DNA of 41,661 nt from positions 1-41,661 of IMG/VR virus record IMGVR_UViG_3300031775_000008; one strand, written 5' to 3'. Shown piece by piece: positions 1 to 41,661 of the stretch (positions within the stretch are counted from its first letter, which is position 1; each line of letters opens with the position of its first letter). Made by a program: the position numbers and the translations under genes. The notes below the pieces were generated by a model, which was not told where the DNA came from, searched no databases, and saw only the letters and a program-made list of their open reading frames with translations. This DNA comes from a virus.

Positions 1-1
1 T

Positions 2-193
2 ATTCTTTTAAGCTCTATTATAATTTTATCTTGTGAAGATGTAAGGATAGGTAAGGTTCGTAAAGATTTAGCACAAGAGATGTTTGAAGTAGATTCATTA
101 ATGAGAACAATACAAATGCAAATAGACAGTACAAGTCTTGACTTTGAAAGATTTTATATAAATATGCAAAGAATTAATAATGGTAGTGATTAG
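2..193 (+). CDS. Partial small lipoprotein (spanin-like candidate), 5' end outside window
   Basis: An open frame enters from the left edge and ends at TAG 191-193, giving the last 63 residues. It starts with a hydrophobic run that leads into I-L-S-C (Cys codon at 32-34). This looks like a lipobox at the end of a type II signal peptide, although Leu at -2 is atypical. The mature part is polar and probably helical. A short lipoprotein just upstream of several small membrane proteins and an endolysin suits an outer-membrane spanin, which is an inference from size, lipobox and position. No family was recognised. The true start is not visible. Confidence 0.55.
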   Translation: MLLSSIIILSCEDVRIGKVRKDLAQEMFEVDSLMRTIQMQIDSTSLDFERFYINMQRINNGSD

Positions 194-248
194 AATAACA
201 TATATTGCCCTCGCTTGGGCTATAATAATAAAGATCGGCTTAGTATGA
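180..248 (+). CDS. Very small single-TM peptide (22 aa)
   Basis: ATG 180 overlaps the end of the lipoprotein gene, and TGA 246-248 overlaps the next ATG (245) in an ATGA junction. The product is almost entirely a hydrophobic stretch (VVIRITYIALAWAIIIKIG). No good Shine-Dalgarno is seen. The overlap on both sides fits a coupled lysis-region gene, but at this length chance is possible. Confidence 0.25.
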   Translation: MVVIRITYIALAWAIIIKIGLV

Positions 249-559
249 TTGAATTTATCGTCGGTCTTTTTTTTGGGTATGTTATTAGTGGGGATATAGG
301 AGAACCTGTTCCCTCACAAGTAATTACTTATTCCGACAGTGGAAAAGTGGTTAAGATCTACAGAACAAGTGCATTTGCTTACAGATACTATCCTAACTCA
401 TATACGGTTGGTTGGAATACAGATAATTATAATTACTTTGATACTACATATCAACCACCTCAAATTTATTCTAAAAGTGTAGTAATAAAAAGAAAGCCTA
501 AAAAGCCTAGTGGTGAATATAGAAGAAAAAAGGGTGGAGGTAAAGGTAAGAAAAAGTGA
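245..559 (+). CDS. Small membrane-anchored protein with basic tail (104 aa)
   Basis: A longer frame opens at TTG 215, but ATG 245 is preferred because it forms an ATGA overlap with the preceding tiny frame and puts a hydrophobic segment (IEFIVGLFFGYVISG) at the N-terminus. That segment looks like a signal anchor. The middle is Tyr/Asn/Thr-rich and the last 25 residues are strongly basic (KKGGGKGKKK at the end). It lies in the run of small membrane proteins before the endolysin, so a lysis or envelope role is plausible. No family was recognised. Confidence 0.6.
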   Translation: MIEFIVGLFFGYVISGDIGEPVPSQVITYSDSGKVVKIYRTSAFAYRYYPNSYTVGWNTDNYNYFDTTYQPPQIYSKSVVIKRKPKKPSGEYRRKKGGGKGKKK

Positions 560-639
560 ATAGTGGGAACATTATTCCAATAATAATTATTTTTGCAATA
601 TTCGGATATCTTATGTATACAATAAACAAAACAAGATGA
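556..639 (+). CDS. Tiny TM peptide (27 aa, GTG start)
   Basis: GTG 556 overlaps the TGA of the previous gene (GTGA) and follows an AAGG about 9 nt upstream. The product has one hydrophobic helix (IIPIIIIFAIFGYLMYTI) and a short basic end. TGA 637-639 overlaps the next ATG at 636. The overlaps and hydrophobicity favour a real lysis-region peptide, but its size limits certainty. Confidence 0.4.
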   Translation: MNSGNIIPIIIIFAIFGYLMYTINKTR

Positions 640-797
640 CGTGGTTCTATTTACATTGTGTAGCTGCTGTTGTAATTATGATTGCAGATGCTAGAGGAAC
701 ATTAGAACCTGCTCTTAATAATTTTGAAGAAAAGATTGGAATTAGAACTGAATTACCATCAGACACAACGGAGTTTGAAATAGATGAAGGGTATTAG
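636..797 (+). CDS. Small protein with N-terminal hydrophobic segment (53 aa)
   Basis: The frame starts in an ATGA overlap with the previous TGA and overlaps the next gene (ATG 784). An N-terminal hydrophobic segment (FYLHCVAAVVIMIA) is followed by an acidic soluble tail rich in Glu and Asp. It is most likely a small exported or membrane-anchored protein of the lysis region. No homologue was recognised and the ribosome site is weak. Confidence 0.45.
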   Translation: MTWFYLHCVAAVVIMIADARGTLEPALNNFEEKIGIRTELPSDTTEFEIDEGY

Positions 798-1053
798 TGA
801 AGATGCTCAAGTGCATATTTCGGTTGCTTTTTTAATTAAAGCCATGTTAGCAGTTGGCGTTGTTACAGGAAGTTGGTATCAAGCGCAAATGAAATTTCAA
901 GAAATATCTATAAGATTGAATGATATTGAAGATAGAGTTACTGTATTGACTTCAGCTGTTAAAGGAATGGAACAAGACCACTTGAATGAATTAGAGGAAG
1001 AAGTAAAAGAACAAAGGAGCTTATTACAAAAAATGGGGATAAAGAAGCCATAA
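784..1053 (+). CDS. TM plus coiled-coil small protein (89 aa), holin-like topology
   Basis: One predicted transmembrane helix lies near residues 12-30 (VAFLIKAMLAVGVVTGSWY). It is followed by a heptad-like helix rich in Ile, Leu, Glu and Lys to the C-terminus. The final TAA overlaps the next ATG (1053). One TM helix joined to a coiled coil is common for phage holin accessories and i-spanin-like proteins. The assignment rests only on topology and position. Confidence 0.6.
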   Translation: MKGISEDAQVHISVAFLIKAMLAVGVVTGSWYQAQMKFQEISIRLNDIEDRVTVLTSAVKGMEQDHLNELEEEVKEQRSLLQKMGIKKP

Positions 1054-1307
1054 TGGAAGCATATGCAGAATATGGTGCAATGGGAGTTATTGTTTTACTC
1101 TTTATTGGCATGATACAATTTTTAAAGACTCAAATGATCCATAAACTTGCTGAGATTGAAGATATTTGCATCAAACTCATTGATAGATGGAATAGATCAG
1201 ATGAGCAACGAGATAGAAGACATGAAGATTTAATTAAGGAAATGAATGACATTTCCGATGATATAAATTTTATGAAGGGACGTATAAATGGGCGTTCTAC
1301 TGACTAA
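1053..1307 (+). CDS. Small TM plus coiled-coil protein (84 aa), BhlA/UviB-like topology
   Basis: An N-terminal transmembrane helix (GAMGVIVLLFIGMIQFL) is followed by a long charged helix containing a DRWNRSDEQRDRRHEDL segment. This order of TM then charged coiled coil matches small phage holin-like proteins of the BhlA/UviB kind, but the match is topological. The gene starts one base into the previous stop. Confidence 0.55.
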   Translation: MEAYAEYGAMGVIVLLFIGMIQFLKTQMIHKLAEIEDICIKLIDRWNRSDEQRDRRHEDLIKEMNDISDDINFMKGRINGRSTD

Positions 1308-1357
1308 TTTAAGATCGGTAACAGAAGGGCTTATCGTAATAAAAGAAAGGCAAGTTG

Positions 1358-1534
1358 ATGACTAATAAAGAAAGGCTAGAGCAGCTAATTGAGCAATATA
1401 AAGATGTTACTCAAAAAGCTAATGAAGCAATTACTTTAAAGACAAAACTTGAAGGAGCTATTGAGCTTACTCAATCAGTAATATCTGAAGAGGAAGCTGA
1501 AAAAGAAACTCCAAAAGAGAAACCTAAAAAATAG
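1358..1534 (+). CDS. Small charged helical protein (58 aa)
   Basis: AGAAAGG lies 7 nt before the ATG, a good ribosome site. The product is soluble and helical: an N-terminal Glu/Gln/Lys helix and a C-terminal tail of alternating Glu, Lys and Pro (EKETPKEKPKK). No TM segment or family was recognised. It lies between two coiled-coil membrane proteins in the same run and is probably co-translated with them. Confidence 0.55.
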   Translation: MTNKERLEQLIEQYKDVTQKANEAITLKTKLEGAIELTQSVISEEEAEKETPKEKPKK

Positions 1535-1537
1535 ATT

Positions 1538-1765
1538 ATGGCTAAAAGCGTTCAAGAACAGCGAGATGAAATGAGAGATATTGTATCGGAAACGAGAGCA
1601 TATCAAAAAACTATCTTTAAGAAACTTGATAAGATAGAAGAACATCTAGCTGTTCAGAACGGTAGACTTGGAGATGTAGAACAATCTCAATCCCTGATAA
1701 AAGGTGTTGGTGTGACTATATCTCTTGTCTTAACCGCTATAATTGCATTCGTTAAAGGAGAATGA
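1538..1765 (+). CDS. XhlA-like holin-associated protein (75 aa)
   Basis: The first 45 residues form an amphipathic coiled coil (KLDKIEEHLAVQNGRLGDVE). A C-terminal transmembrane helix follows (GVGVTISLVLTAIIAFV). This order, with QNGRLGDVE before the TM helix, resembles the haemolysin XhlA family found in phage lysis cassettes. TGA 1763-1765 overlaps the next ATG. A holin or holin partner is likely, but no search was run. Confidence 0.65.
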   Translation: MAKSVQEQRDEMRDIVSETRAYQKTIFKKLDKIEEHLAVQNGRLGDVEQSQSLIKGVGVTISLVLTAIIAFVKGE

Positions 1766-1938
1766 ATATTATGGATATGAAAGAAGTTGTCCAGGTCTTA
1801 GTTGATAATTGGGAATACGTCGTTATTTGTATTCTCGCGATTGACAAGGCAGTCGCACTCAGTCCATCCACTTGGGATGACCTATTGTGGACTAGTGTTA
1901 AAAAATCAATCTATAAACTAGTTGGAAAAGGAAAATAG
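1762..1938 (+). CDS. Small membrane protein (58 aa)
   Basis: ATG 1762 overlaps the previous TGA. ATG 1771 is an alternative start with better spacing from AAAGGAG (1754-1760), giving 55 aa. The product has a central hydrophobic segment (YVVICILAIDKAVAL) and an aromatic, basic C-terminus (WDDLLWTSVKKSIYKL). It resembles small holin-neighbourhood proteins of other phages in style only. Confidence 0.6.
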   Translation: MNIMDMKEVVQVLVDNWEYVVICILAIDKAVALSPSTWDDLLWTSVKKSIYKLVGKGK

Positions 1939-1941
1939 ACT

Positions 1942-2094
1942 ATGTTGAAAAGAATTATAGGAAGATTAGTTAGAAAACACGGAATGGTTGGATTGTTACT
2001 TATGATAGGTGATACTGCCGTGAAATTTACTAAATCAAAGAAGGACGATGAGGCTTGGGAACAAGTTAAAGCTTTGTTGGAATCAATGGGATGA
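1942..2094 (+). CDS. Small basic protein with short hydrophobic patch (50 aa)
   Basis: The frame starts 3 nt after the previous TAG and its TGA overlaps the endolysin ATG (2091). An N-terminal basic amphipathic stretch (KRIIGRLVRKHG) precedes a short hydrophobic patch (MVGLLLMIG) and an acidic/basic tail. Its length and position suit a phage lysis or membrane-active peptide. No family was recognised. Confidence 0.5.
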   Translation: MLKRIIGRLVRKHGMVGLLLMIGDTAVKFTKSKKDDEAWEQVKALLESMG

Positions 2095-2576
2095 TCCATA
2101 TTCCACAGATAAGAGATCACGTTAAGGATACTTTAAGGGGTTTAGGCTCCAAATTTGCGTCTGACGACGCAATAGAGTTAGTTTTGACCACAGGTATCGT
2201 TGAGTCGGGTTATCGCTATATAAGGCAGATTTCGGGCCCTGCAAGGGGCTTCTGGCAGGTCGAACCCGCTAGCGCACATGATAATGTGGTCTCTTATTTA
2301 AAGTTTAGAAAGCGTCTACTTTCAAAATGCGCAGAAGTCACAAATACTCCCTTAGAAGTATGGGTTAAAAGTGATATGAAAGTTTGGAGTGACGTACTAG
2401 AGACTAATATTGCTGCAGGCATTATTCATTGCAGGTTAAAATATTGGAGATCTCCAGGTCGTATTCCTTCTGATACAAATGGTATGGCTAAATATTGGAA
2501 GAAAAATTACAATACAGAGCTAGGAGCTGGTACTATAAGGCACTTTAAAGATGCTGTAACCAAACATTTGGGATAG
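2091..2576 (+). CDS. Endolysin, lysozyme/transglycosylase-like (161 aa)
   Basis: The segment GIVESGYRYIRQISGPARGFWQVE (residues ~35-58) has the layout of the lysozyme superfamily. A catalytic-type Glu follows a Gly-Ile-Val and sits in an ES-G-Y context. A G-x-[FA]-x-Q-[VI]-E turn follows, as in phage transglycosylase-like muramidases. No signal peptide is seen, so export would depend on a holin among the small proteins upstream. It overlaps the preceding gene by ATGA and ends the lysis run. The role is cleavage of peptidoglycan at the end of infection. Confidence 0.75.
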   Translation: MIHIPQIRDHVKDTLRGLGSKFASDDAIELVLTTGIVESGYRYIRQISGPARGFWQVEPASAHDNVVSYLKFRKRLLSKCAEVTNTPLEVWVKSDMKVWSDVLETNIAAGIIHCRLKYWRSPGRIPSDTNGMAKYWKKNYNTELGAGTIRHFKDAVTKHLG

Positions 2577-2579
2577 TAT

Positions 2580-3362
2580 ATGAAAATTGTTAGAAGGGGA
2601 ATAGTGATTCCAGATCAACATTTCCCAATTCACTCTCAGGAGGCAGTTAATTGTGTTTTGAGAGCGATAGAGTTAGTGAAGCCTGATATCTTCATTAATT
2701 TAGGCGATGTCGGAGAGTGGGAGTCGGTTTCACCTTGGAAGTACAAGGGAAATCGAAAAAGACCTCCTCTCGAGTATGTCTTGCCTGAAGTTGAGAAAGA
2801 GATTAAGGCAGTTAATGACGGCTTAGATCAGTTTGATGAAGCATGCGAAAAGGCTGGTGTTAAGCAAAAATACATGGTTACTGGAAATCATGATATATGG
2901 TTAGACTTCTTTGTTGAACGATATCCGTATTTAAAAGATTACAAGTTTAGAGAAGCTTGTAAGATGAAAGAAAGAAAGTATAAATACTATGGACACAATG
3001 AGCCTCTTAAGATTGGAAAGCTAGCCTTTATACATGGAGCGTTTGCAACTACATATCACGCTAAAAAGCATCTTGAAACTTATGGCGAAAACATTATGTA
3101 CGGGCATACGCACGATGTTCAAAGGCATACGCTTACCAAGCTTGGTGGCACTATTGGTGCTTGGTCTATGGGCTGTCTTAAAGATATGTCTAGAGAGAAG
3201 AACCAATGGCTTAGAGGTCGATTACATAATTGGAACCACGCTTTTGGTATTATTGATTGGTTTGAACGTGGTACTTTTAAAGTCGATGTGGTCGAAATTG
3301 TGAAAGGAGTAACAAGCGTATGGGGAGAAGTAATAGACGGTAATGCCAAAAAGAGTATATGA
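2580..3362 (+). CDS. Calcineurin-like metallophosphoesterase (260 aa)
   Basis: All core motifs of the superfamily are visible in order: IPDQHF (D-x-H, ~residue 12), NLGDVGEW (G-D), VTGNHDIW (G-N-H-D/E), FIHGAF (His) and MYGHTHD (G-H-x-H). These residues bind the two metal ions that hydrolyse phosphomonoesters or diesters. The length is usual for phage copies, which sit near tail genes; the substrate cannot be told. The last 20 bases overlap the next gene. Confidence 0.88.
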   Translation: MKIVRRGIVIPDQHFPIHSQEAVNCVLRAIELVKPDIFINLGDVGEWESVSPWKYKGNRKRPPLEYVLPEVEKEIKAVNDGLDQFDEACEKAGVKQKYMVTGNHDIWLDFFVERYPYLKDYKFREACKMKERKYKYYGHNEPLKIGKLAFIHGAFATTYHAKKHLETYGENIMYGHTHDVQRHTLTKLGGTIGAWSMGCLKDMSREKNQWLRGRLHNWNHAFGIIDWFERGTFKVDVVEIVKGVTSVWGEVIDGNAKKSI

Positions 3363-6312
3363 AATAAATCCATTTCACGGTGGAATAAATAGCAAAGATG
3401 ATCAGAGAGATATCCTTGAAACTCAATTAGTGGAGGCACTAAATGTTAAAGCGGATTCAAAAGGCACACTCAAACTTATTGGCAACCTTGTATCGGGCGG
3501 TAGTGACTGGGCCAGTACTGCCAACAGTTCATCGGGTGTTCACCCAGGTTATGGTTTCTTTAGGTTTAGTAGTGATGCTAATTTCTCTGGTGCTAGTGGT
3601 ACTGATGATAACAATACAGACTATCTTATCGCCTACAGTGAGCAAACTAATAAACTTTATTGGAATCACGGCCTAGCTCATATAACTATAAACGGAGGAC
3701 TTACTGATAACAGTGCTAATGTTACTGTATCTAGCACTACTGGGATAACCGTTGGAATGGAGGTAGTTGGAACTAATGTTCCAGCAGATACTACAGTAGC
3801 ATCTATAACAAATAGCACTGTATTTGTTATGAGCAATAATGCCGATATTCCTGGATGGGGAGGATCTCCAGTAACTGTATCTTTAAATATCTCAGCATGG
3901 GCAGAAGTAGTCGATTTATCTAGTCCTTGGGCTACTGATGGTGCTAGTGGTGGAGGAAAACCTACGTTTTCCTACGCTAATGGTGCTATAAGAGTATCGG
4001 ATGCCAATTTCAATAATACTACTAATCCCAATTATTGGTTAGGCTATATTAAGAGGCATAATTTTAAAGGATGTACTGGGGCTGATAATATAGCTGCCTG
4101 GCATGCAAATAAAGCTGAATTAACTACTCCTACCTCTGGTCCTAATATTAAAACATCCTTAATGAGCGCATCTGGCGATGCTACAGCAGATGATATAACT
4201 TGGGTGGTTTCTACTGCAAGATTAAATACTACTGAAATTCATAATTATAGCATGGCAGATAATTATGATAAGTGGTGGACAAGTTCTTCTTCAGGAGATA
4301 ACATATTTGTAGCCCAAAATCAGCTATTTGAGAATCCTTATACTTATATTAATCGAACTATAGACCTAGGATATTCCCCAGATCTTAGTGGAGATAATGT
4401 TTTTTCTGGAAGCGGCTACCTTGGTATAGGTACTACTATGCAAAATGGTAGTGCAAACAACCAGTATTTTTCAAGTTCATTTAGTTTCCCTACTGATGGT
4501 AGTGTTTATATGACAGTAAAATTAAAAGATCAAAAAAGCTTTGATGCTTGGAATGGTGGATATGCAGCTTCAAGTGAAACTACCGTTATATTTAGAAATT
4601 TAAAAATACAGATGTTTAATTCAGCTAATCCATTAGATAGTGATGATTATATTTCTTATACGATACCCGCATCTAGAATATCTTTAAATGATACAGATTG
4701 GTTTGTTCTAGAATTACCCTACGATGAAGCTGATTCAAATGACTTAGATAATAATACTATAAATCTGATAAAGTGGTCTTGGGATGTTACTGTTGAAAAA
4801 AGTGGAAGCGATTCTTTGGATACTACTATTGTAGCTCTTTCAGTTTGTGATGTAAGGACTGGAGATAAAGGGCAACAAGGGACAGACTTATTAGGGAATA
4901 GAAAGTTCGCTTATTCGTATACTTATGACGATAAGAGATCTGAAAGTCTTTTAAGAGAGATTGGGACTGTAAACTTAGGAACAAAGACAGATGGTTATGC
5001 TACATTATTTCAAGCAGGAGTAAAGACCTTTGCTAATAAAAGAATAACAGGTGCAGTTTTATATGCATTTGAAGAAGATACTCCATATATGGTAGCAGAA
5101 TTAGATTTTGTAAAAGGATTAAGAGGTAGTTGGGATACAGAATGGCCTGGAACTGCAGATACTACTACTCAGTTTTCAACAGTTGATTCGAGTACCACAT
5201 CTGGCTCAACCGTTGTTTATAACGATACAATACCGATGGTTGAATCTTACCAAGCAAGGAATGGATTTTCACACAAACAAGATAGTATAGATGCTAGATA
5301 TAAGTCTATTGTTATTACTAATAATAAAGCATATGTAGGAAATGTATATATTGATGGAGTTCATTATCCCGACAGAATGATAAAATCACAAACATTTGAT
5401 TATGACGCCTTTCCAGAAGAAGGTAGATCTATTGAAGTGGTAAAGCAAGACGGAGATTCTATTGTTACTTTAGCAGCTTATGCTGATAGGTTATTTCAAT
5501 ATAAAAATAATAAGCTTCATATAATTAACATTACAAGTGATCAAGAATTTTTAGAAGACTCCCATACTGGATTAGGAGTAAAATACCCTTACTGGGTGGT
5601 TGAAATGAGCACAGGTATAGCTTGGTTTAATGAAAATGGCGCTTATTATTTTGATGGTAAACAAATTAATAATGTAACTAATGGGTTATTAGAAGATGAG
5701 ACTTGGAAAACTCATGTTAGTGATGCGGGTAATAAAGCTCAAATTTTTTATATTCCTAAGCAGGATAAAATTATGATTGTTGGTGGAACTAATGGAGCTG
5801 ATGTGTATGAATACACAATTCATACTGGAGGATGGACTAGGGCTTCTGGTGTATTTGAAAACACAAACTACACAAATTATGTATTAGATATTGATAATAC
5901 TGTTAAAACTTTTAAACCAGCTGATGGCAAGTGGTATACTTGGTCTGATACAGCAACAACAGCGAAAAGTGATTATGAAGTTATAACTGGAGATCTTGTA
6001 TTTGATAGTTCTGCGGTAAGAAAAAAGATTTATAGTGTTCACGTTACACACAAAGGACTTGGTGCTGCTAAATCAATAAAATGCTATGGCAGAGCAGACA
6101 GGGCAGGAACTTGGACAGAATTAGGACAATTAGATAATTATACTGACTTTACAGTACAAGAATTTGATGTCTCTGGAGTTAATAATGCTCGAAGTTATCA
6201 AGTGAGATTAAAACATTATGATTCCGATTCAGGTGTTGGTGTAAGTAATATACCTGTAGGTTTTGAAGTAAACGATATCAATGTTGTTTATAGGAGTAAG
6301 AATGTTAGATAG
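3343..6312 (+). CDS. Large tail structural protein, beta-rich, nozzle/hub-like (989 aa)
   Basis: The N-terminus (INPFHGGINSKDDQRDI, then LVEALNVKADSKGTLKLIGN) resembles phage tail proteins that dock at the head-tail connector. The middle (~residues 60-480) is Ser/Thr/Asn-rich beta-sheet sequence. The part from ~550 to 880 contains blade-like repeats (RLFQYKNNKLHII, GIAWFNENGAYYFDGK, DKIMIVGGTNGADVYEY) that suggest a beta-propeller, as in tail-tube or nozzle proteins of the gp12/P22 gp10 type. This is inference from pattern. It starts inside the phosphoesterase gene and overlaps the fibre gene by 11 nt. Confidence 0.65.
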   Translation: MPKRVYEINPFHGGINSKDDQRDILETQLVEALNVKADSKGTLKLIGNLVSGGSDWASTANSSSGVHPGYGFFRFSSDANFSGASGTDDNNTDYLIAYSEQTNKLYWNHGLAHITINGGLTDNSANVTVSSTTGITVGMEVVGTNVPADTTVASITNSTVFVMSNNADIPGWGGSPVTVSLNISAWAEVVDLSSPWATDGASGGGKPTFSYANGAIRVSDANFNNTTNPNYWLGYIKRHNFKGCTGADNIAAWHANKAELTTPTSGPNIKTSLMSASGDATADDITWVVSTARLNTTEIHNYSMADNYDKWWTSSSSGDNIFVAQNQLFENPYTYINRTIDLGYSPDLSGDNVFSGSGYLGIGTTMQNGSANNQYFSSSFSFPTDGSVYMTVKLKDQKSFDAWNGGYAASSETTVIFRNLKIQMFNSANPLDSDDYISYTIPASRISLNDTDWFVLELPYDEADSNDLDNNTINLIKWSWDVTVEKSGSDSLDTTIVALSVCDVRTGDKGQQGTDLLGNRKFAYSYTYDDKRSESLLREIGTVNLGTKTDGYATLFQAGVKTFANKRITGAVLYAFEEDTPYMVAELDFVKGLRGSWDTEWPGTADTTTQFSTVDSSTTSGSTVVYNDTIPMVESYQARNGFSHKQDSIDARYKSIVITNNKAYVGNVYIDGVHYPDRMIKSQTFDYDAFPEEGRSIEVVKQDGDSIVTLAAYADRLFQYKNNKLHIINITSDQEFLEDSHTGLGVKYPYWVVEMSTGIAWFNENGAYYFDGKQINNVTNGLLEDETWKTHVSDAGNKAQIFYIPKQDKIMIVGGTNGADVYEYTIHTGGWTRASGVFENTNYTNYVLDIDNTVKTFKPADGKWYTWSDTATTAKSDYEVITGDLVFDSSAVRKKIYSVHVTHKGLGAAKSIKCYGRADRAGTWTELGQLDNYTDFTVQEFDVSGVNNARSYQVRLKHYDSDSGVGVSNIPVGFEVNDINVVYRSKNVR

Positions 6313-8827
6313 AAGTGCAAGATTGAATAGGCACTTAAAGTCTAATAAGCAAACCCTTAAAAAGGGTTTGCCGACTAACTCTGAAGGAGCTAATGGTGAT
6401 ATAACTATTAGAGATATTGGTGGTACTACTACTCAGTATGTTAAGAAGAATAGTAAATGGGAATCTATAGGAGGAGCTGGGACTACTATAGAAAAAACTG
6501 TAGTAATTGGTGGTTCTTCATCGGCGTCCTCTGCTGGAGGAGGAACTGCAAGTTCAAATCACTCTGGTTTAGATAATCTTTCAAGCGACGATCATGCTCA
6601 ATATGTTCACAATACAATAGCAAGAACAGTTAGCGCTAATCATTCTTTTACAGGCGTACCAGCATTTAGCAATATAGATGTTAACGGTGGTAATATAACT
6701 GGGATAACAGATTTAGCGGTAGCTGACGGAGGAACTGGTGTTTCATCTAGCGATACTTGGTTAAATAGTAGAGTTACAACAAATGCCAATGGTACATTAA
6801 ATTATGATGCAACAAGCGCAGTTGCTCCTAATCATGATAGTTTAGCAGGATTTGTAAGTAATGAACATATTGACCATAGCTCAGTTTCTATAACTGCAGG
6901 TACAGGATTAACTGGTGGAGGTACTATTACTTCTACTAGAACTTTAAATGTAGTTGGAGGTACTTGTATAACTGCTAATGCTGATGATATACAAGTTACA
7001 AATGATTCTATAACTGATACTCAATTAGCTTACAATACAGGTCAACATTTAACAAGCTCTTCTAGTCCTTCTTTCTACGATATAACTTTAGGTACATACT
7101 CTAGTTCTAATTTTTCAGATGGTCAAATAGGGACATCAGAATTTGTTACTGGATTTGGTGGAAGAGGATGGAAAATATCTAAAAATAATAATGAATATGA
7201 GGCAGAATTTAATAACTTAACTATTAGAGGCACTATGAGTGTCTATGAGCTTCTTATTCAACAGATAAGAGCTACTAATGGTTCAATATTTGTATCATCA
7301 GCTGCTAAAGTAGAAAGTTATAGCAGTAATCAAATAACATTTGAAGATCCTAGTGAAAATAATTTATGCCCATTTGCCGATGGTGACCTTATAATGATGC
7401 AAAGAGTTAAGCCAGGAGCTTTGGTTGCAGGTAATGCAACAGAAAGTGGTAGCTCAGATGTTATTAAAAAGATGGTTTACGAAGTAACTGCAGTTAGTGG
7501 TAGAGTTGTTACAGTTACAGCAGCAGCAAATTATACTAATAGCTCAACTCCTTCATCTGGTGATGAATTTGTACGAATAGGAAATACAGGAGATACGGCA
7601 AATAGAGATGGTATAGTATATCTAACGGCAGATGATAATGGAGCACCTTTTATAGATATAAAGTCTAGTATAAATTCATATAATGAATGGACTGGAAATG
7701 CTCCTCAAGTAAGACTAGGGAAGCTTAACGGTATAACTGATAGTGATATTAATAGTGGAAATGCATTAAGTGGTTTTGGTTTATATAGCGATAGTGTCTA
7801 TTTAAAAGGAGAGATAGTAGCTACTAGTGGTAAAATTGGTGGAATAAATATGGCGTCAAGTAAAATCTATACTGGAACTGGTACTTATAATAATTCTAAT
7901 ACACCATTCTATGTAGATAGTAGTTCTAATTTTTCATTAGGAAATAAATTAGCTTGGAATGGTAGCACCCTATCTATAGATGGAAGTGTAGTAATAGGAA
8001 GCACAGCTGCTTCTACAATTGAATCAGGAGCTGCTTCAGGAGCAACATCTAATCAAGATTCTACTTCGACTATTAGAGCTGTAGGAGCAGCTACTAGTGG
8101 AAGTGTTGGTGGATGGACTATTACAAATAATAAAATCACAGGTGCTACATCTAGTGGCAATGAAATAACAATGCAATCTGATGGTAATATTTATACTGAT
8201 AATTGGTCAATAAATAGAGATGGTTCTGCTTCTTTTGCTAATAATAATATAACATTTGCAACTAATGGAGATATTACCTCTAATACTTATCTCATAGAAA
8301 GAACTAGATTATTTGGTAATGGAGCTGATGGTACTATTACATTGTATACATCTACTAACGATGCTACAGTAGGTAGACAAAGCGATGGGCATCATATACA
8401 TGGTGCAACAGATAATGTTATTCTTGATTGGATTCAAAATAATAAATGGCAATTAAAACAAGATTTATATGCAGATAGTCTTACTATAAAAAGTGGTGTT
8501 ATTTTATACACAAAAGGATATAGAATATTTTGCAAAGGAACTTTAACTATAGAGTCTGGAGCAGCTGTTTACAATCTTGGAAGTACAGCTACAAATCAAA
8601 GTGGCGCTGCTGGAGGCGCAGGTGGTACTTTATCTGCAGGAACTGATGGTAAAAATGGAGGAAATGGGGGAGAAGGAACTAATGGTGTAGATAATAGGGG
8701 AGGATATGGAGGAGGAGCAGGTGGTTCAGGTGGTATAGTTTTAATTTCAGCAAGATATATTTCTAATAGTGGCACTATTGCAGCCAATGGTGGTAATGGG
8801 GCTGCTGGTCAAGGTGGTTATCCATAA
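6302..8827 (+). CDS. Tail fibre / receptor-binding protein (841 aa)
   Basis: An upstream in-frame ATG exists at 6281, but ATG 6302 is preferred because TAGGAG lies about 8 nt before it. Residues ~90-115 carry LSSDDHAQYV, the DH-x-QY motif of phage fibre shafts. Several TGxTxxxGGT-type beta repeats and Thr/Ser/Asn-rich stretches follow. The C-terminal ~90 residues are very glycine-rich (GGSGGIVLISARYISNSG, then GNGGNGG-like runs), as in distal adhesin regions. It lies between the tail nozzle-like gene and a second glycine-rich protein, suggesting a two-piece fibre and tip. Confidence 0.8.
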   Translation: MLDRSARLNRHLKSNKQTLKKGLPTNSEGANGDITIRDIGGTTTQYVKKNSKWESIGGAGTTIEKTVVIGGSSSASSAGGGTASSNHSGLDNLSSDDHAQYVHNTIARTVSANHSFTGVPAFSNIDVNGGNITGITDLAVADGGTGVSSSDTWLNSRVTTNANGTLNYDATSAVAPNHDSLAGFVSNEHIDHSSVSITAGTGLTGGGTITSTRTLNVVGGTCITANADDIQVTNDSITDTQLAYNTGQHLTSSSSPSFYDITLGTYSSSNFSDGQIGTSEFVTGFGGRGWKISKNNNEYEAEFNNLTIRGTMSVYELLIQQIRATNGSIFVSSAAKVESYSSNQITFEDPSENNLCPFADGDLIMMQRVKPGALVAGNATESGSSDVIKKMVYEVTAVSGRVVTVTAAANYTNSSTPSSGDEFVRIGNTGDTANRDGIVYLTADDNGAPFIDIKSSINSYNEWTGNAPQVRLGKLNGITDSDINSGNALSGFGLYSDSVYLKGEIVATSGKIGGINMASSKIYTGTGTYNNSNTPFYVDSSSNFSLGNKLAWNGSTLSIDGSVVIGSTAASTIESGAASGATSNQDSTSTIRAVGAATSGSVGGWTITNNKITGATSSGNEITMQSDGNIYTDNWSINRDGSASFANNNITFATNGDITSNTYLIERTRLFGNGADGTITLYTSTNDATVGRQSDGHHIHGATDNVILDWIQNNKWQLKQDLYADSLTIKSGVILYTKGYRIFCKGTLTIESGAAVYNLGSTATNQSGAAGGAGGTLSAGTDGKNGGNGGEGTNGVDNRGGYGGGAGGSGGIVLISARYISNSGTIAANGGNGAAGQGGYP
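6349..6371 (+). other. Perfect 10-bp stem-loop inside 5' end of fibre gene
   Basis: GCAAACCCTT at 6349-6358 pairs with 6362-6371 across a 3-nt loop, about 45 nt into the fibre coding sequence. No T-tract follows, so it is not a normal intrinsic terminator. It could pause transcription, protect an mRNA end, or be chance; at 10 of 10 pairs with a 3-nt loop it stands out. Confidence 0.6.
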
Positions 8828-8849
8828 ACTTAATGAATAGGAAAATAAT

Positions 8850-9371
8850 ATGGCAGTAGGAAGTCCAGGTTCTTCATCCTCTCCTGGTGGTTCAGCAGAA
8901 GCAGTTACAAGACTAGCTGTAATAGACCCTCATTTAATATTAATGATGAGAGATGTTATGGAAGGTACAGATAGTGCTACACGATTAAAAGTGTGTGGTG
9001 CTGCTACTGGTGGCGGCGGAGGTGGTGGTGGTGACCACAATAATAATGCTGCCGACCCTGGATTACCTGGTCCAACAACAAGCACTGTAAGTAATACAAT
9101 TTTATCTAGTAGTGGTCAGCAGGGAGGTGCTGGTGGTCATGGTTCTGCTAGCTCTACATATGCTTACACTGGTGGAGGTGGAGGAGGCGGAGCTGGTGGT
9201 AACGGTGGAGTAGTTATATTAATAACAACCACTGGAACAATTGGTGGAACTATTACAGCAAGTAAAGGTACTGGTGGAAGCGGTGGAGCGGGGACTGGTC
9301 AATCTGATAATACTAATGGCACTGATGGGGCTGATGGAATTACTGGAAAAGTAATGCAAATACGAATTTAA
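8850..9371 (+). CDS. Glycine-rich fibre-tip / adhesin-like protein (173 aa)
   Basis: The N-terminal ~50 residues are mixed (AEAVTRLAVIDPHLILMMRDV). Then come poly-Gly blocks separated by Asn/Ser/Thr segments and two short hydrophobic strands (GGVVILITTTGTIGG). The alternation resembles the polyglycine-II sandwich adhesins of the S16 gp38 type and the glycine-rich end of the preceding fibre gene. The likely role is receptor binding or capping of the fibre; this is inference by composition and position. An AGGA lies 7-8 nt before the ATG. Confidence 0.6.
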   Translation: MAVGSPGSSSSPGGSAEAVTRLAVIDPHLILMMRDVMEGTDSATRLKVCGAATGGGGGGGGDHNNNAADPGLPGPTTSTVSNTILSSSGQQGGAGGHGSASSTYAYTGGGGGGGAGGNGGVVILITTTGTIGGTITASKGTGGSGGAGTGQSDNTNGTDGADGITGKVMQIRI

Positions 9372-9386
9372 ACATAGGATAATATT

Positions 9387-10535
9387 ATGTCAGTAGGTTA
9401 CGCAAAAAAATATGCAAGATTTAAATCAGAAAGTGAAGCTGCAAGAGAAGGTGGTACAGCAAGCGCAAGCGCACTTGGACAAGCTCTTAAGTACTATGGA
9501 GGTCAAGAGGGAGGTTTTTTTGGTCAAGCTTCAGGAACTAAATTTACCCCACATTCAGATAGAAGCTGGAATTCGGCCTTAACATATAGAGATGAGCTCC
9601 AAGATGCTTATACTGAAGACGAATTAAAAAGTCATGAGGGTTATCAAAAAGTACAAGGGAATATTAATAAATTTTTAGGAAAAGGTGGTCCTGGACAAAA
9701 CTTAGCGACAATGAGTGAAAGAAGTAATGCCTGGAATCAGTTTGGCACTACAGAGCAAACCAAAGGTACTGGATTACTAGGTGGAATGAAGCAAATAGGA
9801 ACTGGTCTTGATACTTTAACTGGTGGATATCCAAGTAAGGCAGCGGGAGCTGTTGGAGATTTTGCAATGAAATACGGTGGTCAATGGGTTAAAGATGCTG
9901 GTACAAAAGTAGCGGGTAGGGTTGCTGAATCAGCCGTTGGGCAGGGACTTGGTGCTGTAGCTAGTGGTTTAATGTCGGTTGCAGGTCCAGTGATGGCTAT
10001 GAAGCAAGTATATGACTTTGCGAATCAAACTGTAGATGCCTATGAAGGTTTAGAGCAGGGTGTAGAAAATGCTGAATTTGGTTTAATTGATTTAGCTTCT
10101 CAAAGATCTAGTGCTAAAGATTTAATGATTAATCAAAATAAAGCAATAGCTCGAACTATCGAAGAAGGCAGAGGCAAGATGAAAGAATCGATTGGTGGAC
10201 AAGCTGAGCAAATTTTAACAGCATATGACAATCAGGCTGGAAAAACAAATTTAGAGACTGATATGGGTGATGCTAAAAAAGAGAATATAAAAGAAGCACT
10301 ATCGTCAAGATATTCAGAAGGTAGTACTAGTTTAAAAAAGCAAAAAGAAAACTTAACATTAACAAATGTTGAAGGTTATAGAAGGCAAAATCAAGGCCTG
10401 ATACAAGCAGAAAGTGATGTCCAATCATCTATCGATGATATGCAATCTGAAATGGACAGTATGGAGTGGATGTATAAAGGATCTAAAGCATTTCAAATGG
10501 GGAGCCCATTAGCTCACTTAGAAGGAAAGGTATAA
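9387..10535 (+). CDS. Internal virion / ejection-type protein (382 aa)
   Basis: No family was recognised. Residues ~130-215 are rich in Gly and Ala with few charges (GAVASGLMSVAGPVMAM) and could insert in or associate with membrane. Residues ~215-370 are long polar helices. It is followed at a 2-nt gap by another helical protein and then the giant protein, an order like the ejection proteins of podoviruses (P22 gp7/16/20, T7 gp14-16). A role in DNA ejection is inferred from this arrangement. Confidence 0.5.
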   Translation: MSVGYAKKYARFKSESEAAREGGTASASALGQALKYYGGQEGGFFGQASGTKFTPHSDRSWNSALTYRDELQDAYTEDELKSHEGYQKVQGNINKFLGKGGPGQNLATMSERSNAWNQFGTTEQTKGTGLLGGMKQIGTGLDTLTGGYPSKAAGAVGDFAMKYGGQWVKDAGTKVAGRVAESAVGQGLGAVASGLMSVAGPVMAMKQVYDFANQTVDAYEGLEQGVENAEFGLIDLASQRSSAKDLMINQNKAIARTIEEGRGKMKESIGGQAEQILTAYDNQAGKTNLETDMGDAKKENIKEALSSRYSEGSTSLKKQKENLTLTNVEGYRRQNQGLIQAESDVQSSIDDMQSEMDSMEWMYKGSKAFQMGSPLAHLEGKV

Positions 10536-10537
10536 TA

Positions 10538-12067
10538 ATGGCAAAAAATACATATGCAGCAGAGATAGGAGCCTTATGGAGAGGCGCTAATGAAGCTCGA
10601 CAATCAAGAAGGGATGATGAATTTAGAAAAGCTACCTTAGCTGAGCAAGTGAGGTCTAATAAGGAAATGGAAAACATTGCCCTTGAAAAACTAGCTCAAT
10701 CAGAACAAAACATTAGAGTTCAAGGTGGTCAAACTAGACAAAATATTGGAGCTACTGGTTATCAAGCTAGAGAAAATATTAAATCTCAAGGAGAAGTCGA
10801 TATAGCTAATATCGGCGCTACAGGAGAATATAAAAGTAGGCATATACTCGAAGAAGAAGGTGGGAGATCTAGATTGTCAAAGCAAAACTATCAACAAAAC
10901 AGGGGCCTTAAATATTTAGACCTTAATTTATTGAGTCAAAGAGATACACATCAACACAATCTTTTAAAAGAGCGTCTGCGATTAGGTAATAAATATAGAA
11001 GGAATGAGTTGAAGCTTGGTGGCATTATTAAAGGTGGGCATCTTGATCAAACAGGTGGTTGGAATTTAAAAGCTATCCAACAAACAGGATCTCAAAATAG
11101 AATTACTCAAGGTGACAAATATACGTTAGAGGGAATTCATCAGGATAAATTGTGGGATCATAAAGACGATGCCGTAGATAAAGAGTATGCATTAAAAGGT
11201 ACTCTTGATAAAACTCAAAACAAGAATAAATTAGACTATGCTAAGGATTTAACAAGGTTCGGTGAAGAGTCTGTGCAAGTTGACGAGGTTACTAGGAATA
11301 TGCTAATTAAAAGTGGGGGAATGCCCAAGGAATGGGATGGTAAGGTTCCTAGAAGTATGCTTGGTAAATTGAATCAAGGTGCTTTTGGTTTAATGGGGTA
11401 TCAGTCAATGTATGATAAGGAATTAGCAAGATCAAAAGCTAAGATAGAAACTGCAGCCCCAATGACAGAACCTGCTGTTTTTGACCAGCTAGATGATCCT
11501 TGGTTTACTGACGAAGGTGAAGTTATGGGTAGCATACAAGCATCTGTGGATTCTTTTTACAACGCTGGTCCAGGAGGTGTTACTGGAGCTGAAAAGTTAA
11601 AAAGAGACCCAAGTGGCGAATGGTCTAAATCTAAAATGACCGACCTTAAAAATATCTATCAGGGGTTAAATAACCCAACATTAAAAGGAAGCGGTTGGTT
11701 TGAAATTTCAGATAACTCTCAAAATGTCGGAAGAAAAAGAGATAGTGTTATTCAATTGATGAAAATGAATTGGAAAGCACAAAACTGGTCTGATGATCGA
11801 ATTGCTAAAGAAATTAGCAGTATGGACAAACAGTATTATGATGGTAAAAAGTATCATGATGTTAATGAAACAAAAGAAAGTAGTGTTGGTAAGGGAGCTT
11901 TAAATATACTTCAAAATAACAAACAGAATGATAAATCCCTCGATAGAAGAATAAACACTATAAATAACAAGATAGCGACATATAAAGCTAAAGGAGATAC
12001 AACCTCTTCTCAATATCGCTATCACGTAGGTCAGTTAAATAAATTATTATCTAGACAAGGTAAGTAA
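10538..12067 (+). CDS. Helical internal virion protein with IGATG repeats (509 aa)
   Basis: Residues ~45-105 contain an imperfect repeat built around Q-x-x-x-N-I-G-A-T-G-x-x-[QE] (QTRQNIGATGYQARENI, VDIANIGATGEY). The rest is a long Gln/Lys/Arg-rich helical protein with no TM segment. The composition and the position between a Gly/Ala-rich protein and the giant protein suggest a packaged ejection or scaffold-like virion protein. No enzyme motif was seen. The stop touches the TTG start of the giant gene. Confidence 0.5.
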   Translation: MAKNTYAAEIGALWRGANEARQSRRDDEFRKATLAEQVRSNKEMENIALEKLAQSEQNIRVQGGQTRQNIGATGYQARENIKSQGEVDIANIGATGEYKSRHILEEEGGRSRLSKQNYQQNRGLKYLDLNLLSQRDTHQHNLLKERLRLGNKYRRNELKLGGIIKGGHLDQTGGWNLKAIQQTGSQNRITQGDKYTLEGIHQDKLWDHKDDAVDKEYALKGTLDKTQNKNKLDYAKDLTRFGEESVQVDEVTRNMLIKSGGMPKEWDGKVPRSMLGKLNQGAFGLMGYQSMYDKELARSKAKIETAAPMTEPAVFDQLDDPWFTDEGEVMGSIQASVDSFYNAGPGGVTGAEKLKRDPSGEWSKSKMTDLKNIYQGLNNPTLKGSGWFEISDNSQNVGRKRDSVIQLMKMNWKAQNWSDDRIAKEISSMDKQYYDGKKYHDVNETKESSVGKGALNILQNNKQNDKSLDRRINTINNKIATYKAKGDTTSSQYRYHVGQLNKLLSRQGK

Positions 12068-15000
12068 TTGCCCCAAGAATATTCAGACTTTAGATCTCAG
12101 TATAGATCTTATTTAAGAGACCCTGATGCCTTTTCTTTAGATGAGGTAGATAGGATGGAAAAAGAAGCCCAGAGAACGGGTATGATTTTCCGTCGTCAAG
12201 AAACTTCGGCTGATATAGGCTCTGTAGTAAGCAATGTATGGAATGGATTTGTACAGGGTTTTACAACCCTGCCAGTTGGAGATAAACCTACTAATGAAGT
12301 AGATGGTATTGCGCATAGTATAGGGCATTTACTTGGCTTTATAGGAGTTTTTAGTCCTGGTGGTATAGCTGCTAAAGCAGGCATTGGTATAACTAGAAAA
12401 GTTGCTGGAAAAACAATAATGGGGGCAAAAGGGTGGCTTGGTAGATCAGTACCAATGCAAGTTGCTGATTTTACTAGAGATAAAATACGCGGGACAGCTA
12501 TTGCTAATACTGCTTTAAAGAGCATTGATGATATAGCTGGCAAAAGAGCTGGACTTGCCCATCAGATGTTACGTCATGGAACACATCTTGGTGTAGCATC
12601 TGCAGTTTCTAGTGTTTGGGATAATATGGAGCATGCGGAAGATGTTCCTGATTATTTAGCTAGTCAATTCTGGACAGCTGCTCAAGGAGGTATCTTTGGT
12701 GCTACATTTGCTGGTATTGGGAATATGCCTATTCCAAAAGCTTTATCTAGTCTTAATGTAGGACCAGTAACTGGTAAGGATGTTTTAAAAGGAGTTGCTG
12801 GTAGTTTAGCTCAAACAGTTCCTGGTGCAATGGCAGGAGCTACTAATACAGAAAATGTATACAATGCACTCTTAGGTGGATTCTTTGGTTTTAAAGCACA
12901 ACCTTGGGCATATGAGAAAGCATATAAAAGACAAAATGATGCTGCTAGACAGGCTGAAAATGAGTCTATGGACTTTGAGTGGTATAAGACGACTGGAGAA
13001 TGGAAGAGTTTATCAAAAGTAGAGAGAAAAGCAGAAGAGGATGTTTATAGAACCTTATTTGCAAAAGGAGACGCTGGGGAGGTCTCTTCTCATCTTCTTA
13101 CAGCTACGGATCTTGGAGATCCAGTAGCAAAACCAAGGCCAGCAACTGTATTAGATAGGCATAAAAAATTCGGAGGGCAATCTGTAGAAGTCCTTAATGA
13201 AATGGAAACTATGGCTAGGGTTCGTGTTGGAGGTCAGGATAAGCCAGTAAATATAAGAAAAGAATATTTAAGATTTGAAGATGAAGTTGTTGACGTAAAA
13301 TCTGTAAAAGAAAAAGCAAAAACTCTTCAGCAAGAAATAGAATCAGTTGAAAGAGAAACTGGTAACGATTCTATTGAAATACCGATTGTTCGTCCAGTAG
13401 AGAATTTTTTTAAGAAAATAAAAGGGGTAGATTCGTTAAGTGAGTTAGAGTATGTACGCAACTTAGAATCTTTAAATCGAATAATAGTTGGTGAGGTTAA
13501 TAAGGTTAAGGGTGAAAGAATAAGTGAGGAAGAATATAAAAAGAAACTGACTGAATCTGGTAGGGATGCTGAGGGCGTTTTAAAAGACCTAATAGAAAAT
13601 GAAGGCTTAGAGTTAAGACTTCCAAATAACTATGCACAAAGACATAGAATTGGAACTATAAAAACAAGAGATATAGCTAAAGGTGAAGACCCAAAGACTG
13701 GTAGTAGAGGTGTGGGTAAGAGGGCTATGGACGCGATAAAGGATTTGTGGGTAGCTTTAGATAGGAAAAAAATTGATATCGAGGTTAAGCCTGGTACAAC
13801 TGAAGAATTTTACAAGAAAATGGGCTTTAAGTTTGTTGATAAAAAGGGCGAAGATGGTAAATATCGCTATACTTTTGATACAACTCCGCTTATTGATGCT
13901 TTTCAAAAGAAAAGCAAGTTTTCCCTAGATGACCCAAAAACAACTCCTTGGTCTGTTGTTAAAAACGATATATTAAATCGTTTTAAAGATAAGGGAATTA
14001 CTGAAGAGGATATGGGTGAGATTAGAAACTTCTATAGAAGATCTACCGAATCTATAAAAGTACCAAGATTCTCTTTAATGAAAGGGAAGTTAGTAGAGGA
14101 AAAAGAATTTGATTTTAATAACAATAGAATAACAAATGAAGAGTCTGTAAAGCTGATACATCGAATTGCTGCTGAAAAAGGTATTGTGAAAGATATGAGC
14201 GATACATACTTTACTGTTAAAAATGCAGTTCTCTATAAAGGTGGAAAAAGAGTACAAGATAAAATAGGCTCTGTAAAGCTTGATGGTAAAAGATATAGAT
14301 CTGTTGTAAAAATGGCAAGCGATATGGGTTACTACCCATACTCAGGTAAGTCAGATAGCCAAACCTTGATTTTTATGAAAAAAAATCTAGGTGAAAACTA
14401 TAAAGAAGAGTACAATAGGATTCAATCTGACCTTCAATCAATAGATCCGAAGTTTCCAGCTGAGTATAAAGCACTAAGAGCTCAAGCAATACACAAAAAA
14501 AGAGGGAATTTAAATCCTAAAGATTTCGATGAAATGTTTGTTTCTAATGTTAGGTGGTGGGAAGCTCTGAATGGTGATGTCAGTATTAAAGAAATGGCTA
14601 ATAATAAAGGTTATTTAAATGATGTCATGAACTTTAATAAAAGACAACAGGTTCTTTTTAATAACTACTATCCACTTACCTCTGATACATTTACCAAACC
14701 TTTTAAATATGTAGTTGTGAATAATCTACATGAGTCAAGTGATCCTGCTATAAAGAAAATTTTAAAGAAATGGAGCCCTGAGCATGATGATGGCTATGTT
14801 TTAGTTAGAATGGATAAATTAGATCTTATGGCTTCAGATATGGGTTTACCTTCACATTCTGGTTTTGCAAAACCTTTCTTAACATCAAACTACAGTGCGA
14901 CAGAGGGAAAACTAGGAACACTTATTGGAAAGCTTTCTTTTCAAGGTGCGTCTCCAGAGATGACGAAGGCGATGAAAGAAGCAGGAGTTGATTTTATAAT

Positions 15001-18000
15001 TCCAACCTCAGTTGCTAAACAGTATGGTAATAGGACTGTGATTGATCATAATTACAATGGAAAAGAGATAGGATTTTCTTCTAATGGGAAAACTATCGGA
15101 AAAGACACTATAGGTAATTTTATCTATGATATGCTTCCATCTGAAGTATCTGTTGATTGGAATACTAAAGATGGTTCTTATAAAAAGATTCAAAATGGTG
15201 AAATGGTAAAGGTCTTTAAACAAGTCCAAGAAAAATTTATGAACTATGATGTTCAGAAAAAGATGTTAGGAATTAAACATAAGGGTAAGCCTATTGATAT
15301 CAATAAGGTTATGAATTCATTCTTAAGAGATAAATTTGATGGGAATGATACTGCCAATAAGTTGCTTTTTGAATATCTAGAGGCTGGTAAAAGAAATCCT
15401 GATATGTTAAAAAGGGTTGAAAAGCATTTTAATAAAATGGGTCTAAAAGAAGTTGTTGAGGGAATGAAAGATAGGACTGAAGCTGGAGAAGCATTGAGAG
15501 AACTTGTTCGTCATAAAGTTACTCGTATGGAGTTTGACGGTATGGAAGACAAATCAATAAATGTTACTAAAGACTGGGGAAACGATTTTCAAAAAGAAAA
15601 ACTTACAAATACTCAGCAAATATTAGAAAATGCAGGTACATCTGATGGTGTAGCTATGGGTAAAAGAATTGCTCCATATATGGATAGAGCTCTAACTAAT
15701 TATTTATTAAAAAGAATACTCCAACCTCAAGTAACTGGATCTAAAGGTATAATGAGAGGTTATCATCTAGATCTTGCTTTAAGGAAAGACCCTTACGGTA
15801 ATACTTCCCGCTTATTAAAAGAAAATGATATTTTCTTTTTAGATAACAATATGGAAGGCTTAAGAATGCAGATCTTAAAACCTTCTGGAAGAAAGACTTG
15901 GGGCACATTAAAAGAGCAATGGGAGCTTTATTTAGCTGAAAAAGATGGAACTCCTATGAAAAAGCAGATGGAAGAAATGATGAGATCTATAGTGACAAGG
16001 TCTCCGATTGATGGTATTTCTGGTATTGCAGATTTAAAATTTGCTGGTTTTACTGGGATAAAAGGTGGTGGAATTCTTTTGCATCCAGATACAATGAAAA
16101 GACTTGGTGGTGCTGATCTTGATATAGATAGTGCTAATTTTTATATGAATTCACTTCCTAGGGAAGTTCATAAGATATCAGATGCGTTTAAAAATGATTT
16201 CTCTGATATAATGAATCATGTTAGAACAAAGACGATGCCGAGTAAAAATAAAAAGCTTAATAAAAAATTTGGAGACCCAAAAAGTTTAATAAAAGCATTT
16301 ATTGCTAAGGATGGTATGAAGGGTAGAAAAAGCTTTGTTGGGATGTTTGATCCTTATCTTAGAGCTGTTACTGCAAATACAATTCAAGATGCTAGTGGTA
16401 AAATGCGAGGTATCGCTGTAAATGCTCAGAGAGATATTAGACTTTTGTATGCAACTGCAAAGAGATCTCCTGGTAAAAAACTGATTCATGAAGACGCTGA
16501 TGGAAATAAAGTCATATTCTATCCAAGGCAAGGAGAGATGGATTTAAAAGCAAAGAGTTGGGCAGCTGTGGGTGTTACTGTTGACGTTGCAAATTACGGG
16601 AAACTGAAGTCTCCAGAGTTTTTCAAAGCTTTTTTGCTTGATTCTGGATTTAGAAAAGTAGAAGTAATTCCAAAAAAGGGTAAAAAATATGTAATGGATT
16701 TCAATCAATATTTAGATTATTTTAAATATGAGGGCGAACAGGTTGTTAGATTTACAGATAGTCCTATTTCTGAATTCCAGAATACAATGAATAAATTCTA
16801 TGGTAAAGATTGGAAGACTGGATTACCGTGGACAAGAAGAGATATTATTGATGCAGCAGAAGCTCATCCAAAGTGGGACACTTCCGCTTATAGTCAGTTA
16901 GCTAAGCTTATAAAATCTGTCGATTATACAGATACTATGTATGAAAGATATCAATATAATATAAATAATTTCCGTAATTACTTTAATCAGTTGAACCAAA
17001 TAGCGAAAGAGAGCCCTGAAATAACTCGTTATGTTGGAGGTAATAAGGGTTTTAAGGGAGCCTATGTTCAGGATTTAGCTAAAAGAATGGAGGTTCTTAA
17101 CAGGTTTTATAGTCCCGATAGGACAAATCAATCTATTTATAATCAGCCATATAATCTTGCAACTACTGAAGGTGTAAAGCGACTGGCCTATAATAAGGAG
17201 ATGTTTAACGACTTTATTGAAAGCCATACAATTACTCTTAAAAATGGCAAAGATAAAAATTTTATTACAGAATCTACAATTACAAAGAATAAAAAAGGTG
17301 AAGATGTTGTTAATTATAAAAACAAGACTTATTCTGATTACAAAGCAAATGAAACTTCAGAAGGAAGAGAGTACTTTTTAAGAAGATATATAAAACAAAT
17401 TAATGACTTTATAGATAACGACATGGAGGTCTTTACCTCTTTAAAAACAATAAATGATATTGGTAGACAAAACAATATTAAAGCAGACTCACATCTTCCA
17501 AGATATAATTTAGAAGAAGGAGGAGATCAGCTTTCAAGTTTAAATAAGGTCTTTATGGACTTAGCAACTGAAGTAAAAAATGATTTTGCAACTTCATATA
17601 ATGAGAACAGATATAATAAGAGAATTAGCGCTAATAGTACTTCTTTAGATCAAATAATACAGCGATTAGAAGGTAATGATCCAATGAGTATTAAAAATAT
17701 TGTAAAAAATTCAGTTACATATTTAAATCAAAATAAGCGTCCTTCAGATCCAGAATTAACTGAAAAAGGTTTAAGGCAATATTTTGATTCTCTTCTTTTA
17801 GGTTCTATTAATAAAGATGGAAAGACGCAGTCTTTCTACTTTACTCCTCAATTAGTTTCTCGCGAAGTATTAACTCAGTTTAATCTAAACAAACAATGGG
17901 CTTTTAAATCTTCTTTTGAAAGACCTTCAAGGGCTCAGCTTGAAAAAAGACTTGAAGGAGAAAATGATGTACGAGTTGCAAAGGAAGCTGCTGCTTTAAA

Positions 18001-21000
18001 TAAAACTGTTGAAGAAATGGAGGTTTTAGCTCCAACAAAAAGAATATCAGAGTTAGACCCTGATTTACAAGGTTATTACTCAAGGATTACAAAACAATTA
18101 AAAATTTTAAGAGAGCGTTCAGGTGTTGATGCGAGTACATTAGATAATTTTCAAAAAGGATTTTTTACTATCCGTGGCAAGGGCTCAACTGCTGAAATAG
18201 ATAAATATGATTTAAGAGGATTTGAGTCTTTCCTTAAAGATATAAATAATGGCTCAGGTCTTTTTAAATTCATTACTAGAGGAAAAAGTAGTAAGTATTT
18301 TGATTGGCTTCGTGAAATGTCTGAAGATGGTAAGCTAAAAATGGCTCTTGGCCCTTACTTAAAAATGTCTGAATCTGTTGCCTTTGACCATCTTGTTAAT
18401 AATTTTAAGTTAATAGAAAGAAATGTAACTGCAGCTAAGTGGGTTTGGAAAAAAGATCCAGAAACTGGTAAAAATATAAGAGTAAAAGAATATGGGACAT
18501 ATAAAGCTTGGGCTCCACAGTCTCATTTTGGAGAAATGATTAATACTGCTAAATCTGTTAGTGATTGGACTACTGGTATGCGATTTCAAATTGAAGATGA
18601 AACGCAAGCAAATTATGGTAGTGTATTAATTCAGGGTGCAAGATCACAGAAAAATAAAGCTGATAATCTTTGGAGACTTGCTTCTCTTGAAAGAGAAGCT
18701 GCATCTACTGTTATTAAAACAGCAGATGGTTATAAACTATATACAGATAAAACTTTAAGAAATCAGAATGAACAAACTCAGCACATTAAAAGACTTAAAA
18801 AAGAAGGTGTGGATCTTTTAAGTGAATTGGAAAAGGAAGATTATCGCTATACGATAGATGGTAAAACACAAAATTATAGTGCACGAGAGGTTATTGATAC
18901 TATTAAGAATAATCTTGATAAAGACTTAGCTGATTTTAAATCTAACTATATTAAGGTTACTCCAGATTTCTTACCCACAATGCAGGGTATAATAGATAAA
19001 ACTAGGTCTCGTAGGACAGTTAAAACTGAAACTGGCACACTTGATATAACTGAAATTCCAGTAACTTTTATGGAAAAATATTATATGGATCCTATTACAA
19101 AGCCAGGTGCAATAGTTTCTAAGGATGCTAAAAAGGCTACACTTGAAGAAGTTGCAGCACTTAGTAGAGAAACTACATATAAAGAACATTCTCTGGGCTG
19201 GAGAAATGTTGAAGAATACAATAAGATATATAATAGACCATTAAAAGAAGTATACGCACTTCGACATGTTCAAGGGCTTTTTAAAGATGACAATGGTCTT
19301 AGAGTTTCTTTGTATGATTTCTTTAGAAATTCTGGTAGTAAGGGTATTCCAACTCTTCATGCCAAAAAATATTTAAATAACTTGCTTTGGATGATTAATA
19401 ATAAAGAACCTGGCTGGCAGGAAGCATTAGAGGAAAGTTTTGCAAAATTTCATACACTTTCCTGGAAGCAAAGATTGCTATCTGATTCTTATGAGGCTTA
19501 TAAAAAATTTGAAGTAGAACAAGATAAATATTCTTGGAATGAAAATAACAATATAGAAAAAAGTCTTTCAATTGCTAGAAATTATTTTGAAAGAAAAAAT
19601 AATGCTACAAAAAGAGACGGATCTCCGAAAAGAGGGCATGTTCCTTGGAAACCTGAGACTGATGTTTATAGTCAATATGAACATGATATAGCTTTAGCTA
19701 GTCGAAATATAAAAATGGATGTATGGATACGACAAAAGTTAAGACATGATTCTATAACTGGTTTTCAACCAGTTGGAGAAAAAGAAAACTATTTTCCTCA
19801 TTTAGGTTATGATACGCAAGAGCTTTATAAGGAAATCCTTAATGAAGCAGATAGGATTTCAAGAAAAGTTGAAAATCCAGAAGAAAGACAAAAAGCTATT
19901 GATGCTTTAATGCGAAGACATGAGTCTATACAAGAGCAATCTAAAAAAGAAGATGGTGGGTTAGCTGATAAGGCTAGGGATAATCTTTTGTTAAAAGATA
20001 TGGAAGGAGATCGAGGAATAAGAGCTTTGTCTTCTCTTGGTGCTGGTAGTAGGCCTGGAAATATGCTAACTCGAAAAGCAAATCTCGGTGGTTATAAAAG
20101 AGATCAAGCTGTTATAGGTGAATATAAAGCTTCAGTTTTAAATGCTATTGGCACAGAATTACAATCTGTTTCATTTAGAAGAATATTAAATGAATTTAAA
20201 AAAGAAAGACCAATGGGTAAGCATACAAAAGACTGGGAAATGTATATGCGCATTTTTGCAAGAGATATGACTGGTGCTCCTTCTACTGTTAGTGAAGATA
20301 TGCTAAGTAGTAAAACATTAAATATAAAACGTACTCCTTGGTGGTATACTAGTGATCAGTATTTATACAGTAAAAAAAGTGTTTACAATTTAGTTGATAA
20401 ATTATCTGGAAGATCTAAACCGAATAAGTTTATGAAAGAGTTGTATAATAAGCGCCAGCAAGGTCTTGAAACCAATGGTCAAATGGATTTATTCGATCCT
20501 AAGAAAAATGAAAGCTTTGAGCAATGGTGGGATAAACAACGGCAAACTTTTGCTACAAGATATGATAAAGATGGAAATGCAGTTGAAGCTAATATGAATT
20601 GGTTTTCAGGTCAAATGAAACAATACTCCCAATTAGAAGGTAAATATCAGCTCGCTACTCTTTTAGCTCGAATGAAAGTTGTTGTTAATAATGTTTTTGG
20701 TGGAGGAACAAATGCTTGGGTTCATATTGGAGCTGGTCCAATAAGAAAATCAAGAAAAATTGATTTCTGGCAGTCTATTGATCCTAGATTTAAAACAATG
20801 AAAGATGTTGATAATTGGGCCAGTGAACTTGGAATTGCTGAAGAAATGCTTAAATATGACTTAGGATATTTAGGTATGAAAAGAGATCCAAATTGGGAAG
20901 TCTTTTCAAAAGAGGTTGCTCAACTTGCAACTGAAAAATGGCAAAATAAGGGAAAAGATAAACTTTATGATGTGAGATTTAGAGATCTTGTTAAAAAGCA

Positions 21001-21802
21001 CAATATCGGTTCAAAAGCTATGGATGTTGCTGCTTCTTTTATGGGAAAATCAGAGCTATTTTTAAGATTAAATACATTTAAAGCGGCTTATGTTGCAATT
21101 AGAGAAAGTATGAGCCCTGTTGAAATGAAATTAAATGATCCTTATTTAATTGAACAGGCTAAAAAAGCAGTAAAAGCAAGTCAGTTTTTATATACAGCAC
21201 CTTTTAGACCTTCTTTTGCAAGAACTTCTGCTGGTAAAGTCTACTCCAGATTTAAATTATGGGCTTGGAATTCGGTTAAATTTAGAAAAGATGTTTATAA
21301 AGAGGCTAAATATGCTGGTTTTAGACCAGGATCTCCAGAAGCAAAGAGATTAGAAAGAATGATGACTGCTGATTTATTTATGATTGGTATGGCAAAGCTA
21401 TTACCCTACACAATGTTTGACTATTCGTTACCAGCTCCATACTCTTATTTTCAAGATACCTCTGATTGGTTATTTGGAAGTGACCAGCAAAGAGAAAGAG
21501 CTTTCTATGGAGTTCTTCCAAAAGCTATTGCTCCGTTACATGAATTTATGCCATCTATTTTAAGGGGCCCTGAAGCTATTTTTGGCAATTTGTTCTCTGG
21601 TAATTGGGAAAGATTTGCTGATTATACATTAGTTAGTCACTTCCCATTTGGGATGTTAGGACGAGATGTTTGGAATGCAGTTCAAAGTCCTGCTCTTATT
21701 GGAGAGTTTTTAACTGGTGTACCATTACATAGAATGAGTAGGTTAAAAGATGATATAATTGAAGGTAAAAAGGCTCCTGCTTATTCACCTGGATTCTTTT
21801 AA
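12068..21802 (+). CDS. Giant virion protein, candidate two-barrel (crAss/YonO-like) RNA polymerase, 3244 aa
   Basis: The TTG start follows directly on the previous TAA, with AAGG 7 nt upstream. Residues ~40-300 are Gly/Ala-rich with hydrophobic stretches, as in ejection proteins. Residues ~515-608 look like a GNAT fold (R547-G-V-G-K, then F581-YKKMGF). Around 908-990, DGYVLVRMDKLDLM, IGKLSF (K955) and SVAKQYGNR (K984) resemble the beta-subunit-type barrel with its two lysines. At 1310-1358, TRSP then GGADLDIDSANFYM resembles the beta'-type barrel, with Asp1350, Asp1352 and Asp1354 as a DxDxD metal site. The C-terminal ~350 residues resemble end domains of phage large polyvalent proteins. It follows two ejection-type proteins, so entry with the DNA is inferred. 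The polymerase call rests on motif reading, not on a search. Confidence 0.65.
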   Translation: MPQEYSDFRSQYRSYLRDPDAFSLDEVDRMEKEAQRTGMIFRRQETSADIGSVVSNVWNGFVQGFTTLPVGDKPTNEVDGIAHSIGHLLGFIGVFSPGGIAAKAGIGITRKVAGKTIMGAKGWLGRSVPMQVADFTRDKIRGTAIANTALKSIDDIAGKRAGLAHQMLRHGTHLGVASAVSSVWDNMEHAEDVPDYLASQFWTAAQGGIFGATFAGIGNMPIPKALSSLNVGPVTGKDVLKGVAGSLAQTVPGAMAGATNTENVYNALLGGFFGFKAQPWAYEKAYKRQNDAARQAENESMDFEWYKTTGEWKSLSKVERKAEEDVYRTLFAKGDAGEVSSHLLTATDLGDPVAKPRPATVLDRHKKFGGQSVEVLNEMETMARVRVGGQDKPVNIRKEYLRFEDEVVDVKSVKEKAKTLQQEIESVERETGNDSIEIPIVRPVENFFKKIKGVDSLSELEYVRNLESLNRIIVGEVNKVKGERISEEEYKKKLTESGRDAEGVLKDLIENEGLELRLPNNYAQRHRIGTIKTRDIAKGEDPKTGSRGVGKRAMDAIKDLWVALDRKKIDIEVKPGTTEEFYKKMGFKFVDKKGEDGKYRYTFDTTPLIDAFQKKSKFSLDDPKTTPWSVVKNDILNRFKDKGITEEDMGEIRNFYRRSTESIKVPRFSLMKGKLVEEKEFDFNNNRITNEESVKLIHRIAAEKGIVKDMSDTYFTVKNAVLYKGGKRVQDKIGSVKLDGKRYRSVVKMASDMGYYPYSGKSDSQTLIFMKKNLGENYKEEYNRIQSDLQSIDPKFPAEYKALRAQAIHKKRGNLNPKDFDEMFVSNVRWWEALNGDVSIKEMANNKGYLNDVMNFNKRQQVLFNNYYPLTSDTFTKPFKYVVVNNLHESSDPAIKKILKKWSPEHDDGYVLVRMDKLDLMASDMGLPSHSGFAKPFLTSNYSATEGKLGTLIGKLSFQGASPEMTKAMKEAGVDFIIPTSVAKQYGNRTVIDHNYNGKEIGFSSNGKTIGKDTIGNFIYDMLPSEVSVDWNTKDGSYKKIQNGEMVKVFKQVQEKFMNYDVQKKMLGIKHKGKPIDINKVMNSFLRDKFDGNDTANKLLFEYLEAGKRNPDMLKRVEKHFNKMGLKEVVEGMKDRTEAGEALRELVRHKVTRMEFDGMEDKSINVTKDWGNDFQKEKLTNTQQILENAGTSDGVAMGKRIAPYMDRALTNYLLKRILQPQVTGSKGIMRGYHLDLALRKDPYGNTSRLLKENDIFFLDNNMEGLRMQILKPSGRKTWGTLKEQWELYLAEKDGTPMKKQMEEMMRSIVTRSPIDGISGIADLKFAGFTGIKGGGILLHPDTMKRLGGADLDIDSANFYMNSLPREVHKISDAFKNDFSDIMNHVRTKTMPSKNKKLNKKFGDPKSLIKAFIAKDGMKGRKSFVGMFDPYLRAVTANTIQDASGKMRGIAVNAQRDIRLLYATAKRSPGKKLIHEDADGNKVIFYPRQGEMDLKAKSWAAVGVTVDVANYGKLKSPEFFKAFLLDSGFRKVEVIPKKGKKYVMDFNQYLDYFKYEGEQVVRFTDSPISEFQNTMNKFYGKDWKTGLPWTRRDIIDAAEAHPKWDTSAYSQLAKLIKSVDYTDTMYERYQYNINNFRNYFNQLNQIAKESPEITRYVGGNKGFKGAYVQDLAKRMEVLNRFYSPDRTNQSIYNQPYNLATTEGVKRLAYNKEMFNDFIESHTITLKNGKDKNFITESTITKNKKGEDVVNYKNKTYSDYKANETSEGREYFLRRYIKQINDFIDNDMEVFTSLKTINDIGRQNNIKADSHLPRYNLEEGGDQLSSLNKVFMDLATEVKNDFATSYNENRYNKRISANSTSLDQIIQRLEGNDPMSIKNIVKNSVTYLNQNKRPSDPELTEKGLRQYFDSLLLGSINKDGKTQSFYFTPQLVSREVLTQFNLNKQWAFKSSFERPSRAQLEKRLEGENDVRVAKEAAALNKTVEEMEVLAPTKRISELDPDLQGYYSRITKQLKILRERSGVDASTLDNFQKGFFTIRGKGSTAEIDKYDLRGFESFLKDINNGSGLFKFITRGKSSKYFDWLREMSEDGKLKMALGPYLKMSESVAFDHLVNNFKLIERNVTAAKWVWKKDPETGKNIRVKEYGTYKAWAPQSHFGEMINTAKSVSDWTTGMRFQIEDETQANYGSVLIQGARSQKNKADNLWRLASLEREAASTVIKTADGYKLYTDKTLRNQNEQTQHIKRLKKEGVDLLSELEKEDYRYTIDGKTQNYSAREVIDTIKNNLDKDLADFKSNYIKVTPDFLPTMQGIIDKTRSRRTVKTETGTLDITEIPVTFMEKYYMDPITKPGAIVSKDAKKATLEEVAALSRETTYKEHSLGWRNVEEYNKIYNRPLKEVYALRHVQGLFKDDNGLRVSLYDFFRNSGSKGIPTLHAKKYLNNLLWMINNKEPGWQEALEESFAKFHTLSWKQRLLSDSYEAYKKFEVEQDKYSWNENNNIEKSLSIARNYFERKNNATKRDGSPKRGHVPWKPETDVYSQYEHDIALASRNIKMDVWIRQKLRHDSITGFQPVGEKENYFPHLGYDTQELYKEILNEADRISRKVENPEERQKAIDALMRRHESIQEQSKKEDGGLADKARDNLLLKDMEGDRGIRALSSLGAGSRPGNMLTRKANLGGYKRDQAVIGEYKASVLNAIGTELQSVSFRRILNEFKKERPMGKHTKDWEMYMRIFARDMTGAPSTVSEDMLSSKTLNIKRTPWWYTSDQYLYSKKSVYNLVDKLSGRSKPNKFMKELYNKRQQGLETNGQMDLFDPKKNESFEQWWDKQRQTFATRYDKDGNAVEANMNWFSGQMKQYSQLEGKYQLATLLARMKVVVNNVFGGGTNAWVHIGAGPIRKSRKIDFWQSIDPRFKTMKDVDNWASELGIAEEMLKYDLGYLGMKRDPNWEVFSKEVAQLATEKWQNKGKDKLYDVRFRDLVKKHNIGSKAMDVAASFMGKSELFLRLNTFKAAYVAIRESMSPVEMKLNDPYLIEQAKKAVKASQFLYTAPFRPSFARTSAGKVYSRFKLWAWNSVKFRKDVYKEAKYAGFRPGSPEAKRLERMMTADLFMIGMAKLLPYTMFDYSLPAPYSYFQDTSDWLFGSDQQRERAFYGVLPKAIAPLHEFMPSILRGPEAIFGNLFSGNWERFADYTLVSHFPFGMLGRDVWNAVQSPALIGEFLTGVPLHRMSRLKDDIIEGKKAPAYSPGFF

Positions 21803-21812
21803 GTTCCTATCC

Positions 21813-22310
21813 CTACTTTCCCCATTTGTCTCTTTTAACAATAGAGGCCATTATTCCATAATTTGCTAGATCTAAAAAAGCATCTTCTAGGGGCTCATCT
21901 TTAACTGCTGCTTCTCTTTCACCTAAAAGCATATTTTTTGCTCTTTGGATTTTGTCATTCATTCTAAACCATAAACCTGTCAATGCAACTCGTATTTCAG
22001 TTTCATTTCTAAGTTCTGTCCCTACTGATACATTTTTAGGACCATAGTCATGTTGCTTTCTGCAAAATAATTCGTATTGCTCTCTTTGTATTTTCTTAAA
22101 AGTCTGAGTTGTTTCTGGATAGTCTTCTTCCATTTTCCTGACTATTTCTGCTATTGAATTCTCTTCACTTTTATATTCTGTTGCGTCTGCCATTGTTATA
22201 AGCATTTCTTTCTCCTTATTCTTGCAGTCGGGGCACTGTCGTGCCCCTCCTGCTATTGGTTTATCACAATCTATGCAATGTATAGGTAGCGGCATTGGGA
22301 ATGGACTCAA
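21813..22310 (-). CDS. Zinc-ribbon plus DUF1599/Nmad1-like protein (165 aa)
   Basis: An N-terminal Cys4 knuckle (C12-x2-C15 … C26-x2-C29) is followed by a helical domain with the signature HDYGPKNV … LWFRMNDKIQRAKNMLLG … LEDAFLDLANYGIMASI … KWGK. That pattern matches the DUF1599/Nmad1 family (nucleotide-modification-associated, MazG-like all-alpha fold), which may bind or hydrolyse nucleotides. The TTG start overlaps the preceding TGA; ATG 22295 is an alternative (160 aa). Only 10 nt separate it from the convergent giant gene. Confidence 0.75.
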   Translation of the reverse strand: MSPFPMPLPIHCIDCDKPIAGGARQCPDCKNKEKEMLITMADATEYKSEENSIAEIVRKMEEDYPETTQTFKKIQREQYELFCRKQHDYGPKNVSVGTELRNETEIRVALTGLWFRMNDKIQRAKNMLLGEREAAVKDEPLEDAFLDLANYGIMASIVKRDKWGK

Positions 22311-22558
22311 CGTTTTTCTTTAATTAAGGGTTTTTCTATTGATTTTATTAGTTCGATTATTCGTTCTTTAACTTCTTCTTTATCTAAACCTGGTATTTCA
22401 TCAATCTCTTCACGATTCTCATAAAAACTCCAAAATTCAACAGTATCATAACGAGGTTCATCTACATAATCTGATACTGTAATAACAACGCTATATTTTT
22501 CATTAATAATACATCTCCAACGTGCAGATACCAGGCAGATATCTAATGACATACTCAT
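22307..22558 (-). CDS. Small hypothetical protein (83 aa)
   Basis: A longer frame opens at 22579, but ATG 22558 is chosen because AAGGAGG lies 6 nt before it and it overlaps the TGA of the upstream gene. It begins with a beta-rich segment with aromatic residues (RWRCIINEKYSVVITV) and ends in a charged helix (DKEEVKERIIELIKSIEK). No family was recognised. It overlaps its downstream neighbour by one codon and is co-translated in the leftward operon. Confidence 0.6.
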   Translation of the reverse strand: MSMSLDICLVSARWRCIINEKYSVVITVSDYVDEPRYDTVEFWSFYENREEIDEIPGLDKEEVKERIIELIKSIEKPLIKEKR

Positions 22559-22803
22559 ACCGAGCCTCCTTCTTCCCATTCCATTTCTTTGTTACATTCT
22601 TCGCACCAAGCACCTTGCATTATATTGTTTTCAGGTTCATTTGGTTGATATTTAATATTTTCATGATCACACAAAACATCCCTAATCTCATCTACACATG
22701 TGTATAAATCAAAAAAGTCTAATTGAACTAAGATTTCTTTTGCCTGATCAATTTTACTTTCTAATTGTTTGATTTCCTTAGTCATTTCCCAAACTGCACT
22801 CAT
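22555..22803 (-). CDS. Small acidic protein with CxxC end (82 aa)
   Basis: ATG overlaps the TGA of the upstream gene. The N-terminal half is a coiled-coil-like helix (EIKQLESKIDQAKEILVQL). Four Cys follow, two of them in WCEECNKEMEW near the C-terminus. This could be a half zinc knuckle. No family was recognised. It sits in a chain of overlapping small genes. Confidence 0.6.
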   Translation of the reverse strand: MSAVWEMTKEIKQLESKIDQAKEILVQLDFFDLYTCVDEIRDVLCDHENIKYQPNEPENNIMQGAWCEECNKEMEWEEGGSV

Positions 22804-23069
22804 ACTGGTAAACTCCTTTCAGCCCAAGTAGCATCTAGATAATCACACCAATCATTTAAGTCCCATTCTTTACATATATCCTTAGAGGGCATTGGCATTT
22901 TATAACTATTGTCCATTTTCTTACAAAATATTAGAATAGTAATTAAGTATTTTATATGAGTGATACCTAAGTTCTCTCCACTATACTCATCAAATACCTT
23001 ACCTGCTTTTATTTCAAACTCTTCATATTCCTTAGCCAATCTCTTGGTTTTTATATCTGCTTTTTGCAT
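22800..23069 (-). CDS. Small hypothetical protein (89 aa)
   Basis: The frame is open to 23141, but ATG 23069 is preferred because GGAAGGAG stands just upstream. The product is charged and helical in its first half (KTKRLAKEYEEFEIKAGKVF) and ends with an acidic, Trp-containing part (KEWDLNDWCDYLDATWAE). No domain was recognised. It overlaps the upstream 63-aa gene by about 38 nt. Confidence 0.6.
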   Translation of the reverse strand: MQKADIKTKRLAKEYEEFEIKAGKVFDEYSGENLGITHIKYLITILIFCKKMDNSYKMPMPSKDICKEWDLNDWCDYLDATWAERSLPV

Positions 23070-23223
23070 ACCACTCCTTCCATCTATATGTTCCTTGAAA
23101 ATACCACCATCCATTACCATTATCTTTAAAGAACTTATCACGGTCTTTTATATATTTAGGATCATCTGTCCCTTTGTAAGGAAAGCCTTTCTTAACAGAC
23201 TTCCAATCGTACGGATTCCTCAT
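23032..23223 (-). CDS. Small aromatic basic protein (63 aa)
   Basis: AAAGG lies about 8 nt before the ATG. The protein is rich in Lys, Tyr and Trp (NGWWYFQGTYRWKEWYAKSRY) with no TM segment. No family was recognised. It is downstream of an 85-nt gap that follows the Cys-rich gene and overlaps the next gene, so it could be the first gene of a small sub-operon. Confidence 0.55.
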   Translation of the reverse strand: MRNPYDWKSVKKGFPYKGTDDPKYIKDRDKFFKDNGNGWWYFQGTYRWKEWYAKSRYKNQEIG

Positions 23224-23308
23224 AGAATACCTTTATTCCTTTCTATTTGCCCTTATTTAGAGAGCTAAGTGAAATATTCAACTATCTATTCGAATATGTC
23301 TTTTTTTA

Positions 23309-23545
23309 TTATAAACTGTCTTTTTCGCTGCCTTTTCCAGCAAATTGAATTTTATTTCTATATTGCTGAATTGCAGGTTTGTACTGTCTATAATCTGGAT
23401 GATCTTCTCGATTAACACCTGGTATTACTGCTCTTTCAAAATATCCGCATCTCTTATCTGAAACCCAGCATTTTTTATTAACAACAAGACATTGTTCGTC
23501 AAAAAGATTAGCACATTCTTTTCTTGCTAATACTTTTATTTTCAA
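23309..23545 (-). CDS. Small Cys-rich protein (78 aa)
   Basis: Four Cys (12, 19, 26, 33) are spaced about seven residues apart (KECANLFDEQCLVVNKKCWVSDKRCGYFE). This is typical of a small zinc-binding module. A polar Gln/Tyr-rich tail follows. It overlaps the preceding 69-aa gene by 4 nt (ATGA-type). Such small cysteine proteins are common in phage early regions, with unknown roles. Confidence 0.6.
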   Translation of the reverse strand: MKIKVLARKECANLFDEQCLVVNKKCWVSDKRCGYFERAVIPGVNREDHPDYRQYKPAIQQYRNKIQFAGKGSEKDSL

Positions 23546-23751
23546 GCTTGCCCCGTAATCTCTTGTCCCATATCGTAGTTTGTAATAGCGCTTACAGATT
23601 TAATCCAAACTTCATCTGGATCAATATTCATAGATAGTGCTATTTGTTGTCTTACGAGCTCAAACAAATGTTGAGTATCTAACTCAACCATTTGTTCTTC
23701 TAATGGGAACTCAACTGTTATCGTGGTTCTCGTATTTTCATTTAGTTCCAT
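23542..23751 (-). CDS. Small hypothetical protein (69 aa)
   Basis: A soluble alpha/beta protein starting with a beta strand (TRTTITVEFPLEEQ), then a helix (LFELVRQQIALSMNI) and a short strand (DEVWIKSVSAIT). It is compact and plausible as a single small domain. No family was recognised. It follows a 200-nt gap holding three hairpins, which may carry its regulatory leader. Confidence 0.6.
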   Translation of the reverse strand: MELNENTRTTITVEFPLEEQMVELDTQHLFELVRQQIALSMNIDPDEVWIKSVSAITNYDMGQEITGQA

Positions 23752-23766
23752 TTTATCTTTCGTTAA

Positions 23767-23798
23767 ATAAGGCTCTGAACGCCAACCCAGAGCCTTAT
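23767..23798 (-). other. 10-bp stem-loop upstream of 69-aa gene
   Basis: ATAAGGCTCT (23767-23776) pairs perfectly with 23789-23798, with a 12-nt loop. It lies 16 nt upstream of the start of the 69-aa gene on the leftward transcript. No T-tract follows on the minus strand, so an attenuator, mRNA 5'-end stabiliser or protein site is more likely than a terminator. Confidence 0.6.
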
Positions 23799-23842
23799 CA
23801 CTTTTTCATTTGCCAGCCTCTTCAAAAGAGACCAACGTTTTT

Positions 23843-23880
23843 ATTGTAACCTCCCACATTACCTGTTTAAAGGTTACAAT
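23843..23880 (-). other. 10-bp stem-loop (ATTGTAACCT arms)
   Basis: ATTGTAACCT at 23843-23852 pairs perfectly with 23871-23880 around an 18-nt loop. It is the second of three strong stems packed in 23767-23956 between the resolvase gene and the 69-aa gene. Confidence 0.6.
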
Positions 23881-23884
23881 TATT

Positions 23885-23956
23885 TTAGGGAGCTATGCCT
23901 ATAAAAGGCATCGGTAACAGAAGGGGCGAATCTGCTGCGTTTACCTAGCTCCCTAA
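23885..23956 (-). ncRNA. Predicted three-way-junction RNA after the resolvase gene
   Basis: A 10-bp closing stem (TTAGGGAGCT at 23885-23894 with 23947-23956) encloses two further helices. One is ATGCC/GGCAT with a 7-nt loop. The other is GGTAA/TTACC carrying an inner CAG/CTG pairing. The closing stem reaches into the resolvase stop codon. The shape recalls a small riboswitch or ncRNA, but I could not match it to a known class; it is not a tRNA, because the T-loop and D-loop consensus are missing. The strand is inferred from neighbouring genes. Confidence 0.45.
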
Positions 23957-24267
23957 TCTTTCGATAAAATGCCTATCAGGTCCATGAATGGCATTAATAC
24001 CATTGGAACCTCTCTGTCCTCTCTAATAACAACTGCATCACAGTTGCCTAACTTTAAATACGCAGGTAGTGCCGCACGTCTTTTAGCTTGGATCTTAAAA
24101 TCTTTAAGATATCCGAACTCTTTGACGAGGACATCAACGTCCTCTTCAAGACCCAATGACTTACCGTTACTACCCCAAGCACGCTTAGCCTCAATACCAT
24201 TTTCATTAAGGATTTGAACAATTTCATTTTCAAACCTCGTTCCTTTTCTTTTAGACTTACTTCCCAT
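23953..24267 (-). CDS. Hjc-like Holliday junction resolvase / PD-(D/E)xK nuclease (104 aa)
   Basis: The N-terminus SKRKGTRFENEIVQIL has the Arg and Glu of the Hjc fold. Then come AWGSNGKSLG, EDVDVLV (catalytic Asp) and DFKIQAKRRA, with E/Q-x-K in place of the usual E-x-K. The size and order match archaeal-type Hjc resolvases found in phages, which cut four-way junctions during recombination or packaging. The Gln at the E-x-K position is unusual. It overlaps the upstream 57-aa gene by 11 nt and belongs to the replication/recombination module. Confidence 0.75.
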   Translation of the reverse strand: MGSKSKRKGTRFENEIVQILNENGIEAKRAWGSNGKSLGLEEDVDVLVKEFGYLKDFKIQAKRRAALPAYLKLGNCDAVVIREDREVPMVLMPFMDLIGILSKD

Positions 24268-24430
24268 TATATACCTTATTAACTTCCCTTGCTGGCATCT
24301 TGTCTATAATTTGTTGTAATTTTTGTATTGCAGACGATTCGCCATTGTTTATTTTTAGATTAAGAAGATGATCCATTAAAGCTAATTTAATAATCTCTGT
24401 TTCTTCGTAATCATAACTAACTTTATCCAT
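24257..24430 (-). CDS. Small helical protein (57 aa)
   Basis: ATG 24430 overlaps the end of the upstream 61-aa frame, and the TAA lies inside the resolvase start region. TTTGGAG stands 5 nt before the ATG. The product is mostly helical and charged (YEETEIIKLALMDHLLNL, then AIQKLQQIIDKMPAREV). No family was recognised. Good ribosome site and overlaps support a real gene. Confidence 0.6.
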   Translation of the reverse strand: MDKVSYDYEETEIIKLALMDHLLNLKINNGESSAIQKLQQIIDKMPAREVNKVYNGK

Positions 24431-24608
24431 TTATACTCCAAATACTTAGCTGAGTTGATATCTCAAATGGTTTTACTCCAACACCAATGTTTAAATGAGA
24501 ACCATTATTACTGTTATGGGTTAAAGTTAATGAGAATAACCATAGGAATACAAATCGTATTCCTGTTATATCTCCTTCAGTGTATTGACTTATATTAAAA
24601 AATGACAT
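24423..24608 (-). CDS. Small protein with hydrophobic segment (61 aa)
   Basis: It starts one base into the previous stop and overlaps the next gene by 8 nt. Residues 15-30 are hydrophobic (TGIRFVFLWLFSLTL) and the C-terminal half is polar and beta-like (SHLNIGVGVKPFEIS). The ribosome site is weak. The coupled arrangement supports expression; no function can be given. Confidence 0.45.
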   Translation of the reverse strand: MSFFNISQYTEGDITGIRFVFLWLFSLTLTHNSNNGSHLNIGVGVKPFEISTQLSIWSING

Positions 24609-25195
24609 TATGATATTTTTAACCTCTTTACTTTTGGAATCTTAGCATAATCAGTATCACCATTTGCTAAAATATCCTTTCTTAAGCGGGCTTTATCAAC
24701 CTCTACTTTTATTCGTGTGTATTCCTGAGGAACCTCTGTTTCATCTGGAATTTCTAATGGACCAGGAGCTACGTATGAAGTATACCTAAATCCACCCTTT
24801 TCAATAGTTGTTTTACCGTCAGATCCATCTCCGACATTATCAACAAGCATTATAATTAATTCCTCAAGACGTTTCCATCCATTATCTGTAGCAGTTAATT
24901 TTCGCTTCAGACTAGTTAAAACATCTTGATATACTTTGATTTGACTTTTTAATTGCTCTTTCATTAGATCTTTCTTAACCATAACATGTTCAATATTTTC
25001 AACTTTTTCCATTATTGTATTTGTTATGTTCTCTACTTTATCTTCTAATTCTGCTTTTTTATCTTCATCTTCTTCCATTTGCATATCTAAATGAGTATCA
25101 AAGTACTCATCAAGCAATTCATAGGATGTCAGCCTATTGTTTTCTTTTTTGGTTGTTGTTAAATATTCTAATTTATTAGCTTCTAATGTTTCCAT
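24608..25195 (-). CDS. Siphovirus Gp157-like protein (195 aa)
   Basis: A long N-terminal coiled coil is followed by a region (IIMLVDNVGDG … GGFRYTSYVAPGPLEIPDETEVPQEY … VDKARLRKDILANGD) that fits the Gp157 pattern: a Glu/Lys helix, a beta hairpin, an I-x-D-E-x-x-V-P-x-x-Y motif, then DKARLRKDI. Family members lie next to replication genes in many phages and have been linked to phage-resistance phenotypes when expressed in the host. A GGAG lies 7 nt before the ATG. Confidence 0.6.
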   Translation of the reverse strand: METLEANKLEYLTTTKKENNRLTSYELLDEYFDTHLDMQMEEDEDKKAELEDKVENITNTIMEKVENIEHVMVKKDLMKEQLKSQIKVYQDVLTSLKRKLTATDNGWKRLEELIIMLVDNVGDGSDGKTTIEKGGFRYTSYVAPGPLEIPDETEVPQEYTRIKVEVDKARLRKDILANGDTDYAKIPKVKRLKIS

Positions 25196-25212
25196 TATTA
25201 ACTCCTTATTTA

Positions 25213-25254
25213 GGGCTCGCTCGCTCCGCTCGCTATCGGCTCGCGAGCTCGCCC
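25213..25254 (-). repeat. GC-rich stem-loop of CTCGC units at primase-helicase stop
   Basis: In AT-rich surroundings, these 42 nt are almost all G/C and built from CGCTCG/GCTCGC units. The arms pair as GGGC + GCTCGC + CCG against CGG + GCGAGC + GCCC, with small internal loops. The structure overlaps the last codons and stop (25233) of the primase-helicase. It has no T-tract. It may be an RNA-stability or pause element, or a transferred REP-like repeat. Confidence 0.65.
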
Positions 25255-27014
25255 TCTATTTCATTAAACTGAAAGTATAAAGGATTATACTCCAGTGTCG
25301 TTTCAAAGTTATTAGCGTCTCTTGATTTAAGAGATCTAAAAACTCTAAGCTGCGAATCTCTATCTCCTTCAATAGCCATTACTTTATCAGCTTTTTGTGC
25401 TATTGAAGACGAATGCTTTGCAGCGTGAACGTCAAGTCTACCATCTCTACTACCAGATTTAGTAATGTGAGAAACGCCTATTATAATAATATCTTGCGCA
25501 GATACTATTTGTCTCAATCCTTGAATAATATGGTCTATCTTAACCATACTATCTGATATATATTGAGAAGATCCAATACCATCAATTGTATCAATGACAA
25601 GGATTTTAGGCATTACTTCTGCTACCAAATGCTTAATAGCTTCAATTGTCGGAGGTACTGTAAGACATTGAATAAAATCAATATCTTTACTCCAGGAATT
25701 ACTATTAGTCATATAATGGTCATCTACTTCTTGAGAAGTTTTAGATTTATCTATCTGTACGAATCTTCTATACATTAGATAATCATCAAATTCTAAAGAT
25801 AACCATAATGTCTTTAACTTTGCTCTTAATACAATATTTTGCATAAGACCAGTTTTTCCTAGACCTGTATCTCCCATCAAAATTGATAGTTCATTTGGTA
25901 GAAACCAATAATCTGAACCAATAGATGGATATAGATCCTTTAAGTTAAACCCATGTTCATGGAGATTATTTCTAATACGTTCAACGTACCTTTTCTCCAT
26001 ATCTTCTGCAGATAAAACTGCAACCATTGGGTCATTACCTTTTGCTTTACTTGGATAGTAAATGCATTTAGGATCACAATATTCATCCATTACTTTGTCA
26101 TGACAACCATAACGATATGTTCCAGCATAAGAAGAAGCTACCATATTTTCTCTTTCTTTAGTATCCATAGTTGGAGCCCAACCAGAGACAATAGATTTAA
26201 CAGCTTCTTGAGGAAGTCCATGTCTTCTATAATAAGATATCATTCTTAATAGAGTAATGTGCCGCTTCCCTACTTTAGGCCCCTCATTATACATCTTCTG
26301 TACACATGGAGCTATTGAGCTAACTTCTACTTGGCTTGTATTAGCAGAACCATAATCCTGATTATTAGAACGAACAGGTATTACAGGTTCAAAAAGCTGA
26401 GTGATTTCTACATCATTCTTTTCTATATCTCTAAAAGGAGATTCAGATTCTTTATGAATTTCTTTCCAGTCTAATGACATAATCTCTTTTACAGTAAAAG
26501 GAGTTTTATATAATCCAGTTTTGCTATTTTTAGTATAGCCAACACGGATTATTCTTGTTCTGTCATATATACTGGGGTCTGCTTCTGGGAAATATCTAGT
26601 TAAGGTTTCTTTAACTATTTGTGGTAGATTTTTGGATGGTTCAAAACCAAAGATATTTGGTAAATGAATATGATAACCTGTTCCTGAGAACCAAGGCTGA
26701 ATCCAGTCTTCTGGTATCTCTAGGCCATCTAGCATATTCCTAATACACTCTCTTGTTCTTTCTAGAACGTAATCATCTGTATTACTTCCTTTATCAATGT
26801 CTAAGATAATTCTATCTAAATAACATTTACCTTTAAAGGATTTAACAGTTTTGAATGTTTCGAGGTGTTTGGGAAATTCTGAATTAAAAGTATAGTAAGA
26901 CCTATACAATTCATCGCCATTTAAATATTCTTTTAAAGTATCTAATGGTATTGCTTGATTCCTATTCACAGTAGAGCCAACGGCAACTTCTACGTACTTA
27001 GTGGTTTCAAACAT
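25233..27014 (-). CDS. AEP primase - RecA/DnaB-type helicase fusion (593 aa)
   Basis: Residues ~60-180 show archaeo-eukaryotic primase motifs: LDID (D72, D74), SGTGYHIHL (H115) and IYDRTRIIRVGYTKNSKTG. Residues ~235-320 carry four Cys (237, 304, 313, 317) around a helical region, like a PriL/PriCT metal site. From ~375 comes a RecA-fold ATPase with Walker A GDTGLGKTG (381-389), Walker B ILVIDTIDG (D475) and GVSHITKSG. It would make primers and unwind DNA at the phage fork. It starts 8 nt after the winged-helix gene. The family is known in phages; no DNA polymerase is seen beside it. Confidence 0.85.
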   Translation of the reverse strand: MFETTKYVEVAVGSTVNRNQAIPLDTLKEYLNGDELYRSYYTFNSEFPKHLETFKTVKSFKGKCYLDRIILDIDKGSNTDDYVLERTRECIRNMLDGLEIPEDWIQPWFSGTGYHIHLPNIFGFEPSKNLPQIVKETLTRYFPEADPSIYDRTRIIRVGYTKNSKTGLYKTPFTVKEIMSLDWKEIHKESESPFRDIEKNDVEITQLFEPVIPVRSNNQDYGSANTSQVEVSSIAPCVQKMYNEGPKVGKRHITLLRMISYYRRHGLPQEAVKSIVSGWAPTMDTKERENMVASSYAGTYRYGCHDKVMDEYCDPKCIYYPSKAKGNDPMVAVLSAEDMEKRYVERIRNNLHEHGFNLKDLYPSIGSDYWFLPNELSILMGDTGLGKTGLMQNIVLRAKLKTLWLSLEFDDYLMYRRFVQIDKSKTSQEVDDHYMTNSNSWSKDIDFIQCLTVPPTIEAIKHLVAEVMPKILVIDTIDGIGSSQYISDSMVKIDHIIQGLRQIVSAQDIIIIGVSHITKSGSRDGRLDVHAAKHSSSIAQKADKVMAIEGDRDSQLRVFRSLKSRDANNFETTLEYNPLYFQFNEIEGELASR

Positions 27015-27022
27015 TTGTTATC

Positions 27023-27298
27023 CTAACTTAATGCTAACTTATGAGTTCCTTTAACTTCTAAGATTTTCCAGGTCATTTGCCTTCTGCCAGGTATTTTTTC
27101 CTCGCGTACTTTTACATCGCCCTTTTCTCTTAGAAGTCTCCATGCCCTACTAATAGAATCAACAGTATGTTGCTTATTATATTCAGCTTTAATCCAATCT
27201 CTAGCTGATTCCATTTCGTGGCTACTTATATAACCTGCGTTAATCGATAAACGATAACGCAGGTATGAAGTTAAAGAGTCTTCTATTGTAAGTTTCAT
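27023..27298 (-). CDS. Winged-helix DNA-binding protein (91 aa)
   Basis: The pattern is three helices and a wing: SLTSYLRYRLSINAGYISSHE, ARDWIKAEYNKQHTVDSISRAWRLLREKG (recognition-helix region), then DVKVREEKIPGRRQMTWKIL as the beta wing. It begins in an overlap with the stop of the SSB-like gene. It lies between the SSB-like gene and the primase-helicase, which suggests a replication-initiation or loader role; its DNA site is unknown. Confidence 0.65.
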   Translation of the reverse strand: MKLTIEDSLTSYLRYRLSINAGYISSHEMESARDWIKAEYNKQHTVDSISRAWRLLREKGDVKVREEKIPGRRQMTWKILEVKGTHKLALS

Positions 27299-27900
27299 TA
27301 AAGTGCTTCAGTAGAGACTGAAGATACTGCTTTTGCAATACTTTCTTTTACAGGTTGAGCTTCGGAATTAGGAGCTTTATAGTTCTTAGGATATCCTTTA
27401 GCTACTTGACTCATAAAGTATTCAGCAAAATTTGCAGAATCTCTTCCAGCCGAAGTAACACTATTCCAAGTGCTATATTTCAATTTATCACTTGTAGTGT
27501 TTATATTAGTATAGGTTAAAGTTTTAATCTTTTTACCAATACATCCAGCAAGTAAATCAGATGATGGAATTCCATTTGCACTTAAACCTTCTTGAACATC
27601 TTCATCTGTCATGCCACAAGCAACGAACAGGTCCTTTAATTTAAATGCACCACCCCAATCTAATACTTCTTTTGTAATAGGATCTCGTTTGTAATTACCA
27701 CCAATAGTAACTGTTCTTTCCCAGTCATTCTTTAATACAAGAACTTCTAGTTTAATAGAAACGTCACGATCAAAACCACTTGATTTTTCTTGCTCAGTAA
27801 CATCACTAGCCTTTTTAATTTCTACCTCGTCAACATAGATTCCATTGCCCATGTAACCTTTGGAGTTTCCTCCACCTGAATTTGATAATGATAAAGCCAT
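27298..27900 (-). CDS. Single-strand-binding / recombination-mediator-like protein (200 aa)
   Basis: A Gly-rich N-terminus (SNSGGGNSKGYMGNG) is followed by beta-rich sequence (IKLEVLVLKNDWERTVTIGGNY) and a Lys/Thr-rich strand (KKIKTLTYTNINTTSDKLKY). It overlaps the Sak4-like gene by one base. Phage Sak4 ATPases are commonly coupled to an SSB-like partner, so the role is inferred from position and beta content. No diagnostic motif was found. Confidence 0.5.
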   Translation of the reverse strand: MALSLSNSGGGNSKGYMGNGIYVDEVEIKKASDVTEQEKSSGFDRDVSIKLEVLVLKNDWERTVTIGGNYKRDPITKEVLDWGGAFKLKDLFVACGMTDEDVQEGLSANGIPSSDLLAGCIGKKIKTLTYTNINTTSDKLKYSTWNSVTSAGRDSANFAEYFMSQVAKGYPKNYKAPNSEAQPVKESIAKAVSSVSTEAL

Positions 27901-28577
27901 TACTTAGCTCCTTTCTTTATGTATATTTTATCCCATTCAAAAGGTATTATCTGACCCTTTAAATGTTCACACCTTGAACCTGCTTCTAAAGCAGCTCCAC
28001 CTTTAAACGACACCATTAGCTTGTCAGTTTCATCATCTCTAAACATATATCCAATAGCATCACAATGAGCCATTATCATGTTTTTGAGCTTTCCTGAAAT
28101 GTCTAAACTTTCTGGATCTACTGCCGTTGTATTTTCAATCTCCCTAGCTATTTTTCTATGTCCAACAATAATAACATTATCACATAGCTTTAAAAGAGTT
28201 TTAATATTATTCATTACACGGTCTCTTACTAATTGCCATCCTAGTCCAAAATTCCCAACATCCTGTATTTTATCTACATTATGTTCAGCACAAACTGATT
28301 TTTCTGTCCATTCTATCAGTTTGTCAATGGTATCTAGAGCAAAATATTTGTAATCATGACCTTCATTTGCTTCATTGTAAAAGTTAATCAATTCTTCTTT
28401 TGAATTTACTTCAAAGAAGTGACCTTCTAATAAATGAGAACCTTCTTCAGTATCAATTACAAGACAATCATTAAGACCAGATAGCATTGTAGTCTTCCCT
28501 ACTTTGGGTGGACCATACAATAATAATGTTCTTGGATTGACCTCTTTGATTCCTCTTTTTTCTTTACTTAAAGCCAT
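27900..28577 (-). CDS. Sak4-like RecA-fold ATPase (single-strand annealing/recombination), 225 aa
   Basis: Walker A is YGPPKVGKTT (residues 21-30) and a Walker B-like YFALDTIDK follows at ~98-106. NVIIVGHRKI and DISGKLKNMIMAHCD match the AAA_24/Sak4 fold of phage recombinases. It probably loads onto ssDNA with the downstream SSB-like protein. It follows the ubiquitin-like cassette across a 128-nt gap that contains a hairpin. Confidence 0.8.
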   Translation of the reverse strand: MALSKEKRGIKEVNPRTLLLYGPPKVGKTTMLSGLNDCLVIDTEEGSHLLEGHFFEVNSKEELINFYNEANEGHDYKYFALDTIDKLIEWTEKSVCAEHNVDKIQDVGNFGLGWQLVRDRVMNNIKTLLKLCDNVIIVGHRKIAREIENTTAVDPESLDISGKLKNMIMAHCDAIGYMFRDDETDKLMVSFKGGAALEAGSRCEHLKGQIIPFEWDKIYIKKGAK

Positions 28578-28649
28578 TCTTTAACCTTTTCCTCTCTTGC
28601 GTATTTCCTCTAACGCAGTTACTTATTATTACTTAAAGCGAAACGGATT

Positions 28650-28696
28650 AAGGTATGCATAAACCTCTATATGAGTCAAGAGATTTATGCAACCTT
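28650..28696 (-). other. Stem-loop between E1-like and Sak4-like genes
   Basis: GCATAAACCTCT (28657-28668) pairs with 28679-28690 with one mismatch, and AAGGT/ACCTT extends the stem. It lies in the 128-nt gap downstream of E1. On the minus strand TTGACT sits in the loop, and a weak -10 could follow about 17 nt later. It may be a transcription boundary or a promoter/operator for the replication module; no T-tract is present. Confidence 0.5.
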
Positions 28697-28705
28697 ACCC
28701 TGGGA

Positions 28706-29491
28706 TTATTGAGTCTTTTTCAAGTTCTCTACAAATTTCGGATAGTCTATTTCTGCATTCAATAATAAACTCGGAAATCCGAATAATATTTTCTCTGCAA
28801 CCATACCTCCATTTGTACATTTTTTGATTTCTGATGCGATAATACTTCCTGCAAATGTACTGCAATAAGCAGTTGATCTTGCTGAGCAAGGTTCAGGGTC
28901 TCCATCTTCATCAGAATACCAAGTTTTTAAGTAATTATCAATTTCAAAAGGTATTTGAAATTTATACAATTGAAATGTTTCACTACCCATTCTAGCATCA
29001 AAGAAATATGAATTACTACAAAATTCATTAGTATCTTGCCTAATGTCATTTCTAGTGTATCCACTTCTAAATGCTTTGCTTTGGATAATATCCATTCTTG
29101 CTTCCATAGAATCTACAGCCATTACAACTACATCAGTAACTCCTTCCACACTGTCTACTCTGCCATAAATAGGTGCTACTAGCCTACTTGATTCTTTAGT
29201 AATATTATCTTGTACTGTAGATACATTTGCTAAAGGATTAATTGACATGATGTTTTGCTTAACAGCTTCAACTTTTGGTACATCTAATTGATGAATAGTA
29301 AAGTCTTGAACTCCAATATTCTCAGGACCAACAGAATCTCCGTCAAATAAGTTAAACCTATCTACACCCATCCTTGTTAATGTTGAAGCAGTAAATGAAC
29401 CTATAGAGCCACAACCAATTATAGTAACACGAAGTCTACTTAGATTAAACAAAGCACTATTTCTAGCTCTTAAGTCTATTTCGCTAATCAT
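28706..29491 (-). CDS. E1/ThiF-like activating enzyme (261 aa)
   Basis: Adenylation-domain motifs are present: VTIIGCGSIGS (G26-S32, nucleotide loop), FDGDSVGPENIGVQ (D50, N58, Q62), then VVVMAVDS (D127). Candidate catalytic Cys202 and Cys210 lie in the DPEPCSARSTAYC segment. This is the layout of bacterial E1-like enzymes that adenylate the C-terminal Gly of a ubiquitin-like protein. It overlaps the JAB gene by 4 nt and is the last gene of the cassette. The partner is inferred to be the 69-aa protein at 31970-32179. Confidence 0.88.
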   Translation of the reverse strand: MISEIDLRARNSALFNLSRLRVTIIGCGSIGSFTASTLTRMGVDRFNLFDGDSVGPENIGVQDFTIHQLDVPKVEAVKQNIMSINPLANVSTVQDNITKESSRLVAPIYGRVDSVEGVTDVVVMAVDSMEARMDIIQSKAFRSGYTRNDIRQDTNEFCSNSYFFDARMGSETFQLYKFQIPFEIDNYLKTWYSDEDGDPEPCSARSTAYCSTFAGSIIASEIKKCTNGGMVAEKILFGFPSLLLNAEIDYPKFVENLKKTQ

Positions 29492-30372
29492 ATGAGTAAA
29501 TCCGTCGCACTTCTTAGCTTCAAAACTTTCTTAGGCGTTGGAACATTTAATAGTTCAGAACCATAAGCTTTGTTGAGATTTTCAACATCATCAATTATTT
29601 CTTGTGGAGTAAACATTTCTGTTTTTAGTCCTTCAATTTTATAATCAATTTCAATTAAAGCTGCGTCTATGTTAGCATCCATTATCTCTAGATCAACTTG
29701 ATCATATGAAATATCATCTTTAGTGATACCAAAGCTTTTATTCCATCCTTTTTCATCAAGTGCTTCATCATAAAGAGCTAGTTGATTATTTGAAACGGAT
29801 ATTTCATCTCTAAGAGATTTAAACGACCTCTTATTCCATCCATTTCTTTGATAAGCAGCAGTTTCTTTGACGACACATTCCTTTATTTCTTTTTCCATGT
29901 CAACAAACTCTTCAGATTGGCTAATGTTTTCTAATTCACATTTAACTTGAATTGGCATTGGGTCTTTAGATGATAGTATTAATTCATACTCGCCTTTATT
30001 GTTTACCACTAAAGCAAGTCCACTATTAGTATCACCTATTGTGTCCCAATCAGTTGAGCTCATTGATGCACCCATATTATGATGAGAATGCCACCAACAA
30101 TACATTAGCTTATTTTCAAGAGCTTCTGTTTTGTATTTTTCTGTTACCTCTCCATACCAATTTGCTAGCGCTTGTTTATCAAGATGACAAACAGTCGAAG
30201 TAACTTCTTGTTTCATTATTGCAGGATCTTTAATTACCCAACGATTTTCATCATCTTTAAGAACTACTGCCATACCTCCGATTTCTGTACTTAATAAATC
30301 ATAGGTCTTTCTTGCATAACCTAGAATTTTATTCCAAGCTGTGTCTTCAATATGTATTATATTGTAATCCAT
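29488..30372 (-). CDS. JAMM/JAB metalloprotease (294 aa)
   Basis: The zinc-protease motif is complete: E30 (STEIGGM), then HSH (H95, H97), 7 residues, S105, 2 residues, D108. JAMM enzymes remove C-terminal extensions from ubiquitin-like proteins or cut isopeptide bonds. Residues ~165-294 form a helical, charged extension not needed for the core fold. The gene starts in a TAATG overlap with the 505-aa gene and ends in an overlap with E1, so all three are co-translated. The Ubl ends Gly-Gly-Cys, so cutting after Gly-Gly is a plausible job. Confidence 0.88.
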   Translation of the reverse strand: MDYNIIHIEDTAWNKILGYARKTYDLLSTEIGGMAVVLKDDENRWVIKDPAIMKQEVTSTVCHLDKQALANWYGEVTEKYKTEALENKLMYCWWHSHHNMGASMSSTDWDTIGDTNSGLALVVNNKGEYELILSSKDPMPIQVKCELENISQSEEFVDMEKEIKECVVKETAAYQRNGWNKRSFKSLRDEISVSNNQLALYDEALDEKGWNKSFGITKDDISYDQVDLEIMDANIDAALIEIDYKIEGLKTEMFTPQEIIDDVENLNKAYGSELLNVPTPKKVLKLRSATDLLI

Positions 30373-31889
30373 TATAAAGGTCCTTCATTTAATGGTTGTT
30401 GATTATTTACTCCTCTAATTGGAATAAGAGAATCTGTATATGTAAGAATATAGCCAATGAACATGTTAGATAAATCACTAATAAGTTCAACATTTGTACT
30501 ATTTTTCCACTCTACTATACAGTCACTTAATGCCATACCATCTGAGTATTGGTATGAATCTCTTTCTTCTATTAAATTTGCATATTCAATATCTGGTAAA
30601 GAGTAAATACTGGCTAATTGAGTTACATAGCTATTTCTTACTCCTTCAAGACTAAGGTCAAATTGTACAATATCAATATTCATTCCAGGGTTTTGAGTGT
30701 GAATATTTGGATGTATCAAAGGGTCATCTGTTAATGGACTACTTTCTTCAACATGTTCTTCATTATATTTATAACATGTATCTATAAATGCACATTTTCT
30801 ATTTTCACAAATAGTCTTTGACCTATGCGCTGACCAACATCTATCAACTTGTCTGTCAGTATGCCTCATTCTATCTACATTTGTTCCTGCAGTGCTTGGT
30901 AACCAATTATAAAATTGATTTATATTATTATGAGGTTGAGTGCGATTAATATCATAGGTTGTTAGCCATCTATGAGTAGATAAAGCTATATCAGTTATAT
31001 TCATTGAAGAATAAGCACCCTCTAATTCAGGTTGCAGTTCTCCCATACACCAATTACTTGTATCATAATAAGGATGATCGTGACTTCTTCTACCGTTTAA
31101 AGATTTTCGAGCGTCTCTATGATAACTTAGTCTTCTTTCATTAGCATCCATTAAATCTTTTGTGAAAAGATTTATATCTTTACTATAATCATCTAATTTA
31201 TCAATTGAATTAATAAAGAATTCAGTGAATGAGTCAAACTTATACTTTATATGTAAATCTACGTATGGTGACTCTAACACTTCTCTATTACTTTGTTGTG
31301 TACGTTCATACGGTACTTTTACATCAACCTTATCACCATCAACCTCACCTGTCACTCTAATATGTGGAATTGGAATTTTTATATCTATATTCCATTCAGG
31401 AGCTTTTGATGTTTTATCATACCAAGGATGACTACGTTCATTTGATTTTAATTTGTTTACAAGTTTAAAAGAATCATCATTTTCTTTACCATATTGGCTT
31501 GTTCTTCTTACACTTGCTTCAATATTAAATTGATTCAATATGTCTTTATTAATAGTAGATCTTAATGTTTTATCAAATTTATTCATTATTGACTTAATAG
31601 ATTTCTGACTACCTTCATATTGTTTCACAAAATTAAACGCTTTTTCAATGCTATAAAGTGTTAATGTATCTTCTGTAATGAACTCTTTTAATACATCCAT
31701 TATGTCTGTAATAGTAATTAATCTTCTAGTTCTTAAGTTCTTACGAAATTCAACCACTTTATCTTTATATGATTCTTCTTTATAAAAATCATCGGGATTA
31801 TCTAATTCAAGTGCTTTAGATATTCCATTGTACTTTTTTAAGGCATCATCTAAGATACCTGTAAAATTATGTAAATAATTAACTCCCAA
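30372..31889 (-). CDS. E2-like candidate of the ubiquitin-like cassette (505 aa)
   Basis: The TTG start has AAAGGAG 6 nt before it. Residues ~1-150 are helical; ~165-215 have beta-like strands (IDIKIPIPHIRVTG, VDVKVPYE). A motif H272-P273-x7-C281-x-G (DHPYYDTSNWCMGEL) recalls the HPN-x(7-8)-C core of E2 enzymes. A later helix (NITDIALSTHRWLTTYD) and a Cys cluster (351, 361, 366, 372) could bind zinc. A second HPNI at 393-396 has no Cys at the matching place. The E2 call is inference: no full E2 fold could be confirmed. It lies between Ubl and JAB and is translationally coupled to JAB. Confidence 0.5.
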   Translation of the reverse strand: MGVNYLHNFTGILDDALKKYNGISKALELDNPDDFYKEESYKDKVVEFRKNLRTRRLITITDIMDVLKEFITEDTLTLYSIEKAFNFVKQYEGSQKSIKSIMNKFDKTLRSTINKDILNQFNIEASVRRTSQYGKENDDSFKLVNKLKSNERSHPWYDKTSKAPEWNIDIKIPIPHIRVTGEVDGDKVDVKVPYERTQQSNREVLESPYVDLHIKYKFDSFTEFFINSIDKLDDYSKDINLFTKDLMDANERRLSYHRDARKSLNGRRSHDHPYYDTSNWCMGELQPELEGAYSSMNITDIALSTHRWLTTYDINRTQPHNNINQFYNWLPSTAGTNVDRMRHTDRQVDRCWSAHRSKTICENRKCAFIDTCYKYNEEHVEESSPLTDDPLIHPNIHTQNPGMNIDIVQFDLSLEGVRNSYVTQLASIYSLPDIEYANLIEERDSYQYSDGMALSDCIVEWKNSTNVELISDLSNMFIGYILTYTDSLIPIRGVNNQQPLNEGPL

Positions 31890-31918
31890 ATTTGACTCCT
31901 TTCTTCAAGTCTATTAAT

Positions 31919-31950
31919 GCACTTCAGGCTCCTTGCGGAGCCTTCCGTGC
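31919..31950 (-). other. Strong stem-loop between Ubl and 505-aa gene
   Basis: AGGCTCC (31926-31932) pairs with 31937-31943 around a 4-nt loop (GCAA, a GNRA type, on the minus strand). GCAC/GTGC extend it after a 3-nt internal loop. It fills the 80-nt gap before the 505-aa gene. It could set the Ubl:E2 ratio by mRNA processing or partial termination. Confidence 0.65.
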
Positions 31951-31969
31951 TACCGAGGTGTTTACTTAA

Positions 31970-32179
31970 TTAGCATCCACCAGTTTTCCTTGCAGTAACA
32001 AATGTAACAACATCATTTGCTAACAAAACAGTATCACTGTTTGCTTCTCTGCTACCAACGCTAGCTGTGTAATCACCGCTAATACCTTGGCTACTTGCAA
32101 ATGAGCTTACTGTTGTTCCTTCTGCTACATCTACAAATTCATGGCCACTGCCATCTACAACTTTTATAACCTTTATCAT
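31970..32179 (-). CDS. Ubiquitin-like beta-grasp protein ending Gly-Gly-Cys (69 aa)
   Basis: The pattern is strand (IKVIKVVDGSG), strand (EFVDVAEGTT), helix (VSSFASSQGI), then strands around YTASVGSR, VLLANDVV and TFVTARK. This is the MoaD/ThiS/ubiquitin beta-grasp order, with a final TGGC. E1-like enzymes activate the terminal Gly of such tails; the extra Cys would need removal or a role of its own. An AAGGAG lies before the ATG. It heads the Ubl-E2-JAB-E1 run. A ThiS/MoaD sulfur-carrier role is an alternative, but the JAB and E2-like neighbours favour conjugation. Confidence 0.75.
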   Translation of the reverse strand: MIKVIKVVDGSGHEFVDVAEGTTVSSFASSQGISGDYTASVGSREANSDTVLLANDVVTFVTARKTGGC

Positions 32180-32190
32180 TAGAGTACTCC

Positions 32191-32352
32191 TTAGTTAGTT
32201 GTATTTATGGGTTGAATAACATACTTACCAGAGCTATTATGTAGTTTGGCTTTCGTCATTATGAATTTGGCACGGTGCATACTTTCATATACACCGACCA
32301 GTTGAATTAAATTAGGTAATTTATGAATTACCTGAAACTTAGTAACAGTCAC
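32191..32352 (-). CDS. Hidden small gene, GTG start (53 aa), just upstream of Ubl
   Basis: GTG 32352 lies inside the last codons of the 146-aa gene and follows AGGAGGT with 4-nt spacing, a near-perfect ribosome site. The frame reads 53 aa (KFQVIHKLPNLIQLVGVYES at residues 5-24) to TAA 32191. It is basic and may form one alpha/beta unit. No family was recognised. The close fit of start, overlap and spacing to the Ubl gene suggests a cassette member. Confidence 0.7.
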   Translation of the reverse strand: MTVTKFQVIHKLPNLIQLVGVYESMHRAKFIMTKAKLHNSSGKYVIQPINTTN

Positions 32353-32779
32353 AATCACCTCCTAAAACATCTATTGCTTTAGCAATTAATAAGTGAACTT
32401 CACTTAATCGATGCTCTACTTCCACATGTTTACCTTCTTTACCATCCCATACTGTTTTTTTTGCAGTATGTGTAGTACAAACTGATGAACTACAACTAGG
32501 CCACATAGCACATCTATCTTCTTCAGTTCGTTTATAATCAGTAATACAGAATCCGCTTGCATAAGCACAATATGATATTAGAGGAAAAAGGCTCTTTAAT
32601 GTATCCGACATTAGTTTTACAATCTCAATCGCTGACTTTTTATCCATCTCTCCTATGATATCTTCTGTCTTATTGATTTTCACATCAATATCAGTAGATT
32701 CTACTCCACTCCAATGTCCATCTTCTTCAAAAGCTTGAACATTCTTCAATCTTTTCCAAGTGGTTTCTTTTTTAGCCAT
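32339..32779 (-). CDS. Cys-rich small protein (146 aa)
   Basis: Seven Cys at 71, 78, 90, 96, 101, 143 and 145 suggest metal or Fe-S binding. The C-terminus reads LGGDCDCY. The N-terminal half is charged and helical (KTEDIIGEMDKKSAIEIVK). No family was recognised. It overlaps its upstream 54-aa gene (TAATG) and the GTG-start gene downstream, so it is translated as part of the same run as the Ubl. A role with the cassette is possible but unproved. Confidence 0.6.
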   Translation of the reverse strand: MAKKETTWKRLKNVQAFEEDGHWSGVESTDIDVKINKTEDIIGEMDKKSAIEIVKLMSDTLKSLFPLISYCAYASGFCITDYKRTEEDRCAMWPSCSSSVCTTHTAKKTVWDGKEGKHVEVEHRLSEVHLLIAKAIDVLGGDCDCY

Positions 32780-32943
32780 TAAACCTCCTTCTTAGCGTTG
32801 ATTTTGTTGCATACTGCAACTATTGTAGCTCTTTCATCTGTTCGCATAGTTACATTGACGGATTGAATCACGCCACGTTGGTCTACATAACGAACTAGAG
32901 CTTTTTGGTTACCTGATTTAACAGGTTTCTTAGGTAAAGACAT
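32779..32943 (-). CDS. Small basic protein (54 aa)
   Basis: CACGGGAGG lies 7 nt before ATG 32943. The frame gives 54 aa (SLPKKPVKSGNQKALVRYVD, then VCNKINAKKEV), basic and compact. The TAA overlaps the ATG of the 146-aa gene. No family was recognised. The strong ribosome site supports it. Its leader is shared with another small gene at 34662 (see repeat). Confidence 0.65.
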   Translation of the reverse strand: MSLPKKPVKSGNQKALVRYVDQRGVIQSVNVTMRTDERATIVAVCNKINAKKEV

Positions 32944-32949
32944 AGTCTA

Positions 32950-32965
32950 CCTCCCGTGTTGGTTA
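32950..32965 (-). repeat. Shared leader repeat, copy 1 (AACCAACACGGGAGG)
   Basis: On the minus strand TAACCAACACGGGAGG lies directly upstream of the 54-aa gene. The same element with one extra A occurs at 34667-34683 before the 56-aa gene. The A/T-rich bases further upstream are also similar. It includes the ribosome site and may be a shared translation-control or regulator-binding leader. Confidence 0.6.
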
Positions 32966-33169
32966 GAAAAATCTTCTTAAATAAAAATAGCGCTCAGCGT
33001 TGGTGTTTTTACTCACTGTCCCATCACGGCCGTGACAAGAACAACCGAGCACTAATAAAGTTTTGAACCTCTGAGATTGATGTTTTACGACAATGTCAAC
33101 CTTAGACCGCGAATCTGTGGATAGCTCGGTTCTCTCCGAGACCCTAATAAATTGATGCTCGCAAGTCAT
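32963..33169 (-). CDS. Doubtful small protein overlapping structured RNA (68 aa)
   Basis: This 68-aa frame (TCEHQFIRVSERTELSTDSR; LLVLGCSCHGRDGTVSKN) has no ribosome site. Its ATG (33167-33169) lies in the loop of a 10-bp hairpin. Its codons differ from neighbours (more C/G-ending). It ends at the shared leader. It may be a true small gene under RNA control, or non-coding. Confidence 0.3.
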   Translation of the reverse strand: MTCEHQFIRVSERTELSTDSRSKVDIVVKHQSQRFKTLLVLGCSCHGRDGTVSKNTNAERYFYLRRFF

Positions 33170-33195
33170 TTTTATTAGGGCTTTAGAGGTTCAAA
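33062..33195 (-). ncRNA. Predicted branched leader RNA
   Basis: An 11-bp outer stem (TTTGAACCTCT at 33062-33072 with 33185-33195) encloses a 10-bp hairpin (CCCTAATAAA at 33142-33151 with 33171-33180). A 5-bp hairpin lies beside it (CTCGG 33125-33129 / CCGAG 33136-33140). All three are perfect. It begins about 40 nt downstream of the sigma-70-like promoter at 33240-33268. A cis-acting leader or small RNA is likely by structure; no known class was matched. Confidence 0.5.
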
Positions 33196-33239
33196 GTTTG
33201 ATTAAGTTTAGTCCCTACTAGACAAGTAATAACCTACAT

Positions 33240-33268
33240 ATTATCTGTTATTAAGTAATCCAGGTCAA
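33240..33268 (-). promoter_or_regulatory. Sigma-70-like promoter, leftward
   Basis: Minus strand: TTGACC (33268-33263), 17-nt spacer, GATAAT (33245-33240). The predicted start is near 33233. It would drive the branched leader RNA and then the genes toward the Ubl cassette. It was read by eye, but both hexamers are near consensus with ideal spacing. Confidence 0.6.
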
Positions 33269-33384
33269 CCGCGTGCGTTTATAGATCGGGATCAACATAT
33301 TTTATTAAAGCAATATCACGATACATACAGATATTATTACGCATGCTTTAACTCACTCGGTGTCTTAATCAAATATAAATCTAA

Positions 33385-33435
33385 CAGATGAGGTGGTGCT
33401 AAACACACACTTTTAATCCGCGGAGACCTCATCTG
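33385..33435. repeat. 10-bp inverted repeat around TCCGCGGA
   Basis: CAGATGAGGT (33385-33394) pairs perfectly with 33426-33435. The 31-nt inner part holds a smaller palindrome, TCCGCGGA. It lies upstream of the leftward promoter and could be an operator or replication site. Confidence 0.6.
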
Positions 33436-33512
33436 CATTTCACATTGCCCTGTTAATGAGAAGTTAAACCTCTCCAGTACGACACCTGTTAGTAACTAAC
33501 TAAGGAACTTGT

Positions 33513-33632
33513 ATGATGTCTCAACAATGTTACAAAGAAATAATCAGAGATAGAGAGTTTCACGGGTTCTACATTTACAATGACTATTTCTCATTTAATT
33601 TTTTGAGTCATGCCTTTGTATTTATAACATAG
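33513..33632 (+). CDS. Doubtful plus-strand small frame (39 aa)
   Basis: AAGGA lies 7 nt before ATG 33513, and the product (KEIIRDREFHGFYIYNDYF at residues 8-26) looks protein-like. It runs against all neighbouring genes and overlaps the end of the 55-aa minus gene. Kept only as a weak candidate. Confidence 0.2.
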   Translation: MMSQQCYKEIIRDREFHGFYIYNDYFSFNFLSHAFVFIT

Positions 33633-33775
33633 TCCCTAGTATCCCTACTTTGAGGGTGCTCGTAAATTTCATCACATTCTGATTCATTTGTTGAATCAGA
33701 GGAAGATGGACCTTCTTCTTCACGAAAAATGCCCATTTCTTCCTCTTCAATCAACTGTTTTTTATGGCTTCCCAT
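33608..33775 (-). CDS. Small acidic protein (55 aa)
   Basis: GGAG lies 5 nt before ATG 33775. The product is strongly acidic (LIEEEEMGIFREEEGPSSSD) with a Ser/Asp/Glu tail. Such acidic small proteins often mimic DNA or bind basic proteins, but nothing specific is shown. It overlaps the 59-aa gene by 14 nt. Confidence 0.6.
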   Translation of the reverse strand: MGSHKKQLIEEEEMGIFREEEGPSSSDSTNESECDEIYEHPQSRDTRDYVINTKA

Positions 33776-33941
33776 TACTCTCCAGTCCTAATGCTTTTAT
33801 TGCATTATTACGGTAGACAGCTATACTTCTTTTAATAGTAAAGTTTTGATATAAATCTGAATCTTTACCATATTTAGATGCTACCCATTCCTTCCATTCA
33901 CGCTGTTTCCATCTTGGGTAGTATATTGTCTGCCTAAACAT
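33762..33941 (-). CDS. Small basic aromatic protein (59 aa)
   Basis: The frame starts inside the end of the 39-aa membrane gene and overlaps the acidic gene. The product has an N-terminal Trp/Arg-rich part (YYPRWKQREWKEWVASKYG) and a basic helix (IKRSIAVYRNNAIKAL). A nucleic-acid-binding role is possible. Its ribosome site is weak, so translational coupling is assumed. Confidence 0.55.
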   Translation of the reverse strand: MFRQTIYYPRWKQREWKEWVASKYGKDSDLYQNFTIKRSIAVYRNNAIKALGLESNGKP

Positions 33942-34053
33942 TAGAGAATAGCAACCATATAACGGTTGCTATCCCTAACATTATTATTGTGTATTTGATA
34001 GTATTAAATACTATAAATATAATAGCGTCATAAACATATCTTCTGTTTTTCAT
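33934..34053 (-). CDS. Small single-TM protein (39 aa)
   Basis: GAAGG lies about 9 nt before ATG 34053, which overlaps the TAA of the 3'-phosphatase. A basic N-terminus (KNRRYVYD) is followed by a long hydrophobic segment (IIMLGIATVIWLLF). No family was recognised. Confidence 0.55.
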   Translation of the reverse strand: MKNRRYVYDAIIFIVFNTIKYTIIMLGIATVIWLLFSNV

Positions 34054-34499
34054 TAGAAGTTACCTTCTGCTACTTGAAAACATCTTAAACCCTGTTTTCT
34101 CCACATATCAACTACTGGAGATTTCTTAGAGTTTCTATCATCCAGAACGAATAATATGTCATTATTAAAAGGTAAGATGTTTTTCTTATAGATTTCCTCT
34201 TTTACGATATGGTCACGCCTATTATCTTTATCTTCTCGCATAAATAGATCATAGTCATGCAAAAGAAATTTAGCTAACCATCTTTCAGTTGGTTCTCTAA
34301 ATCTTTCTTCACGACCAGATACAAAGATAATAGTTTTATTATCATCTAAAGCCCAGCGTAAAACAGTTAATACAGCTAAATTCACTGCGTCTTTTTCACA
34401 GTCTTTTGCGTTAAAGTAGTCTCTACCGTGATTATTAATTGCTAATGTACCATCAAGATCACATATTATAGTATCGGGGGTATTGTTCATTTCAATCAT
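34053..34499 (-). CDS. PNK-type polynucleotide 3'-phosphatase, HAD fold (148 aa)
   Basis: HAD motifs are complete: CDLDGTLA (D14, D16), FVSGRE (S61), HIVKEEIY (K100) and FVLDDR (D120, D121). MWRKQGLRCFQVAEGNF at the end closely follows the T4 PseT/Pnkp phosphatase C-terminus. The kinase half of T4 Pnkp is absent. It would remove 3'-phosphate or 2',3'-cyclic phosphate ends, as in RNA repair after host tRNA cleavage. The neighbouring tRNA gene fits this, but no RNA ligase is seen. It overlaps the 56-aa gene by 8 nt. Confidence 0.85.
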   Translation of the reverse strand: MIEMNNTPDTIICDLDGTLAINNHGRDYFNAKDCEKDAVNLAVLTVLRWALDDNKTIIFVSGREERFREPTERWLAKFLLHDYDLFMREDKDNRRDHIVKEEIYKKNILPFNNDILFVLDDRNSKKSPVVDMWRKQGLRCFQVAEGNF

Positions 34500-34662
34500 T
34501 ACTAGACTCCTTTACTTTATTCTTTGATTTAGTTTTACGGTGAACTGTTTTACTGTTCATTCCAGGTTCGCCCTTTCTATTGGTTAAACCTGATGGTGTT
34601 TTAATAACAACCATTTCCATTTTCTTGTTACGACTAATAACAATCTCTTTTGATTTAGGCAT
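34492..34662 (-). CDS. Small basic protein (56 aa)
   Basis: CACGGGAGG lies 5 nt before ATG 34662. The product is very basic (RNKKMEMVVIKTPSG, then HRKTKSKNKVKES), like a small nucleic-acid-binding protein. It overlaps the phosphatase start. Its leader matches that of the 54-aa gene at 32943. Confidence 0.6.
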   Translation of the reverse strand: MPKSKEIVISRNKKMEMVVIKTPSGLTNRKGEPGMNSKTVHRKTKSKNKVKESSND

Positions 34663-34666
34663 AATG

Positions 34667-34683
34667 CCTCCCGTGTTTGGTTA
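34667..34683 (-). repeat. Shared leader repeat, copy 2
   Basis: TAACCAAACACGGGAGG on the minus strand, before the 56-aa gene. It matches copy 1 (32950-32965) except for one added A. It lies 12 nt downstream of the tRNA. Confidence 0.6.
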
Positions 34684-34695
34684 ATAAAATACTTG

Positions 34696-34766
34696 TAGCG
34701 GGGGTAAGAATCGAACTTACGAAGTCTGGCTTATGAGACCAGATAGGATACCAATCCTCCACCGCT
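34696..34766 (-). tRNA. tRNA with CAT anticodon (Met or Ile2)
   Basis: Read on the minus strand, the acceptor stem is AGCGGTG/CCCCGCT (6 of 7 pairs; the mismatch is at pair 6). The D-arm is short. The anticodon arm is CTGGT-CTCATAA-GCCAG (anticodon CAT), then a 5-nt variable loop and T-arm GTAAG-TTCGATT-CTTAC with the TTCGA core. No CCA is encoded. CAT could be Met or, if the C is modified, Ile2. The defects suggest a phage-type tRNA that relies on host processing. Confidence 0.8.
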
Positions 34767-34772
34767 AAATAT

Positions 34773-34833
34773 ATGATTGAGCCTTACTTACTTTCGGCCA
34801 TAGTAAGGTAGTTTAAAGGCTTGGCTCAATCAT
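34773..34833 (-). other. 11-bp stem with inner hairpin, upstream of tRNA
   Basis: ATGATTGAGCC (34773-34783) pairs perfectly with 34823-34833; an inner CCTTAC/GTAAGG hairpin shares two bases with it. On the minus strand a TTGAGC with a TACTAT 18 nt later could be a weak promoter for the tRNA. Structure and promoter may be alternatives. Confidence 0.5.
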
Positions 34834-34858
34834 TGAATATCTGTACCATCTACGATAT

Positions 34859-34924
34859 TGTCTTAATCACTTATAGTATAGAGTGATTAATTATAATGTA
34901 GGGTAAAACCGATACATTAAGACA
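34859..34924 (-). other. Two mutually exclusive stems (switch-like)
   Basis: TTAATCACT (34863-34871) pairs with 34882-34890. TGTCTTAAT (34859-34867) can instead pair with ATTAAGACA (34916-34924). Both are 9-bp perfect and share TTAAT, so only one can form. This is a typical layout for an attenuator or switch, downstream of the 125-aa gene in the leftward transcript. Confidence 0.4.
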
Positions 34925-34979
34925 GATCTAGTTAGTAAAAAGCCAATGACTGCACAATGCAATCGATTGACTTTTCCTA

Positions 34980-35357
34980 CTATTGAGTTGAAGTTGAAGA
35001 TAAGGCAGATTTCAGAGCGTCTAAGGTAATACCAAACTTTGGTACACGATACAAGCTCAATGCCACATCACCTGATTCCTCGAATGTCCTCTCTGAGATA
35101 TTGCCTTTGAATTCAACAAGAGCACTATCTGTTTTAGAGAAAGCTTTCAATTCCTCTAACATGGAATAACATTCATCATACTGCTCATCAATGAACTTAG
35201 CAGGTATAACGATTTCTGCTTTATCTGAAACATTGATAGCTTTGATAGATTTATTGAGATTAGTACTAAGGTCTTCTGGTGTGACTTCCACTGTCTCGTA
35301 CTTCTTATTAGAGCCTTTACCTAATATCTCAATAAAGCTGATGATTAGTTCAAACAT
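34980..35357 (-). CDS. Hypothetical protein, first leftward gene (125 aa)
   Basis: AGAGG lies about 8 nt before the ATG. The protein is soluble and mixed alpha/beta (ETVEVTPEDLSTNLNKSIKA, SDKAEIVIPAKFI, DVALSLYRVPKFGITLD). No family was recognised. It is the first gene of the leftward region, next to the divergent intergenic stretch, so early expression is likely. Confidence 0.6.
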   Translation of the reverse strand: MFELIISFIEILGKGSNKKYETVEVTPEDLSTNLNKSIKAINVSDKAEIVIPAKFIDEQYDECYSMLEELKAFSKTDSALVEFKGNISERTFEESGDVALSLYRVPKFGITLDALKSALSSTSTQ

Positions 35358-35628
35358 ATGTTTAACCTCTTTCTGTAGTTATTACTACGATTTAGTTAAT
35401 GTTACCATTAATTGATAACATAAGTTTACAGGGGCACAGACTACAGCCGTTGAGGCATGCGCCACCTGCCTTTGTAATGTTACATACCACCAATTTTCAA
35501 CGTAAATCAGTGGGTGCAACCAATGTATCAACGGGGGTAGGATGAGTATATATCATGTACGCACATTCTAGATAAAATTTTAGAAAATCTGCTTTGATTA
35601 ATCACTATTTAAAGCTTAACTTGAACTT
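35358..35628. promoter_or_regulatory. Divergent intergenic region between leftward and rightward transcription
   Basis: No gene is seen in this 271-nt stretch. It separates the leftward 125-aa gene from the rightward 59-aa gene and should hold promoters for both. I found no hexamer pair as good as the one at 33240-33268. A 6-bp hairpin (ATGTTA … TAACAT) lies near 35398-35421. Confidence 0.5.
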
Positions 35629-35808
35629 ATGGCTACAAATGTTAAATCGCAGAGAACGGTCAGTTGGAACAATGTCGAACCGATTTACGTTAAAGCCAGT
35701 GATAAGTATAATAGCTTTGTAGCACCAGCATGGATAGCCTCAATAGCGATAGCTCTTAACACGTTATTATATTTTATTGTAGTTATGATACAATATGCCA
35801 GTAAGTAA
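35629..35808 (+). CDS. Small single-TM protein (59 aa), first rightward gene
   Basis: ATG 35629 opens a frame with a polar N-terminus and a C-terminal TM helix (WIASIAIALNTLLYFIVVMI). There is no clear ribosome site. It overlaps the next gene by 14 nt (ATG 35795). No family was recognised. Confidence 0.5.
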   Translation: MATNVKSQRTVSWNNVEPIYVKASDKYNSFVAPAWIASIAIALNTLLYFIVVMIQYASK

Positions 35809-35956
35809 GCACCATCGAAGGAAACGATCCAATAACGCAAGGCGTAAAATGATGAATACATTAAAAGCATATAAAAAGTGGATACAGTCTCCCAAAAGAC
35901 TTAATGATCCTTTATTAAATTTTAGCGATATATCTTCTAAACAAGGTGATGAGTGA
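35795..35956 (+). CDS. Small basic protein (53 aa)
   Basis: It starts inside the previous gene. The N-terminus is very basic (SKHHRRKRSNNARRK), then a Lys-rich helix (MNTLKAYKKWIQSPKRL) and an acidic end. It is probably nucleic-acid binding. Its TGA (35954-35956) touches the first base of the stem-loop cluster. No family was recognised. Confidence 0.5.
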   Translation: MPVSKHHRRKRSNNARRKMMNTLKAYKKWIQSPKRLNDPLLNFSDISSKQGDE

Positions 35957-36045
35957 CTAATAGTACTAATACTCTTATAGTACTAAGTACTTATTGCATA
36001 AGTAGTCTTAAATGCTAGGGCATTTAAGACTTAGTACTAATAGTC
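35955..36045 (+). other. Nested stem-loops with long closing stem
   Basis: GACTAATAGTACTAA (35955-35969) pairs with 36031-36045 at 14 of 15 positions. Inside are TACTTAT/ATAAGTA with a 3-nt loop (35988-36004) and an 11-bp perfect hairpin, GTCTTAAATGC (36005-36015) with 36020-36030. The 11-bp hairpin abuts the closing stem, giving a compact junction. Candidate ncRNA, antiterminator-like RNA or DNA origin/pac structure. Confidence 0.6.
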
Positions 36046-36072
36046 TTGTTAGGGTATTGAAGAATTTTCTAA

Positions 36073-36090
36073 GTAGAAAGCCTTTTCTAC
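36073..36090 (+). other. 7-bp hairpin (GTAGAAA arms)
   Basis: GTAGAAA (36073-36079) pairs perfectly with 36084-36090 across GCCT. It is the third hairpin of the cluster 35988-36133. Confidence 0.6.
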
Positions 36091-36097
36091 CTCGAAC

Positions 36098-36133
36098 GGA
36101 GCCAGCCAGGATCTCTACCTCTGAGCTGGCTCC
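36098..36133 (+). other. 9-bp GC-rich hairpin upstream of terminase genes
   Basis: GGAGCCAGC (36098-36106) pairs perfectly with 36125-36133 around an 18-nt loop. Only weak T-richness follows, so termination would be partial. It lies just before the packaging genes. Confidence 0.6.
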
Positions 36134-36152
36134 ACCTCTCAATTATTTTACA

Positions 36153-36263
36153 ATGGACGTAATTGCTACTGATGGTGATTATGACGATAACTCATTTTAT
36201 AACGATCTAGATAAGATAGAAAAGCCGTATGAAGTACCGAAAGACTACGAAGAAGTCCAGTAG
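36153..36263 (+). CDS. Small acidic protein (36 aa)
   Basis: The frame is open from 36012, but that would translate through the stem-loops. ATG 36153 gives an acidic, Asp/Tyr-rich 36-aa product (DNSFYNDLDKIEKPYEVPKD). The TAG overlaps the GTG of the small terminase. No ribosome site was seen. Low-moderate support. Confidence 0.4.
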   Translation: MDVIATDGDYDDNSFYNDLDKIEKPYEVPKDYEEVQ

Positions 36264-37045
36264 TGGATATAATAAGAAGAAAACATCTCAAAAACGGAAG
36301 GCTAAAAAAAGGTGACAGAAGAGAATACATCGAACGAGAGTACTACGTCTACACCAGAACCGAAGCCGAAGAGCGGGACGTACAGTTCGTCGATTGGCGT
36401 ACCGTGGAACCAGGGCAATGGGGACTCACAGACGACGGATGGGTCGGAGAATGTACAGATAAACGACAATATAAGGAGAAAGACAATATAGTTTTCTCGT
36501 TTGGACAGTTTTGGTATACTCCATCTACCAAATATGGTAAGTGTGAGTACTCACCTCGTAGAGATTCAGAGAGTTATACCATGACATCATCTAAACAGCC
36601 ATGGGAAACTTATAAGGGTAAGAAGAAGTATAAAGATTTTGTAAAGGTTTATGTTTCTCAGCTTGTAAATGGCAGTATTGACTATAAGATATTAGGGAAA
36701 GTCTTTGGGGATAAGAAGAATCATGAGATAAAGGCACGGGCACTACTAAAAAAGGAGTATGTGAAGGAAATGATAGATAAAGAATTAAGAGAAGTATTCA
36801 CTGAAAAGGGAATTGATGAGGGAACCGTTGTTGATATGATCAATGATGCTCATATGGTAGCGAAAGAGAAGAATGATGCTTCTAATATGTTAAGGGCAGC
36901 AGAAAATTTTGTAAAAATTTTAAAGATGGATGCTAAGAATGAGGCAAAAGACACATTTGATACAGAATTGAGCTCATTAGAGCGAATTCAGGATGCAATG
37001 GCATTAGATCCTGCGGATGATGTCACACCTAAGCTAAAAAAATGA
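36263..37045 (+). CDS. Small terminase subunit-like protein (260 aa, GTG start)
   Basis: GTG overlaps the preceding TAG. Residues ~130-225 are helical, with EIKARALLKKEYVKEMIDKE … IDEGTVVDMINDAHMVAKEK … MLRAAENFVKILKM. This resembles the helical core of phage small terminases (KALELL-type end helices). The large subunit follows, which supports the call. The first ~75 codons (36263-36490) are unusually rich in C- and G-ending codons compared with neighbours. That may reflect a packaging (pac) site or recent exchange. Confidence 0.7.
   Translation: MDIIRRKHLKNGRLKKGDRREYIEREYYVYTRTEAEERDVQFVDWRTVEPGQWGLTDDGWVGECTDKRQYKEKDNIVFSFGQFWYTPSTKYGKCEYSPRRDSESYTMTSSKQPWETYKGKKKYKDFVKVYVSQLVNGSIDYKILGKVFGDKKNHEIKARALLKKEYVKEMIDKELREVFTEKGIDEGTVVDMINDAHMVAKEKNDASNMLRAAENFVKILKMDAKNEAKDTFDTELSSLERIQDAMALDPADDVTPKLKK
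36312..36491 (+). CDS. Possible overlapping frame inside small terminase (59 aa)
   Basis: In the +1 frame relative to the terminase, GTG 36312 opens 59 codons of Ser/Thr/Glu/Pro-rich sequence ending at TAG 36489-36491. AAGG lies about 11 nt upstream. It coincides with the codon-use shift. It may be a dual-coding region, but a low-complexity product makes chance equally likely. Confidence 0.15.
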   Translation: MTEENTSNESTTSTPEPKPKSGTYSSSIGVPWNQGNGDSQTTDGSENVQINDNIRRKTI

Positions 37046-37176
37046 GAAAGACGCATCCTGTAGTGCATATTAGCATCTCAAAGCAATATGAGAATATTAA
37101 CAAAAAGATGTCTTTAAAGTCTAATACTAATAAATGGCTGTTATTGCCTAAAACGAGAATATATGGCAGAAGCTAA
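37042..37176 (+). CDS. Small basic protein (44 aa)
   Basis: It starts in an ATGA overlap with the small terminase stop and runs into the large terminase start. The product is basic (HISISKQYENINKKMSLKSN). There is no ribosome site. It fills an otherwise empty 117-nt gap, so coupled translation is possible. Confidence 0.4.
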   Translation: MRKTHPVVHISISKQYENINKKMSLKSNTNKWLLLPKTRIYGRS

Positions 37177-38662
37177 GACAGTTCGTAAAGATATTATAAA
37201 AGCCATGTCGAAAGATATGCTTCAATTTGGTAAGATCACTATGCCAAATATGTTTACTGTACCGTCTCCTCCTTTCCATGCTGATATGACGAAGTCTTTT
37301 TTAGACAAAGAGGTAACAAAATTAAATATTATAGCACCAAGAGGCCATGCTAAGAGTAGTATAGCTGGTTGTGTATTTCCTATCCATCATATATTTTTTG
37401 ATGATGGTCCTAAGTTTATCGTTCTCTGTAGTAAGACACAAGGGCACGCTATTGACATGCTTCAGTCTATAAAGGACGTTTTAGATTATTCTTTAGAATT
37501 GCGTTCTATATTTGGATACTACGGACAACACTCAGCAAAAGTATGGACAAAGGATAGAGTAGTATTAAAAGATAATACAATTATTGTGTGCAAAGGTACT
37601 GGACAACAGGTTCGTGGATTAAAACATGGAAACCAACGTCCAACTCTTTTTATATTAGATGACCCTGAAGATGAAAATAATACCAAAACAAAAGAAGCGA
37701 TGGAATATAACCTCAGATGGTTACTACAGGGTTGCGAACCTTCACTTGATGCAAAAAGAGGAAGGATTGTTGTGATTGGTACTCCACAGCATGAAACTTG
37801 TATGATTGAGACACTTGCATCTATGAAGGGTTGGAAGACCTTTAAATACCAAGCGTTAACCGATGATGGTAAAAAAGCATTATGGCCTGAACAGTGGAGT
37901 GTGAAGGCACTAAATAATAAAAAAGAAGAATTAGAATCTATAAACAGATTGTCTGTTTTTTATAGAGAATACCAATGCGAAGTTGTTGGTGATGAGGATC
38001 AGCTCTTTAAAGAAGAATATATTCAATGGTGGGATGGTTTTTTATTAGAGGGCGACGAAGAATACCATATACTTAACATTACGGAGATAAATGGCGTCAA
38101 ACGTAAGAAGCCTAAGCAATTACCTGTATATGTATTTATGGGTGTTGACCCAGCTTCATCAACAAAACAAACTGCTGACTATTCCACAATAGTTACAATT
38201 GCAGTAGACGCGGATAATAATAGATATGTACTTCCATATTACCGAAAACATGCCAAGCCAATGGCCTTAGCAGAGGCAATACTAACTCAGCATAAAAAGT
38301 ATAATCCTAAACGTACTCATATAGAGAGCGTTGGTTATCAAGAAATGCTTAGAGATTATCTTCGCAATCAAGAGAGATACATTGTAGGTCTTGAGAAGAA
38401 GATAAATCCTCGTACTAATAAATCAGTTCGCCTAGAAACAATGGAACCTTATTTTTTTAATAGGAAGGTGCATTTGAAAAAGGGAATGGAAGAACTTCGA
38501 GCTGAATTATTAATGTATCCACGAGGGAAGCATGATGACTTACTTGATGCATTATACTATGCAATGCTGAATCTATATAGACCATATATAAAGTCTACAG
38601 ATGAGGTAGCAAAGCCAGAAGCTAATCAGCCAGCGCAGTACTTTGATTGGGCAGTTTTATAA
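37163..38662 (+). CDS. terL: Terminase large subunit (499 aa)
   Basis: ATPase motifs are Walker A APRGHAKSS (58-66) and Walker B LFILDDPEDE (D166-D167, E169). The nuclease motifs are VFMGVDPASS (D329), HIESVG (E388) and KHDDLLDALYYA (D458, D459, D462). It translocates DNA into the procapsid and cuts concatemers. The length is typical. The preceding gene fits the small subunit and the portal follows, the usual packaging order. Confidence 0.95.
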   Translation: MAEAKTVRKDIIKAMSKDMLQFGKITMPNMFTVPSPPFHADMTKSFLDKEVTKLNIIAPRGHAKSSIAGCVFPIHHIFFDDGPKFIVLCSKTQGHAIDMLQSIKDVLDYSLELRSIFGYYGQHSAKVWTKDRVVLKDNTIIVCKGTGQQVRGLKHGNQRPTLFILDDPEDENNTKTKEAMEYNLRWLLQGCEPSLDAKRGRIVVIGTPQHETCMIETLASMKGWKTFKYQALTDDGKKALWPEQWSVKALNNKKEELESINRLSVFYREYQCEVVGDEDQLFKEEYIQWWDGFLLEGDEEYHILNITEINGVKRKKPKQLPVYVFMGVDPASSTKQTADYSTIVTIAVDADNNRYVLPYYRKHAKPMALAEAILTQHKKYNPKRTHIESVGYQEMLRDYLRNQERYIVGLEKKINPRTNKSVRLETMEPYFFNRKVHLKKGMEELRAELLMYPRGKHDDLLDALYYAMLNLYRPYIKSTDEVAKPEANQPAQYFDWAVL

Positions 38663-38731
38663 ATTTTTTATACAAATACACGAATCCTTTGGAACTTTAC
38701 TTTAAGTGGAGTCGTTTAAATCAATTAAGTA

Positions 38732-40981
38732 ATGCCTGCTAGTTATAACAAGAAAAAACAGTCAATCCTTATGTCTGGTAAGATGAAGGACATGCTTGGT
38801 TACAAGGAAGGATCTGTTCCAAACGACCAGACAGTACATCCTGAGGTTATAAAATCATTAGAGCTACTCGAGCATTATATGAATATGCGTAATGAATGGG
38901 CTACCAAGTTCAGAGAAGCTGAAGAATTTAGAAATGGTGTTCAATGGAGCGCTAATCAAGTTAATCAACTTAAAAAGCGCGGACAAACTCCTATTGTAGT
39001 TAATCGTATTCATCCAGCAGTAGAAACTGCAAAGGCTATGCTTACATCTCGTAAGCCAGAATTCAGAGCAACAGCTAGGGAAGATAGCGACCGAAAGGTC
39101 GCTGATGTATTCTCATCCCTTTTCCAATGGATGTTTGATATTAGTGCTGCTGAGGTTGAGCTAAAGAGAATGATTGATGATTATTACGTTGGTGGTATGG
39201 GAGTTCTGCAAGCTTATCAAGATCCAAACGCTGATATGGGTAATGGTGAAGTTATATTAAAAGCCTTATACCCATTAGATGTTTACATAGATCCTAATGC
39301 TAGGGATCCTTTTTGCAGAGACGCGGCTTCTATTATTGTTGCTAGGCTTATGACAGATGAAGAAGCATTTAAACAATGGCCTGAGTATAAAAGTAAAATT
39401 GAAAATGCAGAAGTATCTGACCATGTGAGATATCCGAGAACTTCTTTAGAGAAGTTAGATGGTCAAATAATGACTGGAGATCTAGACACTCAGGACAATG
39501 CTCATCATAAGAAGCGTGAATACATAGAGCGTTATACAAGAATTAAACAAGATGTCTATAAAATCTATGATACGACTACTAAATATCAAGCATTATATAC
39601 AAACGAAGAGTATCAAAAATATCGTAATGAACCAGCAATAGAACTTCTTCCTATTCAGGGAGAAATAACATATGTGACAGATTTGCTGGAAGTAGAAGAA
39701 TACATGGCTATTGATGAAGCTGGTAATGGTTATTTTCATATGACAATGGATCCACAGACAGGACAACCTGTTATGCAACCAGGGATGGAAATGCAAGGAG
39801 CGATTCCAAATAGTACTGTAGAAATAAATATCATACCAAAGCAGCAATTAATAGACAAAGATATTATTATGTCGAATAAGATTTCTCGTAATAGAGTTCA
39901 AATGATTGTTTCTGTTGGAAGCGCACTACTTTATACACGGATTCTCCCTGTTGAAGATTACCCTATTGTAACTATGATGAATGTTCATAATAGAAACCCA
40001 TTTCCTGAGAGCGATGTCCGTATATATAGACCGTTACAAGAATATATTAATAAAATTAGAAGCTTAATAGTTGCTCATGCATCTACAAGCACAAATGTAA
40101 AGCTATTAATACCAAGAGGGGCTGTAAATAAAAAAGAAATTGAGCAAGAATGGGGTAGAGCAGGTACTGCTGTTATAGAATTTGACGGGGAGCTTGGCGC
40201 TCCTGTTGTCGCTGGACCAATTCCACTTCCGAATGAGTTATATAAAAACGAAGCGGATGCAAAGCATGATCTTGAGTATGGATTTGGGATTTTTGAGTTA
40301 ATGCAAGGGGGTAGCCAAGGAGCACCCAGCACCTATAGAGGTACGATTGCCATAGATGAATATGGCCAAAGACGAATAAAATCCCGACAAGATGATCTTG
40401 AATCAGTCCTGAACCAGTTGGCTAAAGTCACGATTCCTCTAATGCAACAAATATATACAGAAGAAAAGGTTATCAGACTCGTTCAGCCTTCAGGACTGAT
40501 CAAAGAAACTAAATTTAATTATAATAATGAAGACTTAACTGGTAGAATCAATGATATTACCACAGGTGCTTACGATATAGTTGTCGTAACAGGTTCTACC
40601 TTACCATCTAATAGATGGGCACAATTTGAATTCTACATGCAAATGTACGAAAAGGGGCTAATAGACCAAGTAGAAACACTTAAGAAAACCGAAGTTGTTG
40701 ACATAGAAGGTGTTCTTGAAAGAATGAATACTATAAAGATGTTACAACAACAGGTAGCCCAGCAAGAAGAAGAGATTAAAGGCTTAAAAGGCGACCTTCA
40801 AACAGCAGATAGAGAAACTGTTGGGGCAAGGAAACGCTTAGAAGTTGAGAAGTTTAAATCAGATTTGTCTGACCAATCGAGCAAAGCTCAAGCTGCTACT
40901 AGCTTGTTTGACGCGCGATTAAAAGACACTCTTGCTATGCAAAAACAGTCGGTTAAACCTGAAAAAGGAGATCGCAAATGA
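38732..40981 (+). CDS. Portal protein, P22-type (749 aa)
   Basis: The N-terminal part carries WATKFREAEEFRNGVQW, GQTPIVVNRI, MLTSRKPEFRATARE and YPLDVYIDPNARDP, a pattern of P22-like portals. A helical, Gln/Glu-rich C-terminus (VAQQEEEIKGLKGDL) forms a coiled-coil barrel-like end. It forms the ring through which DNA enters and leaves the head. It follows terL and overlaps the scaffold-like gene by ATGA. Confidence 0.88.
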   Translation: MPASYNKKKQSILMSGKMKDMLGYKEGSVPNDQTVHPEVIKSLELLEHYMNMRNEWATKFREAEEFRNGVQWSANQVNQLKKRGQTPIVVNRIHPAVETAKAMLTSRKPEFRATAREDSDRKVADVFSSLFQWMFDISAAEVELKRMIDDYYVGGMGVLQAYQDPNADMGNGEVILKALYPLDVYIDPNARDPFCRDAASIIVARLMTDEEAFKQWPEYKSKIENAEVSDHVRYPRTSLEKLDGQIMTGDLDTQDNAHHKKREYIERYTRIKQDVYKIYDTTTKYQALYTNEEYQKYRNEPAIELLPIQGEITYVTDLLEVEEYMAIDEAGNGYFHMTMDPQTGQPVMQPGMEMQGAIPNSTVEINIIPKQQLIDKDIIMSNKISRNRVQMIVSVGSALLYTRILPVEDYPIVTMMNVHNRNPFPESDVRIYRPLQEYINKIRSLIVAHASTSTNVKLLIPRGAVNKKEIEQEWGRAGTAVIEFDGELGAPVVAGPIPLPNELYKNEADAKHDLEYGFGIFELMQGGSQGAPSTYRGTIAIDEYGQRRIKSRQDDLESVLNQLAKVTIPLMQQIYTEEKVIRLVQPSGLIKETKFNYNNEDLTGRINDITTGAYDIVVVTGSTLPSNRWAQFEFYMQMYEKGLIDQVETLKKTEVVDIEGVLERMNTIKMLQQQVAQQEEEIKGLKGDLQTADRETVGARKRLEVEKFKSDLSDQSSKAQAATSLFDARLKDTLAMQKQSVKPEKGDRK

Positions 40982-41661
40982 GCGAAGAAGCAAGACCCCA
41001 AGAAGCCCAAGTAGAAGAACAACAACCAGTAACTGAAGAAGTTTCTCAGGAAACAGCAAATCCTAATGATATGGATCCTTTTGCTGCTCAACCTGAGTCA
41101 ATTATGGATGATACTGGTTCCGACCCTTTTGCTGAGCTAATGGAAACAGATCCACAGGAAACGGAATTACCCGTTGAACCTGCTGGTGACCCAATACAAC
41201 AAGAGGCGCAGTCAGTAGATTCTGATGCGCCTAAAGAAGATCAAAACCAGTATCAATACTGGCAAAGTCAGGCGGATATAAGGTCCAAGGAGCTAAGCAC
41301 TGTTCTGGAAAACTTTGGAGTTGAATCGGTTGATGAATTACAGGCAAAATATGGAGATATCCAAGATATTGCACCTATTGCCCGTTATGTGAAATCAAAT
41401 CCAAATGTTTTAGACAATGTTGAAAACTCTCTTTCCAATGGACAACCTCAAGGTCAGCCGCAAGGAGACCAAGAGACTTCATTGAAGCAACCAGAGAAAC
41501 CTACAAAGCCAAGTAATTACGATGCTCTTGATGCCTATTCAGATCCTAATTCTGATTCCTTTAAATATAAAGAATCTATGGATGAGTATAGAGACCAAAT
41601 GGTCGATTATGCTCGTGCAGAGAATGATATGTTAAAGAATCAGATGGTTCACGAAAAGGAA
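40978..41661 (+). CDS. Scaffold-like protein, partial (first 228 aa)
   Basis: AAAAAGGAG stands about 8 nt before ATG 40978. The frame stays open to the window end with 228 codons and no stop. The N-terminal ~90 residues are acidic, Pro/Gln/Glu-rich and probably disordered; helices follow (SQADIRSKELSTVLENFGVE, ESMDEYRDQMVDYARAENDM). The composition and place right after the portal fit a phage scaffold, with the major capsid gene expected next. Confidence 0.75.
   Translation, partial: MSEEARPQEAQVEEQQPVTEEVSQETANPNDMDPFAAQPESIMDDTGSDPFAELMETDPQETELPVEPAGDPIQQEAQSVDSDAPKEDQNQYQYWQSQADIRSKELSTVLENFGVESVDELQAKYGDIQDIAPIARYVKSNPNVLDNVENSLSNGQPQGQPQGDQETSLKQPEKPTKPSNYDALDAYSDPNSDSFKYKESMDEYRDQMVDYARAENDMLKNQMVHEKE

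Follow-up and report, generated by a model that had tools for sequence, protein, structure and literature searches.

A candidate ubiquitin-like conjugation and deconjugation cassette beside the replication genes of a phage

Abstract

We describe a 4-gene cassette in a virus sequence of 41,661 nucleotides (IMG/VR record IMGVR_UViG_3300031775_000008, positions 1 to 41,661; hereafter, the window). The cassette encodes a ubiquitin-like modifier (Ubl), an E2-like protein, a JAMM protease, and an E1 enzyme, and is probably a self-contained, phage-borne pathway for Ubl conjugation and deconjugation. To our knowledge, the bacterial Ubl conjugation systems of described role are anti-phage defenses (Bil, CBASS); if our reading is true, phages employ protein tagging in their own replication program, reversing that defensive role. 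The cassette would then be a virus-borne counterpart of machinery whose other known carriers are cells and plasmids. The set is present in dozens of relatives, including the common crAss-like phages of the gut. Since crAss001 and Flavobacterium phage FpV4 have been cultured and carry the set, Ubl tagging by bacterial viruses is directly testable.

Organization of the cassette

The cassette spans positions 28706-32352 of the window; its genes, and all further features located below, lie on the - strand. Reading leftward, a small gene for 53 aa (32191..32352; GTG start at 32352 after an AGGAGG, stop at 32191) precedes the genes for the Ubl (31970..32179; 69 aa), the E2-like protein (30372..31889; 505 aa, TTG start), the deubiquitinase-like JAMM/MPN+ metalloprotease (29488..30372; 294 aa), and the E1/ThiF-like activating enzyme (28706..29491; 261 aa, a single adenylation domain). 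The E2-like and JAMM genes overlap by 1 base, and the JAMM and E1 genes by 4 bases. The small ORF is kept in 3 related loci (L002, L009, and L010); we did not find it in the other cassette loci. Between the Ubl and E2-like genes lies an intergenic hairpin (31890..31969): the RNA fold of 31880-31980 reaches -32.8 kcal/mol (z -3.9), a stability matched by 0 of 200 shuffles. It is a possible attenuator or processing site. Downstream of the cassette lies a replication/recombination module, with genes for a Sak4-like ssDNA-annealing AAA protein (27900..28577; phrog_124, 3e-33) and a primase-helicase (25233..27014; phrog_19, 2e-18, and phrog_16345, 4e-16).

A sequence-only reading of the window had proposed 4 adjacent leftward genes, stop/start coupling of the 3 enzyme genes, a hidden small gene in front, and an adjoining replication module, and each of these features is real. 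The same reading had named the products as an E1/ThiF-like enzyme, a complete JAMM protease, a large protein with an HP-x7-C motif, and a beta-grasp protein with a Gly-Gly tail; the evidence set out below bears this out.

Distribution among phages

A search of IMG/VR with the E1 profile returned about 55 related contigs. The complete 4-gene set, on one strand and in the order Ubl-E2like-JAMM-E1, is found in 30 of the 34 marine-type loci with enough flank; in 3 of the other 4, the Ubl is fused to another domain at KTGG. The JAMM and E1 genes always overlap. The 4-gene set is not a chance arrangement. Gene order also matches in crAss001 (gp79-gp76) and in FpV4, where the genes are annotated as hypothetical, metalloprotease, or 'thiamine biosynthesis'; by hhalign, the E1 (99.9%) and JAMM (97.3%) proteins are homologous as well. 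Sak4- or Erf-like annealing proteins come after the cassette in three loci (L032, L052, and L057), and in the relatives examined a primase-helicase homologue is located downstream.

Scanning 84,980 genomes for the E1 pattern revealed no close relative. A scan with the crAss E1 yielded 3 MAG contigs, all phage-like; of these, the 2 that were read completely proved to be crAss-like phage contigs bearing the same cassette. The E2-like profile gave 2 marginal matches in 694 genomes, which we judged to be due to chance. A cellular origin of the close relatives is therefore rejected, given no true match in the sampled cellular genomes and the phage-like nature of the MAG contigs. A single-sequence pattern for the JAMM protease found nothing in viral contigs; such patterns are too specific. 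In the literature, with subscription papers and preprints outside our scope, we found no phage-encoded Ubl conjugation cassette beyond TAPI.

The ubiquitin-like modifier

AlphaFold2 predicts a beta-grasp fold for the Ubl (pLDDT 81), with VIA Z scores of 9.1 to MoaD, 9.0 to Mth1743, 8.9 to TtuB, and about 8 to ubiquitin. Its C-terminal end, VTARKTGGC, comprises Gly67-Gly68 and a one-residue extension, Cys69 (31973..31981), which would be trimmed. Across 26 aligned Ubls, the only invariant columns are the K, G, and G of K-x-G-G. Among homologues, anywhere from 0 to about 60 residues follow this motif. A beta-grasp fold with an exposed C-terminal Gly(-Gly) served as our test for a modifier, and the window Ubl fits it. 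In L019, L021, and L039, proteins of 196-207 aa carry the Ubl N-terminal to a fused domain of about 125 aa, with NKTGG or GKTGG retained at the junction. The gut-phage Ubls of L005 and L008 are without a Gly tail, and crAss Ubls end in KSG-A/L/T instead of GG; the chemistry may thus vary.

The nearest folds of this Ubl, together with Pfam ThiS matches in 7 of the 26 homologues, would also suit a sulfur carrier. Once adenylated by the E1, the Ubl would become a thiocarboxylate whose sulfur is passed on, via the cysteine-rich 505-aa protein, to tRNA, a DNA base, or a small molecule, and the JAMM protease would free the product in the manner of Mec+ acting on CysO. That pair shows that a JAMM protease can serve sulfur chemistry, and four cysteines form a conserved motif in the large protein. 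However, the JAMM profile is nearest to the Rpn11/AMSH deubiquitinases, the HPY...C-x-G of the large protein is like E2 active sites, notably that of Prok-E2_D, and Pfam/PHROGs searches of the cassette and neighboring proteins revealed no rhodanese, cysteine desulfurase, cysteine synthase, or tRNA-thiolase. We regard sulfur transfer as distinctly improbable, and favor conjugation.

The activating enzyme and the protease

The E1 matches PF00899 well above the cut-off (80.8 vs 28.1 bits; 1.1e-22), and its profile finds UBA5 (1e-17) and Cap2 as best PDB matches. The active site is largely complete: the ATP-site residues GxGxxGS, DxD, K73, and D127 are kept, and the usual Arg of N-x-x-R-Q is absent (NIGVQ), as it is from some E1s of the plasmid type 6d operons discussed below (NLKNQ). 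Cys202 (28886..28888), in WYSDE..EPC, is the putative catalytic cysteine; it is invariant in 57 marine-type E1s and aligned with the invariant Cys of crAss-like and gut-phage E1s.

Every catalytic residue of the JAMM protease is present in the window: E30, and H95-S-H97-x7-S105-x2-D108 in the motif HSHHNMGASMSSTD (30049..30090). The full E...HxHx7SxxD motif is complete in 50 of 50 homologues. The Pfam Prok-JAB score falls under the cut-off (16.9 vs 25); the best profile matches are archaeal Rpn11 (6fjv, 1e-3), RPN11, and AMSH. In 10 phages the Ubl already ends in GG and the JAMM motif is still complete; trimming is needless there, which argues for a deconjugating role.

The E2-like protein

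The 505-aa protein consists of N-terminal helices, a 4-strand sheet (165-217), a helical insert, the HP272..C281 region, further helices, a four-cysteine motif, and C-terminal helices. Its active-site-like motif, HPYYDTSNWC, runs from His272 to Cys281 (31047..31076). The E2-like proteins are highly diverged, ranging from 430 to 740 aa, yet P273, C281, and P319 are invariant in an alignment of 31 sequences; His272 is common, not universal. The invariant Cys sits in C-x-[GS], preceded by [HFY]P[YF]. Where an E2 has an active-site Cys after an HPN-like motif, the window protein has HPY..C. The four-cysteine motif, C351-x9-C361-x4-C366-x5-C372 (30774..30839), is invariant in 6 close relatives, with C351, C366, and C372 present in at least 90% of the 31 sequences; it is a possible Zn or Fe-S site.

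Profile comparison points to Prok-E2_D. The profile match between the E2-like protein and Prok-E2_D scores 27.3; 80 column shuffles all scored lower, with a maximum of 17.2. The alignment is in register at HPY and CxG, pairing the active site YPYFNAYSDGRICIG of Prok-E2_D with the phage FPYISRSTYNRGTICLG. When the large protein is aligned by profile with gut-phage and plasmid E2_D proteins, the highest-scoring alignments land on the conserved Cys; its hhalign probabilities against the plasmid E2_D, crAss, and gut versions are 5% or less. The AlphaFold2 model is of middling confidence (pLDDT 64, pTM 0.56). A second look with VIA related this model, at pLDDT 64, to CDC34 (Z 2.8 over 128 residues) and the Tsg101 UEV (Z 2.9), both below 3, and Foldseek gave no significant match in the PDB (best E 0.72). 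None of the 31 large proteins matches a Pfam E2 family, and a tblastn search of 50,697 phage records with the E2-like protein returned no match. An E2 role is suggested by the motif, together with weak profile and fold signals.

The weakness of the fold evidence, and the size and divergence of a protein family that in these respects could consist of substrates or adaptors, leave room for a variant of the conjugation reading in which the E2 step alone is changed. In this SAMP-like scheme, Ubl transfer would be carried out by the E1 itself, without an E2, and the large protein would serve as the modified substrate or as an E3-like adaptor. A single Cys invariant in 31 highly diverged proteins, in C-x-[GS] after [HFY]P[YF], speaks against this variant, as do the profile alignments centered on that Cys. 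We consider it unlikely; its probability overlaps with that of the conjugation reading as a whole.

A proposed tagging cycle and its targets

In the pathway that we favor, the JAMM protease would first trim the variable residues past the Gly-Gly of the Ubl precursor. The E1 would then use ATP to adenylate the Gly-Gly end and hold the Ubl as a thioester on Cys202, before the Ubl is handed to Cys281 of the putative E2. From there, it would be attached to target proteins at lysines (or other nucleophiles), and the JAMM protease could later take it off again. Thioester transfer, adduct formation, and the E2 role are all predicted steps.

The identity of the targets is more speculative. The sequence-only reading had suggested that a phage pathway could tag host proteins, phage virion proteins, or competing phages. 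We propose replication or recombination proteins, encoded by phage or host, since genes of this kind adjoin the cassette across the present phage group, the crAss-like phages, and the plasmid relatives; the recurring recombinase and primase-helicase neighbors suggest such substrates. In eukaryotes, SUMO and ubiquitin tagging of PCNA and Rad52 offers a parallel. A broader proposal is tentative, and we would not expect it to hold in full: several unrelated phage lineages, including the abundant crAss-like phages of the human gut, may own a core Ubl conjugation system, not derived from host defense, by which replication or recombination proteins are tagged and untagged in the course of infection.

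Comparison with known systems

The cassette is most closely related to the Prok-E2_D (PF14460) operons, classified as type 6d by Iyer et al. 2006 (PMC1779556), whose examples here (L086 and L088-L093) come from Bacillota and cyanobacterial plasmids. The window shares with them the E2-JAMM-E1 order (plasmid L088, L089, and L092), the E2 active site [YFH]PY..(G)x[IV]C[ILFW]G, the JAMM HSHx7-SxxD, and E1 homology (hhalign 97%); the setting, beside dnaN/Rad52/primase genes, is shared as well. In contrast, the phage E2-like proteins have 430-740 aa where the plasmid E2 has about 230, and PF14460 is matched by 0 of the 31. The ThiS/MoaD-like phage Ubl (69 aa, K-x-G-G) has no alignment with the plasmid upstream proteins, and the phage cassette has no separate helical gene. 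In type 6d E2s, a His on the C-terminal side of the Cys is absolutely conserved (PMC1779556), whereas no His after C281 is invariant in the 31 phage proteins. In the literature found, no function has been described for the plasmid operons since 2006.

The sequence-only reading had also equated the set with the parts of a Bil operon, placed in a phage. At the level of functional parts this stands: both have Ubl, E2 or E2-like, JAMM DUB, and E1 activities and a Ubl tail that needs trimming, and conservation in dozens of phage contigs supports the phage location. At the family level it does not. Bil is defined by a BilA with two Ubl domains, a BilB with a CEHH motif, and a BilD in which an inactive adenylation domain is combined with an active one and a Cys domain (PMC11354881). 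The window Ubl has one domain in 69 aa, and its E1 one ThiF domain in 261 aa; the CEHH spacing (C, +6 E, +8 H, +13 H), counted from C281, lands on P287, L289, and S294. With all three defining features absent, Bil membership is rejected; the cassette further differs in being phage-borne beside replication genes. The E1 core and JAMM protease are related to CBASS Cap2/Cap3, but the cassette has separate E1 and E2-like genes, its own Ubl, and no cGAS-like enzyme that we could see; without a fused E2-E1 protein, type II CBASS membership is rejected too.

Comparable Ubl systems of hosts act against phages (PMC10097602; PMC11354881), and the cassette genes are carried by phages. These genes could act as a decoy, in which a competing Ubl and a JAMM protease stripping conjugates disturb host Bil or CBASS Cap2/Cap3, with no conjugation pathway of their own. 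A decoy would not need the E1 and E2-like Cys that are conserved in nearly every locus; moreover, the phage Ubl, E2-like protein, and E1 are divergent from those of Bil and CBASS, and the fixed operon adjoins core replication genes. We give this explanation very little credence, and retain conjugation as the preferred reading.

PRTRC membership is rejected by NCBIfam cut-offs: the E1 scores 22 bits with TIGR03736 against the required 144.75, and the PRTRC A/B/C models found no match among the other cassette proteins. The lambda tail proteins TAPI/TAPK (Ubl and JAB-NlpC) are likewise a phage-borne Ubl and JAMM pair, but they belong to a tail module with no E1/E2, and this identity is rejected for a cassette that lies in a replication module and has an E1 and an E2-like protein. 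The crAss-like gp76-79 and FpV4 sets resemble the cassette in gene order, E1 and JAMM homology, the K-S-G(-G) tail of the Ubl, and Cys-x-Gly in the large protein; they differ in that their Ubl is the N-terminal domain of a protein of 200-310 aa.

Organization and conservation of the cassette

On the best reading of its sequences, the phage cassette would work like a ubiquitin-like (Ubl) conjugation pathway of trimming, activation, transfer, and removal: the JAMM protease would trim the Ubl precursor, the E1 would activate the trimmed Ubl, the E2-like protein would transfer it, and the JAMM protease would remove it again. The window, a virus record of 41,661 bases, carries all of the cassette genes on its minus strand. 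In transcription order, they are a small gene (32352-32191), the genes for the 69-aa Ubl (32179-31970), the 505-aa E2-like protein (31889-30372), and the JAMM protein (30372-29488), and finally that for the E1/ThiF protein (29491-28706). The sequence-only reading had proposed both a small gene ahead of the Ubl gene and stop/start coupling of the last three genes; the former is present, and the latter is seen as stop-to-start overlaps between neighbors in the window coordinates. Downstream, one gene encodes a Sak4-like annealing protein and another a primase-helicase. The phage is of the tailed type, with terminase and portal genes, and is distant from every INPHARED phage. A 3,244-aa protein encoded at 12068-21802 has no PHROG match.

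The close relative L002 has the same gene order, and its four proteins are 62-78% identical to those of the window. The E1 profile retrieved approximately 55 IMG/VR loci, over which the four-protein profiles detected E1 in 58 (window included), the E2-like protein in 46, and JAMM in 50. Gene order was counted in 34 "marine-type" loci (the name denotes this phage group only, not a sample source) that extend 3.5 kb or more upstream of E1. In 30 of the 34, the four genes share a strand and run Ubl, E2-like, JAMM, E1, and the JAMM/E1 overlap is present in all 30. In 3 of the other 4, Ubl forms the N-terminal domain of a larger protein (196-207 aa), and NKTGG or GKTGG falls precisely at the junction; the sole locus where Ubl was not detected is the short contig L053. 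The four-gene arrangement in the window is not due to chance.

The ubiquitin-like protein and its putative activating enzyme

Neither Ubl nor the 505-aa protein of the window has a meaningful Pfam match. The AlphaFold2 model of Ubl is a beta-grasp (pLDDT 81) resembling MoaD, Mth1743, TtuB, and ubiquitin (Z 8 to 9), and seven Ubl homologs match Pfam ThiS. The main rival reading is a sulfur-carrier role for the cassette; however, none of the searched neighbors is named as a sulfur-transfer partner. An alignment of 26 Ubls has no invariant columns other than the K and the two Gs of K-[TSV]-G-G. This motif is followed by no residues, a few, about 60, or an entire domain, the pattern expected of a precursor cleaved after Gly-Gly. 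In three loci (L019:2653-3276, L021:2288-2878, and L039:2405-3019), a C-terminal domain some 125 aa long is fused to Ubl-KTGG, which brings to mind ubiquitin-ribosomal protein fusions. Separately, the Ubl protein of the crAss-like phage L003 (2275-3201) carries a ribosomal L7/L12 C-terminal-like domain behind Ubl (PF00542, 5e-12).

The window E1 passes Pfam ThiF (80.8 bits, cut-off 28.1), and the top PDB matches of its profile are UBA5 (1e-17) and Cap2. Invariant in the close E1 set are G-x-G-x-x-G-S, D-x-D, K73, D127, and the Cys of WYSDE..EPC, which is in register with a Cys that is likewise invariant in the E1s of crAss-like and gut phages. The Arg of the N-x-x-R-Q motif is substituted (NIGVQ); since some plasmid type 6d E1s have NLKNQ at this position, the change is a known degree of freedom, and the protein is a putative activating enzyme.

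The JAMM protease

Although Pfam Prok-JAB scores the window JAMM below threshold (16.9 versus a cut-off of 25), E30 and H95-x-H97-x7-S105-x2-D108 are entire in it and in 50 of 50 homologs. The profile-nearest solved structures are the deubiquitinases archaeal Rpn11, RPN11, and AMSH, at modest E-values (1e-3 and weaker). Because JAMM is also intact in ten loci whose Ubl already terminates in GG, maturation alone is insufficient to explain it; the simpler reading is that it may strip Ubl from something.

The E2-like protein

The E2 identity of the 505-aa protein is the weakest point of the pathway reading. Conservation among 31 diverged homologs is complete at P273, C281, and P319 and almost complete at W308, C351, C366, and C372; locally, the sequences follow [HFY]P[YF]-x(n)-C-x-[GS], for example HPYIKENMDRYGTGNVCFG. 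The predicted fold runs from helices through four strands, a helical insert, and HP..C to two helices, which in the model is the E2 order with an insertion. No Pfam E2 model matches the family, and a Foldseek search of the PDB with the model gave nothing significant. A second look (VIA) returned the E2 CDC34 (Z 2.8, 128 residues, rmsd 4.7) and the UEV Tsg101 (Z 2.9), each too weak alone, and BFVD holds six structural relatives, all without names. The best profile alignment with seven plasmid and cellular Prok-E2_D proteins places HPY over YPY and the Cys over the E2 Cys. That alignment scores 27.3, whereas none of 80 column-shuffled controls scored above 17.2; because column shuffles destroy local correlation, this is support rather than proof.

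Relation to known systems

The set had been equated with the parts of Bil-type operons. The four activities are indeed common to both, but every family hallmark tested differs: the tandem Ubl, CEHH motif, and two-domain E1 of Bil (PMC11354881) are absent from the phage cassette, and Bil membership is rejected. PRTRC membership is likewise rejected, its models falling below their cut-offs. CBASS has a fused E2-E1.

The closest known systems are the Prok-E2_D plasmid operons, row 6d of Iyer et al. 2006 (PMC1779556). The cassette, which lies outside Bil and PRTRC, resembles these in its E2-JAMM-E1 order and in E1 and JAMM proteins that can be aligned with the plasmid ones (97% and 94.5%). It differs in that the Pfam E2_D match is missing, the Cys is not followed by a conserved His, and the phage Ubl cannot be aligned with the proteins encoded upstream in the plasmid operons. 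A type 6d-like operon in L086 (G338 contig C22), possibly a large phage or plasmid, adjoins a ribonucleotide reductase and a DnaN-like gene; its genome belongs to the phylum of the L073 MAG.

Genomic neighborhood and candidate targets

The cassette is followed, in most of the loci tested, by a gene for a single-strand annealing protein of varying type (Sak4- or Erf-like), and a primase-helicase lies close by in every locus checked. Replication and repair genes also sit beside the cassette in crAss-like phages and its plasmid kin, where type 6d operons adjoin dnaN, Rad52, or primase genes. Given this recurring neighborhood, we hypothesize that replication or recombination proteins could be the Ubl targets.

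Distribution in other phages and cellular genomes

The order Ubl, large protein, JAMM, E1 recurs in crAss-like phages (including the cultured crAss001), the Flavobacterium phage FpV4, and the gut phages L005 and L008. Hhalign probabilities against the window are 99.9% for E1 and 97.3% for JAMM in the crAss group, and 100% and 93% in the gut group. In FpV4, some 200 residues follow the KSGG of Ubl, in crAss Ubls the tail reads KSG-A/L/T, and the large proteins of both share YMHSH...C-x-G. Existing annotations of these genes are hypothetical, metalloprotease, or "thiamine biosynthesis," and their PHROG families are of "unknown function." Pattern scans, which detect close relatives only, matched just three MAG contigs in 84,980 prokaryote genomes; of these, L073 and L075 were inspected in full, and both are contigs of crAss-like phages that carry this cassette too. 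Among 694 genomes, two marginal matches to the E2-like profile turned up and were taken as chance.

The gut-phage Ubl has no Gly tail, and a reverse-transcriptase-like gene with a YADD box follows E1 (L005:6915-8252, L008:9455-10687). These two phages also encode small proteins ending in C-x-C-x-S-L-L, mostly with E before (nine in L005:1889-12241, four in L008:4528-13245), a C-terminal tag that no other fetched locus has.
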